Of a stretch of 64,000 nt of DNA, positions 1 through 64,000 are shown in pieces. The position numbers and the translations under genes were made by a program. This stretch comes from Rhabdothermincola salaria (GTDB lineage Bacteria > Actinomycetota > Acidimicrobiia > Acidimicrobiales > Acidimicrobilacustridaceae). Location: contig NZ_JAJQXW010000002.1 of NCBI RefSeq assembly GCF_021246445.1, forward strand, positions 186,001 through 250,000, read 5' to 3'. The notes below the pieces were generated by a model that saw only the letters and a list, made by a program, of their open reading frames with translations, searched no databases and was not told where the DNA came from. The first letter of the stretch is position 1, and every line of letters starts with the position of its first letter.

Positions 1-1685
1 AGGCTGCGGGCGAGATGGGCGAGCCACTCGCGCCGCCAGTAGCCGAGCAGGTCCCCTACGAGGTGCTCGGGGGTGTCGGGTCCGAAGCGATGCAGCTGGT
101 CTATGCGGTCGTAGAGAGCCGGCACGGCGTCGGCCAGTTCAAACTCGGCGACCCGCCACTGCATGTCTGGGCGGCGCTGGGCCACCAGCCAGTCGCGCAC
201 AGCCAGGGTGGCGAGCACGTCGTCGCGGTTGTAGGCGGCGATGCGCTCCAGCGCCGCCGGTTCACCCGAGTTCAGATAGGCGTCGTATTCGACGACGGCG
301 CCGGCGCCCTGGTCGATCCCGTGGCCCCTGATGTACCCGGTGACCCGCTCGACATGTTTGAGGCTGTAGGACTCGACGCCGATCTGGACGCCGTTGCGCA
401 CGGTCGGCAAGAGGTCGACGAAGGCACCGGTCTCGATCAGCCGCCCAAGGGCCGCCTCGCCCACGCCGTGGGTCGCAGTGAGCCGTTCGAGGGCGCTTCG
501 CTCGGTGTGGTTGTAGTGGTAGATGTGCATGCCCGGGTGAGCGGCGCGCCGCTCGGTGAGGAACTCCACGAGCCAGGCGGTGAGCTCGCGTTCGCCCTCG
601 AAGTCGTGGGCCCACCGGGCCTGGTATGCCCACTCGCCGTTTGAATCGCGGGCGAGTACACCGAACAAGAAGAACAACCCGATGTCGGGTCGCCAGAGTG
701 GGTGACCCTCGAAGTCCACGATCACGTCGCCGGGGTTGGGTGCCGGCAGGGTCTCAAAGCCGTGACCCCACCCGCCCGGGGCATCGGGGTCGTCACGAAG
801 CACGGCGAACGGGGGTGGCTCGCCTTCCGACAGGTTGCGGGCGGCGACCTGGAGCCGGGCCTGTCCGACCAGTCTGGTGAGCGTCTGGTCCGGCGTCGCA
901 GGAGGGTCGAGGGCAGCGAGCTGCGACATCGTGGTCACTGCGCCGGCGGCCAGGTCCTCGCGATCGCGGCGGGAGATCCCGGCGACGTAGATCAGCGAGT
1001 CGGCCGCCCGCCACTCGGCGTCGCATACGCCGGCGAAGTCACAGAACTCGCAGTGCGAGCATGGCTCCGCCGCCGTGTCGGCAGGCTCGGAGTCGGCGAG
1101 CAGCCGGGCCAGGTGGCCGCGCATGCGCCGCCAATAGGGGGCGTAGTCGGCGACGGGGAGCGACTCGATACGCCCAGAACCGAGCCAGAGGTGCACGTAC
1201 CTGGGGGCCACCCCGGTGTGAGCCTCGATCGCCTCGGCGTAGAAGCACAGCTGCAGCACGTGGGCCGGCGCTGCGGTGGTCCGCGTCAGCTTGGCGTCCA
1301 CCGGCTCGAAGCGAACCCCGTCGGTGTCCTCGATGCGCACCACGAAGTCCGCAATGCCACGTACACCGCCGTGGGCGAGCGGTACCTGGTAGGTGACTTC
1401 GTGGCCGCCGACGAACGGGTCGCCGAGGCGGGCCATCCACCTCTCGAAACTCTCGCCGCGGCGCCGCCCAGGTATTTCGAGCAACGACGTTGCCACTGAG
1501 CGGTAGTGCTCGAGGCAGGCGGTTTCATGGGCGAGACCTTTGTCGGCTACGAGGCGGGCGAAGGCGCCGACACCGCTCGCAGGGCGGGTCATCTCGCCGT
1601 TGTCGACTCGGCGCTCGAGCGTCACTGCGTGCGAACACTCGAGCCAGGCGCTGATCCGGGAGGGAGTGAGAATGTCGTCAGTCAC
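1..1685 (-). CDS. TM0106-family RecB-like putative nuclease (3' end beyond the left edge)
   Basis: The long minus-strand frame opens at a GTG (1683-1685), with GGAG about 11 nt upstream, and runs off the left edge; about 561 codons are visible. The N-terminus (LTPSRISAWLECSH) is typical of the TM0106 family, which pairs a RecB-like PD-(D/E)XK region with an RNase H-like exonuclease region. A cysteine cluster (CEFCDFAGVC, near 1030-1060) would suit an Fe-S site. Further on come a DxE motif (VIVDFEGHPL), the block YHYNHTERSALERL and, near the edge, YNRDDVLATLAVRDWL. Acidic residues of a DEDD-type exonuclease are therefore present. Family members are predicted nucleases of unknown physiological role. 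The phosphatase gene upstream reads the same way after a 151-bp gap. Truncation by the window, not by mutation. Confidence 0.85.
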   Translation of the reverse strand, partial: MTDDILTPSRISAWLECSHAVTLERRVDNGEMTRPASGVGAFARLVADKGLAHETACLEHYRSVATSLLEIPGRRRGESFERWMARLGDPFVGGHEVTYQVPLAHGGVRGIADFVVRIEDTDGVRFEPVDAKLTRTTAAPAHVLQLCFYAEAIEAHTGVAPRYVHLWLGSGRIESLPVADYAPYWRRMRGHLARLLADSEPADTAAEPCSHCEFCDFAGVCDAEWRAADSLIYVAGISRRDREDLAAGAVTTMSQLAALDPPATPDQTLTRLVGQARLQVAARNLSEGEPPPFAVLRDDPDAPGGWGHGFETLPAPNPGDVIVDFEGHPLWRPDIGLFFLFGVLARDSNGEWAYQARWAHDFEGERELTAWLVEFLTERRAAHPGMHIYHYNHTERSALERLTATHGVGEAALGRLIETGAFVDLLPTVRNGVQIGVESYSLKHVERVTGYIRGHGIDQGAGAVVEYDAYLNSGEPAALERIAAYNRDDVLATLAVRDWLVAQRRPDMQWRVAEFELADAVPALYDRIDQLHRFGPDTPEHLVGDLLGYWRREWLAHLARS

Positions 1686-1836
1686 TGTGCTCGCTTCTCC
1701 ATCGGTCCAATGCCGGGCACCCGCCGTGTCCCGCTGCCACTCATCATGGCTGCCGCCGCTCTGCGCTGTTGGTGCGGTGAACCAACGGAGCTCTCCGTTC
1801 CCTGGTGCCGCCAGGCTCTTGTCATCGCCGACATGG

Positions 1837-2457
1837 TCATGCGGCGCGCCGGATCCGGCTGATCACCCCAGCGACGTCAATGGGTTTGTCACGGAACCAG
1901 TCGCCGAGCTCCTCGAACGCTGCGCCCGCACGATCCGAGTCCATTCCGGTGGACTCGACGTGGTGGACCAGAGCCGAGTCGGCATAGAGGATGGCGGCGA
2001 TTGGGCGCACCGCCCGGATGGCGTCGAGGGCTTCGGTGACGCGCCAGCCATCGGCGAGCAGCAGACGGAACGCCATCGAGGGGCCGCGATTCACGCCCAT
2101 GTGGCAGTGCACCAGCAGCCGGTCGCCGTGACGGCGTTCGGCCAGCACGGCCAGCCCGGCGTCCCACCACTTGTCGGGTTGGCGATCGCCGGCGTCATGG
2201 GTGCCCAGATGGTGGTAGGCGATGTGGGGCGCGACGCTTGCCACGAGCTCCTCATCGCTCCACTCCTCGCGCACATCGACGATGCGGGTCACCCCGAGAC
2301 CGTCCCAGTCCGCCAGTTGGGCGACAGCGCGCTCGAGGTCGTGGTGTAGGTCGCCGCACACCACCAGCCACTCACACACCTCGCCCGGGCGGCGGTGCCA
2401 GGCGGCGGCATCGACGCTGCGGCGGCTGGGGAACTGCTTGGGGCTCCGGTTGTTCAT
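1837..2457 (-). CDS. dual-specificity/tyrosine phosphatase family protein
   Basis: A 206-aa protein with the cysteine-phosphatase signature HC-X5-R: LLVHCHMGVNRGPS places the nucleophile at C118 and the phosphate-binding arginine at R124. An upstream HHLGTHD segment (about 82-88) sits where the general-acid aspartate loop lies in this superfamily. There is no signal peptide or membrane segment, so it is probably cytoplasmic. It reads in the same direction as the TM0106-type nuclease and divergently from the HDAC-like gene across a 247-bp intergenic region (2458-2704) that should hold both promoters. Its substrate is unknown. It could counter the protein kinase at 5.2-8.0 kb, but that is only a guess from proximity. 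Confidence 0.8.
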   Translation of the reverse strand: MNNRSPKQFPSRRSVDAAAWHRRPGEVCEWLVVCGDLHHDLERAVAQLADWDGLGVTRIVDVREEWSDEELVASVAPHIAYHHLGTHDAGDRQPDKWWDAGLAVLAERRHGDRLLVHCHMGVNRGPSMAFRLLLADGWRVTEALDAIRAVRPIAAILYADSALVHHVESTGMDSDRAGAAFEELGDWFRDKPIDVAGVISRIRRAA

Positions 2458-2704
2458 CCTCGGTTCCTGTCCTTTCTCATCTGGGACGGTGCGGTGCCGG
2501 CCCGGCTGATGAACGCCGCCGGGGGCGGGCGGTGTGCGCGCCTTGAGAGAGGAACTCGACGGGGCCTCGTGAGCCGTTCATCACCCTTCGAGACGGTGGT
2601 CGAGCCGATGCGACACCGGCGGTCGCCGCGCACACGCCGCTTGCTCGGCGGCGTTCGGGTGCTGTCACCCGCCCGTCGGTGGCAGGCCCGAGGAGGGACG
2701 CACA

Positions 2705-3658
2705 TTGAAGGTTTTCACCCACGACACCGCTGCGGACGTCGCTGACGGCTTCGACACCATCCGCAAGGCCGGTGAGATCGCCGAGTCCTTGCGCACCAAT
2801 CCCCTCTGGGGCATCGAACTGGTCGAGGCCCCGTTCGTGAGCGAGGCGGACCTGACCGAGATCCACGACGCCGACTACGTCGAGGCGGTGCGTACTGGCC
2901 AGCCTCACGACCTGGCAGTGAGTTCGGGTCTGAAGTGGAGCGAGGCGCTTTGGGACTCAGTGTGTGCCAGCACCGGGGCTGTGGTCGCCGCCGCCGAGGA
3001 CGCCCTCGTCGACGGCGCCGCGTTCGCCCTCTCCGCCGGCCTGCACCATGCCCGCGTTGGTGGTGGTTCGGGGTACTGCACGTTCAACGCTCTGGCCCTC
3101 GTTGCTCGCCGCCACGCCCTGGCTGGGCGGTGCGTTGTGGTTGTGGACCTTGACGCCCACTGCGGCGGCGGGACCTGGTCAATCCTTCGCGACGTCGACG
3201 GCGTAGGACAGGCCGACGTGGCGACCAGCGCGTACGACGCGTACGACACCGGCGTCGCCCACCGCACCTACCTCGAGCGGGTGACCGCCGCCGGGCGCTA
3301 TCTCGGCGCCGTCGAGCGGGCACTGGCATGGATCGAAGACGGCGACCGCCCCGATCTGGTCCTCTACAACGCAGGGGTCGACCCCCACGAGCGGTGCAGC
3401 ACCGGTGGGCTTGGCGGGGTCACCACCCAGATGCTCGCCGAGCGGGACGCTCTTGTGGCGGCATGGTGCCGGCTCAACGACATCGCCGTGGCGGGAGTGC
3501 TCGCCGGGGGCTACACCGGCCCTCGCCTCAGTTCCGCCGACGTCGTCGGGCTACACCGCCAGACGATCGCAGCCCTAGCCCCACTGGCCTCGGGCCCCAC
3601 CGCTGGTGAGTCGACTCCGCACGTTCGAACACGGAACCGACCTGATCTGGCAGGCTGA
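2705..3658 (+). CDS. histone deacetylase superfamily (acetoin-utilisation/acetylpolyamine hydrolase-like) protein
   Basis: A 317-aa arginase/deacetylase-fold enzyme. The HDAC pattern can be followed: tandem histidines H114-H115 (SAGLHHARVGG), GYCTFN, the metal site DLDAHCGGGTW with D150 and H152, a second metal-ligand aspartate D226 (NAGVDPHE), and the catalytic tyrosine Y270 in AGGYTGP. All catalytic positions appear intact, so a Zn-dependent amidohydrolase acting on acetylated lysine, polyamine or a similar substrate is likely. The start is TTG, supported by GAGGAGGG seven bases upstream. The asparagine of the usual HxGNG is glycine here (CGGGT). It is transcribed divergently from the phosphatase gene and stands alone on its strand until 4045. 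Confidence 0.88.
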   Translation: MKVFTHDTAADVADGFDTIRKAGEIAESLRTNPLWGIELVEAPFVSEADLTEIHDADYVEAVRTGQPHDLAVSSGLKWSEALWDSVCASTGAVVAAAEDALVDGAAFALSAGLHHARVGGGSGYCTFNALALVARRHALAGRCVVVVDLDAHCGGGTWSILRDVDGVGQADVATSAYDAYDTGVAHRTYLERVTAAGRYLGAVERALAWIEDGDRPDLVLYNAGVDPHERCSTGGLGGVTTQMLAERDALVAAWCRLNDIAVAGVLAGGYTGPRLSSADVVGLHRQTIAALAPLASGPTAGESTPHVRTRNRPDLAG

Positions 3659-4044
3659 CAACTGGTGTGGAGATGACTCGAGCCCCGCAGGCGATCGAAC
3701 GGAAGCCGGGACAGGACTCACACGTGAAGACTCCGGACGGCCCACCATGCGTAGGACAGAGTGCTTCAACCAGCCTCGCCAGGTCGTCCACGTCGTCGCC
3801 GAGACAGAAGAGCTCCAACCGAGGGGGTATCGAGCTTGCTCGACGGGAACACGGCCGGGCCACGGAACCGTGCGGACGAGGTGCCCGGCTGCCTCGCAGA
3901 CACCTCAAGGGTTCTCTCCCGTCACCTCGCCGGCGTCATTCGGCGAGGCTCGTCGGTAGTAGCCAGCCGGTGACGGATCGTCTCGCCACTGATGTTTCGC
4001 CCAGCCCGCTCACAGTTCTGCCGGCTGTCGAAGGAAGCTGAAAC
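3659..4044. other. 386-bp intergenic region without a convincing gene
   Basis: Several short frames are open on both strands, but none shows a recognisable motif, a good ribosome-binding site or a protein-like composition. The region separates the HDAC-like gene from the GTG-started DUF3293/GIY-YIG gene and probably carries the promoter of the latter. AAGGAA lies 10 nt before that GTG. Confidence 0.5.
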
Positions 4045-5136
4045 GTGAAGCTGTCTGAGGGTCTGGACAAGCCCACCACCGCCGCCCCGTGGCAGACGCT
4101 GCGGAACCAGTTCCTGCGCACTCTCGTGCGGGTCCAGGCGTCGGACGGCAACTGGCTGAGTGCGGTCGACGCAGTCGCAGCGTTCGGCGCACCGCTGTTC
4201 GTGATCACCGCCGCCAACCCGAACTCCAAGCGGGCGTCCAACGCCGAGAACGCCCGTCGCAGTGCGGAACTGCGCGACGCGCTCGTGGCTGGTGGCGCTC
4301 AGCCGCGCCGCGCCGTCGGTACCTCTGCCGACGGTCGATGGTCCGAGGCGTCCTGGGCGGTCAGTGGCCTCGGCCGCAAAGGTGCCAGGGAACTGGGACG
4401 CGAGTTCGGCCAGCTGGCCGTCTTCGAGCTGACGGCAACCGAGCTTCGCGTCCATGGGTGCGCGTCGTCGTGGGTCGAGACACGTCCCCTCACCTCCGAG
4501 ACGTGGGAACCGGCTCTCGAGTCCGACGTCGACCTCGCCCAGGCGGTAGCCGATCTGCTCGGGATCGAGGTCAACACCGGGAAGTGGTCCGAGGGCAAGG
4601 AGCCGGGATGGGTCCACGAAGACGGCGTCGGGCTCGACTGCCGGTGCGGCGAACACCTCGAGCTCTTCGGCTGCGAGCGCACCGCCAAGCGAGGCGGTCG
4701 ATACCGAGCAGTGGCGTTGGTGTGCCCAAACGAGCAGAGCGTGCTGTTCGGTCGCAACGCCACACCGGCGCAGAAGTCGGTGGTGAAGCGACGCCGCACC
4801 TATCTCATGGCGCGCCGAGACGCCGACCGCAAACGCCTGAGCGAACGCGCCTACTGGTGCTACGTGATCGAGCTGGCTGATACGGCGGGCCCTCGATCGT
4901 CGCCGCTGCCCTGGCTCTACGTGGGGCAGAGCGCGCTGACACCCGACGAGCGCTTGGCCCAGCACCGGGCAGGTATCAGAGCCAGCAAGTGGCCTCGCAA
5001 CCACGCCGTTGGGCTCCGAGCGGATCTCTACGACCAGCAGCCGGTTCTGCGGTCACAGGAAGAGGCTCGCGCCTACGAGACCTGGTGGGCCGAGGTCCTC
5101 GCCGTGCGGGGTTGGGCCATCAAGGGTGGCCACTGA
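4045..5136 (+). CDS. DUF3293 domain fused to a GIY-YIG-like nuclease domain
   Basis: A 363-aa two-domain protein with a GTG start. The N-terminal third carries the DUF3293 hallmark, a strand followed by TAANPNSKRAS and ENARRSAELRDAL (about residues 49-80). The C-terminal ~110 residues look like a GIY-YIG fold: YWCYVIEL, then LYVGQSALTPDERLAQHRAG, a downstream ARAYETWWAEVL with a candidate catalytic glutamate, and a terminal KGGH. The classic GIY/YIG tripeptides are replaced by CYV and LYV-G, so the assignment rests on overall pattern. A central CRC...C segment (about 197-215) might bind metal. GIY-YIG enzymes cut DNA in restriction, repair and homing. The next gene, the NERD kinase, starts 61 bp downstream on the same strand and is probably co-transcribed. 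Confidence 0.7.
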   Translation: MKLSEGLDKPTTAAPWQTLRNQFLRTLVRVQASDGNWLSAVDAVAAFGAPLFVITAANPNSKRASNAENARRSAELRDALVAGGAQPRRAVGTSADGRWSEASWAVSGLGRKGARELGREFGQLAVFELTATELRVHGCASSWVETRPLTSETWEPALESDVDLAQAVADLLGIEVNTGKWSEGKEPGWVHEDGVGLDCRCGEHLELFGCERTAKRGGRYRAVALVCPNEQSVLFGRNATPAQKSVVKRRRTYLMARRDADRKRLSERAYWCYVIELADTAGPRSSPLPWLYVGQSALTPDERLAQHRAGIRASKWPRNHAVGLRADLYDQQPVLRSQEEARAYETWWAEVLAVRGWAIKGGH

Positions 5137-5197
5137 TAGCGACGCTGTCACCACCCTTACGTACCGTCGCTTTGAGCTGGACAGAGGAGTTGTAGGC

Positions 5198-7984
5198 ATG
5201 GCACAGGTGGCCGCTGCCGGCGGGGAGCCGGTGAACCACGGCGAGGAACTCACGATCGATGTCCTCGAAAGGGCACTCGGTGACGACGTCCGTCTGATCG
5301 CCAACTGGGAGGTCGTGCACCCGACCCGTGTGGACGAGTGTGACGTGATCGTCGTCAGCCCCGACGGTGTGTTCATCGTCGAGGTCAAGTATCTGTTCCC
5401 ACCGGTGGTGGTCGAGGAGAACGCATTCTTCGTGGGCGGCAAGACCCGCACGCATCCGTGGCACCTGACCAACCACAAGGCCAAGCGTCTTCGTACCAAG
5501 CTGAACGACAAGGTCCCCGGGTTCAGACAGGACGGGTGGGTCGAACCGCTTGTCGTGTTGGCTCGGGAACCGGAAGTTCTCGATGTGGACCTGCTCATGA
5601 TCAACCGGGTCGTGCTGTTGAACCGCGCCGTCGAGCTCCTGGCGCCACCTTCCCCCTTGATCGCACCACAGCGTCGCGGCCGCCTCGCCGGCCGGGTCGA
5701 CGAGGTTGTCGAGGCCATCATCGGCGCAGGTCGGGCCGCCGGAGGCGCTCAGCTCGTCGTGCCCGGTTACCGCCTCGACGAGTGCCTCTTCGCCGAGCCC
5801 GGGTACTCGATGTGGATCGCCACTCTTGAGTTGACCGGCCAGCAGTTCACCCTCGAACGTGCCGAGTTGCCGGCCGGGATGGTCGGTGCTGTTGCCGAGG
5901 GTTGGCGTGCCGGGGAGGCCGACGTCTTCAGAGCCGCTCAACAGATCGGTCCGCACGCTGGTGTGATTGGGCCGTTGGCGTGTTTCGACCTCGACGACGG
6001 TTCGGTCGTCACGATCTGGCCGGCACCGGACGCGACGCCGCTCAGCCTCCATCTCGCCGCCGCCGACGACGTACTCGACGCTGAGGAGGCCGAGCGCCTC
6101 GCCGCTGACATCGCCGATGCGTTGGCCCACGTCCACGCCAAGGGCATGGGCCACGGCTCCGTGTCATCAGCGACGGCCCAGGTGCTCGCCGACGGGCACG
6201 GCGCCCTGCGGTTGGGTCACGCGATCAGCGACGACCCCGGCGTCGTCATGGCCGACGGGGGGGCCCTCGCCGACCTGTTCGACCAGTTGGCCGAGGCCTC
6301 GACAACGAAGTCCTTGGCCGATCTCGCTGCCGAGCTACGCGCCGGCACGCTTTCCTGCGCCCAGGCCCGAGAGGCACTGGTCGGGGCGGCGCCGGCGCCG
6401 GCCGGCCCGGCGGAGGTCCTGCCTTCGGTGTGGGACCTCTACACCCTCGCCGGGCCGCTCACCGACGAACCGGCCCACACCTTCCTCGCACGGGACGAGG
6501 GCGGCGACGTCGTGGTCAAGCTCCTCGAAGGCTTCGATGAGGAGGACCCCGAGACCTGGAACGAGTACCGAGTCCTGCGGGGCCTCAACCATGAGTGCAT
6601 CGTGCGCGCCATCGGCGCCGGCGTCGCCGCCGAGGGCCCCTACCTCGTCACCACCTATCTCGATGGACCAAGCCTCCGCGAGGCGATCGACGCCGGCCTG
6701 GTCCGCTCCACCGACCGGGTCCTCAGCACGGTGCTCGAGCTGCTCGGCGCTCTCGACGTGATGCACCCCGACCCCAACGCCCGTCGCCAGCTCACCTCTC
6801 TCGAGCGCAGCGAGACCGACATGGCCACGTTCCGGTCCCTGCGCGACTCAAGCGAGAAGGGCGTGGTCCACAACGACATTCGCCCCGAGAACGTGCGCCT
6901 CGTCGGCGGCCGGCGTCCGATCCTGTTCGACTTCGATCTGGCCGCCCGGCCCGGTGCCCTCGTCGGCGTGGTCGCCTCCCCCTACCGGCCCGAAGACCTC
7001 CCCGCCGGTGAGGTGGCGGTCGATGCTGACCTCTACGCCGTGGGGGTGATGCTCCACGAGTTGCTCACCGGCAAGCAGCCGTTCCGAACCGATGGCGCCG
7101 GACGGCGTGTGCTGGCCGTCGACGAGTCCCTGCCTCCCGAGATCGCCAGCGTGATCCGCCAGGCTTGCGCCCCCCGTCAGCACCAACGCTTTCGCACCGC
7201 CAGCGAGTTCAGCGAGGCGCTCGTGGCCGCCGGCGTCGGCGGCGGGCTGGGCATCGAAGTCGAACCCGGCGCAGCCGAGCTGCTCAGCCGAATCGACCGA
7301 TTGTGGCGGGACAAGGACTTCGACGCGGCTCTCGACCTGTGCCCTGCGGACTGGGATCGCCTACGAGATCGCCTCGAGACAGCCCGTGACGCCGCCGCCC
7401 GGCCTGTCGACCTGGTCCTGGCCATCGAGGGGGTGGAGTTGCACCGTGTCGGTGAGCGGCTCATCGGGCCGGGGCAGACCGCCGGTGCGAGTCCCTTCGA
7501 GGAGGCGGTCGCAAGCGTCTACCGAGCAGTGCTCCCCGACGGCGGCTACGTCGACTTCGCGTACGCCTGCTCCGACGATGCCGGCGAAGCCTGGATCCAG
7601 GGACTCGACACACTTCACGTCCCGAGTCGATTGACCCGGCTTGCTCAAGGGTTGCGAGCAAGTGAACAGGAAGGCCCCGATCCGAACGCTGTGTACCTGA
7701 GGCTCCGTCAGGCCCGACTCACCCCCGACAGGGGCCCGGATTGGTCCAATGTGTTCAAGGCGTCACTCTCCGAACTGGACGCAGGTGCCGGTTGCGATGT
7801 CGCCGCTGTCTTGATGTCCGCCGGAGCGAAGGCGGTCGACTCCCAGGCGGTCGCCATCGGCGACACGGGGAGGACGCGAGGCGAGAGCTGCGTGGTCTAC
7901 GACCCCGACGAGCCCGGGGACGTCCCGGCGTTGGCCTACTTCCTCACCCGTGTGATCCCCCTCTACCGCTGCGTCAGCAACTAA
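5198..7984 (+). CDS. NERD nuclease-like domain with pseudokinase and Ser/Thr kinase domains (PglW-like)
   Basis: A 928-aa protein; I chose the ATG at 5198 because GAGGAG lies 8 nt upstream. Residues ~10-110 form a NERD domain with a PD-(D/E)XK-like signature D49...E62-V-K64. Residues ~240-350 resemble a kinase fold whose catalytic loop reads HGS (H319) instead of HxD, hence a probable pseudokinase. Residues ~415-700 are a full kinase: ATP lysine K441, catalytic loop H558-N-D560 with N565, and DFD (578-580) in place of DFG. The C-terminal ~220 residues are unassigned. NERD plus kinase is the architecture of PglW in BREX type 2 (Pgl) phage defence. No other Pgl/BREX-2 signature gene is visible, apart from an adenine methyltransferase 2 kb downstream. 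No membrane segment is seen, so it is probably cytosolic. Confidence 0.85.
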   Translation: MAQVAAAGGEPVNHGEELTIDVLERALGDDVRLIANWEVVHPTRVDECDVIVVSPDGVFIVEVKYLFPPVVVEENAFFVGGKTRTHPWHLTNHKAKRLRTKLNDKVPGFRQDGWVEPLVVLAREPEVLDVDLLMINRVVLLNRAVELLAPPSPLIAPQRRGRLAGRVDEVVEAIIGAGRAAGGAQLVVPGYRLDECLFAEPGYSMWIATLELTGQQFTLERAELPAGMVGAVAEGWRAGEADVFRAAQQIGPHAGVIGPLACFDLDDGSVVTIWPAPDATPLSLHLAAADDVLDAEEAERLAADIADALAHVHAKGMGHGSVSSATAQVLADGHGALRLGHAISDDPGVVMADGGALADLFDQLAEASTTKSLADLAAELRAGTLSCAQAREALVGAAPAPAGPAEVLPSVWDLYTLAGPLTDEPAHTFLARDEGGDVVVKLLEGFDEEDPETWNEYRVLRGLNHECIVRAIGAGVAAEGPYLVTTYLDGPSLREAIDAGLVRSTDRVLSTVLELLGALDVMHPDPNARRQLTSLERSETDMATFRSLRDSSEKGVVHNDIRPENVRLVGGRRPILFDFDLAARPGALVGVVASPYRPEDLPAGEVAVDADLYAVGVMLHELLTGKQPFRTDGAGRRVLAVDESLPPEIASVIRQACAPRQHQRFRTASEFSEALVAAGVGGGLGIEVEPGAAELLSRIDRLWRDKDFDAALDLCPADWDRLRDRLETARDAAARPVDLVLAIEGVELHRVGERLIGPGQTAGASPFEEAVASVYRAVLPDGGYVDFAYACSDDAGEAWIQGLDTLHVPSRLTRLAQGLRASEQEGPDPNAVYLRLRQARLTPDRGPDWSNVFKASLSELDAGAGCDVAAVLMSAGAKAVDSQAVAIGDTGRTRGESCVVYDPDEPGDVPALAYFLTRVIPLYRCVSN

Positions 7985-8303
7985 GCGCGCGCGTCGATAG
8001 CCATTTCGCTGCGTTGACCTCACCATGGCCCAGCCGAGATCTTCTCGCAGTACCGAGACCGCACCTACAGCCTGGGCTCGGCGGCAAGCGACCTCGACAC
8101 CGTTGACGACCTCATCGTGCTCGTCGCCGATGACGACTCAGCCCTGCGAGACGCCGGTCGGGTCGTCGCACCCGTGACCCTGGGTCACGGGTGCACTGAC
8201 CCGTCGGCCTGTGGTGGGTTTCCCGAACTCAACCCTTGACAGACCCCACGGGTGAGCCACGCGGGCGCGCACACGATGTCAAGCCGGTGACGTTCTGGTT
8301 CAC
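7985..8303. other. 319-bp intergenic region with a possible gene remnant
   Basis: Between the kinase stop and the sigma-factor start lies a coding-like stretch with no start codon at its head. From about 8017 to 8238 one frame reads AEIFSQYRDRTYSLG...DDLIVLVADDDSALRDAGRVV and ends at TGA. Its upstream end is closed by a stop, so if it was ever a gene it is now a remnant. The region also contains the palindrome listed separately. A TTGACA occurs at 8236-8241, but no matching -10 hexamer was found at normal spacing. Confidence 0.4.
8168..8194. repeat. 27-bp perfect palindrome (two 13-bp arms around one base)
   Basis: The arms GCACCCGTGACCC and GGGTCACGGGTGC flank a single T. The match is perfect over 13 bp per side. 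It lies 110-136 bp before the sigma-factor start and 184 bp after the kinase stop. No T-run follows on either strand, so an operator for a dimeric regulator is at least as likely as an intrinsic terminator. Confidence 0.7.
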
Positions 8304-9860
8304 ATGGACATGAGACCTGCCACCGAGACGGCATTCGACCCCACGCGCACCGCATGGCGCGACAACACCGACGATGCCGGCGCTCCTACCGAAACCGATC
8401 GGTTCAGCCGGGCCGTTGTGCTCTGCCTTGACTGGTGCGGAACAGAGGGGCTCGACCGCCACATGGTCGACGACATCGCCGACGAGGTCGGTTTGGCGAC
8501 CACCGACGTCCCCGGGCTGGTCCGGGCTCTGCGCCACACCGGCGTCGCCGTCACCCCTGGCGAGGAGCCCGACGAGCCGGGCTGGAGCGGCGGGGGGACC
8601 AAGCGGGTTCTCAAAATGTGCCCAATCGATCTGCTCAGCGCCAGGCAGGAGCGCCAGCTGGCCGTCGGGGTTCGCGAGGGCGTGCAAGCCAGGGAGGCGC
8701 TCAACGCTGGCGGGGACGTCCTCAACCCGGGTGACCGGCGCCAGCTCCGGGCGGTCGTCGCCCGCGGGGAACGGGCTCGAGACCAACTGGTCCTGCACAA
8801 CGTGCGGCTGGTCCACTCCACCGCTGCGAAGTACCGCAGCCGAGCCGGTAACACCCTCGAGATCGACGACCTGTTCCAGGAGGGCTACTTCGGGCTCCGC
8901 AAGGCCGTCGAGGCCTTTGACCCCAGCCGGGGCTTCCGGTTCTCCACCTATGCGATGCCCTGGATCCGCCAGTCCATCAACCGGGCGATCGACAACACGG
9001 CCCGCCTCATCCGACTCCCAGTCCATCGCGCCGATTCAGTTCGCAACGCCATCGCCGAGGAGCGGGCGTTCGAACGGTTCTTCCATCGGGCGCCCACCGA
9101 CCCCGAGCTCGCCGAGCGGCTCGGCATCGATCTGGAAGCCTGCCGTCAGTTGCGGGCCTTGGCCTGCCGGCCGGTGCCGGTGCATCTGCCCGATGTCGAC
9201 GACGGGTACCTCCGAACCCTTGAGACCGGCGAGCATCTGCAGATCGATCCGACCATCGCCGTCGATGACCGGGCCGCTGCCGACTGGTTCTTGGCGAGGT
9301 TGAACGAACGAGAGCAGACGATCCTGCGGCGCCGCTTCGGTCTCGACACTGGTGAGGCGGAGACACTCGATGCGATCGGGCGGTCGATGGGCCTCACCCG
9401 TGAACGCATCCGCCAGATCGAAAAGGCGGCGCTCGAGCAGTTGCGGGCCCTCGCCCAAAGCGAGAACGAGACCGAGGCGGCACCCACTCCGTGCCAGCCG
9501 GGGCGGCGCCGGCCCAGGAGGCGTGCCCAACGCCTCGTTGCGGTGGTGGCCGCCGACCAGGTGGCCGACGAGGCGGACCCGGACGCGGCCAATACGGATC
9601 GGTCAGCACCGCCGAACGATGAGAAGCCCATCGTCGACGACGGGTACCGCTTCGTGCCGTCAGTCGATGTCGACGCCGTGCGCCCCATGAATCCCGGCAC
9701 TGAGGTGTCAGACATCGACCTGGCACCGGCGGCCGTCTTCGACGGCACGGTCACCGAAATCGCCCGGCGGCTGGAGGTCGTCGAGTCGCTAGCAAAGACG
9801 GGTCTGATCACTCCCGACGAGCGCAACCAGACTCGCCACCACATCCTGCTCGCCGTCTGA
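8304..9860 (+). CDS. RpoD-like sigma-70 factor with long C-terminal extension
   Basis: A 518-aa sigma-70 family protein. A region 1.2-like segment, DLLSARQERQLAVGVREG, is near residue 110. Region 2 is strong (LEIDDLFQEGYFGLRKAV near 185-200, then FRFSTYAMPWIRQSINRAI). Region 3 follows, and region 4 runs from about 333 to 385 (LNEREQTILRRRFGL ... GLTRERIRQIEKAALEQLR). After region 4 come about 130 extra residues: a basic tract, an acidic linker and a terminal helix pair (EVVESLAKTGLITPDERNQ) resembling the SHOCT short C-terminal motif. Region 2 and 4 quality is that of a primary or group 2 sigma, not an ECF factor. It sits between the NERD kinase and the methyltransferase operon on the same strand, so it could drive the island's own promoters (inference). 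No good ribosome-binding site precedes the ATG. Confidence 0.9.
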   Translation: MDMRPATETAFDPTRTAWRDNTDDAGAPTETDRFSRAVVLCLDWCGTEGLDRHMVDDIADEVGLATTDVPGLVRALRHTGVAVTPGEEPDEPGWSGGGTKRVLKMCPIDLLSARQERQLAVGVREGVQAREALNAGGDVLNPGDRRQLRAVVARGERARDQLVLHNVRLVHSTAAKYRSRAGNTLEIDDLFQEGYFGLRKAVEAFDPSRGFRFSTYAMPWIRQSINRAIDNTARLIRLPVHRADSVRNAIAEERAFERFFHRAPTDPELAERLGIDLEACRQLRALACRPVPVHLPDVDDGYLRTLETGEHLQIDPTIAVDDRAAADWFLARLNEREQTILRRRFGLDTGEAETLDAIGRSMGLTRERIRQIEKAALEQLRALAQSENETEAAPTPCQPGRRRPRRRAQRLVAVVAADQVADEADPDAANTDRSAPPNDEKPIVDDGYRFVPSVDVDAVRPMNPGTEVSDIDLAPAAVFDGTVTEIARRLEVVESLAKTGLITPDERNQTRHHILLAV

Positions 9861-10001
9861 CTCTGCTCCCGGAACGCAAAGGCGACGGCCCACGTCCTCG
9901 ATCAGTCGTCTCACCCATCTGTCAGGATGTCCCCGACCGAAAGCCTTCGCGGCGGATCTTTGGGCGGGGACTTGTCGAGGTGACGTTGAAGGTGGGCATG
10001 A

Positions 10002-13000
10002 ATGAGTGAGTTCTTGGAGGACGTCGATCCTCGCCGGTGGAAGGATCTTCCCGACGGGTCCCCCGCCTATCTCAAGCCTGTGGAGTTCTACCTGGGTGTT
10101 GATCCAAACAAGGGCCGCGACATCGTCGTGCGCGTCGTCGATGCTGAGCGCCCTCCAGCCCGGGGCGACCTGGAGAGGCTCTGGCAGTCGATGGCGCAGA
10201 CACTGGTTCTGGTGCTTGCGGTCCGCTACGTCTCCAAGGGCTCCGAGGTGGTCGACCTGGTGGGTGGCCGCCGGAAGTTGCCGGCTAACGCACCCAAGGG
10301 TGCGCGTCCTCGTCCGCTGGTCGTGCAGAAGGTGCCCGTCGTCGAGGCCCGGAAGTTTTGTCAGATCATCCTCAGCGAAGAGACGCCGCACTCAGCGAAT
10401 CGTCTGGTGGCGCGATGGATGGACGAGCGCGCCACCGAGATGCCTGGCCTCAAGAACGACGGACTCTTCGCCCGGCACGCGCTGCTCAACTACGTGCCAG
10501 AACGCCCCGACTGGCCGCCCGCGTCCGAGAAGGCCACGAAGGCCCGCGACACCGCCGGCCGTGACCTCGTAAAGGCACTCGGCTTTCACATCGACGAGTC
10601 GAGTGAGCCCAATGCGGTGTTGCTCACCATCGATGGCGCCCCGACTGCCTCGGCGCTGTTCCTCGAGGGTGCGGGCTCATTCGACGAGCCGAGCGCCCAG
10701 TACGGGGCCATCTCCCCTGTCACCCATGCACTCGCCGTCGCACGCCGGCATCGGGTTCGGTGGGTTGTGCTCACCCGTAAGCGCAGCATTCGTCTGCATC
10801 CGGTGAGCCCTGACCTCGGCGTGGGTCGGCGAGGTCGCACCACCACCTACGTCGAAATCAACCTCGACATGCTGCCCGAGGACCGCTCGGCCTTTCTATG
10901 GCTGCTGTTCAGCTCTGAGGCGCTCACTGACGGGGGCACCGTCGACGAGATCCTCGCCGCATCGGAGCGGTTCGCAAATGATCTCGGGTCCCGACTCCGG
11001 GAGCGTGTCTACAACGAGGTCGTCCCAGACCTCGCGACCGCACTCGGCCGTCAGCTCGCCGAAGACACTGAAGACGGTTGGCTCACCGAGGCCTACCACC
11101 GCACCATGGTGGTCCTGTTCCGGATGCTGTTCGTCGCATACGCCGAGGACAAGGGCCTTCTCCCGTACGAACGCAACATCCCGTACACGAACGCCTCGCT
11201 GAAGACGATTGCCCGGGAACTCATCCCCTACGTCCAGGGCGAGCAGGAGTTCTCGCCCGACTCCGCAGTGTTCTGGAGACGCGTCGTCAACCTGTGGCGA
11301 GCCGTCGACAAGGGCAAGACCGACTGGGGCATCCCGGCCTACAACGGTGGCCTCTTCTCAACCGCCGGCGCCACCGGTGCGGCACTCGACAAGCTCGAAC
11401 TCAGCGACCTTGATTTCGGCCCAGCGCTGGCACGCCTGCTCGTCGACATCGACCCGGACGGTGTTGAGGGGCCGGTTGACTTCCGGTCGCTGTCGGTGCG
11501 GGAGTTCGGCTCCATCTACGAGGGGCTGCTCGAAAGCGAGCTCGCCGTCGCCGAAACTGACCTCACCACCGACAAGAAGGGCCTCTACCTTCCCTCCCGG
11601 AAGAAGGACAAAGTCGTCGTTGCAGCAGGCGAGGTCTACTTTCACAATGCCTCAGGCGCCCGAAAGTCGAGCGGCTCGTACTTCACTAAACCGTTCGCTG
11701 TCGAGCACCTGCTCGACCACGCGCTCGAACCCGCCATCGCCGATCATTTCGGCCGTGTCGTCGCAGACCTCGACCGGGGCGACGACGCAGCGGCAGCACG
11801 CCGGTTCTTCGACTTCCGCTGCGTCGACATCTCGATGGGCTCAGGGCACTTCCTGGTGGCCGCGGTTGACCGGCTCGAGGCGCGGTTCTCCGAGTTCTTG
11901 GATGAGCACCCCATCCCTGGGGTGACCCGGGAACTCGAGACACTGCGTGAGGCCGCGCTCAACGAGCTCCGCCACTGCGCGGACGATGCGCTTATCGAGA
12001 ATGCAGCGCTGCTGCGTCGTCAGATCGCCCGACGCTGCGTCTACGGCGTCGACCTAAACCTGGTGTCGGTCGAGCTAGCGCGGCTCGCGATCTGGATTCA
12101 CACCTTCGTGCCGGGCCTTCCGTTGTCGTTCCTCGACCACAACCTCGTCGCGGGCAACTCCCTCACCGGCATCGGGACACTCGACGAAGCTGCGGGTGCC
12201 GTCGACCAGAACTCGTTCGTCGCCGCGTCGCTCGAGGACATGATCGGCAAGGCCCGCCCCGCCCTCGAACGGCTCGGTACTGTCACTGATGCGACGGTTG
12301 CCGATGTGAAGGCAGCACGCTCGGCACACGAGGAGGCCAAGAACGCGATCGCGGACGCCGAGCGCCTGTTCGACCTCCTTGTGTTGAACCGAGCCGATCT
12401 TGCTGGCATCAGCCTTTTCAGCACGGACCAGGACTCCGTCGCACAACTGCACGCTGATGTCGCAGTTGCCGATGCTCTGTCTGAGCTCAACCCGCTTCAC
12501 TACCCGACGGCCTTCCCCGAGGTGTTCCTCCGTGAGCGTCCAGGCTTCGACTGCATCTTGGGCAACCCGCCGTGGGACAAGGTTCGGTTTGAGCCGCAGC
12601 AGTTCTGGGTAGTTCGAGCTCCTGGGCTCAGGTCCCTCTCGGAGCCGCAGCAGAAGCGGATGATGGAACGTCTCCGCTCTGAGCGACCCGCCGAGGCCAT
12701 GGCGGAAGTGCGCGAACGCGAGTCCCGAGAGCAACTGCAAGGACTCATCGACAACGCCTTCCTCTGGCAAGGTCGGGGGCAGCATGGACACCACGATTAC
12801 GCCAAGTTGTTCGTTGAGCGGGCGCTGCGGCTCCTCGGGCAACACGGAAGCCTCGGATACGTGCTGCCGCGGACATCGTTGGTTCTCGCAGGGTGGACTG
12901 ACCTGAGGCGGGCAATGATGGATGGCGCGGAACTTTCGCTACTTCAGGCTCGAAACAAGCGAGGGTTCCTTTTCGACGACGTCGATCAGCGACTCATGAT

Positions 13001-13988
13001 GGTCCTTTGCTCCCGCACCCCGGGCAGCGGCGAGGTGCTCATCTGGCCGTCCATCACTAGCGAAGAGTCACTGCGAAACGCCGGTGCGACGCCGGGAATC
13101 AGCGTCGGCCGGGACGAGATTGAGTCGCTCACGGACAAGAGCGTTATTCCATGGTTCTCCAGCGGAGAGGACCGGCCCATTTTCGATCAGCTTCGCAAGG
13201 CCCGCAGGCTCGGGGAGCCGAGCGGCTGGATCACCGGTCGTGCTGACTCCTCCCGGTGGGACTTCAGCGGGTCCGGCCCACACCGAGCCTTCATCACCGA
13301 TGCCGGCTCAAAGGCGAGTTGGCGAGTCCTGATGACGCGTCATGTCGATCAGTACCGCATCGCCATGGAGGATGAGTTCCGGCGCTTCATCGTCAGCCCC
13401 GCAGAACTCGCCCCGCTGCATCTAGGTGTCGTGGTGGACAAGCGAGGTCGCGTTCACGTTGGAGCGGATCATCCAGTGATCATCTACCGCTACCCGAGCA
13501 TGAACGACAACAGCCGCACAGTACTTGCCACTGCCCTTCCGGACGAAGGCTTCCTGTTCTCCAAGGGTTACGTCCATGGAGTGATGGTCGATCCGTCAAC
13601 CTCGACGTCGCACATCCTTGCGCTTCTCGGGCTGATGAACAGCTACACCTGTGACTGGTGGGCGCGGCGCTTCGTCGACCGGCACGTGACGAAGCAGACC
13701 ATTGAGAACCTCCCGCTGCCCGAGTGGGACGAAGAGTCGATTGAGAGAGTGGCGAGGTGGGTCGCCGCATTGCTGAGCATGGGTGGAACCAAGACGCTCG
13801 CGGGGGGTCGCAAACTCGAGGGTGTAATTCGCATCACTGACAGGGACGAACTCGTTGTTGCGATCGAGAAGGAGGTTCTCCTTGGCTTCGGGCTCTCGAC
13901 CACAGATCTCGCATCAGTCCTTGAGGACTTCAGCGACACTGGCTGCCCTGAGGATCTGAGGTCACAGTTGTTGGAGGACCTGGCATGA
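10002..13988 (+). CDS. large Eco57I/PglX-like N6-adenine DNA methyltransferase
   Basis: A 1328-aa class I SAM-dependent DNA methyltransferase. Motif I is D609-ISMGSGHF with a following LVAAVDRLEAR, and catalytic motif IV is N855-P-P-W858 within CILGNPPWDKVRFE, so both SAM binding and adenine-N6 transfer look intact. Ahead of the catalytic domain is the family block FRMLFVAYAEDKGLLPYE. The N-terminal ~300 residues resemble the degenerate nuclease-like region of Type IIG/ISP enzymes (VVLTRKRSIRLHP), but I see no intact PD-(D/E)XK triad. The C-terminal ~300 residues look like a TaqI-type target-recognition region ending in TKQTIENLPLPEW. It is the first gene of the 10.0-22.2 kb operon; its TGA overlaps the helicase ATG (ATGA). 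Confidence 0.92.
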   Translation: MSEFLEDVDPRRWKDLPDGSPAYLKPVEFYLGVDPNKGRDIVVRVVDAERPPARGDLERLWQSMAQTLVLVLAVRYVSKGSEVVDLVGGRRKLPANAPKGARPRPLVVQKVPVVEARKFCQIILSEETPHSANRLVARWMDERATEMPGLKNDGLFARHALLNYVPERPDWPPASEKATKARDTAGRDLVKALGFHIDESSEPNAVLLTIDGAPTASALFLEGAGSFDEPSAQYGAISPVTHALAVARRHRVRWVVLTRKRSIRLHPVSPDLGVGRRGRTTTYVEINLDMLPEDRSAFLWLLFSSEALTDGGTVDEILAASERFANDLGSRLRERVYNEVVPDLATALGRQLAEDTEDGWLTEAYHRTMVVLFRMLFVAYAEDKGLLPYERNIPYTNASLKTIARELIPYVQGEQEFSPDSAVFWRRVVNLWRAVDKGKTDWGIPAYNGGLFSTAGATGAALDKLELSDLDFGPALARLLVDIDPDGVEGPVDFRSLSVREFGSIYEGLLESELAVAETDLTTDKKGLYLPSRKKDKVVVAAGEVYFHNASGARKSSGSYFTKPFAVEHLLDHALEPAIADHFGRVVADLDRGDDAAAARRFFDFRCVDISMGSGHFLVAAVDRLEARFSEFLDEHPIPGVTRELETLREAALNELRHCADDALIENAALLRRQIARRCVYGVDLNLVSVELARLAIWIHTFVPGLPLSFLDHNLVAGNSLTGIGTLDEAAGAVDQNSFVAASLEDMIGKARPALERLGTVTDATVADVKAARSAHEEAKNAIADAERLFDLLVLNRADLAGISLFSTDQDSVAQLHADVAVADALSELNPLHYPTAFPEVFLRERPGFDCILGNPPWDKVRFEPQQFWVVRAPGLRSLSEPQQKRMMERLRSERPAEAMAEVRERESREQLQGLIDNAFLWQGRGQHGHHDYAKLFVERALRLLGQHGSLGYVLPRTSLVLAGWTDLRRAMMDGAELSLLQARNKRGFLFDDVDQRLMMVLCSRTPGSGEVLIWPSITSEESLRNAGATPGISVGRDEIESLTDKSVIPWFSSGEDRPIFDQLRKARRLGEPSGWITGRADSSRWDFSGSGPHRAFITDAGSKASWRVLMTRHVDQYRIAMEDEFRRFIVSPAELAPLHLGVVVDKRGRVHVGADHPVIIYRYPSMNDNSRTVLATALPDEGFLFSKGYVHGVMVDPSTSTSHILALLGLMNSYTCDWWARRFVDRHVTKQTIENLPLPEWDEESIERVARWVAALLSMGGTKTLAGGRKLEGVIRITDRDELVVAIEKEVLLGFGLSTTDLASVLEDFSDTGCPEDLRSQLLEDLA

Positions 13989-16900
13989 CCACCGACCCGA
14001 AACCCGTCATCGCGACGAATCGTCCCGGGGAGGGCGTTGCAGAGGCGATCAACGCTCGGCTCGCCTACTGGGAATCGGAGATGGTCAACGCACCAGAGGT
14101 GCGCATTTCGACCGCCTACTTCAACCCCGGTGGCTACTCACTCCTCGCTGACCAGCTCGACAACGCAGCGAAGGTGCGGCTCCTCCTCGGCGTAGAGCCT
14201 GAGCTGCCGGAGCGTCGGGTCCGGTCTCTTGCAGAGCCGTCCAATCGTGCCAGGGCGGAGCGTCTTCGACTCGCCGACGCCCTGTCGGAAGCCGAGGGGT
14301 GGATCATTGAGGAGCGCAATCTGCTCGGCTTCAGCATCGACGCCGACGCCAACGCCAAGCGACTCGTCAAGTGGTTGAAATCCGACCATGTTGAGGTGCG
14401 CCGGCTCACCGACCGTTTCCTGCACGGCAAGGCGTTCATCATCCCCACAGGCAAGGACATGGCGATGGTGGGGTCGTCCAACTTCACGTACGCCGGGCTG
14501 TCGACGAACGCCGAGCTCAACCTTGGCCGCTACGACGACGCCGTCGAACTGGTCACCAACTGGTTCGATGAGATGTGGGACGCGGCCGAGGACTACGACC
14601 TGGCGCGCATCTACGAGGCCCGCTTCCTCGAACACCACCCCTGGACGATCTACCTGCGAATGCTCTACGCCGTGTACGGCGCTGACCTGGCAGAAGAAGA
14701 GCGCCGCCGGGCTTCCGAGCTGATGCTTGCCCCGTTCCAGGTCGCGGGTGTCGTACGGGCGATGCGCTATCTCGAGGAACGCCACGGCGTGATCGTGGCC
14801 GATGACGTCGGCCTCGGGAAGACGTTCGTTGCGGGTGAGATCTTGATGCGGTTCGTTCGTGACAACCGCCAGCGTGCCCTGGTCATCGCCCCTGCGGTGC
14901 TGCGCGACGGGCCGTGGAAGCGGTTCTTGTTCGAGAACAACCTGAACGTCGAGGTGCTGTCGTACGAGCAACTTGCCAGCGAATCTGCTCTGCACACCGA
15001 GGATGAACGCGCCCGCCTCCAGGCCCACCTCAAGCTCGATGTCGACGACTACTCACTCGTTGTCGTCGACGAGGCACACAACCTCCGGAACCCTGCCGCC
15101 CAGCGCTCAGAGGCACTCCGAAGGCTGCTCGCCGGTACTCCGCGCAAGAAGATTGTCCTGCTGACGGCGACGCCGGTGAACAACAGTCTGATGGACGTGT
15201 ACCACCTGCTCCGGTTCTTCGTCCTCGATGACGCGGCTTTCGCAGACCGGGGCATCACCTCGATGAAGGCTCGTTTCGACGATGCGATGGCCAAGGACCC
15301 TGAGGAACTCTCCGCCGACGACCTATTCGAGATCCTCGACTACTCAGTCGTCCGCCGCACCCGGTCGTTTGTGCGGAAGTACCACCCGAACGACAGGCTG
15401 ATCATCAACGGCCAGTGGCAGACCGTCAACTTCCCAACCCCACGCCCTATCCAGGTCGACTACGACCTGGAGGAGGCCTACCCCGGGCTGCTCGAACGCT
15501 TCGCGAAGGCCATCGAGGCGTACACCTACGGGGCGCCCTGCCCTGACGGAGTCTTGGCGATGGCTCGCTACATGCCGTCGCTTTACAGGCTCGAGAACAT
15601 CAAGTTTCGCAAGGGTGAGCAGTTCGAGATCCAGCTCGGTGGTTTGCTCCGATCAGCGTTGCTCAAGCGCTTCGAGTCCTCGGCGCTCGCGTTCGCCAAG
15701 ACGGCGCGCAAGATGGCCGACAGCCACGACGGCATGATCGAGCTCCTCCTCGCCGGCAAGGTGCCCACCGGGCGCGCTCTCACCGAGTGGATGAAGACCG
15801 ACGCCGATGACATCGAGGCTTTCGAGGAGCTCATTACCGACAAGGATGGCTTCGAACTCGAACCCGCCGAGAACTACGACGCCGAGGCCCTCAAACGAGA
15901 TCTCGAGCGAGACCGCGACCTGCTCCGCAGCTTCGCCGCAGAAGCCGAGAAGGTCGCCGCCAAGGACGATCCGAAACTCGACGCCATCGTTGAGGAACTC
16001 GCGATCATCGCCGCCCAAGCCGCCAAGGAGAGTGTCGGCGAAGACCAGGAGCGCGACCAGCGCAAGGTTCTGATCTTCAGCTACTTCGCCGACACCGTGA
16101 AGTGGGTGCATGACCACCTCGTCATCGCCACCCAGTCAGACCCCCGCCTCGCTGCCTACAAGGACCGCATCGTGGCCGTGTACGGCAACGATGCCGACTC
16201 GAGCAAGGCGATGTTCGGCTTCGCGCCGAAGACCACCGACCCGCCTGCCGGCGCCGACAATGACCTCTTCGACATCGTCATCGCGACCGATGTCCTCGCC
16301 GAAGGCGTGAACCTCCAACAGGCGCGCCACATCATCAACTACGACCTGCCGTGGAACCCGATGCGCCTCGTGCAACGTCACGGCCGCATCGACCGCCTGG
16401 GCAGCCTGCACGAGGAGGTGTTTCTCCGCTGCGTGTACCCGGACAAACAACTGGACAAGCTGCTGGAGCTCGAGGCCCGTCTTCACCGCAAGCTCCGCCA
16501 GGCGATGGTCACCTTCGGCGGCACAGCGCCCCTACCTGGGTACGACGACGTAGACGTCTCCTACACGGACGACACTAAGGACGTTCTCGACAAGCTCCGC
16601 GCCGGCGACAACAGCCTGTTCACTACCGGCGGCGGCACAGTCCTCGGTGAAGAGTTCCGCCAGTTCCTCCGTCGTGAACTTGAACGACCGGGCACCAAGG
16701 AACGGCTGCACGACCTGCCCTGGGGGGCGGGCTCAGGCTTCGTTCGAGCCGGCACCCAGCCAGCGTGGGTGTTCTGCGCTCAGGTCGGCGACCACCCCGA
16801 GGCCCGATTCGCGTACGTCACGCTCGGACCCGACGGGTACGTCGTGGACGGCAATCAGCTGCGGTCCTTGCTCGAAGCACGTCCTGACGACGAGGCAAAC

Positions 16901-17368
16901 ACGACCCGTACGCTTAGCCCTGAGATGTACGAAGCAACGTTCAAGGCGTGGGATACCGCCCGGGACCACATTCTCGAATCTTGGGAGTTCGCCACCGACA
17001 CCAAGAACCTTGACCCCAAGATCCCGGCGGTCATGGACCGAGCCATTGCCGTCGTTGAGGACGACTACGAAGGTGTTCTCACCGTCGAAGAAGCTGACGC
17101 ACTCGTCGAGCGGCTTCGGGCGCCCTACCCGGAACGACTTCTTCGCCCGGTGCGCAAGGTGTTGAACGAAGGAAGTCCCAAGGACCAGGTTGCCGCACTC
17201 GCTGAGCTTGCCGATCAACTGGGCTTCACCCCCAGCACCCGACCGCAGCCTCTCCCGCCGGTCAACGAAGACGACATCCACCTGCTGTGCTGGATGGCGA
17301 TCACTCCCAACGGGCCCGCTGGCCTCATCGAACAACTCGGTGAATTGCCGCTCGGCGACAAGCTCTGA
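13985..17368 (+). CDS. PLD-domain/SNF2-type helicase fusion
   Basis: A 1127-aa protein. The N-terminal ~200 residues carry a phospholipase D-like motif, H147-G-K149 followed by G163-S-S-N166 (HxK...GSxN without the usual aspartate). The rest is a superfamily 2 SNF2/HepA-type ATPase: Walker A in DDVGLGKT (K279), Walker B DEAH (362-365), motif III LLTATPVNNS, a C-terminal RecA lobe with IVIATDVLAEGVNLQQA, and motif VI QRHGRIDRLGS beginning at Q797. A charged helical insert (about 590-690) separates the lobes. SNF2 ATPases with PLD domains occur in restriction-like and defence clusters, where they are thought to translocate on DNA and recruit nuclease activity. The 4-bp overlap with the methyltransferase implies translational coupling. 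Confidence 0.92.
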   Translation: MTTDPKPVIATNRPGEGVAEAINARLAYWESEMVNAPEVRISTAYFNPGGYSLLADQLDNAAKVRLLLGVEPELPERRVRSLAEPSNRARAERLRLADALSEAEGWIIEERNLLGFSIDADANAKRLVKWLKSDHVEVRRLTDRFLHGKAFIIPTGKDMAMVGSSNFTYAGLSTNAELNLGRYDDAVELVTNWFDEMWDAAEDYDLARIYEARFLEHHPWTIYLRMLYAVYGADLAEEERRRASELMLAPFQVAGVVRAMRYLEERHGVIVADDVGLGKTFVAGEILMRFVRDNRQRALVIAPAVLRDGPWKRFLFENNLNVEVLSYEQLASESALHTEDERARLQAHLKLDVDDYSLVVVDEAHNLRNPAAQRSEALRRLLAGTPRKKIVLLTATPVNNSLMDVYHLLRFFVLDDAAFADRGITSMKARFDDAMAKDPEELSADDLFEILDYSVVRRTRSFVRKYHPNDRLIINGQWQTVNFPTPRPIQVDYDLEEAYPGLLERFAKAIEAYTYGAPCPDGVLAMARYMPSLYRLENIKFRKGEQFEIQLGGLLRSALLKRFESSALAFAKTARKMADSHDGMIELLLAGKVPTGRALTEWMKTDADDIEAFEELITDKDGFELEPAENYDAEALKRDLERDRDLLRSFAAEAEKVAAKDDPKLDAIVEELAIIAAQAAKESVGEDQERDQRKVLIFSYFADTVKWVHDHLVIATQSDPRLAAYKDRIVAVYGNDADSSKAMFGFAPKTTDPPAGADNDLFDIVIATDVLAEGVNLQQARHIINYDLPWNPMRLVQRHGRIDRLGSLHEEVFLRCVYPDKQLDKLLELEARLHRKLRQAMVTFGGTAPLPGYDDVDVSYTDDTKDVLDKLRAGDNSLFTTGGGTVLGEEFRQFLRRELERPGTKERLHDLPWGAGSGFVRAGTQPAWVFCAQVGDHPEARFAYVTLGPDGYVVDGNQLRSLLEARPDDEANTTRTLSPEMYEATFKAWDTARDHILESWEFATDTKNLDPKIPAVMDRAIAVVEDDYEGVLTVEEADALVERLRAPYPERLLRPVRKVLNEGSPKDQVAALAELADQLGFTPSTRPQPLPPVNEDDIHLLCWMAITPNGPAGLIEQLGELPLGDKL

Positions 17369-17370
17369 GT

Positions 17371-17706
17371 GTGCCGACGGTGGCTGACTCGAACACCGCC
17401 GGAGGGACCGACGAGAACGACCGCCGACACCCCCAGCTGCTCCGTCAGCTCCGCAAGGAGGGACGGCTCGTCGTTCCTGCAGCCGGGCGAGGCCTGGACG
17501 ACGCATGGCCGCCAGAGGCGAGCGTGACAGTCCCAGACATCGACACCGAAGCCTCGGTCGATATCGGGTACGGGCAGCTTTCCATGTTGCGCATCCGCCC
17601 CGACCTGATCGAGGTGCTCGACTGCAGCAGCGGTGAGACACAGCCCCCTCGGCACTATGACATCGCCGCGAACCTGCGGACCGCAGGCAGAGGTCATGGC
17701 AACTAA
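17371..17706 (+). CDS. 111-aa orphan protein inside the methyltransferase/helicase operon
   Basis: A GTG-started frame opens two bases after the helicase stop and overlaps the next gene's ATG by 11 bp, as expected for a translationally coupled operon member. The protein is rich in Asp/Glu/Arg. It contains PQLLRQLRKEGRLVVPAAG and IGYGQLSMLRIRPDLIEVLD, the latter resembling a small beta-rich domain. There are no cysteines forming an obvious metal site (a single Cys near the C-terminus) and no signal peptide. I do not recognise a family. Position suggests a small accessory subunit of the system; the evidence is entirely contextual. Confidence 0.6.
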   Translation: MPTVADSNTAGGTDENDRRHPQLLRQLRKEGRLVVPAAGRGLDDAWPPEASVTVPDIDTEASVDIGYGQLSMLRIRPDLIEVLDCSSGETQPPRHYDIAANLRTAGRGHGN

Positions 17707-19381
17707 GTCGACGCGCCGGTGGGGACAGCCAGCGTGGACCTTGCCCATGTACCAGCCGAGCACCGGCATGGACCATCTCGGGCTCGCATCGGTCTCTCAG
17801 GATCGGATACTGCCTGCTCTGTCCCCCGGGATCAACGTGTTGACGGTGCATCCTCGGTACTGGTCCGTGTACTGCTGGCTACTGACGGAGTTCTGGGATC
17901 GGGAGCTGCCCAGAACTCACGCCGCTTGGGGGCGCTTCCTCAAACCGCGCGAGCGGATCTTCGTCGCCGCGGTGCTTTCATGCCCGCAGCACAGCCTCGA
18001 CATCCCAGAGGTGGCTGGCAAGCGTCGAGTCGGCGCCGAGGTCGTAGACGCGGCGTCAGAGTTCGACCCGACGGCGCCGTACCTGAAGAACGCGCGCGGC
18101 GGCTATCCGATCTACGCGAGTGCGATCTCCCAGGTCGGGCTCACGATCCTCGACCGTGACACCGCGCAGTTCCACTGTGATGCGCCCAACGACGCCGGCC
18201 GAGCCGTCGCCCAAGCGCTGCGGGCGTGGGTGGAACCGACGGCGTACTACCAGCAGTACTTCGATACCGCCGATGAACCAGTGCCGGCAGATGTCGTTGC
18301 GGAGTACTCGGAGAAGATCTGCCTCTGTCGCTTGGTCGACGGGCCCGACCATCCCCACGTACAAGGTGCCTTCCTCCATGGAGGAAAGATCGACGAAGCA
18401 ACCCGTCGACGCAGCTCGCTGCGCCTCGTCTGCGACATGTCTGCGGAAACTGCACCGGACCCTGTCGAGGGGTGGGACTTCCGTCAGCTGATCTACTACT
18501 GGAACGACGATCACGGGCGTACATACGCACCCGGAAACGATGAGCTGATCACCACACTGCGGCGTTGGCGGCTCTATCAGCTCCGCGAGTTCCAAGGGTG
18601 GGCCTGCAACCGTTGGCTCCGGCTCATCTGCCGTCGCGGGCTTGACGCTGGCGGCGATCGAACCTCGATCCCGCTCGGCGACATCCTCGCCAGCGTCGAT
18701 TGCGCCGACTTCGGTGCGCTTGCGACGGCCCTGGGCGTCGACGACCCTGAGCTGAACACATCAAGCGACCTAGGAGCGCTCATCAATTGGGTGAACACGA
18801 TCGGCGAGATCTCCCACGACCTCGACGAGCCTTGGGCGCTCACCGCGCCCGGCTCCGAAGACCGCGTGCTCGACCACATCTGGGACCTCGACCTCGTCGG
18901 AGACGACATCACCGCCGGAATCGTCGTGCTAATGACGTCCTGCGCCCTAAGACTCTGGCCGAGGGAGCACGCGTTGCGCTACGCGCCTGACTGGCCGCTC
19001 GTCACCGCTGGCGGTGTGCGCCGGCTGAGCGTCGTCAAGCTCGTTGAAGATCTGCGCCGGCTCGACCGAGACGGTGCAACGATCGGCGAGGCGTCTCGGT
19101 GGATTCTCGAGCACTACGTGATCCGCCAGCACCATCGGGTCGCTCTCGGAAAGCTCCCCGACGACACGTTCCGCCTACGGCTCGACGCCGGGCGGGTGCA
19201 GTTCGTCGATGAGCCCGTGGCCGTCGAGATGAATGACTCCCGATTCAGGGCGCTATCGACCTGCGCCGCCGAGCTCGGCTGGACTCGGCCTCTGAAGGAG
19301 TCGAACCACGGCCTCACCCGAACAGGTCGCCGGTTCGTGACCAACGGAGACCTGCCCGCTTTCCCGAGCGAGAACGTGTAG
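17696..19381 (+). CDS. 561-aa protein of unknown family, reminiscent of DUF6361-type defence proteins
   Basis: I chose the ATG at 17696 (GCAGAGG five bases upstream, 11-bp overlap with the preceding gene) over earlier in-frame codons. The N-terminus WGQPAWTLPMYQPSTGMDH followed by LGLASVSQDRILPAL, then RYWSVYCWLLTEFWDRE, recalls helicase/PLD-associated proteins whose N-terminal part ends in an RYxxxYxW block. I cannot assign it to a named family with certainty. The remainder is mixed alpha/beta with tryptophan-rich patches (WDFRQLIYYWND, LREFQGWACNRWLRLICRRG). There is no nucleotide-binding or nuclease motif and no membrane segment. The conserved position between helicase and PLD genes suggests a structural or sensor subunit of the same complex (inference). 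Confidence 0.75.
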   Translation: MATKSTRRWGQPAWTLPMYQPSTGMDHLGLASVSQDRILPALSPGINVLTVHPRYWSVYCWLLTEFWDRELPRTHAAWGRFLKPRERIFVAAVLSCPQHSLDIPEVAGKRRVGAEVVDAASEFDPTAPYLKNARGGYPIYASAISQVGLTILDRDTAQFHCDAPNDAGRAVAQALRAWVEPTAYYQQYFDTADEPVPADVVAEYSEKICLCRLVDGPDHPHVQGAFLHGGKIDEATRRRSSLRLVCDMSAETAPDPVEGWDFRQLIYYWNDDHGRTYAPGNDELITTLRRWRLYQLREFQGWACNRWLRLICRRGLDAGGDRTSIPLGDILASVDCADFGALATALGVDDPELNTSSDLGALINWVNTIGEISHDLDEPWALTAPGSEDRVLDHIWDLDLVGDDITAGIVVLMTSCALRLWPREHALRYAPDWPLVTAGGVRRLSVVKLVEDLRRLDRDGATIGEASRWILEHYVIRQHHRVALGKLPDDTFRLRLDAGRVQFVDEPVAVEMNDSRFRALSTCAAELGWTRPLKESNHGLTRTGRRFVTNGDLPAFPSENV

Positions 19382-19385
19382 CCAG

Positions 19386-22160
19386 ATGGCACGGCGCTCG
19401 GCTGCTTCCCCGTCGCCCCGACTCGGCATTCCGGAGCTCTTCGCTCCCGGCCCGTACGAACAAGCGCTGATCCTGACGTTCGGGGCCGACCTCGAGTTCT
19501 ACGAGCGCGTCCTTCGGCGACACTTCGGTAGCTTCCGAAACCAGATCGTGCTCGCTGATGGAACTCAGCTCGACCACCATCTGAGCGGTCTGGCCACCGC
19601 GGGAGCCCTTCGGCACCTCAATCGCTCCTGGGTGGCCGGACCGATCCGCCTGCGCCACGCCGCACACGCCAAGGCGATCCTTCTCGCAGGACCCGAAGCC
19701 GGCCTCCTACTCGTCGGCTCGGGGAACCTCAGTCTCCAGGGCTACGCAGGCGCAGGCGAGTGCTTCGTCCCCTACCGGTGGACCCCAGACCAGCCTGATG
19801 ACTTGGATGCGTTCACGGCGGTCCGCTCACTCACGGATGCGCTCGTCGAGCGGGCCCTAGTCGATCGCGTAATCGCCGATCGCGTTGGGGTGTATTGGTC
19901 CGCTTACGACTGGTGGCATGCGCCGCCGAACCCGGCTGGCCCGGTTCGACACAACCTCGACGTTCCTATCGGAACGCAGTTCGTCGAAGCGATCGCTGGC
20001 GAACCGGTCGAAGAGCTCACAGTCGTCGCTCCCTTCCACGACGAACGTTGTTCCGCCCTCGAACGTCTGGTCTCGGAGCTCCACCCTTCACGCCTGCGGG
20101 TGCTCGTACAACCCGGGCGCTGCTCGGTCGACCCGACACAGCTACGACGAGTCATGGACAGAAGGTCAGGCTCAGTGCACAGCATCACGGCCGAGGGAGA
20201 CCACGAACTCACCTACCTCCACGCCAAGATCTTTCTGGCCAAGACCGCGACGCGGTCCATCTGCCTCGTCGGCTCGGCGAACTGCTCCCAGGTCGCTCTC
20301 TGGATCGATCAACCAGGCGCCAACACCGAGATCGCATCACTGCTCACCGGGCCACCATCGGCTTTCGACCACCTGCTCGCCGCCGACGTGGTCACCGTGA
20401 GCGGCCCACTCGATCCCGGCGACCTCGACCTCGAAATCCGCGACGACACCGAAGACAACAGCCAAGAAGAAGGCGCCACTCCAACCGTCCACAACCTCAT
20501 CTTCGACAGGGACACGCTCACCTGGACGATGGCGACGCCATGTGTAGCCGCTGAGGACGTAGTCGTAGAGATCAACGGGCGGTCAGCATCGGTCGACCTC
20601 TCCGTCTCGCCAACAGGCGGTGACCGGTGGGCCTTCACCGCTCGCCTGTTCGAGGAGGAGGACATCGCAGCCATCAATAGCGTCGCTGTTGTCACCGTGC
20701 GGATCGGCGACGGCGCCCCGACCCACGCCGTGCCATACCAGGTAGACCGGCTTCGAGAGCAGGACCACCGCCGCGTCGACACCGACCGACTACGCCACGC
20801 AGCGCTGCTCGAACTCGACGATCCCGATCTCGATCGAGCCTTGGCCGCATTGGAGGAGATCCTCGTTGGAGACAATGTCGCCCGATGGGGGAAGGACAGG
20901 CGTCCATCGTCAGACGCAGACCAGGCTGAGCCAATCGCCTGGGAGAACATCGACTGGTCCGCCGTCAAGCGCCATCCCCGATACCAGGCCTACGGAGGGC
21001 TTGCCGGCTTCGGGATTCCGGGAACAGCCCTCGCCGATTACCTCGCTGCGTTGTCACAGCTCGTTCGCAAGCTCCTCGACGAAGAGGATGCAGAAGTCGG
21101 CGACTCGGATGACCGAGAGCCGACTGACGCAGACGACGAAGAGGGAGCACACGACGTCGCCTCCGGAGTCGAGGGCGCAGACCCCGACGAGGAGGATGAC
21201 GGCGACGAGGACCAGGTGGAAGTCAGGCGACAGTCCCCAGCGGCCAGAAACCGTCGTCTCGTTCGGAACTTCGTCCGCAGGAACCTCACTGTGCTCGAAC
21301 AACCCGGGTTCCGAGACGGCGCTGGTCCCGGCATCGTCGTTCCCAACCTCATCATCCTTAACTGGGTCTGCTGGTGGATCGCCACCAAGGACGAGGATCA
21401 CGGCCCCGACCTGATCGAGGAGCGACTACGGCTCTGGGAGCTCCTGTGGGGCCACAACGAAATCGATGGCTACCTCGACAGGCTCGACGACGAGCACCAG
21501 GCCCTCGTCGTAGAACGATTCGACGCCCAGCAGTTCGAGCCGGTGGTCGCCGCAAGTATTACCGACGTGTGGACGAGCATCCCAACCGTCACCAGTCCCC
21601 TCTACCAACGGCTTCGGGACGTTGTTCGGAGCGCAGTCTGCAGTCCGTGCTGGCAAATGACCGCACCGCACCTCGAGTCCGCAGCGGTCCTCACCAACAA
21701 GCGCCCCTCGACGATCGAGCCGATCAACGCCGTGGAAATCGGCGCGCGCCTCTGGGAGGCGGCCTGCGCGCCGCACTTCGAGATCGAAGCAAGAAGAGCC
21801 GTCGCCCACGCTACGGGCTGCCTGGCCGGGGACGTTGCCGCAAGCAACGTCGAGGTCATCGTCGATGGGCGCAGCGACCGGCGATTGGTCGACCAGATGG
21901 AGATCCAGGCACCGGTGCTCGCAGATGGCATCGACGGCGCATTCGTCTCCTGGATGGGAGCGGTCGACCTCAGTTTCTACCGGCTGAAGTGGCCCGGCGG
22001 CGTTGCGTTCTACAACGCCCTGGCGGAGTCGGGATGGGTCGTCGCTCACGATGAGAATGAGCGAACGCTCGAGAGTCTCGAACCCGCATATCCCGCTTGG
22101 CGACTAGCGCTCGATCGGCTCGTCGACAGCGTCGAGGTCGGCACGGAGGCGGCCGCGTGA
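19386..22160 (+). CDS. phospholipase D-like protein with two HxK/GSxN half-sites
   Basis: A 924-aa protein starting four bases after the preceding stop. Two PLD-type half-motifs are clear: H94-A-K96 with VGSGNLS about 12 residues later, and H279-A-K281 with VGSANCS. Both lack the canonical aspartate of HKD but keep H, K and the downstream N, as in many restriction-linked PLD nucleases. Two half-sites in one chain could form a complete active site without dimerisation. Residues ~560-615 are a strikingly acidic, low-complexity linker (EEDAEVGDSDDREPTDADDEE). The C-terminal ~300 residues are a separate, tryptophan-rich domain with no recognised family. As last gene of the operon it is the likely effector nuclease (inference). 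Confidence 0.85.
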   Translation: MARRSAASPSPRLGIPELFAPGPYEQALILTFGADLEFYERVLRRHFGSFRNQIVLADGTQLDHHLSGLATAGALRHLNRSWVAGPIRLRHAAHAKAILLAGPEAGLLLVGSGNLSLQGYAGAGECFVPYRWTPDQPDDLDAFTAVRSLTDALVERALVDRVIADRVGVYWSAYDWWHAPPNPAGPVRHNLDVPIGTQFVEAIAGEPVEELTVVAPFHDERCSALERLVSELHPSRLRVLVQPGRCSVDPTQLRRVMDRRSGSVHSITAEGDHELTYLHAKIFLAKTATRSICLVGSANCSQVALWIDQPGANTEIASLLTGPPSAFDHLLAADVVTVSGPLDPGDLDLEIRDDTEDNSQEEGATPTVHNLIFDRDTLTWTMATPCVAAEDVVVEINGRSASVDLSVSPTGGDRWAFTARLFEEEDIAAINSVAVVTVRIGDGAPTHAVPYQVDRLREQDHRRVDTDRLRHAALLELDDPDLDRALAALEEILVGDNVARWGKDRRPSSDADQAEPIAWENIDWSAVKRHPRYQAYGGLAGFGIPGTALADYLAALSQLVRKLLDEEDAEVGDSDDREPTDADDEEGAHDVASGVEGADPDEEDDGDEDQVEVRRQSPAARNRRLVRNFVRRNLTVLEQPGFRDGAGPGIVVPNLIILNWVCWWIATKDEDHGPDLIEERLRLWELLWGHNEIDGYLDRLDDEHQALVVERFDAQQFEPVVAASITDVWTSIPTVTSPLYQRLRDVVRSAVCSPCWQMTAPHLESAAVLTNKRPSTIEPINAVEIGARLWEAACAPHFEIEARRAVAHATGCLAGDVAASNVEVIVDGRSDRRLVDQMEIQAPVLADGIDGAFVSWMGAVDLSFYRLKWPGGVAFYNALAESGWVVAHDENERTLESLEPAYPAWRLALDRLVDSVEVGTEAAA

Positions 22161-22518
22161 GCCCGTGCTCATCTCCGCCAAAGCGATCGAGTTTCGCCGG
22201 CCGCCGCCCGACGAGGTGGCCGGCGTCCAACAGCAGGGGCCATACGCGCCACAATTTTCCGAAGTAGGTGCAGGCCCTTCGCACGTGAATCCCCTCCGGG
22301 GTCAGGTATTCAGGTGCCCGACCCGACCACCCGACGGCCTGGCCGATCTCTGGGACGAGCACCTCACCGCACTCGACAAGCTCGTACAAGACCAGCCCGG
22401 TGAGTTCGTGTCCGAGTCCAAGTCATTCCCCGAGGGCCATCGACACCGATCCGCTACCTTCGCCTGGCCCTGTTTAAGGCGCAGCGGCCTTGGCCGCCGG
22501 TGGAGTATCCCCCGCTAG
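22161..22518 (+). other. uncharacterised frame after the PLD gene, probably not a functional gene
   Basis: A frame from a GTG at 22165 is open to a TAG at 22516-22518. Its product (contains FRRPPPDEVAGVQQQ and LTALDKLVQDQPGEFVS) matches nothing I know. It lies in the same frame as the PLD fragment that follows, so one reading is a single gene interrupted by the TAG. I see no good ribosome-binding site. Treat as unassigned intergenic or degenerate sequence. Confidence 0.3.
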
Positions 22519-22860
22519 TCGGGGCACAGATGGCAGGCTCCAGCCGCGGGGTTCGAATTCGTCCATCAGCCGTATCCGACGGGCTTCGATCTGCGGGACT
22601 ACATACTCTCCCTGGAGACCGACAGCTTTGCCGAGCTAGACATAGTCTCGGCCTGGGTGAAGCGGTCTGGACCGAGAGCCTTAATGGGGCCCCTGCAATC
22701 GCTCCGCAAACAGGGCGTCTACATCCGATCAGTCGTAGGCATCAGCCTGGGCGGAACGAGTATTCAAGGTCTAGCTGCGCTTTCAGATCTCTCGGATGAG
22801 ACGTATGTCTTTCATCAAAAGGGGCGAACATTTCATCCAAAGACTTATAGGGCCTCTTGA
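22519..22860 (+). pseudogene. N-terminal fragment of a PLD-family protein
   Basis: The frame encodes GFEFVHQPYPTGFDLRDYIL, a run SAWVKRSGPRALMGPLQSL, then GISLGGTSIQGLAALSDL and DETYVFHQKGRTFHPKTYRA before a stop. This is the N-terminal half of the PLD-like family whose members read EFVHQP... and RTFHPKxY; the last histidine/lysine pair is the first HxK half-site. The start is lost or obscured by the TAG at 22516, and everything after the first half-site is missing. Directly at the break the sequence continues as the C-terminal half of a serine recombinase. So this is a truncated relict of a second PLD gene at the island's edge. Confidence 0.75.
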
Positions 22861-22861
22861 T

Positions 22862-23200
22862 ATTGGAGTCGATACGTCGACGCAGTCTGGCGACCTGATC
22901 ATCAACATCATGGCGAACTTCGCCCAGTTCGAGCGGAAGCTGATCGGCCAGCGCACAAAGGGCGCTCTGGCCGTGAGGCGCTCGGAGGGCGTAAAGCTCG
23001 GGCGGCCCGTGACCCTCGCGCCCGAGGTCACCGCTGAAATTCTCAGCCTCCGCTCGCAGGGCCTCAGCTATCGAGCGATCGCTGAGGCGCTGAACGATCG
23101 GGGCGTTCCCACAGCCCAAGGCGGTAGGCGGTGGTACCCAGCAACGGTCCGCAAGATCTGCCTTCGGAACGAGGAACAGGAACGAAGGGCCCCCTCGTGA
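22862..23200 (+). pseudogene. C-terminal fragment of a serine recombinase (resolvase family)
   Basis: Reads GVDTSTQSGDLIINIMANFA, QFERKLIGQRTKGALA and VKLGRPVTLAPEVTAEIL, then a helix-turn-helix SYRAIAEALNDRGVPTAQGG with WYPATVRKI. This is the end of the resolvase catalytic domain (E-helix) plus its C-terminal DNA-binding region. The N-terminal part with the catalytic serine is absent and replaced upstream by the PLD fragment, in a different frame. A usable upstream start exists (about 22796), so a 134-aa chimeric product is possible, but it could not recombine DNA. Its TGA overlaps the ATG of the next frame (TGATG). Confidence 0.85.
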
Positions 23201-23589
23201 TGAGCCGCCCCGAAAGAGAGGCCGTGAGGTTCGAATACCCAGTCGTCACGATCGTGCGAGCTGGGGAGGACCCGGACTCCCGGGTGTTCCAGTTCGCCGA
23301 GTTCGAGCCGAGCTACCTCGACGAGTCGCCGATGCTCCTTGTATCGGACGGCTACTTCATGCGACGCATCCCTCTCGACAGTCCGATGGTTAACGCTGGT
23401 CGCCTCGATGGCGTTGTGAGAGGAACCACGAGCTTGGTGAGTCTGCGCTCGATCGAGGAAGGCGACGGCCCACTGCTCGCCTACTCGGGGCCGCTGCCCC
23501 TCACCGTGAACTCCTCGACGGGGCCCTACAGCGAATGCCGGCGACATATGCGCTGGTCGACAACGAAGATGAGGTCTTCACTCTCCTGA
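23200..23589 (+). CDS. hypothetical protein, possibly frameshifted near its end
   Basis: A 129-aa frame beginning at the ATG that overlaps the recombinase stop. The first ~100 residues (FEYPVVTIVRAGEDPDSRVF, FEPSYLDESPMLLVSDGYFM) look like a genuine protein. The last ~20 (CRRHMRWSTTKMRSS) do not, which suggests a frameshift near 23535, where another frame takes over. No family is recognised. It may be cargo carried with the recombinase. Moderate confidence that it is coding, low confidence that it is intact. Confidence 0.45.
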   Translation: MSRPEREAVRFEYPVVTIVRAGEDPDSRVFQFAEFEPSYLDESPMLLVSDGYFMRRIPLDSPMVNAGRLDGVVRGTTSLVSLRSIEEGDGPLLAYSGPLPLTVNSSTGPYSECRRHMRWSTTKMRSSLS

Positions 23590-23765
23590 TGTTCGGCCGC
23601 GACTCCGTGCAAGTGCGCTTTGATGGTCGTTGGCAGGCGGCAGTCGAGCCCGACGCGATCACCGATCTACTCCATGGTCGAGATGCGGCCCGAAGTAATC
23701 CAGATGTACGACCACGCCGACCTAGAGGACTACCAACTCCGAGCCTCGGCGTTGCCTCTCACTAG
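23535..23765 (+). CDS. hypothetical frame overlapping the preceding one
   Basis: Starts at an ATG inside the end of the preceding frame and encodes YALVDNEDEVFTLLMFGRD followed by VQVRFDGRWQAAVEPDAITD. This is protein-like for about 55 residues, then turns into arginine/proline-rich sequence. Around 23690 a third frame again becomes protein-like (MYDHADLEDYQLRASALPL). The pattern fits either two small overlapping genes or one gene carrying two frameshifts from 23200 to about 23820. No family is recognised. Confidence 0.35.
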   Translation: MPATYALVDNEDEVFTLLMFGRDSVQVRFDGRWQAAVEPDAITDLLHGRDAARSNPDVRPRRPRGLPTPSLGVASH

Positions 23766-23824
23766 AGGCAAGACGAATCTGCCGCCGACACACCAACGTT
23801 CAGACACATGGGGAGGTGCTGACC

Positions 23825-24013
23825 ATGGCTAGGCGCCCGCTCGCACTAGTCCGTCCATCTCACGGAGAAGATGCATCCGGGGAGGCCGCCAAGGTCCTCT
23901 CAGAGGCAATCCAACGGCACATCCAGCAAGCGGAAGGGCCCGACGCGTCGGACGACGGGCCACTTCCCATCGACGACGACCCGGTGCGCCGTCCGACTAC
24001 GGCCCCCGACTGA
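23825..24013 (+). CDS. small hypothetical protein (62 aa)
   Basis: Opens with MARRPLALVRPS, preceded by GGGAGG about 10 nt upstream. It is a charged, mostly helical peptide (AAKVLSEAIQRHIQQAEG) with an acidic C-terminus. The ATG overlaps the stop of the frame before it. Its last 17 bp are shared with the end of a tiny convergent frame. Nothing identifies its function. Confidence 0.4.
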   Translation: MARRPLALVRPSHGEDASGEAAKVLSEAIQRHIQQAEGPDASDDGPLPIDDDPVRRPTTAPD

Positions 24014-24101
24014 CGTTCTTCCCGAGCGATGCGTCAAGGGCGGCGAGCGCTCCCTCGATCCGCCGCACCAGCCGCTTCTCCTGTGGCGTGTCGGCGGTCA
24101 C
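23997..24101 (-). CDS. tiny minus-strand frame, coupled to the one upstream
   Basis: 34 codons from a GTG (24099-24101) that overlaps the stop of the upstream tiny frame as GTGA. The product begins VTADTPQEKRLVRRIEG and continues ALAALDASLGKN, a plausible amphipathic helix. The coupling overlap and composition are the only support. It may be the surviving tail of a longer decayed gene. Confidence 0.25.
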   Translation of the reverse strand: MTADTPQEKRLVRRIEGALAALDASLGKNVSRGP

Positions 24102-24199
24102 AGCTGCCGATCACCGACAGCGTCGAGGATCCGCCGCAGGCTGTGAGCTGCAAGCTCCCGATCCTGGCGCCGCAACCCCATGTGCTCCAACGTACTCAC
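24098..24199 (-). CDS. tiny minus-strand frame upstream of the above
   Basis: 33 codons from a GTG at 24197-24199 (VSTLEHMGLRRQDRELAAH ... ILDAVGDRQL), ending in the GTGA overlap. The same frame is open further upstream to about 24298, so the true start is uncertain. It sits just downstream of the IS110 fragment on the same strand. No family recognised. Confidence 0.25.
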   Translation of the reverse strand: MSTLEHMGLRRQDRELAAHSLRRILDAVGDRQL

Positions 24200-24245
24200 T
24201 TGCCCTCGCGGTTCTTCGCCACGACGGACGTCGGGACAACCGCCA

Positions 24246-24783
24246 CTAACGCAGCGACGAGTCCCCAAGAATCCGGGGTGCCTCTGTGTTGCTGTCAAGC
24301 AGCGATCGCCGGTTCTCTCGGTCCTGATCGTCGAGCGCGTTCGTCGGCGTGCATCGTCGCCACACGTGGGCGGCGAGGCGCCGCTTCAGACATCGCATTG
24401 CCTCGTTGCGCGTCTTGCCCTCGGCGATCTTGCGGTCGAAGAACGGGCGACCGACGCTCGTGCGCGTCCTCACCTGGGTCACGGCCACGAGGTGGAGCGC
24501 GGAGTTGAGTTGGCGGTCTCCGCTGCGAGAGAGCCGACGGGTAACGCGTTCGCCGCTGGTCACTTCGATCGGGGCCACGCCGGCATAGCTGGCGAACGCG
24601 TCCGCGCTGCGAAACCGCGACGGCCGGCCGGTACGGCCGATGATGCGCACCCCGAGAACCGGACCGATGCCATCGACCTCGACCAGGGAGCTCTGGTGCT
24701 CCTCAAGAGCAGCGGTCATCCGCTCGGCGATCGTGGTGAGACGTTCGTCGAGCAGCCGGATGTCACGGACCAGATCCCAGGCG
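24246..24783 (-). pseudogene. IS110-family transposase, C-terminal fragment
   Basis: Minus-strand frame encoding VRDIRLLDERLTTIAERM, then VDGIGPVLGVRIIGRTG, a segment SADAFASYAGVAPIEVTSGE, and FDRKIAEGKTRNEAMRCLKR. This is the Transposase_20 (C-terminal) domain of IS110 elements with its helix-hairpin-helix and serine-containing core. The N-terminal DEDD catalytic domain is missing. In its place, at about 24784, the DNA switches to an IS21 istB-like gene on the opposite strand. A start exists within the foreign DNA (about 25001), but any product would lack the catalytic half. Confidence 0.85.
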
Positions 24784-25269
24784 ACGCTCGAGTGGATCGG
24801 GAACCACGAGAACCTCGTCGTGTGCGGCCCCTCGGGCACCGGCAGGTCCCACCTCGTCGAAGCGCTCGGCCACGCAGCCGTCGACGCCGGCGCCCACGTC
24901 GCATGGTTCTCCCTCGAGTCGTTCGGCGCGCTGTTCCGCCGCCACCGCGCCGACGACACCACCGACCGAGTCATCCGCAAGATCATGCGCGCCGACCTCA
25001 TCTACATCGACGACATCGGCCTGCTGCCCGTCACGACCGAAACCGCCGAAGCGCTCTACCGCGTCGTCGACGCCGCCTACGAACGGCGCGTCATCGCCCT
25101 GTTATCCAACCTGCACCCCGCCGGGTTCGACGAGCTCATGCCCAAAACCATCGCCAACGCCACCGTCGACCGGCTCTTTCACCACGCCCACGTCGTCATG
25201 ACCACCGGCGACTCTCGATCCGCCTCACCCATGCCACCACCGGCAAGGGGGTGAAGCCCCTCGCCCGAT
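24784..25269 (+). pseudogene. IS21-family istB-like ATPase, truncated and damaged
   Basis: Encodes NLVVCGPSGTGRSHLVEALG, then ADLIYIDDIGLLPVTTETAE, LYRVVDAAYERR and LLSNLHPAGFDELMPK, the core of the IstB AAA+ helper of IS21 transposition. Three lesions are visible. The N-terminus is replaced by the IS110 fragment. The Walker A lysine is arginine (GTGRS instead of GTGKS). A frameshift near 25215 leaves the normal C-terminus (RLTHATTGKGVKPLAR) in another frame. No istA is seen upstream. Inactive relict. Confidence 0.85.
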
Positions 25270-25345
25270 GACCCGGGCAGCTCTATTGGCCACCACCGGG
25301 CAGAACCACTGTCCGCCAACGGGCAGGTCCCACTGGCCATTGACA
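25269..25345 (+). repeat. probable IS21 right end with three imperfect terminal repeats
   Basis: Three spaced copies of a GGGCAG...(T)GGCC-type unit occur after istB: GGGCAGCTCTATTGGCC, GGGCAGAACCACTGTCC and GGGCAGGTCCCACTGGCC. The last is followed by ATTGACA. Multiple terminal repeats and a CA-3' terminus are characteristic of IS21 ends. The TTGACA at the very end (25340-25345) also resembles a -35 hexamer pointing outward at the gene at 25417. Confidence 0.6.
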
Positions 25346-25416
25346 GACGAGCCCCCTTAACCACGTATTCTCCTCAGCGCGGCATCGCAAGAGGGATCGG
25401 ACAAAGGAGATCGCGC

Positions 25417-25920
25417 ATGGAGTACACGAGTTCATACTTCGCAGGTGCGACCGATGACTGGTGGACAGCGGCCATGGGATTGGTGGACGAGCTTGGAGAG
25501 CTCTACCAGCCGGCGGTGCGAGCGGCGGCCGAACTGCGCATCTCTCACCACGACGGACCCGGCGAGTACCTCTTTGTGGCCGGCAAGTCGGATGGCACGG
25601 ACGAGCTGGCACGGGCCCTCAAAGCCGGGCAGGAGATTCGTGCGTGGTTCGACGGTCGCGTGCTGATCGATGACGCGCTCGACATCGCCGAACGCGAAGC
25701 TGACTCGCGTTACGACACCGTCTCGACGGGGCCTATCCCGGCGCTCGTCGTCAAGCTGGTGCGTGGGCTCGGTGCCGCCGGTGGATTCGAACTCGGAGAC
25801 ACCGTCACCTGCTACGTCGCGCCGATTCCACCGCGTGATGCCGAGAGGTACAGAGATGCGCTCGGACAGTCGATGACAACCATAATCTGCCGCGAAGGCC
25901 AGCTTGAAGTCCCAGGGTAA
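25417..25920 (+). CDS. hypothetical protein (167 aa)
   Basis: Starts at an ATG with a strong AAAGGAG 7-8 nt upstream. The protein is acidic and soluble, with WWTAAMGLVDELGELYQPA at the N-terminus and FELGDTVTCYVAPIPPRDAE near the C-terminus. No family or catalytic motif is recognised. It is the only apparently intact gene between the IS21 end and the IS3 remnant. An outward TTGACA at the IS21 terminus with TATTCT 20 bp further could act as a promoter, though the spacing is poor. Confidence 0.65.
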   Translation: MEYTSSYFAGATDDWWTAAMGLVDELGELYQPAVRAAAELRISHHDGPGEYLFVAGKSDGTDELARALKAGQEIRAWFDGRVLIDDALDIAEREADSRYDTVSTGPIPALVVKLVRGLGAAGGFELGDTVTCYVAPIPPRDAERYRDALGQSMTTIICREGQLEVPG

Positions 25921-26107
25921 GGGCTGCGATATCAGTCGATGTGCACACGGCGGTGAGCCGCTCGCTCCGCAATTGTGGGGTTAAGCGCGGGGTGGATATT
26001 TGGGTGCCGTGCTCACGCCGCTATTGCGTTCGCGACCCACCCCTAGGTGCGAGAACGGCTGGATCAAGCAGCGGTACTAGGGGGCCTGGCCGGATGAGAA
26101 CAGCTCG

Positions 26108-26580
26108 GTGGAGTTGACCCGGTTTTCTGGACACCTGGTCCTGGGAGTTGTCCCAGGGAAGGAGACCCGGATGGGTCGTCCAGCGAAGTACCCCGAGGAG
26201 TTCCGACGTGAAGCGGTCGAGCTGTACCGCACCTCGGACCGGCCTCGGGTCGAGGTAGCTCGCTTGGCATCAGCGACAGGTCGTTGGCCGCGTCGGTGAA
26301 TGCGGTCGAGGCCGAAGAAGAACCTGGTGCGCTCGACCCAGATGAGCGGGCCGAGCTCGAGCGGCTGCGCAAGGAGAACAAGGACCTGCGGATGGACCGC
26401 GAGACCCTGCGGAAGGCAGCCGTCTATTTCGCTCGGGAGACGAACAGTTGAGCCGCAGGTTCGTCTCCGAGCATGCGGGTGAGTTCCCGGTGAAGCGGCT
26501 GTGCGAGCTCGTGAATGTCCCGAGGTCGAGCTACTACGAGTGGTCCACCCGGCCTGGGCGACGATCAAGAAGGAGATCCG
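26108..26580 (+). pseudogene. IS3-family element remnant (frameshifted orfA, truncated orfB)
   Basis: orfA begins MGRPAKYPEEFRREAVELYR. After VARL (about 26268) one base appears to be missing, and the other frame continues ISDRSLAASVNAVEAEE ... ERLRKENKDLRMDRETLRKA, VYFARE, to a TGA. That is the helix-turn-helix plus leucine-zipper layout of IS3 OrfA. orfB starts at 26448 (MSRRFVSEHAGEFPVKRLCE, VPRSSYYEWSTRP) and breaks off after ~36 codons, before any DDE residue. TGACCCGGTTTTCTGGACACC at 26115-26135 may be the left terminal repeat. Non-functional. Confidence 0.85.
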
Positions 26581-26770
26581 CCACATCCACGGACGCGGTT
26601 CCCTTCCCGCCGGGGAGACGTACTGTACCGCTGATGCATGAAATTGCGATCGTGATGGTCCATAAATTACTTTCACCCGCCATCGCGTACAGCACCGCCG
26701 GCGCTGAAGGCACCCTCCTGTCGGACCCTCCGACCACAGCTGGCCAAGTGGTCCTGTCCCGGGCAAAAGG

Positions 26771-27571
26771 TTGTGGGCCAAAACGCTGCGACGGGCCGAT
26801 CTGCTCTTCCTGACCGATGATGGCTGCGTGATCTCTTCGGGACCGGAGCATGGCCGTCCGCGAGCGAGCGCTGATGAACCTCGGCGCCGCGCCGTGCGCC
26901 TCTACCGAACCGGCTTGCCGCTATCCCGCATCGGTGTTCATCTCGGTGTGAGCTACCAGAGGGTCCAACAGCTCGTCGCCGGTCAGATCACCGAAGAGGA
27001 CGTCCGCCTGCGTGGGCTCACAGCACCCGAGACGCTGAGGTCCACGAACTGGTTCAGATCGGTGTGGGGTGATCTTGCCGTGTGGGAGCGACGCCATGAT
27101 CAGTTGCTCGGGCGTCACTATCGAGGTCGCCTGGGCCGAGGCGAACTCCTTGACCGGCTCCGTGAGGCCATTGCTGAGCTGGGGACGGAAGTGTCGATGG
27201 TCGCCTACGACCGGTGGCGAGCCAGCCGGCCCCCGTCCTCCGAGCTGCTGGTAGTGCGGTTCGGGTCGTGGGGTACTGCCCGGGTGGCGGCAGGTGGTAG
27301 TCCGGCGACGACACCCCGCCGCGAGCGCCGTTTAACCGACGAGGACATAGGGAGAGTCCTCAGGCAGTTCGTGGCCGCGTGTGAACGTGAGGGTCACCGA
27401 CCTACGATGCATGCCTACGGGGGATGGGCGAAGGGCCTGGATGGTGCGCCGTCGCTGGCAACGATCACCAAGCGCTCCCAGGAGCCCTGGGCTGCTCTAA
27501 TGGCCGGCGCCTCCCGGGTAGCAGCAGGCGGCGACCCAGCCCTGCCACCGTCCGGACGCCGCAGGCCATAG
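26771..27571 (+). CDS. protein with two homing-endonuclease-associated repeats and an N-terminal HTH
   Basis: Up to 266 aa from a TTG; a GTG at 26828 is an equally possible start. Residues ~37-75 form a helix-turn-helix (RRAVRLYRTGLPLSRIGVHL, VSYQRVQQLV). Two copies of the actinobacterial homing-endonuclease-associated repeat follow: LLDRLREAIAELG ... SSELLVVRFGSWGTARVAAG, and IGRVLRQFVAACEREGHRPT ... TITKRSQEPWAALMAGAS. These repeats usually accompany HNH or group I intron-type endonucleases as DNA-binding modules; no nuclease motif is seen here. It may be a DNA-binding regulator or the specificity part of a lost endonuclease. It lies just after the IS3 remnant. Confidence 0.65.
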   Translation: MWAKTLRRADLLFLTDDGCVISSGPEHGRPRASADEPRRRAVRLYRTGLPLSRIGVHLGVSYQRVQQLVAGQITEEDVRLRGLTAPETLRSTNWFRSVWGDLAVWERRHDQLLGRHYRGRLGRGELLDRLREAIAELGTEVSMVAYDRWRASRPPSSELLVVRFGSWGTARVAAGGSPATTPRRERRLTDEDIGRVLRQFVAACEREGHRPTMHAYGGWAKGLDGAPSLATITKRSQEPWAALMAGASRVAAGGDPALPPSGRRRP

Positions 27572-27754
27572 AGGCGCTACGAGCCCCCCGCCTTCGACGG
27601 GTGCGTCGGAGAAGGCCAGCCGGCCCGAGAACGACCCCGCCATCAGAGCCGCTGAGCCCGGGCGCCGCTGCTGTGTCACACCTGCTGCGAGGCTGCGGGC
27701 CTGACGGCCCTCCGGGAGACGACCCGGTGCTTATGACTGACCATCGCGAAAGCC

Positions 27755-28747
27755 TCAGATGCCTTGTGCGGCGGCATCGATGGCGGCGACCTGCTCGGCC
27801 ACAGTGGAGATCATCTCGGCCGCCTCTGTCTCGGCCGGTACCTCGAGCGGCACCCAGAGGGCACCAGCCCAGCGGGCGAGTTGGGGTCCGTAGCAATCTG
27901 ACGCCTCCAAGTTGGCGACGATCGACGGGTAGGACGGGGTGCGCGTCGAGTATCTGACCCACATAGGGGCGGACCTGGAACCGGCTGTCGGTCGCACGAC
28001 AACTGCGAGAGACACGCCCTTTTCGGGGGTGTCTCTAGAGATGTATCGGTACCAGAAGCCGACCTCGTCATCCTCGCCGTCCTCACGCCCCGACGGGTTC
28101 GGACGCTGTCCGGGGCGCAGCTGCAACGTCACCTGGTCGGCGATTGCTTCGAGTGTCACCCGAATTTGTCTCCACTCGGCGAGCTCGGCGCCGCTCAGCG
28201 GTTGGAGGTACTTACCACGGAGTGCCTCGTACAAGGCCTGCAGCTGATCGACGTCGGCGGTGCGCCCCTCGCCGTCTAGGGCCGCAAACAACGACTCCCA
28301 CGTGACGACGCTGACGGCCATCTTCGCCGGCGGGTCGGGCACCGCAGCGGCGAGAATCTCCCTGGCGGCCGGTGCCGACCGGTGCGGGACGAGGGCGAGA
28401 AGAGCCCGGTCGTGATCGCCGACAGCGGCGAGTACTCGGGCGTAGGCGGCGAGCTGGCCGTCCCCGAAGGGCGCCGAAAGCTTCCCCTCGATCATCACGA
28501 CGGGGGTCCGGTCACGTCGGCCTTCGACATCCACGAATCCTGCAGACGCGTGAAACGCCTCGGCACGCCAGGTCAGGGCGCCGAGCGGGGGGACATCCCC
28601 CTCGTCGACAATCCATCGGGCGAACCGCTCCTGAACAAGCGGGTCACCGAGAACGTGGGCGAGACCGACGGTGCAGAGACGTTCACCTTGGCTGGCCAGA
28701 GCGGCGTGGGAGGCGAGGTGGCCGAGAAGCGGTTGACGAGATGCCAT
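27755..28747 (-). CDS. PD-(D/E)XK nuclease superfamily-like protein
   Basis: A 330-aa protein. Residues ~65-105 give a plausible PD-(D/E)XK core: an aspartate in AGFVDVEGRRD, then VVMIEGKLSAPFGDGQLAAY with the ExK pair and the downstream QL..Y typical of this fold. The remainder includes SVVTWESLFAAL and a C-terminal domain (GFWYRYISRD, LAVVVRPTAG, LWVPLEVPAE). Proteins of this design occur near restriction systems, but their role is generally unknown. The gene is convergent with the homing-repeat gene and on the same strand as the zinc-ribbon genes upstream. No membrane segment. Confidence 0.65.
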   Translation of the reverse strand: MASRQPLLGHLASHAALASQGERLCTVGLAHVLGDPLVQERFARWIVDEGDVPPLGALTWRAEAFHASAGFVDVEGRRDRTPVVMIEGKLSAPFGDGQLAAYARVLAAVGDHDRALLALVPHRSAPAAREILAAAVPDPPAKMAVSVVTWESLFAALDGEGRTADVDQLQALYEALRGKYLQPLSGAELAEWRQIRVTLEAIADQVTLQLRPGQRPNPSGREDGEDDEVGFWYRYISRDTPEKGVSLAVVVRPTAGSRSAPMWVRYSTRTPSYPSIVANLEASDCYGPQLARWAGALWVPLEVPAETEAAEMISTVAEQVAAIDAAAQGI

Positions 28748-28830
28748 GGCGGTTCAGTGTTGTCGGGTTCCATCGACATTTCGGCGGGTCGCCGCCGGAC
28801 TTCCCCAAGCGGCCACTGCGGAAGAGCAGG

Positions 28831-29562
28831 TCAGCCAACAACCCTCCCGACCTGGCATGAAGTGACGTCACCGGCGACAACATCAGCGGTTGCGTAGTCG
28901 TCGAAGCCGCTGAGTGCCGGGAACTTGTCACTCGACGGTTCCCCCCGGCTGATCACCATCCCGCCTCTGATGTAGACGAGCGACCGGTTCGGCCCGTACG
29001 GCAACCAGACGTCGGCGGAGAGCGATGGGCGGTCGATGGCCAGCCAAATACCTTGGCCGGTTACGGCTGCGGACGCGTCGGCGAATCCTTCGGTGTTGAG
29101 CGTCTCCATGAAGGCACCGACGTCGGCGCATGTCAGCGGACTTGGGTAGTCCATGCCCCATTCGCCTGGTGACCCAAGGATCTCGGGTGCGGGCGGCAGC
29201 GACGTGGTTGGTGCCACGGTGGTTGTGGTCGTCGATGCGAGCGTGGTGCTGGTGCTGGTCGTTGTCGAAGGATCGGTCGTGGTGCTCTCTCGTTCGACGG
29301 TCGCGAGGTTTTGCTCTGCTGCGCGGTCGCCGTCCCGGGTGACAAGCACCGCTGCGACCACCACCACCACCACCGCCAAGGTCCCGAGCGCGCCCACCAA
29401 GAGCGCCTTTCGAGTCGATCCACTTGGTCCGGTCTCAGGGCCTGCAGCCTCTTGGGTCAGTGGCTCGGTCTTCTGGCCCAGGTTGGTGTCCGTTCCGCAG
29501 TTCGGGCAGAAGCGGCTGGTGACTCGCGACTGGCAGTTCGGGCAGTTCCGAGGTTCGTTCAC
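28831..29562 (-). CDS. zinc-ribbon, single-pass membrane protein with Thr-rich stalk
   Basis: A 243-aa protein. The N-terminal zinc ribbon CPNCQSRVTSRFCPNCG holds two CxxC pairs. A transmembrane helix follows at ~50-72 (ALLVGALGTLAVVVVVVAAV), then a low-complexity Ser/Thr stalk (~90-120) and an extracytoplasmic domain with two cysteines (LTCADVGAFMETLNTEGF and VTSCQVGRV) that could form a disulfide. Cytoplasmic ribbon, one helix and an external domain suggest a surface or periplasm-like-space protein. It shares this plan with the next two genes upstream on the same strand. Function unknown. Confidence 0.75.
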   Translation of the reverse strand: MNEPRNCPNCQSRVTSRFCPNCGTDTNLGQKTEPLTQEAAGPETGPSGSTRKALLVGALGTLAVVVVVVAAVLVTRDGDRAAEQNLATVERESTTTDPSTTTSTSTTLASTTTTTVAPTTSLPPAPEILGSPGEWGMDYPSPLTCADVGAFMETLNTEGFADASAAVTGQGIWLAIDRPSLSADVWLPYGPNRSLVYIRGGMVISRGEPSSDKFPALSGFDDYATADVVAGDVTSCQVGRVVG

Positions 29563-29574
29563 GTGAGACCTTTC

Positions 29575-29795
29575 TCAGTTCGGGGCCACAAAGGTGCCGG
29601 AGGGCGGGTGGTTGGTCCAGGTCCCTCGATGCGACCGCCGGTCGCGCATTGAGGCTCGTGACCGCAGTTGCTCAGTACGAGCCCCGTTGCCTGCCTCTGC
29701 TGAACCCTGAAACACCATGAAGCCCGGTTCGACGAAGGGGACGAAGTGCCACGACCCGGATCGGTTCGAGAACATCACCATGTCGAGGGTCTCTG
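29575..29795 (-). pseudogene. decayed partial copy of the 442-aa zinc-ribbon membrane gene
   Basis: The minus strand encodes SGSWHFVPFVEPGFMVFQGS, AEAGNG and, after a frame change, HPPSGTFVAP. These match PGSWQLIPFADEPGFMVSIG, AEAGNG and DPPSATFVAP of the intact neighbour. At DNA level about 200 bp (roughly 29580-29780) align with about 30320-30525, including a shared run GTTGCCTGCCTCTGCTG. Several indels break the frame. It has no start or upstream domains, so it is the tail of a former tandem duplicate. Confidence 0.8.
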
Positions 29796-31124
29796 CTAGC
29801 TGAGTGGGACGGTGAATGTGGGTGCGTCGCGCATGCCGAACTCGAAGATGAGCTGCACACCGGGCGGGAGCTGTTCGGGGGCGTTGACCAGGCCACCCAG
29901 GAATCCCGTCTGCATGCCGGGCCGCACTTCGTCGCCGCCGACGGGCACCCCGTCAATGACCACGCAGTAGCCCCTTGCCGAGGTCTCCACGCTGCCAAGA
30001 CGCGCATAGCCCATCGACGGCCAGTCGTCGGTGACCGGGTACACCGTGCTGCCGTCGGGGGAGATGTTCGTCGAAATGATCAAGCCAGGTGGGCTGCCGA
30101 CCCGGTCGCCGGTGTTGGTCCAGAGAAGGGCAAAGGGGTAGTTGACCCGCCCTGGTCCGGGGTGGGTTGTGGGGCAGCCCGGTGGGGTGAATCCGTAGAC
30201 TTTCGGCTCGTCGAGGTAGACCTCGTAGTGCCACCGATAGCCATCGCGGTCCACGACGTCACCCTCAACCCGGGGCACCTCGCCCCCCGCCTCCGAGGGG
30301 GATGCCGAGGTCGAGGGCGCAACGAAGGTGGCGCTGGGCGGGTCGTAGGTCCACGTCTCCTCGATCCGCCCGCCGCTCGCACAGTCGGGATCGCAGCCGC
30401 GATAGCTCAGAACGAGCCCGTTGCCTGCCTCTGCTGGACCGATGGACACCATGAAGCCCGGTTCGTCAGCGAAGGGGATGAGTTGCCACGACCCGGGGTG
30501 GTTGGAGAACACGAACGACCTGAACTCGTTGACGACCCCTTCGACGATGACATCCGGAATTTCGTCACCCGTGACGTCGAGGCTGCGGATCTTGGTGGTC
30601 CGGTTCTGCGAGGCATACGAAACCGCCTGCTGCCACTCGCCTTCGGTGTAAGTCCATATGGTGATGAGTCCCTCGCCGGGCAACCCGTCGGGGGTCTGTG
30701 TCTGGCCTTCGCCGGTGACTTGGGTCGGTACACCGTCGGCGGTGAAGATCTCCCCTTCGACGATGGGACCGCTGAGACCAGCGGCCGTTGCCGGCCAAGC
30801 GGCGATCGCCTCGGCCATGAGATCGTCGGTGGCGGTCGAGGGTGCCGTCGAGGCCGTTGGCGGCCCCGTCGTGGGTGCCTCCGGGGTGGGAGCAGCGACG
30901 GAGTCCTGGCGGCCGTCCGAACCGGCCGCCACGACGACAGCGACGGCGACAACCGCAGCGACGAGTACCACGGCGCCCAGAGCGATGAAAAGAAGCCGGC
31001 GTCGTGGCGGCTGGGACGTGCCTGCTGAGGTGGCCGCAGCGTCGGGTTGCACCTCGGTGCCGCACTGCGGGCAGAACCGCCGGTCGACGTCGGTGCCGCA
31101 GGCCGGACAGGTTCGTGTGGTCAC
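29796..31124 (-). CDS. zinc-ribbon membrane protein with large extracytoplasmic region (442 aa)
   Basis: Starts at a GTG overlapping the upstream gene's TGA (GTGA at 31121-31124). An N-terminal zinc ribbon CPACGTDVDRRFCPQCG is followed by a transmembrane helix at ~43-68 and a Thr/Pro/Ala-rich linker. A large extracytoplasmic part has two probable domains. The first (about 100-260) contains VTGDEIPDVIVEGVVNEFRS, like FG-GAP/VCBS-type repeat strands. The second (about 280-442) contains YHYEVYLDEPKVYGF-type beta strands and paired cysteines. No enzymatic motif is recognised. It forms an operon with the polytopic zinc-ribbon protein upstream; a decayed partial copy lies immediately downstream. 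Confidence 0.75.
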   Translation of the reverse strand: MTTRTCPACGTDVDRRFCPQCGTEVQPDAAATSAGTSQPPRRRLLFIALGAVVLVAAVVAVAVVVAAGSDGRQDSVAAPTPEAPTTGPPTASTAPSTATDDLMAEAIAAWPATAAGLSGPIVEGEIFTADGVPTQVTGEGQTQTPDGLPGEGLITIWTYTEGEWQQAVSYASQNRTTKIRSLDVTGDEIPDVIVEGVVNEFRSFVFSNHPGSWQLIPFADEPGFMVSIGPAEAGNGLVLSYRGCDPDCASGGRIEETWTYDPPSATFVAPSTSASPSEAGGEVPRVEGDVVDRDGYRWHYEVYLDEPKVYGFTPPGCPTTHPGPGRVNYPFALLWTNTGDRVGSPPGLIISTNISPDGSTVYPVTDDWPSMGYARLGSVETSARGYCVVIDGVPVGGDEVRPGMQTGFLGGLVNAPEQLPPGVQLIFEFGMRDAPTFTVPLS

Positions 31125-32101
31125 GAACGGCTCGAACTGGCGTCGGCGATCGAGCGGTAGGCACCTGCCGCTGCGGTCATGATGACCGCAGCGGCTACAG
31201 CCAAGAACGCCAGAGCAGCGACGACCGCACTATTGCTGGCCAAGTTGCGGAGGTCCTCGCTGAGCGATCCTCCTCCGAGGTTCCACACCAGGGTTGCCGC
31301 ACCGAACGCCCCGGCGAGAATGAACGCTCCGATCGTCGTCAGGACCAGTTGCGGGATGAACCACCGGTGCCGGCTGGTCAACGTCATCGACGTCCACAGC
31401 GACGTGATCCCGGAGCCTCGGCGGTCCATGACCAAGAACGGGGCGTAGAGGGTGACGGCAACCCACAGCAGCGGACCGGCGAAGGGAAGCAGCCAGCTTC
31501 CGATCCAGACGGCGCTCAACACGATGTCGAGGACGGCGAAAGGACCGATCCGTGTCGGGTTCCACACCCGGACCACAGAAGCGTCCTCTCCTCGTGCGAC
31601 GAACAGCGCCGTGCGCACGAACGCGTACCGGATCCAGATGCCGATCACGACTGCCGCAACGATGAGGAGCACCTCGATCACCGGTATACGGTCCTTGACC
31701 TCCACATCGAAGAAGCCGGATCCCTCCGTGCGGGTAATCGCCGCGTTGTAGACCGACGACGCCGCTACCAGAGCGCCGACCAACAGCGCCGCCAGGAGGA
31801 TGGTGACGACCCAATCGTTCAAGCGGCGGACCAGCGAAGCCCAGCCGAACGCGAACACGCCCCCGACGTCGGCGAGGTCCTCCGTGGGTGGTGCGACGAC
31901 GGGCTGGGCGTCCGGCGCCTGAACCGCTGCTCTAGGCGCAGAACCGACGTCGTCAGTTCCGGCCACCGGAGTCCCGGCGACAGGGGGGGCCGGCGCTGCC
32001 GGCAAAGCAGAGCGCCGGACGCTGGTGTTGTCCGCTCCGCACTCCCCGCAGAACTGCCCGTCGAGCACTGCCCCGCAGCTGTGGCACACCGCCGTGTTCA
32101 A
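31121..32101 (-). CDS. zinc-ribbon polytopic membrane protein (326 aa)
   Basis: An N-terminal zinc ribbon CHSCGAVLDGQFCGECG and a Pro/Ala-rich linker precede a multi-pass region. Hydrophobic segments occur at ~100-120 (VVTILLAALLVGALVAASS), 143-165 (VLLIVAAVVIGIWIRYAFV), 190-225 (two helices around GSWLLPFAGPLLWVAV), 255-280 and 295-318. The topology resembles DUF4013/glycerophosphoryl-diester-phosphodiesterase-type membrane domains that begin with a loop and a conserved tryptophan (FGWASLVRRL), but I cannot name the family. First gene of the three-gene zinc-ribbon cluster. The 482 bp upstream should contain its promoter. Confidence 0.75.
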   Translation of the reverse strand: MNTAVCHSCGAVLDGQFCGECGADNTSVRRSALPAAPAPPVAGTPVAGTDDVGSAPRAAVQAPDAQPVVAPPTEDLADVGGVFAFGWASLVRRLNDWVVTILLAALLVGALVAASSVYNAAITRTEGSGFFDVEVKDRIPVIEVLLIVAAVVIGIWIRYAFVRTALFVARGEDASVVRVWNPTRIGPFAVLDIVLSAVWIGSWLLPFAGPLLWVAVTLYAPFLVMDRRGSGITSLWTSMTLTSRHRWFIPQLVLTTIGAFILAGAFGAATLVWNLGGGSLSEDLRNLASNSAVVAALAFLAVAAAVIMTAAAGAYRSIADASSSRS

Positions 32102-32583
32102 TGCTCCGCCTTCCTCACGCTTCCCCCTAGTTGCCGCAACACAAAGCTACCGATTCGGGCGCCACCGGACCGTGACCGACACTTCCTCTTCGGTCGTCGT
32201 TGGCGCCTGCGAGCCCACCGACCCAGGCCGGCATCTGATGGCAAGTCAGAAGGTTCGAGCGCCACGCCCACCGGTAGCGGCGACAAACCACCAGGTCAAC
32301 GCACTGCACATCCCGCCGGTCCGCACCGGTCCGGTCCACAGGTAGCAACGCAGGTAGCAGCGGCAAGGCTTCCGAGTACTTCACCGCAGCTGCAAGCACC
32401 ACGAAGATGCGGAGGCTTCGTCGCCACCGGGCATATGGGCTCACCCTGGGCGATCACCGAACCTCCCCCCAGCGCACCCCCCACCCTTTAGTTGCCCGTT
32501 CACATGGGGCGGGGGTAGCGCTCTCAGGTGCGCAGCTCGCCGGTTCACCCCTGAGTAGTGGAGCAGGGAACGGCCCCGGTTCG
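32102..32583. other. 482-bp non-coding region with tRNA-like vestige and tandem motif
   Basis: No convincing gene on either strand. At 32231-32255 the sequence GCATCTGA-N7-TCAGAAGGTT has the arms of a tRNA anticodon stem, and TCAGAAGGTT is identical to the tRNA-Arg fragment at 42.09 kb. At 32338-32361 lies CAGGTAGCAACGCAGGTAGC-type tandem sequence, which has a near copy at 41938-41961. The region may be the decayed left boundary of the integrative module that ends at 42.1 kb. Confidence 0.45.
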
Positions 32584-33657
32584 TCATACCGAGTGGCTGG
32601 TGATCCGGAGCAGGCCGACGCCGTCGAGGGCCGCCAGGTGGGTGGCGAGTGGCGAGCTGGCCGGGTCGTCGCCGACGGACAGGGCGGTGACCGTTTCGGG
32701 TTCGAGGCCGTCGATGGTCATGCGGATGTCATGGACACCCACCCAGCCCTCGACCTCCTGTAGGCGAACGACGGGCTGCCACGTCGACACGTCGATCCCG
32801 GCCACCTGGGGGAGGAAGCGAACCGCCAGTTCGAGCATCGCTGCTGGACTGGTGGTGGGCCACATCTCACCCTCAGGACCGGCGATCGCGTCATCGGCCG
32901 CCAGGCTCGTGGTCCGGCGCCGAAACCCAGACTCTTCGGGGATCAGGCGTTCCACCGCGTCGGCGAGTCGTTGCTGGTCATAGACGTTCACGGCGGCATC
33001 GACCATGAGGGCGGTCGGTAACCGCCCTGCGCCGGTTTCCCACGGGAGATCGTCGTCATAGGGGTCGGGGATGTCGTCGAGCGAACTGCCGATGCGGCCG
33101 TCGTCGTCGAAGCTGAAGTAGGCCGAGGCTTCGACGGCGGCCGCGACGCTGGCTTGTTCGGATCCGAGGTCACCGATGACGGTCGTGCCGTTGTCCATGT
33201 CACCGCGGGTGCGCACCCAGTAGTAGCCGTCGACCCGGTAGATCGTCTCGCGTTGGCTGAACTCGCACGGTCCGCCCGGAAGCCACGCCGCCGATGCAGA
33301 GGCGACCTCCACGGCGTCGAGGTCGTCGGGGTTCTCCGGCACATAGGCCCAGGCCCCACCGATCGCCGGTCTCGCGTCGAGGGGGCAGCCGTTGAGGGTG
33401 ACCCAGTCCTCGGCATCGGCGCTGGCGAACACAGCGATGGCGGTGAGGACCTCGCCGGGAACGCGATGGTCGGTGAGCAGTTCCTCGACGACCAGGTCCT
33501 CTTGTCGGATGCGATGGGCCACGGCGTCGAGCTCGCCGGCTGTGACGTCGAGCGGGTCGAGGTCCTCGTCGGCCCACACGATCCGGATCGTGAAACCAGG
33601 GGTGATGCCCTCGGGCGCCGATGTGGGAGAAGGCATCGGGACGTGGTCATCGCTCAT
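32584..33657 (-). CDS. hypothetical protein (357 aa), last gene of the five-gene minus-strand operon
   Basis: Starts at the ATG that overlaps the preceding gene's stop (ATGA, 33654-33657). The protein is very acidic and soluble. It begins with ITPGFTIRIVWADEDLDPLD, contains WVTLNGCPLDARPAIGGAWA and FSQRETIYRVDGYYWVRTRG, and ends in VGVHDIRMTIDGLEPETVTA. It has no catalytic motif I recognise. The tight overlaps imply co-expression with the ParB-like and sliding-clamp-like proteins, so a role in element maintenance or replication is possible (inference from context only). Confidence 0.7.
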   Translation of the reverse strand: MSDDHVPMPSPTSAPEGITPGFTIRIVWADEDLDPLDVTAGELDAVAHRIRQEDLVVEELLTDHRVPGEVLTAIAVFASADAEDWVTLNGCPLDARPAIGGAWAYVPENPDDLDAVEVASASAAWLPGGPCEFSQRETIYRVDGYYWVRTRGDMDNGTTVIGDLGSEQASVAAAVEASAYFSFDDDGRIGSSLDDIPDPYDDDLPWETGAGRLPTALMVDAAVNVYDQQRLADAVERLIPEESGFRRRTTSLAADDAIAGPEGEMWPTTSPAAMLELAVRFLPQVAGIDVSTWQPVVRLQEVEGWVGVHDIRMTIDGLEPETVTALSVGDDPASSPLATHLAALDGVGLLRITSHSV

Positions 33658-34109
33658 GGGGCCTCCTCGGCGTCGTGTTCGGCTGGTGGCTGCGTGGTGG
33701 TCGTCGAGGAGCGGGCGAGATCCGCGCCCGAGATGCTGAAGCCTCCGTGGGTCTCCAGATCCGTCATGGGGTCACCGGTGGGCGGTTCGAACACACAGGG
33801 GGTCGGGGTGCGGGCGACGCTGATGTAGGGCCCGAAGCACCGGATGATGCTGTAGCGGGCTTGGGCCTCGCACTGACCATTGTGTTTCGCTGCTTGGTCG
33901 GCGAGGCGTTGCGGGTCGTGGGTCCACCACCTGGTCACCTCGCCGTCGATCTCCAGGTCGAACCAGCCGTCGTGGTCGATCCCGAGGATCCGGGCGGGGA
34001 GCCATCGGGCGTCGGGGTCACGGAATGTCCTCATGCCCTGGACCCAGTGGACCCGATGGCCGGCCCGGAACGACTCACAGCTCGGGGTCTGCTCCGCGGG
34101 GCTGTTCAT
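33654..34109 (-). CDS. hypothetical protein with a possible SH3-like barrel (151 aa)
   Basis: I start it at 34109, where the ATG overlaps the stop of the ParB-like gene (ATGA); earlier in-frame codons lie inside that gene. The middle part (AGHRVHWVQGMRTFRDPDA, ARILGIDHDGWFDLEIDGE, VTRWWTHDPQRLADQ) looks like a small beta-barrel of SH3/Tudor type. The C-terminal ~40 residues are disordered and Thr/Ser/Pro-rich. Two cysteines (NGQCEAQ, IRCFGP) are present but isolated. Family and role unknown. Confidence 0.65.
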   Translation of the reverse strand: MNSPAEQTPSCESFRAGHRVHWVQGMRTFRDPDARWLPARILGIDHDGWFDLEIDGEVTRWWTHDPQRLADQAAKHNGQCEAQARYSIIRCFGPYISVARTPTPCVFEPPTGDPMTDLETHGGFSISGADLARSSTTTTQPPAEHDAEEAP

Positions 34110-34759
34110 GCCGCCACCTTCGGCGATGGGGCGATGTGGCGGAGCCGGTCGGCGACCAGGGCGGGGGCCAGTTCGAGGGCTCGCAGTACGCGGCGGGCTG
34201 TTGTCACGGTGGGGACGAGCACGGTGCTGCCAGCGCTGACGGCGGCGGCCGCGGTGCGGTGGTCGGCGGTGTGCAACGCCAGGAACGGTGTGGTCGAGCC
34301 GACGAGCAGGTGAGGCAATACGGCGAGGGGCTGGTCGGGACTGAGGCGGCGGACCCGGGCCCGCAGCGGTCGGCCTTCGAGCAGAGCGGCCATGGAACGG
34401 TGGTGGCCACCGAAGAGGATGTGGCGGCCCTGGGCGTCGATGTGCACGACCGGGTAGCGGTTGAACGCCGACCACACGTCGGCCGAGGTGGTGCCGGTGC
34501 GTTCCCAGCGGCCGGTCAGGTAGTAGGCGACGTGTTGGCGCACCACCCATGGCTGGGAGGCGTAGAGATCCCGGGGGTCGATGTCGGCGAGGGTGGGCGG
34601 CCCGGCGAGCACCCGGTGCACCAGATCCGGGTCGACTCGGGGGTCGTGCTTCTTGCGGGGGGCGGTGGGCCACGGCACCACGGTGCGGTCGTGATGACCG
34701 AACACGGCGTCGATGTCACCGGCACCCCAGAGACGATCGATGGCAGCGTTGATGACCAT
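34106..34759 (-). CDS. ParB/Srx-like domain protein (217 aa)
   Basis: The start at 34759 is fixed by the TGATG overlap with the upstream gene. Residues ~100-140 (YPVVHIDAQGRHILFGGHHR, SMAALLEGRPLRARV) match the ParB N-terminal/sulfiredoxin fold, in which GxHR contacts CTP or ATP. The C-terminal part (FLALHTADHRTAAAAVSAGS) is helical. There is no obvious ParB helix-turn-helix DNA-binding domain, so this is more likely a ParB-fold NTPase or nuclease than a partition protein. It lies in the mobile module with a sliding-clamp-like protein. Confidence 0.7.
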   Translation of the reverse strand: MVINAAIDRLWGAGDIDAVFGHHDRTVVPWPTAPRKKHDPRVDPDLVHRVLAGPPTLADIDPRDLYASQPWVVRQHVAYYLTGRWERTGTTSADVWSAFNRYPVVHIDAQGRHILFGGHHRSMAALLEGRPLRARVRRLSPDQPLAVLPHLLVGSTTPFLALHTADHRTAAAAVSAGSTVLVPTVTTARRVLRALELAPALVADRLRHIAPSPKVAA

Positions 34760-35886
34760 CACGCCACCTCCCCGAGAGCCGAGAGGAACACTTCGAAGCC
34801 CGTCAGCTGAGTGCGGAACCGCCACAGCGTCTCGGCGAGCTCGTCGAGCTGGGACTGCGGGATGTCGACCCCGGCGATCACGTCACCGTCGCTCCACCAC
34901 AACCGGATTCCGCAGAGCCCGGCGTTGGTGTCGTTCAACTGCGCGAGCAGCTCTTTGGTCGCGGCCACGTCGCGGACCACCAATGTGGTGGCCCGCAGGA
35001 CCGGCAGTCCGTCGTCGTGCAACTCGACGCGCACCTCGCGCCCGTCGAGCTCGACCACGAAGATCCCCTCGTCGAGCACGTAGCAACGTGAACGGGTGGC
35101 GTCGGCGAGGCACTGCCCGAGCCCGTCGCGGAAACGCTGCACGGCCGTCGGCCGGACCGGGACCCAGGCGGTGAGGTCGCCAACGGCCACCGTCAGCGGC
35201 CCCTGCGCCCCAGGCCGCACCCCGAGAAGGACGTCGTCGTCGCCGTCGACGGCGGACAACAGATCGTGGAGTTCCTCAGCGGCGACCTCGAAAGCGACCG
35301 CGTCGTCGGTGTTGACGGGCACGTTGAACGTGGCCCGCAGGGTGCGAGTGTCGCCCCAGTCCACCGTGCAGGCCAGCGAGCCCGGTTCGACCACGATCGC
35401 CACTGCGGGGCGGGCCGTCGCCGGGTCGAGTCCGACGGGGACGTTGAGCGCCCGTCGCAGGATTCGGGCCAACTGGCGCCTGTCCACCGTGACGGTGGCC
35501 TCGAAGTCGGTGGGGAACGTGGGAAAGACGCCCTCTGAGGCGTTCTGGGCGTCGACGAGGACCGTGAAGCCCTCGCCGGCGCCAACCAGGGCCGCCCCGT
35601 CGGCCACCGCAGAAATGCGGCACTCGTCGGTGGCGGACTCCGCGCACAGCTCGGCGCAGGACCACAACAGGCGAGCCGGGACCAACACCGGGTCGTCGCA
35701 CTCACCGCCGGGGCCGCCGAGGTAGCACCAGGTCACGTCACCGGACTCGCCCCACCAGGCCCGGCGCCCGTCTGCGACGGTGACGAATACTCCGTCACCG
35801 TCGATCTCGTTGGGCACCACGGCGGCGGCCAGGCTGGCCACGGTGTGTAGTTCTTCGCGTTCCACGCGGATGTCGAGATCGGTCAT
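34759..35886 (-). CDS. DNA polymerase III beta-clamp-like protein fused to a YbjN-type domain
   Basis: A 375-aa protein whose ATG overlaps the upstream stop (ATGA, 35883-35886). The N-terminal ~240 residues resemble two sliding-clamp domains: TVDRRQLARILRRALNVPVG ... TLRATFNVPVNTDDAVAFEV, AAEELHDLLSAVDGDDDVLL and PRLLWSCAELCAE-like helices. The C-terminal ~130 residues match the YbjN/T3SS-chaperone-like domain frequent in actinomycetes (VELHDDGLPVLRATTLVVRD, LLAQLNDTNAGLCGIRLWW). A canonical DnaN has three clamp domains and no such tail. It could load on DNA or act as a decoy or regulator of the host clamp. The clamp resemblance is a pattern-level judgement. Confidence 0.6.
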   Translation of the reverse strand: MTDLDIRVEREELHTVASLAAAVVPNEIDGDGVFVTVADGRRAWWGESGDVTWCYLGGPGGECDDPVLVPARLLWSCAELCAESATDECRISAVADGAALVGAGEGFTVLVDAQNASEGVFPTFPTDFEATVTVDRRQLARILRRALNVPVGLDPATARPAVAIVVEPGSLACTVDWGDTRTLRATFNVPVNTDDAVAFEVAAEELHDLLSAVDGDDDVLLGVRPGAQGPLTVAVGDLTAWVPVRPTAVQRFRDGLGQCLADATRSRCYVLDEGIFVVELDGREVRVELHDDGLPVLRATTLVVRDVAATKELLAQLNDTNAGLCGIRLWWSDGDVIAGVDIPQSQLDELAETLWRFRTQLTGFEVFLSALGEVA

Positions 35887-36248
35887 CGGAACACCCCCGG
35901 ATGCACGCCGGTGGACACCCCGAGCTGCACCGGGCCAGGCACCGGGTTGAAGTCGAGGCCCATCTGCCCCGGACCCGGGCACGGCAGCGGATCCGGGCGG
36001 CCCTCGGCGATGTCCTCCAACCGGCACACCAGCCGGTCGACCTGGGTGTCGCTCAGCGTGGCAAACACCACACCGTCGTCGACCACCTGCACCCAGTCCC
36101 GGCCGACCAGATCCAGCACCCCCAGGTCGTACAGCGCCAGCAGCAACCGCCGACGACGAATGGCGATCGCCTGCTCGCGCAACGCGATCTCCCGCACCAC
36201 GCCTTCGGCTGCCGCCGCCGGATCCTGCCCCGAATCCCATGCACCCAT
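35883..36248 (-). CDS. hypothetical protein (121 aa), first gene of the operon
   Basis: I start it at the ATG at 36248 because AAAGGAG lies six bases upstream; a further in-frame ATG at 36275 has no such site. The protein is helical, with VVREIALREQAIAIRRRRLL and ALYDLGVLDLVGRDWVQVVD, then TLSDTQVDRLVCRLEDIAEG and a Gly/Pro-rich tail. It may be a small DNA-binding or adaptor protein; no family is recognised. It leads a minus-strand operon of five genes joined by 1- or 4-bp overlaps. Confidence 0.65.
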   Translation of the reverse strand: MGAWDSGQDPAAAAEGVVREIALREQAIAIRRRRLLLALYDLGVLDLVGRDWVQVVDDGVVFATLSDTQVDRLVCRLEDIAEGRPDPLPCPGPGQMGLDFNPVPGPVQLGVSTGVHPGVFR

Positions 36249-36387
36249 CGCCGGCTCCTTTGAGAGTGACTCCACGGAAACTCCGCACCCGCATCATCCG
36301 TGCGCACAAGTATCTTGTCAAGGATTCGATTGCGTTGCACTCCAGAAATTTCTTGCTGGATCTGACCGCCGGAGTTAACGTGGAGTC

Positions 36388-36642
36388 ATGAGGAAGATCG
36401 CTGAACTCATCGACGGACTGTTCAAGCCAACCGAGGTGCTGCCGCAGAGGGAGAACCCGTACGCCGACGCCATCCTGGCGGCTTCAACCGCCTCGGCCGT
36501 CGCCCTCGCTGTCCTCTCCGACGCCCCCGCCAAAGACAAGGCGGCGCTGTTCGTGACGCCGTTCATCTCCGAGGCCGCTGCCGCCTACGGGGCGATGAAG
36601 GGCGCGGAGCACCACACCTCGTCACAGGAGGAGCGCTCCTAG
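36388..36642 (+). CDS. small hypothetical protein (84 aa)
   Basis: Starts at ATG; a purine-rich site (GGAGTC) lies 4-5 bases upstream. One hydrophobic, alanine-rich segment (AILAASTASAVALAVLSDAP) could be a membrane or packing helix. It is followed by a second helix (SEAAAAYGAMKGAEHH). Read divergently from the five-gene operon and followed 55 bp later by a membrane protein gene on the same strand. Unknown function. Confidence 0.6.
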   Translation: MRKIAELIDGLFKPTEVLPQRENPYADAILAASTASAVALAVLSDAPAKDKAALFVTPFISEAAAAYGAMKGAEHHTSSQEERS

Positions 36643-36697
36643 AGGCCCACGTCTGTCAGGGAGCACAGAGAGACCACAGACCCAAAGGAGAGCCGAG

Positions 36698-37249
36698 ATG
36701 AGCAGGAACCCAAGTGGAGAAGCACCAGCAGGGCTCCTCCCCAGCGCCAAGAGCCAGGCGGCGATGGGAGCGGTCATGGGTGCCGTGGGCTACGGCATCG
36801 CCAAGAAGGAAGCCTCCGCAGGCGCCGACACCCAGTGGGCCGCCAAGAAGGGCGTCAACTTCACCACGGCCCTCTTCCTCTACGGGTTCACTGTGTTCCC
36901 CGTGGGGATGCTCTTCCTGCTCTGGTGGCCCGCCAGCCTCCCCTGGATCGCCTGGAAGCTGGCCCTCTCGGCCTGCTTCATCATCATCACCGCCCGCCTG
37001 GTGAACTGGCACAGGGCCCCGGCCAACGTGCGGCTGAAGTACTCACTCCCCACCTGGGTGTTCGTGCTGGCCGGAGGGCTCCTGTTGGTCGGGGGATTGC
37101 TCGGCCTTGTGGTGAGCACCTGGCTCACCCTCGGAGTAGGAGACGACGGTGGGTACCTCACCCGCCAGGAGCAGATCGAAGAGATCCAGAAGGTGTCGCC
37201 CAACTGGGAGCCCGCCCCTGACTACCCCGGGATGACACCCCGAAACTGA
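36698..37249 (+). CDS. membrane protein (183 aa), unknown function
   Basis: AAAGGAGAG precedes the ATG. The N-terminal ~35 residues carry a glycine-rich helix (AAMGAVMGAVGYGIAKKEA). Three transmembrane segments follow at ~52-75 (FTTALFLYGFTVFPVGMLFL), ~80-100 (WKLALSACFIIITARLV) and ~118-142 (WVFVLAGGLLLVGGLLGLVV), then a hydrophilic tail. It may be an element-borne membrane protein. I see no transport or conjugation signature. Confidence 0.65.
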   Translation: MSRNPSGEAPAGLLPSAKSQAAMGAVMGAVGYGIAKKEASAGADTQWAAKKGVNFTTALFLYGFTVFPVGMLFLLWWPASLPWIAWKLALSACFIIITARLVNWHRAPANVRLKYSLPTWVFVLAGGLLLVGGLLGLVVSTWLTLGVGDDGGYLTRQEQIEEIQKVSPNWEPAPDYPGMTPRN

Positions 37250-37505
37250 CCTCGCCCCCAGACCCGGGTGCCCCCACCCTTCGGTCCAAGGGGAGTGGGC
37301 TCGGCCCTCCTCCCGTGCAGTACAAGTGCCGCCGCTGTCGTATCGACGGGCGGCACTCACCGCGTGCGGGAACGTGCCGAGCTTGTACCTCCCGCCGACC
37401 TTGTTGGCAGGAGGGTTGGACCGGTGCACGTTCTGGCGGCGCCAGACGTGCCAGAGGGATTTCGGAGAGCGTGACGCTCGATGAACGCGCACATAGGGTG
37501 AGGCA

Positions 37506-39368
37506 ATGGCCGGCATCGAACTCGACGACCTCGTTCGCCACTACGGCGATGAGAGTGTGTCGCTTCCCACGTTCTGTCGGCTGGTGTCGGGGGATCCGAA
37601 ATTGCTGTTGGCCCGAAGTCGCCGATCGAGGGACTTTCCTCAGCCCACCAATGCGGCCTCGTCGAGTCCCCTGTACCGGCTGACCGACCTGGCGGGGTGG
37701 TTGCGCTCGGAGATGCAGGCCGAAGACGAGCGCAGGAGCCGGGAAACTCGCTCCAAACCCGACGACTCCACCGGTCGCCCCGTCTTCGACCAGGTCCGCT
37801 CGCCCGAGGACCCCCAGGCCATCGCCCGCTACATGCATGAGTGGGCGCTCGAACGCAGCGTCGAGCTCTGCGCTCGTCGCCACGGCGTCGATGCCACGCG
37901 TTTACTCGTGGCAGGAACCGCACTGGTACGAAGCGAACGGGCCATCGCCGATGCCCTCCGCACCTTCGACGAGACGGTCGGCACCGATCGGCCCAGCGCA
38001 CTGCTAGACGACCTCAAACGCGCCTACCGGGCCGCTCGCCAGGACTCGGATCGGCCCGTCAGCGCCGACGCCGCGTTGGCCTACGAGCCCCGGTTCGTCG
38101 AGCCGCTCCTCACCGGGCGCTATCCCGGCCCGGCCGCAGCGGTGCTTCGCGACGACCCGGACCAGGCAGCGGTCGAGGGACTGTCCTCCACCACCGAGAG
38201 CGGCGGTGTCGTCCGAGAGATCTGGGGGGTCTGGAGTTTCCTGGCGAACGGTCCACAAGATCCTCGGGAACCATTCGCAGAGACGATCGACCAGTCGTTC
38301 ACCCAGCTGTCGGGTGCCTCGCTGAAGGTATCCAGGTCCTCCCCTGAGCAACTCACCCAGCTCCTCGTCGAGATCGCCGACATCCAACCCGGCATGCGCC
38401 TCCTCGACCCTGCGTGCGGACAGGGCAACACCCTCATCGCCGCAGCCCAACGCACCATGCACAAGGGCAAGCAGACGATCGAACTGGTCGGCCGTGACCT
38501 CGACGTCCAGGCCTGGACCATCTGCCGTGCACGACTCACAATGCGGGGCCTGCCACACGACCTCGGAACCCCGGGCCCCGCAGGTGACTCCCTCGGTGAC
38601 GGCGACGGCCTCGCCGGAGCCTTCGACCGTGTCGTCGCCGAACCAGGAACGGGGATGTGGCTCGCCAGCCGATGGCTGTCCCGCAGCATCGAGTGGCTCC
38701 GGCCCGAGGGCACCGCTGTGATCGCACTTCCTCTCGCGACCCTCGGCTACAACGCAAGAAACGAGTGCGTGCGCGAGAAGCCGCGAGAAGCCGCTGCGGC
38801 AGGCGAGCATGTCGCTGGAGTCGTCGTCACCTGTCCGGAGGTTCGCGAAGAGACGAGGGAACCCCTGGCCGTTTGGGTCCTCACCGAGACCCCGGTCGAG
38901 GAGGTGCTCTTCATCGACATGCGCAGTACTGACAAGGATGCCGATCCGACGGGAGGGCTCCCCCCGGACACGGTCGGCGCCGTAGCTGAGGTCTTCTCTC
39001 TTCACCGCAGCGACGGAGACCTCGCCGACGGCCAGCGACCGCTCGGCGTCAAGGCCAAAGCCGTCGTCAGGAGCAGACTCAAGGTAGGCACCGACTACTG
39101 GCCAGCGAAGTGGCTCGCGGATCCCGCTGAACAAGACCGAGTCGAGAGCGCCAAGAAGAGAGCTCTGCGCCTCACCGAGTCACTTCGCGCTGTGGTGGAC
39201 AGCAGCGCACCGGAGCCAGAGGACCCCATGGGCATCGAGCTCGACGACCTCGGGCAGCTCTCTGGCATCACCACCGCGGAGATGAAGCGCGCTCTCTTGC
39301 GTCTGGAGAACCTGCTCTCCGGCACGGTCACGCGCGGGAGGAAGAAGAAGCCCGGTGGCCAGTCCTGA
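37506..39368 (+). CDS. HsdM-like N6-DNA methylase homologue lacking the NPPY motif (620 aa)
   Basis: The middle region matches the N-6 adenine DNA methylase fold: motif I is D301-PACGQGN with a preceding MRLLDP, then VGRDLDVQAWTICRARLTMR. Where motif IV should read (N/D)PP(Y/F), the protein has VVAEPGTGMW (E379-P380-G381), so the catalytic amide and proline pair are missing. The N-terminus begins with a helix-turn-helix-like region (GDESVSLPTFCRLVSGDPKL). The C-terminus (ALRLTESLRAVVDSSAPEPE) is helical. It probably binds SAM or DNA without methylating adenine, or methylates by an altered site. It lies within the integrative module, 256 bp after the membrane protein gene. No restriction subunit accompanies it. 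Confidence 0.75.
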   Translation: MAGIELDDLVRHYGDESVSLPTFCRLVSGDPKLLLARSRRSRDFPQPTNAASSSPLYRLTDLAGWLRSEMQAEDERRSRETRSKPDDSTGRPVFDQVRSPEDPQAIARYMHEWALERSVELCARRHGVDATRLLVAGTALVRSERAIADALRTFDETVGTDRPSALLDDLKRAYRAARQDSDRPVSADAALAYEPRFVEPLLTGRYPGPAAAVLRDDPDQAAVEGLSSTTESGGVVREIWGVWSFLANGPQDPREPFAETIDQSFTQLSGASLKVSRSSPEQLTQLLVEIADIQPGMRLLDPACGQGNTLIAAAQRTMHKGKQTIELVGRDLDVQAWTICRARLTMRGLPHDLGTPGPAGDSLGDGDGLAGAFDRVVAEPGTGMWLASRWLSRSIEWLRPEGTAVIALPLATLGYNARNECVREKPREAAAAGEHVAGVVVTCPEVREETREPLAVWVLTETPVEEVLFIDMRSTDKDADPTGGLPPDTVGAVAEVFSLHRSDGDLADGQRPLGVKAKAVVRSRLKVGTDYWPAKWLADPAEQDRVESAKKRALRLTESLRAVVDSSAPEPEDPMGIELDDLGQLSGITTAEMKRALLRLENLLSGTVTRGRKKKPGGQS

Positions 39369-39390
39369 GTGCAGACCAGCGACATGCCCC

Positions 39391-39609
39391 CTAGGTATGG
39401 CCTCGACCATCGCTGGCCTCGCCGGCCACGAGAGCGTCTAAGTCCTTGGCGCGGATCAATGTCCTGCCCCCCACCTTGATCCTCTCCAGCTTCCCGGCGG
39501 TGAGCTGCCGGTAGACCGTGACCTCGGTGACTCGGAGGAGTTCCGCCACCTCCTTGACCGTCAGCAGCGACGGCAGCTCTCCGAAGACGGGCGAGGCGAT
39601 CTTGTTCAT
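39391..39609 (-). CDS. xis: excisionase-like helix-turn-helix protein
   Basis: A 72-aa MerR-type winged HTH of the excisionase/AlpA group: LLTVKEVAELLRVTEVTVYR, QLTAGKLERIKVGGRTLIRA and DLDALVAG. Such proteins bend attachment-site DNA to favour excision. Its ATG overlaps the integrase stop by 4 bp (39606-39609), so int and xis are co-transcribed and coupled, the usual arrangement in actinomycete integrative elements. Confidence 0.85.
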   Translation of the reverse strand: MNKIASPVFGELPSLLTVKEVAELLRVTEVTVYRQLTAGKLERIKVGGRTLIRAKDLDALVAGEASDGRGHT

Positions 39610-40715
39610 GTCCGACCTCCTAGTTGCTTGTTCATCGCCTCGAAGACCTGGACGGGTGGCAACTGGAGGTGGCCGTAGACGTCGTAGGTGATCGCAACGC
39701 TGGAATGGCCCAGTACCTGGGCGACGAACTGCAGAGAGACGTCACCCTCCATGAGCAGCGTGGCGCAGGTGTGCCGCAACTCGTGGGGCGACCATTGGCC
39801 GATGCCAGCCTCTCGACACGCCTTGGTGAACAGCCGTCGGTGGTTGTCCTGACACCACGGGGTGCCGATCTCCGATGGGAAAACGAGATCGAGGTCCTGC
39901 CAAGCCTCGTCGAGGTATCCCCTCCGCAGGTCCTGCTCTGTTCGATGCTGCCGAAGTGCCTCGACGGTTCGGGGGATGAGACCCACCTGGCGGCGGCCAG
40001 CGTCGGTCTTCGACTTCAGGATCCTGAACGACGGTCGATCCCCATCGAGCACGACGTCGGCCCAACGAAGAGCCAACAGCTCGCCCGGCCGCACCCCGGT
40101 CGTCGCCCCGAAGATGATGGGGGCATACAGCCGGGTCCCCCGTACATGGTCGAGGAGCGTCTCCACCTCAGCAGCCGTCATGGCCCGACGGGTACGCCGA
40201 GGTTTGGCGTCGGGCATGTGAGCCCTCTCGACGGGGTTGCGCGGAATGATCTCCTGATCGACAGCAAACGCACACAGCCGGCCGAGAGAACCCTTAGCGA
40301 GGCGGATCGTGTCCTTGGCGAGACCCCTCTCGGCCATGGTGATCAGTCCGGCCTCGACGTCACGCGCCTTCAGTGACGCCAGCTTCCGGGGGCCCCACAA
40401 CGGCAGAACGTAGCGACCCAGGATGTCCTCGTAGCCCGCCTTCGTCTTGGGGGCCAGGCGGGCGTTGTGTACCCGATGTCGCAGATAGGGCTCGGCCAGT
40501 TGCGCCACCGTGACGTCGGGGTCGTACTGCCCGGCGCCATCGGCCTGAGCCTTGAGGAAGGCCGCCAGCTTGGCCTGCGCCTCGGCCCGCGTCCGGCCGT
40601 GGAACGTCTTGCGCCGCCGTCTCCCGTCCGCCGTCTCGTAGTAGGGACTCTGAGCCCTCCAGCGCCCGTCCCCCATCTTGAACACGGTTCCTTCGCCATC
40701 ACCACGCTTTGCCAC
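39606..40715 (-). CDS. int: site-specific tyrosine recombinase (integrase)
   Basis: A 369-aa phage-type integrase. The N-terminal ~50 residues are an arm-binding domain (GEGTVFKMGDGRWRAQSPYY). A SAM-like core-binding domain spans ~65-155 (LAPKTKAGYEDILGRYVLPL). The catalytic domain has all expected residues: R209 (TTGVRPGELLALRW), K236 (ILKSKTDAG), H311 and R314 (HELRHTCATLL), H337 (VLGHSSVAIT) and the nucleophile Y347 (YDVYGHL). It appears active. A tRNA-Arg 3' fragment 1.4 kb to the right is the likely attachment-site product. Downstream and overlapping is the excisionase gene. Confidence 0.93.
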   Translation of the reverse strand: MAKRGDGEGTVFKMGDGRWRAQSPYYETADGRRRRKTFHGRTRAEAQAKLAAFLKAQADGAGQYDPDVTVAQLAEPYLRHRVHNARLAPKTKAGYEDILGRYVLPLWGPRKLASLKARDVEAGLITMAERGLAKDTIRLAKGSLGRLCAFAVDQEIIPRNPVERAHMPDAKPRRTRRAMTAAEVETLLDHVRGTRLYAPIIFGATTGVRPGELLALRWADVVLDGDRPSFRILKSKTDAGRRQVGLIPRTVEALRQHRTEQDLRRGYLDEAWQDLDLVFPSEIGTPWCQDNHRRLFTKACREAGIGQWSPHELRHTCATLLMEGDVSLQFVAQVLGHSSVAITYDVYGHLQLPPVQVFEAMNKQLGGRT

Positions 40716-40915
40716 AGCAGAATTCTAGACCGTGAGTCTTTGGTTTCCTCGCCTCTGACGGCATGGGGCAGGAAACAGCGCCGGTGGGCAAAGCTCGTCA
40801 GCGGAGCAGCTGCCGCAACCAAGCTCTAGCGCGCACCACGTGCGCCTACGCCTCCCCGGCGACCGCTCCCAACTCGGAACACTGTCCCCTGGATCCGGCA
40901 TGCCAACATCGGGCG

Positions 40916-41533
40916 ATGACGGACTCCAAGCTGGTGAAGTCGGCAGGAGAGCACTGGGTGTGTGGCGCGCTCGCACGACTTGGATGGGCCGGAGCGCTGA
41001 CCCGGGACGGACTCGAGCGGACGGACATACTCGCCGTCCACACGGCGACCGGGCGCCTGGTCGAAGTTCAAGTCAAGACCGCCAGCCACTCCAAAAACCC
41101 GAAGTTCATGACCGGAGCGAAAGGATGTGTTCCAGCCCGTTCGGACAACGAGTGGTACGTGCTCGTTGCACTCGCCGACGTGGCTTGGGATGCCCCTCGA
41201 GCCTTCGTTGTTCCCCGTGACCATGTCGCCGCTGGGGTGTGGATCCGCCACATGGAATGGCTAACCAATCCCACGGTTCCCAAGGGTCAGCGCAACACAT
41301 CGATCACCGGAAGCCGCTCCGAGGCTTGGATCTTCGCTCGCTACGAACACCGGTGGGACCTCCTAGAGATGCCGACCACCGAAGTTGATGTGATGCTCCC
41401 ACCTCGATTCCGAACGTGGGCCCAAGATGACCGGGTGGGACTGCCAGTCGATCACCCCTGGAACGCGGATCTCCCCGACTGGGATGACGCGGAGATTCAC
41501 AAGGACTGGCCTGACTGGGCCACCCAGCCGTGA
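40916..41533 (+). CDS. PD-(D/E)XK-like protein (205 aa)
   Basis: I start at the ATG at 40916; upstream in-frame codons extend into sequence that is not protein-like. Residues ~10-55 read AGEHWVCGALARLGWAGALT, ERTDILAVHTATGRLVEVQVKTAS. The aspartate in TDILAV and VEVQVK give a D...ExQxK-type nuclease core, as in small PDDEXK proteins (DUF4365-like). The rest contains WYVLVALADVAWDAPRAFVV, typical of the same group. It reads divergently from int. It may be an accessory nuclease of the element or of a mini restriction/homing function. Confidence 0.7.
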   Translation: MTDSKLVKSAGEHWVCGALARLGWAGALTRDGLERTDILAVHTATGRLVEVQVKTASHSKNPKFMTGAKGCVPARSDNEWYVLVALADVAWDAPRAFVVPRDHVAAGVWIRHMEWLTNPTVPKGQRNTSITGSRSEAWIFARYEHRWDLLEMPTTEVDVMLPPRFRTWAQDDRVGLPVDHPWNADLPDWDDAEIHKDWPDWATQP

Positions 41534-42078
41534 AGCGAGCCCTCCGAGCCGCTTAGCGAACCCGAACGTCAGACACCAAGGCCGGCGGAGGATCTAGCAA
41601 CTTACCGATGCCGACACTGAACCGGAGCAGCTTGAGTCCGAACTGATTCGGGCCTTCGCATCCGCGTGCGGTCGAATGCCCCAGGCAGCTGAACGCAGGG
41701 CACCGCGCCCGGGCCGGAGCCAGTCGAAGATCACCCCGCGCAGGGTGGAGGTCCAGAACTCCGACCTGAGTGGGACAAGACTACTGACCGGGGAGAGCGA
41801 GGCGTGACCTGGCCCCGGATCGAGCTGGCGAGCCACTTCTTGCCGTCCAACGTCCCCGTCGACCCGCTGAGCAGCTCCTTTTCGGGGCGCCGCGATCTCC
41901 ATCAGCATCCACATTGGTTGAGGCAGAGAGTCAGGCCAGGTAGCAGCAGAGGTAGCAACCCTCGCCGGTTCAGCAACCCGCGAAGGGCCGGGACACCCGA
42001 CGCGAGACCGGGCATTTCCCCTGGTCAGACTGTTGAAGCCTATACACCCGCATAGGCCCGGATAGCCCTATGAAGGCT
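41534..42078. other. 545-bp attachment-site flank with repeats, no gene
   Basis: No supported gene. CAGGTAGCAGCAGAGGTAGC-type tandem sequence lies at 41938-41961. Near the end are two overlapping inverted repeats: GCCTAT/ATAGGC (42038-42043 and 42052-42057) and CATAGG/CCTATG (42051-42056 and 42067-42072). The inverted repeats end 6 bp before the tRNA fragment. These are candidates for integrase and excisionase arm sites. Confidence 0.5.
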
Positions 42079-42123
42079 CTACGGATCAGAAGGTTGGGGG
42101 TTCGAGTCCCTCCGAGCGCGCCA
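42079..42123 (+). repeat. 3' fragment of tRNA-Arg(ACG): attachment-site end of an integrated element
   Basis: Reads anticodon loop CTACGGA (anticodon ACG), stem strand TCAGA, variable loop AGGTT, T-arm GGGGG-TTCGAGT-CCCTC, acceptor strand CGAGCGC, discriminator G and encoded CCA. The 5' half of a tRNA is absent: bases before the loop (GAAGGCT) cannot pair with TCAGA. tRNA identity thus starts exactly at the anticodon loop, the crossover region used by many tyrosine integrases. With the tRNA on the plus strand, the element lies to the left and host DNA to the right. Confidence 0.85.
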
Positions 42124-42181
42124 CACCCAGTTCGAGCGAGCATCAGGCGCCATCCCTATAGGAATCCCTGTAGCTGTAGGG

Positions 42182-42379
42182 ATGACCACGACATATGGGG
42201 ATGCCGACCGACCGAGGACACGTTCGAGCCGGGGTACCGGTTCGGTCCGTGAGCGTTCTCCGGGGGTGTGGGAGATCCGGGTCGTCGTGGGGTTCGACTC
42301 GGTCCGCGGGCGCAGCATCCAGAGATCGTTCACGGTGCACGGCGACATCTGGTTCGCTCGACGTAGCGCCATCTCTTAG
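42182..42379 (+). pseudogene. N-terminal fragment of a second tyrosine integrase
   Basis: A 65-codon frame whose product contains RGTGSVRERSPGVWEIRVVV, FDSVRGRSIQRSFTVHG and a short tail to a stop. This is the arm-binding N-terminal domain of actinophage/ICE-type integrases (GSVRxRxxGxWEIRV). The core-binding and catalytic domains are gone. It starts 58 bp after the tRNA-Arg fragment, outside the element end, so it probably belonged to a different element that once used the same tRNA site. The preceding 58 bp contain a CCATCCCTATAGG / CTGTAGGGATG inverted repeat that may be its arm sites. Confidence 0.75.
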
Positions 42380-42496
42380 CTCTCAGCGATCGCGGTCGCC
42401 GTCTCGCCCGTGCCGACGAGGGGGTACGGTCGCAGAGCTTCGGCCGCGGAGCAGCGCCTTGCGCTGACATCCATGCCTCATGGCGAGGAGACACGA

Positions 42497-44155
42497 ATGA
42501 CGAGCGAAGGCCTGCCTCGGCGAACGGGCGGATCGATCGAGAACTACGACGTCATCGTCATCGGAGCGGGTGTGAGCGGGATGTACGCCCTGCACCATCT
42601 GCGGGAGGCGGGCTTGTCGGTGCGCGTGTACGACGGCGCGAGCGACATCGGTGGCACCTGGTGGTACAACCGCTATCCGGGTGCACGGGTCGATGGACCG
42701 GGCAGCCCCTTCTACGGCTACACGTTCGCAAACGAACTCATGGAGTGGGATTGGGCCGAGACCCAGTCTGAGCAATCTGCTGTGCTCGAGTATCTCGAGC
42801 ATGTGGCCGATCGGTTCGACCTGCGGCGCGACATCCAGTTCGAGACGTGGGTGGAGGACGCCCGGTACGACGAAGCGGCGCAGCGTTGGACGGTGGAGAC
42901 CAGCACCGGCGTGTCCGCCACCGCCCAGTTCCTGCTCTGCGCCGTGGGAGCGCTCTCGACGCCGAACATGCCCGACATCCCCGGGATCAACGACTTCGCG
43001 GGCGAGGTGCACCACACGGGGCGCTGGCCCCACGAGCCGGTGTCGTTCAGGAACAAGCGCGTCGCCGTCATCGGAACCGGCTCTTCAGGGATCCAGTCGA
43101 TCCCCGAGATCGCGCGCGAGGCGGACCACGTCACGGTGCTGCAGCGCACGGCGCAGTACGCCTTCCCGGCTGGAAACCGCCCGATCACGCCCGAGGAGAT
43201 GGCCGACGCCAGAGAGAACTTCGACGCCCTGCGCGAGCTGATGCACGCGAACGGCGGAGGCTTCCCGTTCGAGCCACGAGCACCGCGAAGCGCCCTCGAC
43301 GACACGCCTGAACAGCGACGGGCGCGCTACGAGGAGCTGTGGCAGCGCGGGGGCTTCAAGTTCTTCCTCGAGCTCTACAGCGACATCGCGGTGAACGAGG
43401 AGGCGAACGCCACGCTGGCCGACTTCGTCCGAGACAAGATCCGCGAGATCGTGCACGATCCGGCGACAGCCCAGAAGCTGATGCCCGAGTACTTCGTGAT
43501 GACCAAACGGCCGATCCTGGAGAACGGCTACTACGAGACCTTCAACCGCGACAACGTCACATTGGTCGACCTTCGCGAGGACCCCATCGAGCGCTTCACG
43601 CCGACGAGCGTCGTCACGCGCTCCGGCGAGCACCCCGTCGACCTGCTCGTGCTGGCGACCGGCTTCGACGCCATCAGCGGCTCGATGCTGCGCCTGAACC
43701 CCAAGGGACGCAGCGGGCTGAGCCTGAAGCACCGGTGGAACGAAGGGTTCCACAACTACCTCGGTCTCTCGCTCGCCGAGTTCCCGAACCTGTTCATGAT
43801 CCACGGGCCCGGTTCTCCCGGTGTCTTCTACAACATGCCGCTCGGTGCGGAGCGGCAGATCAACTGGATCGCCGAGCTGGTGCGGTTCATGCGCGAACAG
43901 GGGCTGGGAGCTGCCGAGCCCAAGCCCGAGATGGAAACGGCCTGGGGAGCCGAAGTGTCCGCGATCGCAGACGCAACGCTGTTCCCTCGTACCGACTCCT
44001 GGTGGACCGGCGCGAACATCCCCGGGAAGCCCCGCCAGTTCTCGGCGTACCTGGGTGGCACCCTCTACTACCAACGCCTCGCCGATGCAGCCACGGACTA
44101 CGCGGGGTTCGTCTTCGAGCCAGCGGCACACCAGGAGGACGCCGAAACGCCCTGA
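42497..44155 (+). CDS. Baeyer-Villiger flavin monooxygenase (cyclohexanone monooxygenase-like)
   Basis: A 552-aa class B flavoprotein monooxygenase; the ATG at 42497 follows GAGGAG 7-8 bases upstream. It has an FAD Rossmann motif G23-A-G-V-S-G28, the DIGGTWWYNRYPGARVD block, the Baeyer-Villiger fingerprint F167-A-G-E-V-H-H-T-G-R-W177-P, and an NADPH Rossmann motif G193-T-G-S-S-G198. A late LATGFDAISGSM block completes the family pattern. It should use NADPH and O2 to insert oxygen into ketones, giving esters or lactones, in the cytosol. The substrate cannot be told. It is the first intact gene right of the attachment site and is followed convergently by a DUF4262 gene. Confidence 0.93.
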   Translation: MTSEGLPRRTGGSIENYDVIVIGAGVSGMYALHHLREAGLSVRVYDGASDIGGTWWYNRYPGARVDGPGSPFYGYTFANELMEWDWAETQSEQSAVLEYLEHVADRFDLRRDIQFETWVEDARYDEAAQRWTVETSTGVSATAQFLLCAVGALSTPNMPDIPGINDFAGEVHHTGRWPHEPVSFRNKRVAVIGTGSSGIQSIPEIAREADHVTVLQRTAQYAFPAGNRPITPEEMADARENFDALRELMHANGGGFPFEPRAPRSALDDTPEQRRARYEELWQRGGFKFFLELYSDIAVNEEANATLADFVRDKIREIVHDPATAQKLMPEYFVMTKRPILENGYYETFNRDNVTLVDLREDPIERFTPTSVVTRSGEHPVDLLVLATGFDAISGSMLRLNPKGRSGLSLKHRWNEGFHNYLGLSLAEFPNLFMIHGPGSPGVFYNMPLGAERQINWIAELVRFMREQGLGAAEPKPEMETAWGAEVSAIADATLFPRTDSWWTGANIPGKPRQFSAYLGGTLYYQRLADAATDYAGFVFEPAAHQEDAETP

Positions 44156-44250
44156 TCCCCCAGATCGGGAGCGCTCCGGGCAGCGATGCGAGCTGCGCGT
44201 CACTCAGCCCCACACGACTCGGCGTGTCCAGCCAGGGTCCGATCCACGGA

Positions 44251-44733
44251 TCAGGCCAGGCCTACGCTGTCCGACGGTTCGGCCAGCAGCGGCGTCGTGT
44301 GGCTCTCCCCGCAGCTGCACGGCAGTGGCGGAAGAATGACCTGGAGGAACTCGACCGGTGGGAGCTCACCGAGGCTGCCGTAGTAGTTCACCCAGCTCGC
44401 CACCAGGCCCCGCTCGAGGTGCACCGGGTGGACCGTCCCGAACGTCACCCTCCCGCCCTCGAGGTCGGCGTGGTCGCCCGCTTGGAAGCGGCGGCCGAGG
44501 CGGACGCTCTCGCCCAGCTCGTTGATGACCGCGCCGCCTACACGAGTGTCGTAACCCACGACCACCAGCTCGGGATGATCGAAGCCCGCAGACAGCCCGA
44601 TGGAATAGACGAACCCGGGTCTGTCTGGCGGCTCTCCCCACACGGCTTGCAGCACCCACCCGTGCCGCAGCACATGGCCGTGGAGGTTGAACAGGACGTC
44701 GTCGTGGCTCGCGCCTTCACACATGATGCACAT
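44251..44733 (-). CDS. DUF4262 domain protein
   Basis: A 160-aa protein with the DUF4262 pattern: HGWVLQAVWGEPPDRPGFVY, SIGLSAGFDHPELVVVGYD and GYDTRVGGAVINELG. The C-terminus CSCGESH and the N-terminus MCIMCEGAS contain cysteine pairs that might bind metal; the N-terminal CxxC is common in this family. Function of DUF4262 is unknown. Convergent with the monooxygenase gene. Confidence 0.85.
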   Translation of the reverse strand: MCIMCEGASHDDVLFNLHGHVLRHGWVLQAVWGEPPDRPGFVYSIGLSAGFDHPELVVVGYDTRVGGAVINELGESVRLGRRFQAGDHADLEGGRVTFGTVHPVHLERGLVASWVNYYGSLGELPPVEFLQVILPPLPCSCGESHTTPLLAEPSDSVGLA

Positions 44734-44920
44734 GAGCGAATGATGGCGAGGGGCTGTGACAGTGCCCGAGTGCCGTGCTTCGGATCCACCACGACATCCC
44801 CGAGTTCACGGCCTCCGCGTCCCTCCGAGCGGCCCGTGAGCCGCACCTGAGCCGGGTCCGTCGACCCGACTCGTTCGCAGCACCCGCCCGGGACCTGAGG
44901 TCACGCCGGTCTCGGGGGCA

Positions 44921-45265
44921 TCACGTGGTCTCGTCGCCCGTTGCGGGAGGGAACACAGGAGCCAGGAACGCGAGCAGCGTGAGGCCGTCGGTCGAGTTGT
45001 TCGTGACGCGCAGTTCCTCGTCACCCCGGTAGTGGGCCAGGTCGCCGGCCGAGAACGGCACCGGGCCGTCGGTGGTGTCGAGCTCTCCGGCTCCCTCGAC
45101 GACGTAGAGGAACAGGTCGGACTCACCGTGGGTGTGCGGCGGAAGGGACACGCCCGGACCGAGGCGGATCATCCGCACGTTCGAGTGGTCGCTCTCCATG
45201 ACGCCGACTGCGACAGCCCGTTCGGGGTCGTACTCGGCCAGTTCGGTGGGTCGGATCGTTCGCAT
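44921..45265 (-). CDS. cupin-fold protein (114 aa)
   Basis: A single-domain cupin: motif 1 appears as SLPPHTHGESDLFLYVVEG and motif 2 as PVPFSAGDLAHYRGDEELRV. The histidine pair HTH and glutamate E of motif 1 and the histidine of motif 2 could hold a metal ion. Small cupins of this type are sensors or dioxygenase-like enzymes; no specific substrate can be assigned. It lies downstream of the truncated haemoglobin gene on the same strand, separated by a strong hairpin. Confidence 0.8.
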   Translation of the reverse strand: MRTIRPTELAEYDPERAVAVGVMESDHSNVRMIRLGPGVSLPPHTHGESDLFLYVVEGAGELDTTDGPVPFSAGDLAHYRGDEELRVTNNSTDGLTLLAFLAPVFPPATGDETT

Positions 45266-45296
45266 GATGGATGCCTCTTCTGTCGTGGTCGGAGAT

Positions 45297-45325
45297 GTCG
45301 GGACCCCTCGGAGAGGGGTCCCGAC
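45297..45325 (-). terminator. perfect 13-bp stem, 3-nt loop hairpin between haemoglobin and cupin genes
   Basis: GTCGGGACCCCTC and GAGGGGTCCCGAC flank GGA. It lies 88 bp after the haemoglobin stop and 32 bp before the cupin start on the minus strand. No T-run follows, so it may be a GC-rich terminator, an attenuator or an RNA-stability element rather than a classic Rho-independent site. Confidence 0.5.
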
Positions 45326-45412
45326 AGTCGGTGGTCGGTTTCGGTGGTCGGTGGCCTCAGGTGCGAGGCGTGGGCGGAACCAAGGGCATCGGCGCCGCGT
45401 GGGCCCGACCGG

Positions 45413-45847
45413 TCATCGTTCGGCCCCGGTCGGCTTCCACATGCCGTGGCCGAGGTATCTGTTCGCCATCGCCCGCGACATCCCAGTGGCACGCTTCATG
45501 GCCAAGGTCGCCTTCGGGCCGCTCCACCCGCCGTCGACCGTGTCGATGAAGATCTGCAGCCATCGGTCGAACAGCTCCGGAGTGAAGGCGCGGTGGTCGT
45601 GCAGGTGGCGATGGCCCTCGAGCACATCGATGTCGTAGTCGGGGGCGAGGAGGATCACGTGTTGCCAGTAGTCCGCGACAGAGCCGATGTGTGCCTGCCA
45701 GTCGAGATGGTCGGGCCCGAAGGTGAAGTACGGCTCGAGCAGATCGTCCTGCACCACGTCTGCGTACTGCCGGGTCACCAGCTCGAAGATGTCGGTCGAC
45801 CGGACGGTCGGATTCGTCCCGGGCCGGTCGCTGAGGATGGTGGCCAT
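45413..45847 (-). CDS. group III truncated haemoglobin
   Basis: A 144-aa globin; the start at 45847 follows GGGAGG by about 7 nt. The sequence FELVTRQYADVVQDDLLEPY, DWQAHIGSVADYWQHVIL and the block HLHDHRAFTPELFDRWLQIF fit group III truncated haemoglobins; H83 aligns with the proximal haem-binding histidine. Such proteins bind O2, NO or sulfide and are linked to respiration and stress in actinomycetes. The C-terminus (MSRAMANRYLGHGMW) is conserved-looking. The downstream cupin may share its transcript, subject to the hairpin between them. Confidence 0.85.
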   Translation of the reverse strand: MATILSDRPGTNPTVRSTDIFELVTRQYADVVQDDLLEPYFTFGPDHLDWQAHIGSVADYWQHVILLAPDYDIDVLEGHRHLHDHRAFTPELFDRWLQIFIDTVDGGWSGPKATLAMKRATGMSRAMANRYLGHGMWKPTGAER

Positions 45848-46368
45848 GGGGGCCCTCCCGTTGCTGAGAGACGGCCGCCCTGGACCCGATGTCCGCCGAC
45901 AGGAGGACATCCAGCGCCAGCCAGGCGTCTCGAGGATCTGCCTACCTGCGCCACCGAGGTCCGGAGCAACGCTCCCGAACGCCGCCCGATGAACCGAGCG
46001 GGTCCAGCACGACGAAGGGTCCGACAACCGTGCCGACTCCGACGGTACCGCCGCCGCTCACTCTCCGGACCATGCCACCCGGAACCCTCGTCGTCATCTC
46101 GACACTCTTCGCCGCAACGCCTCCGGGCCGCGCCGCATGAGCTCGTCGCGATCATGGCCTCGTCGCCAACGCCGTCACGCGCAGAGACGGCGTGTGACAT
46201 CGAGCTCGGGCTCGCTCAAGAGAAGCGACGCGGGCCCGCAGCCGAGTGGAATGCGATGCCCGGCCACCGGGGTTCCCGGGGGCACCTCGTCGGACAGGAC
46301 CCGCACATGGCTCGAGAGAACTGGCACCTCGCACCGTCCATCGCCGTACCGCCACCGGGCGCGGCCCG
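45848..46368. other. 521-bp intergenic region, nothing recognised
   Basis: Frames open on both strands give Arg/Pro/Ser-rich products without motifs. The region lies between two divergent genes and should contain the promoters of the haemoglobin and the disulfide-oxidoreductase genes. No conserved promoter hexamers, riboswitch or repeat stood out. Confidence 0.4.
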
Positions 46369-47847
46369 ATGAGCCTGGTCAGCGACCACGAACGCGACGG
46401 CACCGACGTGCTCGTCGTCGGTGGTGGAGCCGGCGGACTGACCACGGCCACCCACGCGGCGCGACGGGGAGCCAAGGTGCTGCTGGTCAGCGCGGGGCCC
46501 CTCGGAGGGGACTGCACCCACACCGGGTGCGTGCCGTCGAAGACGTTGCTCGCCGCCGCCGCCGAGGGTGCCTCGTTCGACGAGGCACTGTCCCGGGTGC
46601 ACCGGACCGTCGCCCGCATCGCCGCGACCGAGGACGAGCGCACCCTCGCCCGCGCCGGCATCGGCGTGGTCCGGGGGCGAGCGCACCTCCTCGGTGACGG
46701 CGCGATCGACGTCGACGGCCACGTCCTGCGCTCGCGCCACATCGTGTTGGCCACCGGCGCCACCGCGGCCCTCCCCCCGATCCCCGGGCTGGAGGCCATC
46801 GGTGCGCTCACCAACACCACCGTGTTCGAGCGTCGCCCCCGTCCCGACCGCTTGGCGGTGGTCGGCGGTGGCGCCATCGGCTGCGAACTGGCGCAGGCCT
46901 TCGCCCGCCTGGGCACGTCGGTGACCGTGCTGGAAGGGGCCGACCGGCTGCTCCCGGGAGAGGACCCGGCCGCATCGAGCATGGTGACCGCCGCCCTCGA
47001 AGCCGACGGCGTGCGAGTCCTGACGGGCACGCGGGTCGAGTCGGCGTCGCGTCAGGACGGCGTCGCCTGTCTGCACCTGGGGAACGGCGAGGACGTCCCC
47101 GCCGACGAGGTGCTCGTGGCGACCGGTCGGCGACCTCTCTCGGAGGGACTCGGTCTCGAGGCCCTCGGCGTCGAGGTCGACGAGGGCCGCCACATCGTCG
47201 TGGACCGCACCTGCGCCACCGACGTCCCGGGCCTGTGGGCTGTCGGGGACGTGACCCAGTGGGGCGGCTTCACCCACGTCGCCGGCAACATGGGGTTCGT
47301 CGCGGCCGTGAACATCACCAAGCGCCATCGGTGGCAGCCGTCGCGGAAGGTCGAACGCCGGGTCGTCCCCCGGGTCGTGTTCACGTCCCCCGAGGTGGCC
47401 CAGGTCGGGATGACCGAGAGCGAGGCCGCCGACGTGGGCGGACGGGTCGCGGAAGTCCGTCTCGACGACGTGGACCGGGCCCTCACCGAAGGCCGGACCG
47501 GCGGCTTCGTGAAGCTGATCGCCGGCCCTCGGCCCGTGCTGGGAACGCTCGGAGGCGGCCGGATCCTCGGCGCCACGATCGTCGCCCCCCGTGCCGGGGA
47601 GCTGATCGGCGAGGTGGGACTGGCCATGAAGACCCACATGTTCACCGGCCGGCTGGCCCAGACGATGCACGCCTACCCCACCTGGTCGATGGCCCTCCAA
47701 CAGGCCGCCACCCAGTTCTTCTTCACGACCCACGGAGCCGGGGCCCGCCCCGCCAGCGCCTCCCCCACCGGTCCCCTCCCCACGGTCGACGCCACCCGTC
47801 GACGATCGCAGACGCCACCGGCACCGGCAGGCACACCGACGGCGTGA
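46369..47847 (+). CDS. mercuric reductase/lipoamide dehydrogenase-like FAD disulfide oxidoreductase
   Basis: A 492-aa class I pyridine nucleotide-disulfide oxidoreductase. FAD site G18-G-G-A-G-G23; redox-active cysteines C49-THTG-C54 in GGDCTHTGCVPSKTL; NAD(P) site VVGGGAIGCELAQAF; second FAD contact GLWAVGDVTQWGGFTHVA; dimerisation domain MHAYPTWSMALQ with the catalytic His of the HxYPT pattern. No N-terminal HMA domain and no C-terminal vicinal cysteines are seen, so it is not a canonical MerA; the physiological disulfide substrate is unknown. The last ~35 residues are disordered. Start chosen at 46369, where homology begins. Confidence 0.9.
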   Translation: MSLVSDHERDGTDVLVVGGGAGGLTTATHAARRGAKVLLVSAGPLGGDCTHTGCVPSKTLLAAAAEGASFDEALSRVHRTVARIAATEDERTLARAGIGVVRGRAHLLGDGAIDVDGHVLRSRHIVLATGATAALPPIPGLEAIGALTNTTVFERRPRPDRLAVVGGGAIGCELAQAFARLGTSVTVLEGADRLLPGEDPAASSMVTAALEADGVRVLTGTRVESASRQDGVACLHLGNGEDVPADEVLVATGRRPLSEGLGLEALGVEVDEGRHIVVDRTCATDVPGLWAVGDVTQWGGFTHVAGNMGFVAAVNITKRHRWQPSRKVERRVVPRVVFTSPEVAQVGMTESEAADVGGRVAEVRLDDVDRALTEGRTGGFVKLIAGPRPVLGTLGGGRILGATIVAPRAGELIGEVGLAMKTHMFTGRLAQTMHAYPTWSMALQQAATQFFFTTHGAGARPASASPTGPLPTVDATRRRSQTPPAPAGTPTA

Positions 47848-47940
47848 CCCGCCGACGAAGGTGCCCTCGGCGACGCCGGGACAGCGCTGACCGGTGAGCT
47901 CGGCCGCCGCGGGGCGTGGCCGGAGGCGGTCGGGTGCGGG

Positions 47941-48294
47941 TCAGGCGGGTCGCACGCCGGACCGGCGGCGACGCCACCACGGCGCCGGGCGCTCCCGGCG
48001 CTCGATGCCCGCCGAGTCGGCGAGGGCGAGCACGGTCCGGGCCGCGGGGTTCACGAGGACGGTGTCACCCAGCCGGACGGTGGGGACGGTCTCGTCGCCA
48101 CCGGTCGCGGCCCGCACCACCTCGGCTCCCGACGGGTCGTGCCAGATGTCGATCTCCGTCGTCTCCAGCCCCGCTCGCCGCAGCGATCGACGCAACGACG
48201 CGCAGAACGGGCACCCCGGTCGCCAGTACACGACCAGCTCGGGGACGGCCCGGGGCCCGCGCTCGGACGGTGTCGGGGGCGGCGGCGTGGTCAC
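47941..48294 (-). CDS. glutaredoxin/mycoredoxin-like protein
   Basis: About 117 aa from a GTG; the exact start is uncertain because the upstream sequence is a GC-rich, proline/glycine-coding stretch. Core LVVYWRPGCPFCASLRRSLR gives the CPFC active site (C28, C31), followed by the glutaredoxin TVP motif (DETVPTVRLGDTVLVNP). Such proteins reduce mixed disulfides with mycothiol or glutathione. It ends a minus-strand operon with the CDP-alcohol transferase and radical SAM genes. Confidence 0.85.
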   Translation of the reverse strand: MTTPPPPTPSERGPRAVPELVVYWRPGCPFCASLRRSLRRAGLETTEIDIWHDPSGAEVVRAATGGDETVPTVRLGDTVLVNPAARTVLALADSAGIERRERPAPWWRRRRSGVRPA

Positions 48295-48347
48295 GGGTGA
48301 GGAACCCCCGCCGGTGCCCACCTCATTCCCGCCCGGCGGGGGGGGAC

Positions 48348-48956
48348 TCACAGGTGCCGCCGGGCCCAGACCCCGCGCTGGACCACGCCGACCAGCACGG
48401 CCCCGGCCATGACCGAGAAGATCAGGGGCGCGGCCGACGGGAACGCCAGGAAGACCGTGAACACCACGATGGTCTCGGCCCCCTCGACGAGTGCCGGTGG
48501 CATGGTGATCGACGTCAGCTCGCCGGTGCTCGCCGCACCGGCCGCCCGCTTCTCCGCCAGCGCCGACAGGTAGGTCCACGAGATGGTGTTGACGTAGAAG
48601 GCGGCCAGCATGACCGCGAGCGAGATCCAGCCCGCCCGGGTGTCGAGCCACAACGCCACCCCGATCGGCACGAGCGCGTAGCCGACGGTGTCGAGGACCA
48701 TGTCGAGGTACCCGCCCAGGTCGGTCGCCCCACCCCGGGCCCGGGCCACGGCGCCGTCGAGCCCGTCGAGCAACCGGCTGGCCAGCCAGGCCGCCACCGC
48801 GAGCCAGGCCAGCCCGGCCCAGGCGGCACTGGCGGCGGCCACGGTGAGGACGAACGCGGCGGCGGTGACCGCACCCGGCCCGATGATGCGCCCGACCCGA
48901 GAGGCCAGCGGCCCGACCAGCGCCTCGTTGGTGCGGCGGAGCCGCTGGTCGAACAT
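48348..48956 (-). CDS. CDP-alcohol phosphatidyltransferase family membrane protein
   Basis: A 202-aa integral membrane enzyme with a perfect CDP-alcohol transferase signature D64-x2-D67-G68-x2-A71-R72-x8-G81-x3-D85-x3-D89. Hydrophobic helices flank it (~30-60, 90-125, 160-190). The family transfers a phospho-headgroup from a CDP-alcohol, or the reverse, in phospholipid synthesis. The specific acceptor cannot be deduced. It sits 43 bp downstream of the radical SAM gene on the same strand, which suggests modification of a lipid or headgroup. Confidence 0.88.
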   Translation of the reverse strand: MFDQRLRRTNEALVGPLASRVGRIIGPGAVTAAAFVLTVAAASAAWAGLAWLAVAAWLASRLLDGLDGAVARARGGATDLGGYLDMVLDTVGYALVPIGVALWLDTRAGWISLAVMLAAFYVNTISWTYLSALAEKRAAGAASTGELTSITMPPALVEGAETIVVFTVFLAFPSAAPLIFSVMAGAVLVGVVQRGVWARRHL

Positions 48957-48999
48957 CAGCCCAGTGTCGCCGACGTCGGACTCGCGAGCGCCGGCTCGG

Positions 49000-50439
49000 T
49001 CAGCGGGCCGCAGGGGCCGGCTGCTTCTCCCGGGCGCTCACCCCGCGCCGGCGACGAGGCAGCATCACGGCGAGCTCGGCGTTCTCGTCGGGGTCGAGGA
49101 CGCTGTGCTGCACGCACGCCGGGACGATCTCGCCGGTCTCGGGATGCCCCATGGCGTAGGCACAGGCCTCGAGGCGCTCCTGGGCCGCCCGCAGACGCGG
49201 GTCGTCGAGCCGCTGGCCGCGCTGGAGCGCGGCCCACGCCGGCCCCACCTCGGCGGCGTCGATGAAGCTGTGCATCACATAGGTGGTCGGGTGCACCCCT
49301 CGGGTGAAGGCTCGCGGGCCGCCGCCGCGACGCACCGTGCGCGCCACCCAGGACGCGGCAGTGGGGATGTCGCGGCGGTTGGCGGCCACGATCCGGGCCA
49401 GACGGGTGACCATCACGGCCCGGGACGCGAACAGGAAGTTCCCCGGCAACGCCCGGTAGAGCGCATCTCTGGCTTCGGCATCGGCGGCGTGGTCGTCCTC
49501 GAAGACCGGCGTGTAGCGGCCATCGACCCACAGGCCCCAGGTGGCCCGGTTGCAGCGCAGGTCCCCCATCTGCATCGCCCGGTACGGCAGGTCGCGCCCG
49601 ACGCCGCGTTCGACCTCGGCCCACACGGCATCGTCGGTGACGGCCCGGTAGTCGGCGTCCCATCGTCGGTCGTTGCCCACGTGCGCGGCCGGCTGGAACG
49701 AGAACACCCGGTAGCCCATGGCGCGGCAGTCGCGCACCACTCCGGCGATCTGGCCGAGGTTGGCGGGGGTCACGGTCATGTTGTGGGCGAGGTGGTGGCG
49801 GACCCCGTGCTCACGACGGAGCCGATCGAACATCTCCACCGTCCGTCGGCGAAAGACGTTGAGCTCGGCCTCGCTCTCGGGGTGGGGTGCGCCGGTGCGG
49901 CCGTGCATGGTGGAGTCGATGTGGATGGCGAAGGCCAGCGCGTCGAACCGCCGGCGCCCGTCGGGACGGACGGCCAACCGCCGGAGGTACTCGTAGTCGA
50001 AGTCGCCATGGCTGAAGCTCATCGGGAAGCGCTCGTGGCGGCGCATGACCTCGAGCGCCTCGGCGTGGTCCTCGGGGTCGAGGAGGGTGGCCTCGCCCCC
50101 GATGAGCTGGGCGTGCACCCCCGGGCCTCGGGTCCGGCGCAGGAACGCCATCTGCTGGTCGATCTGCTCGACGGTGTGACGACCGTCGACCCGGACCTTG
50201 TTGGCGTCGGCGGAGTGGTAGCAGGGCTTGCAGGCGAAGTCGCACGCCGGGAACACCCCGTGGGTGCCCTCGCACCCGGTGAGCTTGCGTCCCATCAGCT
50301 GGGCGGGGTTGCGCACGTGCTCGGGGAGCTCGGCCCAGCGGCGGGCGAGGGCCTCGGCCACCTCGGGCGTCACCGGACGCGTGCGGCGCTCCAGGGCACG
50401 GAGACGGGACCAGATGGCGGAGGAACGGGGACTGGTCAT
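49000..50439 (-). CDS. radical SAM protein
   Basis: A 479-aa protein starting at the ATG at 50439. It carries the CX3CX2C iron-sulfur cluster C66-D-F-A-C70-K-P-C73, followed by AQLIGGEATLLDPEDHAEAL, a variant of the GGE SAM-binding segment. The downstream (beta/alpha) barrel and the C-terminal extension (YVMHSFIDAAEVGPAWAALQ) contain further cysteines (ACAYAMGHPETGEIVPACVQ) that might bind an auxiliary cluster. It belongs to a group of stand-alone radical SAM enzymes of unknown reaction. The neighbours (CDP-alcohol transferase, glutaredoxin, zf-HC2 protein) suggest an envelope or redox role under the divergent ECF sigma. Confidence 0.88.
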   Translation of the reverse strand: MTSPRSSAIWSRLRALERRTRPVTPEVAEALARRWAELPEHVRNPAQLMGRKLTGCEGTHGVFPACDFACKPCYHSADANKVRVDGRHTVEQIDQQMAFLRRTRGPGVHAQLIGGEATLLDPEDHAEALEVMRRHERFPMSFSHGDFDYEYLRRLAVRPDGRRRFDALAFAIHIDSTMHGRTGAPHPESEAELNVFRRRTVEMFDRLRREHGVRHHLAHNMTVTPANLGQIAGVVRDCRAMGYRVFSFQPAAHVGNDRRWDADYRAVTDDAVWAEVERGVGRDLPYRAMQMGDLRCNRATWGLWVDGRYTPVFEDDHAADAEARDALYRALPGNFLFASRAVMVTRLARIVAANRRDIPTAASWVARTVRRGGGPRAFTRGVHPTTYVMHSFIDAAEVGPAWAALQRGQRLDDPRLRAAQERLEACAYAMGHPETGEIVPACVQHSVLDPDENAELAVMLPRRRRGVSAREKQPAPAAR

Positions 50440-50545
50440 GGTGCACCTCGGCGGCGGCGAACGGGGTTGGTGGGCGCTCGGCGGCCGACCGCACCCGGGG
50501 GCAGTGAAGCCTGGTCGTTCGCCGCTGTCGACCATCGTGTGCTGC

Positions 50546-50728
50546 TCACGACCCGGCCCTCGCGGCCATCGACCGGAGCGAACGCCGGACGCGTCGCATC
50601 GTCTCCAGGTGGTTCCGACACCGGGCACACTCCGCCAGGTGTACCTCGACGCGACGGGTCGCTCGCCGCTCCAACTCGGTGTCGAAGTAGGCGTCGAGCG
50701 CTCGTCGGGGGTGACGGAACCATCGCAT
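50546..50728 (-). CDS. small zf-HC2 anti-sigma-like protein (60 aa)
   Basis: A short helical protein with the zinc-binding anti-sigma motif H30-xxx-C34-xx-C37 (VEVHLAECARC). It starts at an ATG at 50728; a longer Arg-rich extension upstream is not protein-like. It has no transmembrane helix. Located 95 bp from and divergent to an ECF sigma gene, and upstream of the radical SAM operon on its own strand. It could be a second, truncated-style anti-sigma factor or adaptor. Confidence 0.7.
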   Translation of the reverse strand: MRWFRHPRRALDAYFDTELERRATRRVEVHLAECARCRNHLETMRRVRRSLRSMAARAGS

Positions 50729-50822
50729 CGTCCCCGGAACCCGACAGCGACGCCGACGATTCCCTAGCGTGCGGGAATCTGTCGGACGACCACCGGGTTC
50801 CGGCACCGTGGAGGAGACCTGC

Positions 50823-51368
50823 GTGCCCGCACCGATCGACGCCGAAGCCGCGTTCGAGACGTACGTGCTGCCCGAGGTCGAGGTGCTCTACCGCGTCGCC
50901 CGCTCCATCACCCGCCATGACGCCGACGCCGAGGACCTGGTGCAGGACACCATGCTGCGCGCCTTTCGCAGCATCGAGCGCTTCGACGGCCGCCACCCCC
51001 GGGCGTGGTTGCTCACCATCATGCGCAACGCGCAGATCAACCGGGTGCGACGGCGGCGGCCCGGTCTGCTCGACGATCCCGACGACGCGTCCGACCGACG
51101 CATCGCCATGGCCGATGGGGGGCCCGGACCCGAAGAGCAGGTCCTCGACCGCGGGTTCGACGCCGTCGTCGAATCGGCCTACCTCGATCTTCCCGAGATG
51201 TTCCGGGAGGTCATCGACCTCGTCGACCTCGCCGGGCTCTCCTACCAGGAGGCCGCCGTCGTGCTGGAGGTCCCCCAGGGCACCGTCATGAGCCGGCTGC
51301 ACCGAGGTCGGAAGCGGATCCGCGAGTCACTCGCCGCGGCGGGGTTCAAGAGAGGAAACCGGCGATGA
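50823..51368 (+). CDS. ECF RNA polymerase sigma factor
   Basis: A 181-aa sigma-70 region 2/region 4 protein starting at a GTG (GGAG about 8 nt upstream). Region 2: YRVARSITRHDADAEDLVQD, then TMLRAFRSIERFDGRHPRAW. Region 4: LDLPEMFREVIDLVDLAGLS, YQEAAVVLEVPQGTVMSRLH and RGRKRIRESL. Its stop overlaps the ATG of the anti-sigma gene (ATGA, 51365-51368), the classic sigma/anti-sigma arrangement. Likely responds to oxidative or envelope stress, given zinc-cysteine anti-sigma chemistry. Confidence 0.93.
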   Translation: MPAPIDAEAAFETYVLPEVEVLYRVARSITRHDADAEDLVQDTMLRAFRSIERFDGRHPRAWLLTIMRNAQINRVRRRRPGLLDDPDDASDRRIAMADGGPGPEEQVLDRGFDAVVESAYLDLPEMFREVIDLVDLAGLSYQEAAVVLEVPQGTVMSRLHRGRKRIRESLAAAGFKRGNRR

Positions 51369-51658
51369 AGCTGCTGCGACGGCTGATGGGACGACGAAGC
51401 GAGCTCTCCTGCGCGGAGGTCGCGGCGGTCCTGCAGAGCTACCTCGATGACGAGCTCGACGCCCAGACCGCCGAGAAGGTGCACGAGCACCTCGAGGAGT
51501 GCCGCCGGTGCGGGATGGAGGCGGCGACGTACGAGGAGTTGAAGGCCGCGCTGCGACGCGGCCCCGACGGCCTCACCGACGAACCGGTCCGACGCCTGAG
51601 GGAGTTCGGCGAGCGCCTCGCTCACGGCGAGGTGGACCCGGAGCAACTCGGTCGTTGA
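51365..51658 (+). CDS. zf-HC2 (RsrA-like) anti-sigma factor
   Basis: A 97-aa soluble protein with H42-xxx-C46-xx-C49 (VHEHLEECRRC) and an N-terminal cysteine (SELSCAEVAAVLQSYLDDEL), matching the zinc-binding anti-sigma domain that senses thiol oxidation. No membrane helix. Translationally coupled to the ECF sigma gene, which it probably sequesters until oxidation releases it. Confidence 0.9.
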   Translation: MKLLRRLMGRRSELSCAEVAAVLQSYLDDELDAQTAEKVHEHLEECRRCGMEAATYEELKAALRRGPDGLTDEPVRRLREFGERLAHGEVDPEQLGR

Positions 51659-51715
51659 CCCTCCGGTCGGACCGACCGACGGAGTCCGACGCCAGCGTCG
51701 CCGGGCCGGACGTGC

Positions 51716-53275
51716 TCAGCCCTCGAGGCTCCCGGCGCCGACCTCGAGCTCGCCCCAACCAGCGGGCAGGGCCTCGGGACAGATGAGCCCCGGCGCCGAG
51801 GCTCGGCGCCCCACCTCCTCCAGGCCCCGGCGGAGGGAGGGACGGTCGAGCTCGGCCAGCACGAGCTCCACGGCGCCCGGATCCCACTGGGTGCCGGCCC
51901 CTTCCTCGAGCACGGCCCGGGCCCGGTCACCGCTCCGACCGGCGCGGTACTGCCGGTCGTTCGTCATGGCGTCCCACGCATCCACCACGCTGATGATGGC
52001 GACCTCGAGGGGGATCTCGTCGCCGGCCAGCCCGTCGGGGTAGCCATGGCCGTCGTGGCGCTCGTGGTGCCCGCGCACGAGCGGGGCGACCGCGGCCAGC
52101 TCCGGATCGCACGCGAGCAGCGCCGCACCCCTCGCCGGGTGCCCCTTGATCACCGAGTACTCCTCGGCCGTGAGCTTCCCCGGCTTGGTCAAGATGTCCG
52201 ACGGGATGACCAGCTTGCCGACGTCGTGGAGCAGCGCCCCCAACCCGAGCGCGCGCAGACGGCGGGGCGCGAGCCCGGCCCGCTCGCCCACCCGCAGGGC
52301 CAGGGCCGAGACCCGCACGACGTGGTCCCTGGTGATCTGGTCCTTGCGATCGAGCGCGGCAACGAAGGCATGGATCTCGGGGCGCAGACCGAGCTCGAGC
52401 GCACCGATCGGGTCGCCGGCGATGAGAGGGGCGATCGTCGCGGCCAGGGTGCGGTTGCGGAGCGCCAGCACGAGTCCGGCCCCGACGGCCACCAGCACCG
52501 AAGCCGCCTGGACCCCGTGGGCGGCCCACCACGCCGGCGACCACGTCGGCGCCGTGAGCCCGACGACCATGGCCACGCCGAGCCAGGCCAGCGCGACCAG
52601 CGCCACCCCGGTGACGGCCCCTCGACCGACGAGGTGAAGGCGGGCCTGACGGGCCACGAGCGCGGCGACGGCGAGGACGTTGACGGCGACGAGCGCCCTC
52701 TGCGTCCAACCGCTCGCGTCCGGGAGCAGCCCGAGGTCCTGCGCGCCGACCAGGGCGCCGACGACCACCGGGATCAGGACCAGCCCGAGGACGACCCAGG
52801 CCCGCCAGCGATGACCGAGATGGCGGAGCCACGGCCGTCGGGACCGCGGCCCCATCACCGGTAGGAGCCCGACCGCACCGATCGGCACGGCCACGGCCAT
52901 CGTGAACCCGGCCAGAGGCTCCGCCCGGGCGATCAGGGCCGCGCCGTAGACCCCCGTCAGCACCGAGAGCACCCCGAACGCCAGGCCGGTCAGGGCGATC
53001 TCGGCGAGCGCCCCGCGCCACCCCTTCCACAGCAAGAACAACGACGCCAACAGGCAGGCGACCGCCGACCCCACGACCAGTCCGCCGGCCACGTCGGGCG
53101 ACGCGACCCATCCGCCCCGTGCGGGGTCGGTCGAGACCGCCAGCAGCACCAGCGCGGCGAGCGCGGCGAGCGCCACCACCTCGAGGTCCCTCGGACGGGT
53201 TCCCGTCGACCGTTCGTGGTCCTTCGCCGAGCGCAGATCCGCCCGACCGCCCTGTTCACGCCGTGATGTCACCAC
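51716..53275 (-). CDS. membrane-anchored HD-GYP-type phosphohydrolase
   Basis: About 519 aa; two adjacent GTG codons (53275, 53272) are possible starts. The N-terminal ~300 residues hold 8-9 hydrophobic segments (e.g. VVALAALAALVLLAVS, GLVVGSAVACLLASLFLLW, WVVLGLVLIPVVVGALVGA). A cytoplasmic HD-GYP domain follows: RDHVVRVSALALRVGER, GLGALLHDVGKLVIPSDILT, IKGHPARGAALL, GHHERHDGHGYPDGLAGDEI. The GYP triad reads GYPDG, so it is canonical. HD-GYP proteins hydrolyse cyclic di-GMP or related dinucleotides. Convergent with the anti-sigma gene (57-bp gap). Confidence 0.85.
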   Translation of the reverse strand: MVTSRREQGGRADLRSAKDHERSTGTRPRDLEVVALAALAALVLLAVSTDPARGGWVASPDVAGGLVVGSAVACLLASLFLLWKGWRGALAEIALTGLAFGVLSVLTGVYGAALIARAEPLAGFTMAVAVPIGAVGLLPVMGPRSRRPWLRHLGHRWRAWVVLGLVLIPVVVGALVGAQDLGLLPDASGWTQRALVAVNVLAVAALVARQARLHLVGRGAVTGVALVALAWLGVAMVVGLTAPTWSPAWWAAHGVQAASVLVAVGAGLVLALRNRTLAATIAPLIAGDPIGALELGLRPEIHAFVAALDRKDQITRDHVVRVSALALRVGERAGLAPRRLRALGLGALLHDVGKLVIPSDILTKPGKLTAEEYSVIKGHPARGAALLACDPELAAVAPLVRGHHERHDGHGYPDGLAGDEIPLEVAIISVVDAWDAMTNDRQYRAGRSGDRARAVLEEGAGTQWDPGAVELVLAELDRPSLRRGLEEVGRRASAPGLICPEALPAGWGELEVGAGSLEG

Positions 53276-53462
53276 CAGTGAACCCGCCGCCACCGCGAGT
53301 CCATTCCCTCGGGTCGTGACCGAGCCGGCGGCCTCGACGACACCATGTAGGGGCGCCGTCGCGCCGCCCGGCCCGGCGAGGCCACCGGCGCACGACGCTC
53401 GTGGTCCGTCCCCGCCGAGCGGCGCGCGGGAATCCGGCCGGCCACCACGGGGTTCCCGACCC

Positions 53463-54647
53463 ATGCGCACCCCCGCCGCCCTCCTCGCCGGAGCCCTGTT
53501 CCTGGCCGGTTGTGCCGGGACGGCCACCGATGACACCGCCTCGCAGCCCTCCGGGCCGGCGCCCACGCCGGTCACCGTGACCCAGATCGAACCCGGCCCC
53601 CGAGAGGACGTGCCGTCGGCCCTGGGGAACCCCGCGGCGGAGGGGCTGCCGACCCCGCTCGTCGATCCGGAGGCGATCATCTCCGGCGGCCCTCCCCCGG
53701 ATGGCATCCCCCCGATCGACGAGCCCACGTTCCTCGAGACCGACGAGGTGGACTTCATCGCCGACGAGGAGCCCGTCCTCGCCTTCGAACTGGAGGGGGA
53801 CGCCCGGGCGTACCCGATCCAGGTGCTGATCTGGCACGAGATCGTCAACGACACCGTAGGCGGGGTCCCCGTGACCGTCACCTACTGCCCCCTGTGCAAC
53901 ACGGCCGTGGCCGTCGACCGGCGCGTGGACGACCGCACCCTCAGCTTCAGCACCTCGGGCAGCCTGTACCAGAGCGCCTTGGTGATGTACGACCGCCAGA
54001 CCGAGTCGCTCTGGAGCCACTTCACCGGCGAGGCGATCGCTGGGGTCCTCACCGGCGAGCAACTCGACCGCCACCCAGTGGCGACCGTGGCCTGGAAGGA
54101 CTGGCGCGAGGCCAACCCCGACGGCCTGGTCCTCTCCCGCGAGACGGGCCACGACCGGTCCTACGGCCGCAACCCCTACCCCGGCTACGACGACGTGAAC
54201 AGCGAGCCGTTCCTCTTCGAAGGTGAGACCGACGGCCGGCTGGCCGCCAAGACCCGAGTCGTCGGCGTGGGCCTCGACGCCGAGCCCACCGCCATCCGCC
54301 TCGAGCCGCTCCTCGACGAAGGAGTCCTCGAGCTCGAGCTCGACGGTGAGCCGGCGGTGGCGTGGGCTCTGCCCGGCACGGCCTCGGCGCTCGACGCCGG
54401 CGATGTGCCCGACGGCCGCGATGTCGGTGCCACCGGCGTGTTCTCCCGCACGGTCGACGGGCAGGACCTGACATTCAGCCGCACCGACGACGGCTTCCGC
54501 GACGACGAGACCGGCTCGGCGTGGAACGTGCTCGGCCAGGCGACCAGCGGGCCCCTCGAGGGCAGCCAGCTGCGGGCCTTCGAACACGTCGACACCTTCT
54601 GGTTCGCGTGGGCGGCCTTCGCCCCCGAGACCCGTGTGCTTCCCTGA
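53463..54647 (+). CDS. DUF3179 lipoprotein
   Basis: A 394-aa secreted lipoprotein: signal peptide MRTPAALLAGALFLAGC with an ideal LAGC lipobox. The mature part matches DUF3179: ARAYPIQVLIWHEIVNDTVG, VTVTYCPLCNTAVAVDRRVD, SGSLYQSALVMYDRQTESLW and a C-terminal DTFWFAWAAFAPETRV. The CPLC cysteine pair is a family feature and may bind metal. Function unknown; frequently near copper or redox genes. Divergent from the HD-GYP gene. The flavodoxin-like gene follows 44 bp later on the same strand. Confidence 0.9.
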   Translation: MRTPAALLAGALFLAGCAGTATDDTASQPSGPAPTPVTVTQIEPGPREDVPSALGNPAAEGLPTPLVDPEAIISGGPPPDGIPPIDEPTFLETDEVDFIADEEPVLAFELEGDARAYPIQVLIWHEIVNDTVGGVPVTVTYCPLCNTAVAVDRRVDDRTLSFSTSGSLYQSALVMYDRQTESLWSHFTGEAIAGVLTGEQLDRHPVATVAWKDWREANPDGLVLSRETGHDRSYGRNPYPGYDDVNSEPFLFEGETDGRLAAKTRVVGVGLDAEPTAIRLEPLLDEGVLELELDGEPAVAWALPGTASALDAGDVPDGRDVGATGVFSRTVDGQDLTFSRTDDGFRDDETGSAWNVLGQATSGPLEGSQLRAFEHVDTFWFAWAAFAPETRVLP

Positions 54648-54691
54648 GCCTCGTTCCGTCTTGCCCCGACCTCCACGACCAGGAGCACCCC

Positions 54692-55438
54692 TTGCCCACC
54701 GATCCAGTCGCTTCCCCCTCTCAGGGCAACCCGCCATGGGACTTCTCCGACCTCTCGGCCCTCTTCGTGAACTGCACCCTCAAGCCGTCGCCGCAGCCAT
54801 CGCACACCGAGGGGCTGGCGCGCATCGCCACCGACATCCTCGAGGCCAACGGAGTCGAGGTGGAGATGGTGCGCGCCGTCGACCTCGACCTCCCGCCGGG
54901 GGTGCAGCCCGACATGACCGAGCACGGCGCCGCATCAGACGGCTGGCCCGACCTCTACCGCAAGGTCATGGCCGCCGACATCCTCGTCATCATGACCCCC
55001 ATCTGGTTGGGCGAGAAGTCCTCCGTCTGCACGAGGCTCGTCGAACGCCTCTACGGGTCCTCGAGCCTGCTCAACGAGGTCGGGCAGTACGCCTACTACG
55101 GGCGGGTCGGGGGCTGCCTCGTCACCGGCAACGAGGACGGCGCCAAGCACTGCGCCATGAACGTCCTCTACTCGTTGCAGCACCTCGGCTTCACCATCCC
55201 GCCACAGGCCGACGCGGCGTGGCTCGGCGAGGTCGGGCCCGGACCGTCGTACCTCGATGAGGGGTCGGGCGGACCGGAGAACGACTTCACCAACCGCAAC
55301 ACCTCGTTCATGACCTGGAACCTCATGCACACCGCCCGCCTGTTGCGCGACGCCGGTGGTTTCCCGGCTCAGGGCAATCAGCGCACGGCATGGGACGAGG
55401 GCCAACGCCTCGACGCCCCCAACCCCGAGTACCGCTGA
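54692..55438 (+). CDS. flavodoxin-like NADPH-dependent FMN reductase family protein
   Basis: A 248-aa protein beginning at a TTG with AGGAG six bases upstream, which decides the start. Flavodoxin fold: LFVNCTLKPSPQPSHTEGLA (phosphate-binding loop), MAADILVIMTPIWLGEKSSV, YYGRVGGCLVTGNEDGAKHC. Likely a cytosolic FMN-binding NAD(P)H oxidoreductase. Sits in a plus-strand run with the DUF3179 lipoprotein and DoxX genes. Confidence 0.88.
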   Translation: MPTDPVASPSQGNPPWDFSDLSALFVNCTLKPSPQPSHTEGLARIATDILEANGVEVEMVRAVDLDLPPGVQPDMTEHGAASDGWPDLYRKVMAADILVIMTPIWLGEKSSVCTRLVERLYGSSSLLNEVGQYAYYGRVGGCLVTGNEDGAKHCAMNVLYSLQHLGFTIPPQADAAWLGEVGPGPSYLDEGSGGPENDFTNRNTSFMTWNLMHTARLLRDAGGFPAQGNQRTAWDEGQRLDAPNPEYR

Positions 55439-55521
55439 GAGAAATCCGCTCGGGACTGGAAGGCGGCGCGCCGCCAGAGGGTTCTCCGTTCGTCAACGAA
55501 CCAACCCATGGAGCCCCAACT

Positions 55522-55998
55522 GTGAAACCGCTTTGCGCAACCCTCTCGCGACTTCGACCGGCCGCACCGATCATCCTCCGAGTCATCCTCGGTGGGCTGT
55601 TCGTGTGGCACGGGGTCGACAAGTTCCAGTCCGGGATCGACATGGTGGAGTCCATGTTCGACATGTGGGGAGTACCCCTCCCGGGCCTGGCTGCACCCCT
55701 CGTCGCCGTCGTCGAGATCGTGGGCGGCATCGCCCTCATCCTCGGCCTCATGACCCGAGCCTCGGCGATGGTGCTCTCCGTGGTGATGATCGGCGCCCTC
55801 GTCTACGTCAAGGGCGACGTCGGACTCATCCCCATGGACGCGGCCGGCGCCGAGGTGGACCTCGCCTACCTAGGTGGGCTGCTCGCCCTCGTCGCCCTCG
55901 GCCCGGGCCCGCTGTCGGTCGACATGGCCATGGGCATCGAGGCCGACGACCTCCGGCCCGCCACCACCCCGAGCGAACGCACCGCCGTCTCGGTCTGA
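55522..55998 (+). CDS. DoxX-family membrane protein
   Basis: A 158-aa four-helix membrane protein starting at a GTG (GGAG 8 nt upstream). Helices: ILRVILGGLFVWHGVDKFQ, PLVAVVEIVGGIALILGLM, AMVLSVVMIGALVYVKGD and AYLGGLLALVALGPGPLSVD. Fits the DoxX/DoxD group, linked to redox balance of the membrane. Preceded by the flavodoxin-like gene (83-bp gap containing a GGCGGCGCGCCGCC palindrome at 55462-55475). Confidence 0.85.
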   Translation: MKPLCATLSRLRPAAPIILRVILGGLFVWHGVDKFQSGIDMVESMFDMWGVPLPGLAAPLVAVVEIVGGIALILGLMTRASAMVLSVVMIGALVYVKGDVGLIPMDAAGAEVDLAYLGGLLALVALGPGPLSVDMAMGIEADDLRPATTPSERTAVSV

Positions 55999-56095
55999 GC
56001 TCGCATCGGGTCGGGTGAGGTGGCCGCCGCCTCGCCCGGCCCGACCCGCGCCCCGGCCCAGGGTCGACCCCTCGGTCGACCTCTCGCCCACCGAG

Positions 56096-56272
56096 TCAGT
56101 GGAGAAGGCGCAGGCCCATCAAGCCGACGGTGAGCACCGCCGCTCCCGCCACGAAGGTCAACGCGTCGCGGTTGCGGCGGGCCAACCACAGGGCGCCGGC
56201 GAACAGGATCAGCGCGGCCACGGCCTGGACGTACACACCACCGTCGGTTCGGGGAAGGAAGAACTCACCCAT
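56096..56272 (-). CDS. small membrane protein (58 aa)
   Basis: Minus-strand frame with two hydrophobic helices (VQAVAALILFAGALWLA and ALTFVAGAAVLTVGLMGL) joined by RRNRD, so a two-pass peptide with a positively charged loop. It starts at an ATG at 56272; no strong ribosome-binding site is visible. It lies between convergent and divergent neighbours without overlap. No family is recognised. Confidence 0.55.
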   Translation of the reverse strand: MGEFFLPRTDGGVYVQAVAALILFAGALWLARRNRDALTFVAGAAVLTVGLMGLRLLH

Positions 56273-56456
56273 CACGGTCCTGGCAGCTGCCCATGCCCTG
56301 CGAACCCGGTCGGGTCGAGGGGCATTCCCCGGCTCGAGGGGGCGACCAGGGATCCACCGAGGAATCGTGACGACCCGACCCGGGTTCCCGCGTCGATCGA
56401 CGGTCCGGCCCTCGCGGCCCGACCACGACCGACAACCCCCCAACACAGGAGCGACC

Positions 56457-57857
56457 ATGGCCCCCACCACGACACCAGGATCCGACCCCACCGACACCCT
56501 CGAGACCGCCGATGTGGTGGTGCTGGGGATGGGGCCCGGCGGGGAGCACGTCGCCGGTCGGCTCGCGGAGGAAGGGCTCGACGTCGTGGGGATCGACGCC
56601 GAGCTCGTCGGGGGCGAGTGCCCCTACTGGGGATGCATCCCGTCGAAGATGATGGTGCGGGCGGCCGACCTGCTGGCCGAAGCCCACCGGATCGACGGTG
56701 TCGCCGGCCACGCCGAGGTGCACGCCGATTTCGGGCCCGTGACCCGCCGGATCCGCGACGAGGCCACCGACGACTGGGACGACACCGTCGCCGTCGAACG
56801 CTTCGAGAAGAAGGGCGGGACTTTCGTACGGGGCCGGGGCCGCCTCGTCGGTCCCGACGCCGTCGAGGTCGACGGCCGCGTCTACCGAGCCACACGCGGC
56901 GTCGTGCTCGCCACCGGCACCAGCGCCTTCATCCCACCGATCGACGGCCTGGCCGACACGCCGTACTGGACCAACCGCGAAGCCATCGCCGCCACCACCG
57001 CACCGGAGAGCATCGTCGTCCTCGGCGGGGGCGCCATCGGGGCCGAGCTGGCCCAGGTCTTCGCCCGATTCGGCTCGGCGGTCACCGTGGTCGAGGCCGC
57101 CGAGCGCCTCCTCCCCCTCGAGGAGCCCGAAGCCGGCCACCTGCTCGCCGAGGTCTTCGGCGCCGAGGGGATCGACGTGCGCACCGACGTGGCCGCCGCA
57201 CGGGTCCACCACCAGGACGGCCGGTTCGCCATCGAGCTGGCCGACAGCACGGTGGTCGACGCCGAACGCCTCCTCGTGGCCACGGGCCGACGGGCCGATC
57301 CGGCCGGCATCGGCGCCGAGCACGCGGGCATCGCGGCCGACGCCCGTTGGGTCGACGTCGACGCCGACCTCCGGGTCGCCCCGGGGGTCTGGGCCGTCGG
57401 CGACCTCACGGGCAAGGGGGCCTTCACCCACGTGGCGATGTACCAGGCCGACATCGCCATCGCCGACATCCTCGAACAGCCCCACGAGCCTGCCCGCTAC
57501 GGGGCCCTTCCCCGGGTCACCTTCACCGACCCCGAGGTCGGGTCCGTCGGCCTCTCGGAGGCCGACGCCGTGGCGGAAGGGATAACCGTGGCCGTGGGGA
57601 GCACGCAGGTGGGGTCCACCGCCCGGGGTTGGCTGCACGGTCCCGGCAACGACGGGCTCATCAAGCTGGTCGCCGATCGGGATCGTGGCGTGCTGGTGGG
57701 CGCCACCTCGATGGGTCCCGCCGGAGGGGAGGTCCTCGGGCTGCTCACCCTCGCGGTGCACGCCGAGATCCCCCTCGACGTGCTGCGCACGATGATCTAC
57801 GCCTACCCGACCTTCCACCGCGGGGTCGAGGACGCCCTGCGCGACCTCGACGCCTGA
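56457..57857 (+). CDS. class I FAD pyridine nucleotide-disulfide oxidoreductase
   Basis: A 466-aa enzyme; ATG preceded by AGGAG 6 nt upstream. FAD site GMGPGGEHVAGRLAEEG (near 24-40), redox cysteines C55-PYWG-C60 in GGECPYWGCIPSKMM, NAD(P) site VVLGGGAIGAELAQVF, second FAD contact GVWAVGDLTGKGAFTHVA, and C-terminal AYPTFHRGVEDAL with the catalytic histidine. The CPYWGC disulfide is typical of a distinct actinobacterial subgroup and differs from the CTHTGC enzyme at 46.4 kb. Substrate unknown. Confidence 0.9.
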   Translation: MAPTTTPGSDPTDTLETADVVVLGMGPGGEHVAGRLAEEGLDVVGIDAELVGGECPYWGCIPSKMMVRAADLLAEAHRIDGVAGHAEVHADFGPVTRRIRDEATDDWDDTVAVERFEKKGGTFVRGRGRLVGPDAVEVDGRVYRATRGVVLATGTSAFIPPIDGLADTPYWTNREAIAATTAPESIVVLGGGAIGAELAQVFARFGSAVTVVEAAERLLPLEEPEAGHLLAEVFGAEGIDVRTDVAAARVHHQDGRFAIELADSTVVDAERLLVATGRRADPAGIGAEHAGIAADARWVDVDADLRVAPGVWAVGDLTGKGAFTHVAMYQADIAIADILEQPHEPARYGALPRVTFTDPEVGSVGLSEADAVAEGITVAVGSTQVGSTARGWLHGPGNDGLIKLVADRDRGVLVGATSMGPAGGEVLGLLTLAVHAEIPLDVLRTMIYAYPTFHRGVEDALRDLDA

Positions 57858-57860
57858 CCG

Positions 57861-57898
57861 GTCGGGAGCGCCTCCGCCAGTCGGGGGCGCCTCCGCCG
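57861..57898. repeat. 19-bp tandem duplication between convergent genes
   Basis: GTCGGGAGCGCCTCCGCCA is followed at once by GTCGGGGGCGCCTCCGCCG, 17 of 19 identical. It fills most of the gap between the convergent oxidoreductase and CcdA genes and may contribute to bidirectional termination. Confidence 0.7.
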
Positions 57899-57903
57899 AC
57901 AGC

Positions 57904-58785
57904 TCAGGCGTCCTCGGTCACCGGGGCCGGTTCCGGCCGGCGGTTGCCCTGCACCCGCCGCCATGTCCAGACGGCGCCTCCGACGACTGCCAGGGCGGCG
58001 CCCACCACAACCACCCCGGTGACGGGATCGTCGGGCACGAGGGTCTGCTGGAGCCAGGTCTGCAACTCGGTGGCCCGGTCGACGATGGGGTCCCGGCCGT
58101 CGCCGCCGGAGAGGACCCGCACCTCGAACCACCCGTACCAGGCGACGTAGGCACCGGCCAGCAACAACAAGACCCCGGAGAACCGTGAGACGTAGGGCAG
58201 CGCCCGACGCAGCCGAGTGGCCAACCCGGCCCGGGCCAGCGCGGCGGCGACGGTGAGGGCGGTGACCACCACGCCCATGCCGAGGGCGTAGACCACGAAC
58301 ACGGTGACCCCCGAGGCCACGTTGGTCGAGCTGAAGGTGGACGAGGTCACCGCCAGGAAGGGCCCGATGGTGCACGACAGCGACGCCACCGCGTAGGAGA
58401 CGCCGAACAGGAACATGGAGGGGAGGCTTCCGTCGCGTCCGCCCTTGCCCAGCTTGGGGATCTTGAGGGTGATCTCGCGACCGGCGAGCATGGCCACGCC
58501 GAGGCCGACGAGGGCCACCCCGATGACGATGGTGACCCACGGCAGGTAGCGCTCGACCGAGACCGCCAGCGGGCTGATGACGAGCCCGAAGAGCCCGAAC
58601 ACGAGAACGAACCCGAGAGTCAGCGCCCCGCTCACCGCGAAGGCCCGGGGCACCGCTCCCACACCGGGCTGGTGTCCCTCGCCCACGAAGGCGGCGAGGT
58701 AGGCGGGGAGCAGCGCGAACCCGCACGGGTTCACGGTGGCGGCCATCCCGGCCGCCAGCGCGAGAGCGAAGGGACCTTCCAGCAT
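57904..58785 (-). CDS. ccdA: CcdA-type thiol:disulfide membrane transporter
   Basis: A 293-aa polytopic protein. Redox cysteines sit in helix-proximal motifs TVNPCGFALLP (C21) and ASLSCTIGPFLA, as in CcdA/DsbD-gamma, which pass electrons from cytoplasmic thioredoxin across the membrane. About six to seven helices are followed by a longer C-terminal part with a final helix (VVVVGAALAVVGGAVW). The start lies five bases after the TlpA-like stop, so the two form an operon: CcdA would reduce the extracytoplasmic thioredoxin-like partner. Confidence 0.9.
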   Translation of the reverse strand: MLEGPFALALAAGMAATVNPCGFALLPAYLAAFVGEGHQPGVGAVPRAFAVSGALTLGFVLVFGLFGLVISPLAVSVERYLPWVTIVIGVALVGLGVAMLAGREITLKIPKLGKGGRDGSLPSMFLFGVSYAVASLSCTIGPFLAVTSSTFSSTNVASGVTVFVVYALGMGVVVTALTVAAALARAGLATRLRRALPYVSRFSGVLLLLAGAYVAWYGWFEVRVLSGGDGRDPIVDRATELQTWLQQTLVPDDPVTGVVVVGAALAVVGGAVWTWRRVQGNRRPEPAPVTEDA

Positions 58786-58790
58786 CGGCG

Positions 58791-59318
58791 TCAGGTGGCG
58801 TCGGCGAGACTCGTCATGCGCTCGACGAGGGCGTCCTCACCCATGGTCCCGACGAAGACCTCCACCTCACCGCTGGCACCGACGAAGGCGAACGCCGGTT
58901 GCGCGAACACGCCGTAGTCCGACCAGATCGACCCGTCGGCGTCGACCACGTGCTCCAGCGCCCCCGTACCGGTGTCCGCGACGAAGCCCTCCATCGCTGG
59001 AATCTCGCCTCGACCCGCGACCCCGACCACCTGGACCCGCCCGTCGAAGGCCTCGGCTGCAGCCACGACGTCCGGCGCCTCGGCTCGACAGCTCGTGCAC
59101 CACGGCGCCCAGAACCACAGCACCGAAGGTGCCCCCTCGAGGGAGGCCGAGTCGAACTCGCCACCGCTCACCGTGGCCGCGGTGAACCCCGGGGCGGCGG
59201 CATCGCCGGCACCGGAGGGCCCCTGCGCCCCACCATCGGAGGAGCTGCCCCCGCAGGCCGCAGCCACCAGCCCGAACCCGAACACGACGGCCAGAGCGCG
59301 AATCCACATTCGTTGCAT
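58791..59318 (-). CDS. TlpA-like thioredoxin-fold lipoprotein
   Basis: A 175-aa protein: signal peptide with lipobox VAAAC (C22), then a redoxin/TlpA domain with active site W74-C75-T-S-C78 in LWFWAPWCTSCRAEAPDVVA and a cis-proline region FAQPAFAFVG. Membrane-anchored thiol-disulfide reductase of the extracytoplasmic side. Upstream of ccdA in the same operon. A second in-frame ATG three codons later (59309) is also possible. Confidence 0.9.
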   Translation of the reverse strand: MQRMWIRALAVVFGFGLVAAACGGSSSDGGAQGPSGAGDAAAPGFTAATVSGGEFDSASLEGAPSVLWFWAPWCTSCRAEAPDVVAAAEAFDGRVQVVGVAGRGEIPAMEGFVADTGTGALEHVVDADGSIWSDYGVFAQPAFAFVGASGEVEVFVGTMGEDALVERMTSLADAT

Positions 59319-59431
59319 GCCTCGCCAACCCGCTTCGTCGCAACGGCATTCCCGCCCGTGTCCGCGTCCGCGCCGGGCGACCGGCCGACCGGCCGCGCCC
59401 GATCGGAATGCCTCCGCCGCCCACCGGGTTC

Positions 59432-59624
59432 TCGGCGCCTGCCCACCGACGCCGACCTGACGGCCTTCACGAACGCCGGCTACCGAGAGGAGGAGGTGCT
59501 GCAGATCGTCCTCGCCATCGCCGTGAAGACGATCAGCAACTACACCAACCACCTGTGCCACACCGAGGTGGACGACGTCTTCTCCCAGCGATCCTGGTCC
59601 GACCCGGGACACGCCGCCGGCTGA
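59432..59624 (+). pseudogene. C-terminal fragment of an AhpD/carboxymuconolactone decarboxylase-like protein
   Basis: The frame reads DLTAFTNAGYREEEVLQIVL, IAVKTISNYTNHLCHTEVDD, VF...W to a stop. This is the C-terminal helix set of peroxidase-related AhpD-like proteins (FxxAGYxxxxLLEVVLGIALKTLSNYTNH). The upstream catalytic CxxC part is missing, and the preceding sequence is not homologous. Relict. Confidence 0.7.
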
Positions 59625-59802
59625 CCGGCGCCTTTCGGCGCGGACCAGGACGAGTGTCTCGCCGACATCTGGCACCCCTAGGTGCTCGACAGCACGCGCA
59701 CAGAAGGCCGAGGGCGGCGTAGGGGCGGCATCGGTTACCGGGAGCCTGTTGCAGCCAATAGGGTCAGAGAAGCCATGCGGACTCCCGACCGAGAGGTGGC
59801 CG

Positions 59803-60213
59803 ATGCCTGAACCTCTCCAGAAGCGCGAGTCCTGGCGACACCAGCTGCCCCTGGTCGTCGGCGCGATGGCGGTGGCGGTGCTGGTCCTCGTGGGGTGTGG
59901 CGATGACGGCACCGACAACGCGGCCCAGAGCACCTCAGCCGAACGAGGAGCCGAGGTCTACACCGACAGCTGCGCCTCGTGTCATGGCTCTGAGCTCGAG
60001 GGCACGGATCAGGGTCCGTCACTGCTGTCGATCGTCTACGAGCCGGGTCATCACCCCGACGAGGCCTTCCGAAGCGCGATCGCCAACGGCGCCCCCCAGC
60101 ACCACTGGCAGTTCGGCGCGATGCCCCCCGTGGAGGGGCTCGACCCGGCTGGTGTCGACGCCGTCATCGGTTTCATCCGGTCCCAGCAGGAGACGCAGGG
60201 CTTCCAGCGCTAG
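59803..60213 (+). CDS. lipoprotein c-type cytochrome
   Basis: A 136-aa protein starting at the ATG at 59803 (GAGAGG 7 nt upstream). Signal/lipobox VLVLVGC (C32), haem-binding C57-A-S-C60-H61, and a distal methionine in WQFGAMPPVEGL. A class I mono-haem cytochrome c anchored on the outer face of the membrane, serving electron transfer. Neighbouring ccdA/tlpA could support its haem-thiol chemistry. Confidence 0.88.
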   Translation: MPEPLQKRESWRHQLPLVVGAMAVAVLVLVGCGDDGTDNAAQSTSAERGAEVYTDSCASCHGSELEGTDQGPSLLSIVYEPGHHPDEAFRSAIANGAPQHHWQFGAMPPVEGLDPAGVDAVIGFIRSQQETQGFQR

Positions 60214-60275
60214 CAGTCAGGCCGCGACCACGGAGCAGATCCCGGCGCGTCACCCGGTGGCCCCTCCTCCCGGCC

Positions 60276-60449
60276 GGGAACGCGCCCGGCAGCATCGGCA
60301 TCGCCCGCGCGACCGGGCACTCGGCTGACAAGCTGCTGCACGACGCCGACGTCGCGATGTACCAGGCCAAAGCCAACGGGAAGCACGGCATCGTGACCTT
60401 CGCCGCCGAGACGGCACACACCCGCCACGACCGCGTCACCCTCGACTAG
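60276..60449 (+). pseudogene. C-terminal fragment of a GGDEF (diguanylate cyclase) domain
   Basis: Reads GNAPGSIGIARATGHSADKL, LHDADVAMYQAKANGKHGIV to a TAG. This is the end of a GGDEF domain (SxGIA ... ADxAMYxAKxxGKN). The GGDEF signature itself and everything before it are absent, and no start codon is in place. Relict of a signalling gene. Confidence 0.8.
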
Positions 60450-60589
60450 CCCTCTGAGGCGGGAGTGCGACTCGGTCGAACGGTTCCTCCGCGCACGACC
60501 CCTCGGCCCCGACCCCCTCGGGGAGTTCCGCGCCAGAGCCTGAAGCGGGCGCCACGCCGCGGTCGTCGCGTCCAGCTGCTCGTCCCAGC

Positions 60590-61435
60590 TCACGGTCGAT
60601 CTCCTTCGACGTTCAATGCCGTGAAGTCGGGCAGCCCCACCTCGCGGACCGTGTCGGCCCCATAGAGCCTCTCGGCGATCGCCGCCATGCTCGGCATGAC
60701 CGGGATGTTGAGGCCGCCGTCGACACCGAAGTCCTGGCCGGTGATCCACGATCCCTCGTCGGTCGCCAGGAAGACCACGGCGTTGCCTATGTCGGCCGGG
60801 GTGCCCTCCCTCGGGAGCGGCGTCGCCCGCACGAGGGTTCCGTGCAGCTCGTCGCTGGCCGCCGCCTCCATGGTCTCGGTGGCGACATAGCCGGGCTGCA
60901 CGCTGTTCACCCGGATGGCATGCGGGGAGAGCTCGATGGCGGCACAGCGCACGAACATGTCGAGGGCGGCCTTGGACACGACGTAGGGCGCCAGCCACGG
61001 CTGGACTTTGGTGCCCGAGGTCGACGATATGGCGACGATGCTCCCCCCTCCGTGCTCCCTCATCACCGCGGACGCGTGCTTCGTGCACAGGGCGGTGCCG
61101 ACCACGTTGAGGCGGAAGCAGAACTCCCAGGCCTCGGGACCCAGCTCGGAGACTGCCCCAGGGAAACCGCTGCCGGCGTTGGCCACCAACACATCGAGGT
61201 TCTTCCCGGCCGCGGCCACCGTCACCGCGTGCTCGACCTGCTCCTCGTCGGTGACGTCGCACGCGACGGTGGTGATGTCACCACCGAGTCGCCCGGCGGC
61301 GTCGTCGAGGACGTCCTGGCGGCGCCCGGCGATGGTCACCGCCGCTCCCGCCGCCACGAGCCGCTCAGCACAGCCGAAGCCGATGCCGGTGCCCCCACCC
61401 GTCACGAGCGCCCGGCGCCCTCGTAGATCACCCAT
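60590..61435 (-). CDS. short-chain dehydrogenase/reductase
   Basis: A 281-aa classical SDR: cofactor motif ALVTGGGTGIGFGCAERL, LDVLVANAGSGFPGAVSEL (NAG), catalytic Ser/Tyr/Lys in VAISSTSGTKVQPWLAPYVV-SK, and a C-terminal GSWITGQDFGVDGGLNIP. NAD(P)H-dependent oxidoreductase of unknown substrate, cytosolic. Start ATG at 61435 lies 8 bases after a CAGGGGGATG-type purine-rich site. Confidence 0.92.
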   Translation of the reverse strand: MGDLRGRRALVTGGGTGIGFGCAERLVAAGAAVTIAGRRQDVLDDAAGRLGGDITTVACDVTDEEQVEHAVTVAAAGKNLDVLVANAGSGFPGAVSELGPEAWEFCFRLNVVGTALCTKHASAVMREHGGGSIVAISSTSGTKVQPWLAPYVVSKAALDMFVRCAAIELSPHAIRVNSVQPGYVATETMEAAASDELHGTLVRATPLPREGTPADIGNAVVFLATDEGSWITGQDFGVDGGLNIPVMPSMAAIAERLYGADTVREVGLPDFTALNVEGDRP

Positions 61436-61570
61436 CAGTCATCCCCCTGGACCTGTCTCGGCGGCGTCGGCCACCGACCACCGCATGATCGCGGCCCCCG
61501 AGGCTGGCTGCCCATCGTCATTCATCGAGGGCCCCCGCTCAGCGCTCGGTTCCTCCCGCCACCCGTGGCA

Positions 61571-62818
61571 TCAAGACCGCTGCTGGACCCCGGCGACGAT
61601 CGCCTTCAGGTACGCGCCTTCGTCGAAGCCGATGGGGTGGTCGAGCGGGTGGCCGGTGCGGGCCAACTCGTCGAGGCCGACCCCCGCCGCGGCGGCGGCA
61701 CCCCGCACGGCCCCGAAGAAGGCCTCGGCCGACACCCGAGCGGAGCACGATGCCTGCACGAGCACGCCGCCCTCGGCCACGAGCCGGACGGCCAGATCAG
61801 TGAGCCGCCCGTAGGCGCGCAGGGCCCCGGGCACGCTGGACTGCCGCTGGGCGAACGAAGGCGGGTCGACCACCACCAGATCGAACCGGGCGCCCTGGTC
61901 GACGAGCCGGGCCATGACCTCGAAGGCGTCGCCGGTGATCGTCTCGTGACGGCAGCGGGCCACGGCCGGCTGGTCCCGGTTGCGTTCCAGGTTTCGGCGG
62001 GCGGCCTGGATGGCGGCATGGCTCACGTCGACACTGGTCACCGAGGTGGCCCCTCCGGCGGCGGCGGCCAGGGAGAAGCCACCCGTGCAGGAGAAGACGT
62101 CGAGCACCCTCGCACCGCCCGCCATGGAGCGCACCAGCTGGCGGTTGTCGCGCTGGTCGAGGAAGTAGCCGGTCTTCTGACCGGCGACGACGTCGGCTTC
62201 GAGCACCAAGCCGTGCTCGCGGAAGGGCACCGGTGCCGCCGGCGGCGCCCCAACCAGCGTCGTGCCGTCGGTGAGCCCGGCCAGGTCCCGGCGCTGCAAC
62301 GCACGGCTCAGCCGCAGGACCACCGCCTCGGGACCCATCAGGTCCACCAGCGCGTCGACGACGGTGCGCAGGTGCGGCAGCCACGCGGCGGAGTACAGCT
62401 TGATCACCAGCACCGAGTCGTAGCGGTCGACCACCAGGCCCGGGAAGCCGTCGTTCTCGCCGTGCACGAGGCGGAGCCCGGACGTGTCGGGTGAGGCCAA
62501 GAGCGGTGCACGGCGCTCGATGGCGTCCGCCAGCCGTCGGTGCCACCACTGCGGGGTGATCGTCTCGGGTTCGCCGTGGTGGAGCACCCGCACGCGGATC
62601 GGCGAGTCCGGGTCGTAGAGCCCGATGGCCTGGAACCGGCGCTGACGGTCGAACACCACGGCCAGATCGCCCATCTGGCCCTCCCCGCCGGTCGAGGTGA
62701 TCGACGCCTCGAAGACCCAGGGGTGGCCGCGCCGGACGTGGCGGCGGGCGTCGTCGTTCACCCGGACCGCCAGCCGCCGCTCGTTGGGTCGGGGCAGCCG
62801 ATCCAGCACGTCGCTCAT
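61571..62818 (-). CDS. RlmI/RlmK-type class I SAM-dependent rRNA methyltransferase (COG1092)
   Basis: A 415-aa protein starting at ATG 62818. N-terminal PUA-like domain (DDARRHVRRGHPWVFEASIT), a central EEHUD-like domain (LVHGENDGFPGLVVDRYDSV) and a Rossmann methyltransferase domain with VLDVFSCTGGFSLAAAAGG (motif I) and LVVVDPPSFAQRQSS (the DPPSF catalytic segment). The arrangement matches COG1092 23S rRNA m5C-type methyltransferases. A cysteine in VLVQASCSARV lies where the family's catalytic cysteine is expected. Confidence 0.9.
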   Translation of the reverse strand: MSDVLDRLPRPNERRLAVRVNDDARRHVRRGHPWVFEASITSTGGEGQMGDLAVVFDRQRRFQAIGLYDPDSPIRVRVLHHGEPETITPQWWHRRLADAIERRAPLLASPDTSGLRLVHGENDGFPGLVVDRYDSVLVIKLYSAAWLPHLRTVVDALVDLMGPEAVVLRLSRALQRRDLAGLTDGTTLVGAPPAAPVPFREHGLVLEADVVAGQKTGYFLDQRDNRQLVRSMAGGARVLDVFSCTGGFSLAAAAGGATSVTSVDVSHAAIQAARRNLERNRDQPAVARCRHETITGDAFEVMARLVDQGARFDLVVVDPPSFAQRQSSVPGALRAYGRLTDLAVRLVAEGGVLVQASCSARVSAEAFFGAVRGAAAAAGVGLDELARTGHPLDHPIGFDEGAYLKAIVAGVQQRS

Positions 62819-62899
62819 GGGTGCCCCACGGTAGGCCCAGGCGGCCCGCAATCTCACCTGTCGATCGGTGATGGGCACTGCCGACGGGCGCGACGCGAC

Positions 62900-63196
62900 C
62901 TACCCGGGGCGAGGGGAGCCCGCGGAGCGGGGTCGCGCGTCGGACGGCGCCGCACCCGACGGCGTCGCGACCTCGGGCGGGCCGTGGCCGTTCGGGTAGA
63001 TGGAGCGCGTCTCGGAACGCCGGCCGTGCTGCTTCACGACATCGCTCAGGTAGAGCTTCGGAAGGATCTTGAAGATCGAGAGCGAGACGTAGAGGATCGT
63101 GTTGATCGCCACGAAGGTCGACAGCACCGCGAACCAGTGCGTCTCGATCAGGGACTCGGGGAGGACCGTGGCGCTGACCAGCGTCGCGAGGCTCAT
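62900..63196 (-). CDS. small single-pass membrane protein (98 aa)
   Basis: Its ATG overlaps the stop of the glycosyltransferase gene (ATGA, 63193-63196). An N-terminal transmembrane helix (WFAVLSTFVAINTILYVSLS) is followed by a basic and Pro-rich cytoplasmic tail. Coupled translation suggests an accessory subunit of the glycosyltransferase, as in polysaccharide synthases (inference). Confidence 0.7.
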   Translation of the reverse strand: MSLATLVSATVLPESLIETHWFAVLSTFVAINTILYVSLSIFKILPKLYLSDVVKQHGRRSETRSIYPNGHGPPEVATPSGAAPSDARPRSAGSPRPG

Positions 63197-64000
63197 GCCG
63201 CCACCGCCTCGTCGACCTCGAGCGCCTCGGGCGACCCGGCCGCCTCGTGGGGCACGTGACCCCACTCGGCCCGGCGGGCGAAGGTGATGTCGAGCACACC
63301 CTTGACGTAGACCACATCGAGGAAGAGGTCGTAGAGCAGCTCCGGGAGCAACAGAGCGGCGAGCAGGCGCGCCCGCCAACCCCCGGACCACACGCTGATC
63401 ACCCGGTCGATCACGAAGATCCCACCGATGCCGAGCCAGAACGGGTACCAGACCCAGTTGGGAGTGGCCAGGGCGGCGATGCCGAGGAGCACCCAGAACG
63501 CCGTCAGGGCGATGACGCTGTAGCCGATGCCCAGCTGTTGGGCCCAGTACCGCACGAGGGAGGGCTTGAACCCATAGGCCCCGAGGTTCTCCAGGGCACC
63601 GCGCTGCCAGCGCAGCCGTTGGTTCCACAGGTGGCGCCACTTGGGCATCAGCTCGGTGACCACCCGGCAACCGTGGGGGCTGGTCATGAGCGCACCGAGG
63701 CTCTTGAGAGCGAGGGTCAGCTCGTTGTCCTCGGTGAGGGCGGCCGTGTCGTAGACGTCGCCGGGCGTCCCCGGGATCAGCGTGCCGCGGGAACGAGCCA
63801 CCTCGCGCAAGCCGGCGGACCGGAAGATCGAGGCGGTGCCGGTGAGCACGTACACCCGACCCCGGCGTCGTTCGAGCTCGCGGCTGTAGCGGACGTACTC
63901 GTTGCGCTGGAACTGGGCGAGAAGCCCGCCGGTGTCATCGCCGTAGAACAGGCCCCCGATGCTCATGATGGCTCGGTCGTCGGTGAGGCGCTGCACGGCG
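63193..64000 (-). CDS. membrane glycosyltransferase family 2 (N-terminal part beyond the right edge)
   Basis: About 269 codons are visible and the frame is still open at the edge; an internal GTG at 63996 is not the true start. Visible motifs: TGTASIFRSAGLREVARSR, the ED/acid-base motif AALTEDNELTLALKSLG, and QxxRW in WNQRLRWQRGALENLGAYG, all features of processive GT2 enzymes (cellulose/hyaluronan/chitin synthase-like). Three to four membrane segments follow (e.g. YSVIALTAFWVLLGIAALA, WVWYPFWLGIGGIFVIDRV). Probably makes an extracellular polysaccharide. The product cannot be named. Confidence 0.85.
   Translation of the reverse strand, partial: AVQRLTDDRAIMSIGGLFYGDDTGGLLAQFQRNEYVRYSRELERRRGRVYVLTGTASIFRSAGLREVARSRGTLIPGTPGDVYDTAALTEDNELTLALKSLGALMTSPHGCRVVTELMPKWRHLWNQRLRWQRGALENLGAYGFKPSLVRYWAQQLGIGYSVIALTAFWVLLGIAALATPNWVWYPFWLGIGGIFVIDRVISVWSGGWRARLLAALLLPELLYDLFLDVVYVKGVLDITFARRAEWGHVPHEAAGSPEALEVDEAVAA

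Follow-up and report, generated by a model that had tools for sequence, protein, structure and literature searches.

Proteins in which a NERD domain is followed by an inactive and then an active kinase are described for PglW and some DndF proteins in a survey, the relevant sections of which propose that such proteins act as a sensory hub with suicidal back-up effectors (PMC12839542). For PglW of BREX type 2, one report found that resistance to phage and autophosphorylation both depend on the lysine of its kinase, and that the protein appeared to be toxic to E. coli (PMC4365076). A subset of the DndF proteins of DndFGH has a wHTH, a NERD domain and tandem inactive and active kinases, as given in the part of PMC10853773 on that system, and NERD is listed for Mokosh type I in the corresponding part of PMC10952713. 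MADS is described as methylation-based in the part of PMC12904381 that covers it, with its restriction mechanism listed there as unknown. Searches of the open-licence PMC literature yielded no description of a short form of the NERD-pseudokinase-kinase protein; the protein analysed here, P0001, has this form. It is encoded in a 64,000-nucleotide stretch of the Rhabdothermincola salaria genome, which we call the window.

The gene for P0001 occupies positions 5198-7984 of the plus strand as one open frame of 928 aa, which starts at the ATG at 5198, has GAGGAG upstream, and ends at 7984. The NERD domain (5234-5560), of the PD-(D/E)XK type, matched Pfam PF08378 over residues 13-121 with 43.2 bits (cut-off 22.1). 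Its D49, E62 and K64 are all present; D49 and K64 are retained in 12/12 aligned NERD-kinases, and position 62 is E in 10 of the 12 and D in two (L027 and L064). A pseudokinase follows at residues ~190-400 (5765-6397; approximate boundaries, set by eye), as indicated by the motif table and by the NCBIfam MAD6 model, whose positions 1-336 align to residues 1-333. In this first kinase H319-G320-S321 replaces HRD, and the catalytic Asp, Asn and DFG are missing. The second kinase (residues ~412-677; 6431-7228) scored 63.6 bits with Pkinase PF00069, above the cut-off, and residues 545-676 matched PknB among PDB sequences. The motif table gives it K441, H558-N-D560, N565 and D578-F-D. These observations agree with the sequence-only reading, which had named the three NERD residues, the HGS loop and a kinase with correctly numbered K441/D560/D578, and had recognized in their order the layout of PglW. 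Two features go beyond that reading, namely a conserved C-terminal domain (residues ~690-928) and the rank of MAD6 above PglW in NCBIfam. Because the second kinase has HND for HRD, DFD for DFG, and a degenerate Gly-rich loop, we are unsure whether P0001 would have kinase activity. The corresponding motifs are HRD and DFG in the relative from genome G322 and HRD and DFD in that from G738, and the DFG position reads DFN in all 7 MAD6-type rows. Structure prediction of full-length P0001 gave a mean pLDDT of 53, too poor for a claim about its fold.

The private C-terminal domain (residues 690-928; 7265-7981) is common to P0001 and its G322 and G738 relatives, and is conserved over ~240 residues in three species. 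It stands where L026 and L027 have a longer tail with the P-loop-like motif GNAGDGKTA. None of the three rows (0/3) matched Pfam, comparison with PDB sequences gave nothing convincing (best E 0.43), and a model of the domain, itself poor (pLDDT 65), matched no fold at E <= 0.001. Apart from the window's own copy, a search of 198 genomes, apparently not including G322 and G738, gave one weak partial match (E 5.6e-4). In the reading that we prefer, the domain is probably a sensor of infection.

The top NCBIfam model for P0001 was MAD6 (NF047741), with 227.7 bits against a cut-off of 460, followed by PglW (NF033442), with 83.1 bits against 990; the protein is under the cut-off for both equivalog models. 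The two full relatives scored 296.2 and 278.9 bits for MAD6, both below 460, and 117.9 and 117.7 bits for PglW; L025, L026 and L027 exceeded the MAD6 cut-off with 572-754 bits. In PADLOC, P0001 scored 92.6 bits with PD-T4-6 kinase models, the best match for its kinase part, 82.5 bits with PglW and 67.9 bits with mad6. The two relatives had mad6 slightly above PglW (129.6 vs 122.7 bits, and 130.1 vs 117 bits). A tree was made from 12 rows: the three short forms, two annotated PglW and seven MAD6-type proteins, with L025-L027 placed in this group by model score, and L063, L064, L067 and L068 by similarity and neighbours. P0001 and the G322 and G738 relatives formed one clade (100/100), of three members only, outside the seven MAD6-type and two PglW rows; the MAD6-type rows were not a single clade relative to PglW. 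The root was placed at the midpoint of a tree without DndF and MkoA, the window row is a long branch, and four rows, the window's among them, have an unusual amino-acid make-up; the tree supports a third lineage, not an order of origin. Identity with PglW did not hold up, since P0001 is under the PglW and MAD6 cut-offs and branches apart from both. As far as sequence comparison goes, these results support a rare third branch in the superfamily of NERD-pseudokinase-kinase proteins, alongside MAD6 and PglW.

The phylum sample (396 genomes) gave full relatives in G000 and G322, the class sample (395) in G000, G322 and G738, and the order sample (397) in G000 and G738; these samples overlap, and the counts exclude matches to the kinase part only, which occurred in 2, 4 and 3 genomes, respectively. 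The same-genus genome G980, in the order sample, had no full relative. G322 was the only positive among 138 genomes of its order, and 0 of 66 genomes of another class were positive. P0001 and two of the tails matched none of 72,556 plasmid records. Partial matches occurred in 17 of 50,697 phage records, none covering 80% and the best lying within residues 426-672. Pattern scans of viral contigs (50 and 5 candidate stretches) confirmed no relative. A scan of genome contigs gave 79 candidates and 3 relatives, all MAD6 by model; it used narrow patterns from two short stretches and is a weak gauge of the frequency of the short form. One Nonomuraea protein (L069:8995-10344) has NERD and a single kinase-like domain, with no second kinase in frame.

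Downstream of the kinase gene, in order on the same plus strand, are a sigma-70 family factor (8304-9860; NCBIfam, Pfam, PADLOC), an N6-adenine methylase with an Eco57I domain that is type IIG or DrmMI like (10002-13988; PADLOC, Pfam), a PLD(HKD)-Snf2 helicase with C3a139 as its best PADLOC model (13985-17368; PADLOC, Pfam), and two further proteins. The first of these has an uncertain start and no family assignment in PADLOC or Pfam (17633-19381), and the second has a weak PADLOC match to ZacB of 47.6 bits (19386-22160). The methylase and helicase are candidate partners of P0001. Gaps of 319 bases and 141 bases precede the sigma and methylase genes, respectively. The first gap contains an inverted repeat (8159-8203) with a perfect 27-base core (8168-8194), and the surrounding stretch has a more stable predicted fold than shuffled sequences (z -4.55); judged by sequence, it is perhaps a terminator of the kinase transcript or an operator. 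Scans for sigma-70 promoters and T-run terminators gave results not above chance, with no consensus promoter of the sigma-70 type upstream of these genes. GC content is 0.686 for the kinase gene, 0.684 for the sigma gene, 0.688-0.694 for genes to the left, and 0.635-0.651 for the operon genes. This step is a weak argument against a tie between kinase and operon, because GC3 separates the gene groups less well (the helicase, at 0.813, overlaps) and the abutting G738 genes vary more (0.554-0.629).

Other genes of the window include one for a DUF3293 protein (4045-5136), which ends 61 bases upstream of the kinase gene, and one for a dual-specificity phosphatase-like protein (1837-2457, minus strand) 2.7 kb from it. 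The latter scored 27.5 bits with DSPc, below the cut-off of 33.5, has a CX5R motif by eye, and is a possible enzyme opposing the kinase. A RecB-like nuclease with an RNase H-type domain is encoded at 3-1685 (minus strand), in a frame that seems to continue into L004:18326-19999 with an AAA_11/AAA_12 helicase; a 1,166-aa homologue follows the methylase-helicase pair in L036. At 37506-40715, an N6-methylase gene lies beside genes for a phage-type integrase and for a small HTH-like protein, and may belong to an integrated element.

The neighbourhoods of the relatives were compared with that of P0001. A tight operon in G738 (L046, minus strand) runs from an HKD-Snf2 helicase through a type ISP N6-methylase and a HicA-like protein to the kinase, which closes it; the spacings are 1 to 36 bases if the kinase starts at its ATG. 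The protein between methylase and kinase (L046:10513-11679, minus strand) has 389 aa and a HicA-like C-terminus. The window and G738 helicases share 27% and have C3a139 as best PADLOC model in both cases. The two N6-methylases each match a type IIG model best, not the same one, and align over a motif only. Divergent from the G738 helicase gene is a protein with a region-4-like stretch that weakly matches the window sigma factor (32% over 87 aa, E 8.8e-6; Pfam below cut-off). Upstream of the G322 kinase (L012) lie genes for a C5-methylase and a Vsr nuclease and, at a greater distance, for a DUF6339 protein and a protein of 619 aa; counterparts of this latter pair lie near the G738 kinase on the other strand. 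The 52 kb that surround the G322 kinase (L050, L012, L013) gave no match to the window helicase. A DNA methylase gene is within ~2 kb of the kinase in 3/3 short-form genomes, and other relatives also have such neighbours (N6_Mtase in L025, an annotated N-6 methylase in L063, L064 and L067, and pglX beside L065 and L066), in a tally that covers L025 and L063-L067. By a rough estimate from 3 hits in 3.9 Mb, a point chosen at random in the genome has a 1.5% chance of lying within 10 kb of an Eco57I-type methylase; this figure does not allow for methylases of other types or for the tendency of defence genes to cluster. Because defence genes cluster, proximity alone is weak support.

A different fusion was seen in three genomes, where BrxL carries a protein kinase at its C-terminus (BrxL_N, BrxL_ATPase, Pkinase; L014:5924-8914, L015:8344-10791, and L047:9345-11801 on the minus strand); adjoining N6-methylase domains were confirmed in L014 and L047. 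The BrxL section of PMC12839542 names Lon or HKD tails only, and no description of BrxL with a kinase domain was found in the open-licence PMC literature.

The reverse comparison started from the operon. Helicases close to the operon's (E <= 1e-100) were present in 9 of 396 genomes; of the 8 besides the window's own, 6 are readable upstream, as the G058 contig ends at the helicase and that of G163 has 3,134 bases. Six-frame tblastn (E <= 1e-3) detected the operon's methylase upstream of the helicase at 6/6 readable loci, in pieces in G263, and the kinase, with three queries, at 0/6. For the sigma factor and for the last two proteins of the operon the tblastn result was likewise 0/6, and a comparison of called genes agreed that kinase, sigma factor and last two proteins are absent from these loci. 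No full kinase relative was found in the 8 helicase genomes, which seem to belong to the same phylum sample; a kinase match on another contig of G390 is a BrxL fusion. Upstream of the close helicase of G263 (L074:7721-13019) are a second, distant methylase stretch and an HKD-Snf2-like helicase (26% over 835 aa), again with the kinase absent. Because the methylase is found at 6/6 of these loci and the kinase at 0/6, the operon in this exact form does not need the P0001 kinase. The suggestion of the sequence-only reading that P0001 regulates the downstream operon fared unevenly: a kinase of this lineage does lie in an operon with a distant helicase of the same kind and an N6-methylase in G738, but the association was not seen at any of the readable loci. 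A fixed pairing is disfavoured by the reverse comparison and by the palindrome, whereas the G738 operon speaks for a functional pairing; P0001 may gate this very operon.

The reading that we prefer, with confidence a little short of an even chance, is that a rare third lineage of NERD-pseudokinase-kinase proteins provides a portable sensor or switch for methylation-based defences. The C-terminal domain, the pseudokinase, or both would sense infection or a methylase-DNA complex; the live kinase would then phosphorylate itself and partner proteins; and phosphorylation would release restriction by the neighbouring methylase or nuclease-helicase, perhaps with DNA cutting by the protein's own NERD domain. 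For P0001 itself, the operon at 10-22 kb would be the partner, a weakly supported pairing. This switch reading draws on the mostly kept catalytic residues, the dead first kinase, the conserved tail and the nearby methylases; the small number of members (three), their differing cores, helicase kin without a kinase, and the palindrome between kinase and sigma gene count against it. By its sequence, P0001 is a real, rare variant in which a private tail is added to the familiar three-part module, and its gene lies close to methylase genes. That one lineage with a sensor-like C-terminal domain plugs into unrelated methylation cores as an exchangeable phosphorylation switch we consider doubtful; such cores would be a type IIG or ISP methylase with an HKD-Snf2 helicase, and a C5-methylase with Vsr.

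P0001 could instead be a self-contained anti-phage gene, a solo kinase-nuclease of the abortive type that lies by chance in a defence island with no functional tie to the operon. The PD-T4-6 match of its kinase part fits this explanation, as do the palindrome and composition step that separate it from the operon and the missing kinase at the operon's relatives. It accounts poorly for the G738 kinase, which directly adjoins a methylase operon of the same orientation, and for the MAD6 and PglW relatives, which belong to multigene methylase systems; we regard it as unlikely, but as the alternative to be taken most seriously. A second alternative is that the kinase acts on the adjoining sigma factor, so that infection would lead to transcription of the methylase operon. 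The one-strand order of kinase, sigma factor and operon, the composition that sigma and kinase genes share, and the region-4-like protein of G738 are consistent with such a relay. The top NCBIfam model of the sigma factor is the defence sigma MzaA, at 210 bits against a cut-off of 800, and general RpoD-type models reach 199. Since the sigma factor is unmatched at the 6 readable operon loci and around the G322 kinase, and the consensus scan (sigma-70 type only) showed no promoter upstream of these genes, we consider this relay distinctly improbable.

The earlier statement that Pgl partners are missing was upheld within the sensitivity of the searches. The genome had 0 matches to PglZ, in a search that also missed a weak PglZ beside the BREX-like locus of G511, and 0 to BrxC/PglY (DUF6079), with a model that matches 1 of 14 controls only, below cut-off. 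Of the 15 genes called over the 20 kb that precede the window on its left, 10 show no resemblance to pgl genes, 3 of these 10 having no family match. Among the relatives, PglZ was found neither in G322 nor above cut-off in G738, which has one match below it on another contig. Because the PglZ search missed the weak G511 protein, absence of Pgl partners from the genome is likely rather than proven. Decay of a former BREX-2 (Pgl) locus to a relic would explain the PglW-like domain order, the missing partners and the rank of PglW above mad6 in PADLOC, but the NCBIfam scores (far under the PglW cut-off and below MAD6), the separate clade, the tail conserved in three species, the frame free of stops and, within the limited sensitivity of those searches, the missing PglZ and DUF6079 matches make it very improbable.

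If the switch reading of P0001 is correct, a kinase would gate restriction in systems for which no kinase is known. The compact 928-aa protein and the four-gene operon of G738 would offer a simpler system in which to ask how kinases such as those of PglW and MAD6 control methylation-based immunity and whether phosphorylation switches restriction on or off, and could reveal what the NERD domain cuts.

Among known systems, MkoA of Mokosh type I has PADLOC models of 1,112 and 1,607 aa that match the NERD and kinase parts of P0001 with 66.9 and 61 bits, each over part of its length only. The DndF subset shares NERD and the tandem inactive and active kinases; none of the 25 PADLOC matches listed for P0001, of 31, is DndF, and where a DndF-type P-loop kinase core is concerned, the C-terminal part of P0001 is without a Pfam match and its structure model is poor. 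PglW of BREX type 2 has the same order of NERD, pseudokinase and kinase, but has 1,400-1,600 aa compared with 928, and its tail, described in the PglW part of PMC12839542 as triple wHTH and iSTAND, is unexpected at the length of P0001 and has no profile match there. Unlike the MAD6 proteins of L026 and L027, P0001 has no long tail with a P-loop-like motif, and it falls in a separate clade. The MADS neighbours are an N6-methylase, an S subunit and two large downstream genes; P0001 is without the S-subunit, ~530-560-aa and ~1,750-1,900-aa partners of MAD6-type genes, and the window operon genes match models other than those of the MADS neighbours (compare L063 and L067). With MAD6 it shares the NERD domain, the degenerate first kinase, the live second kinase, the insertion that precedes the catalytic loop (present in L025 and L026), and methylase neighbours.
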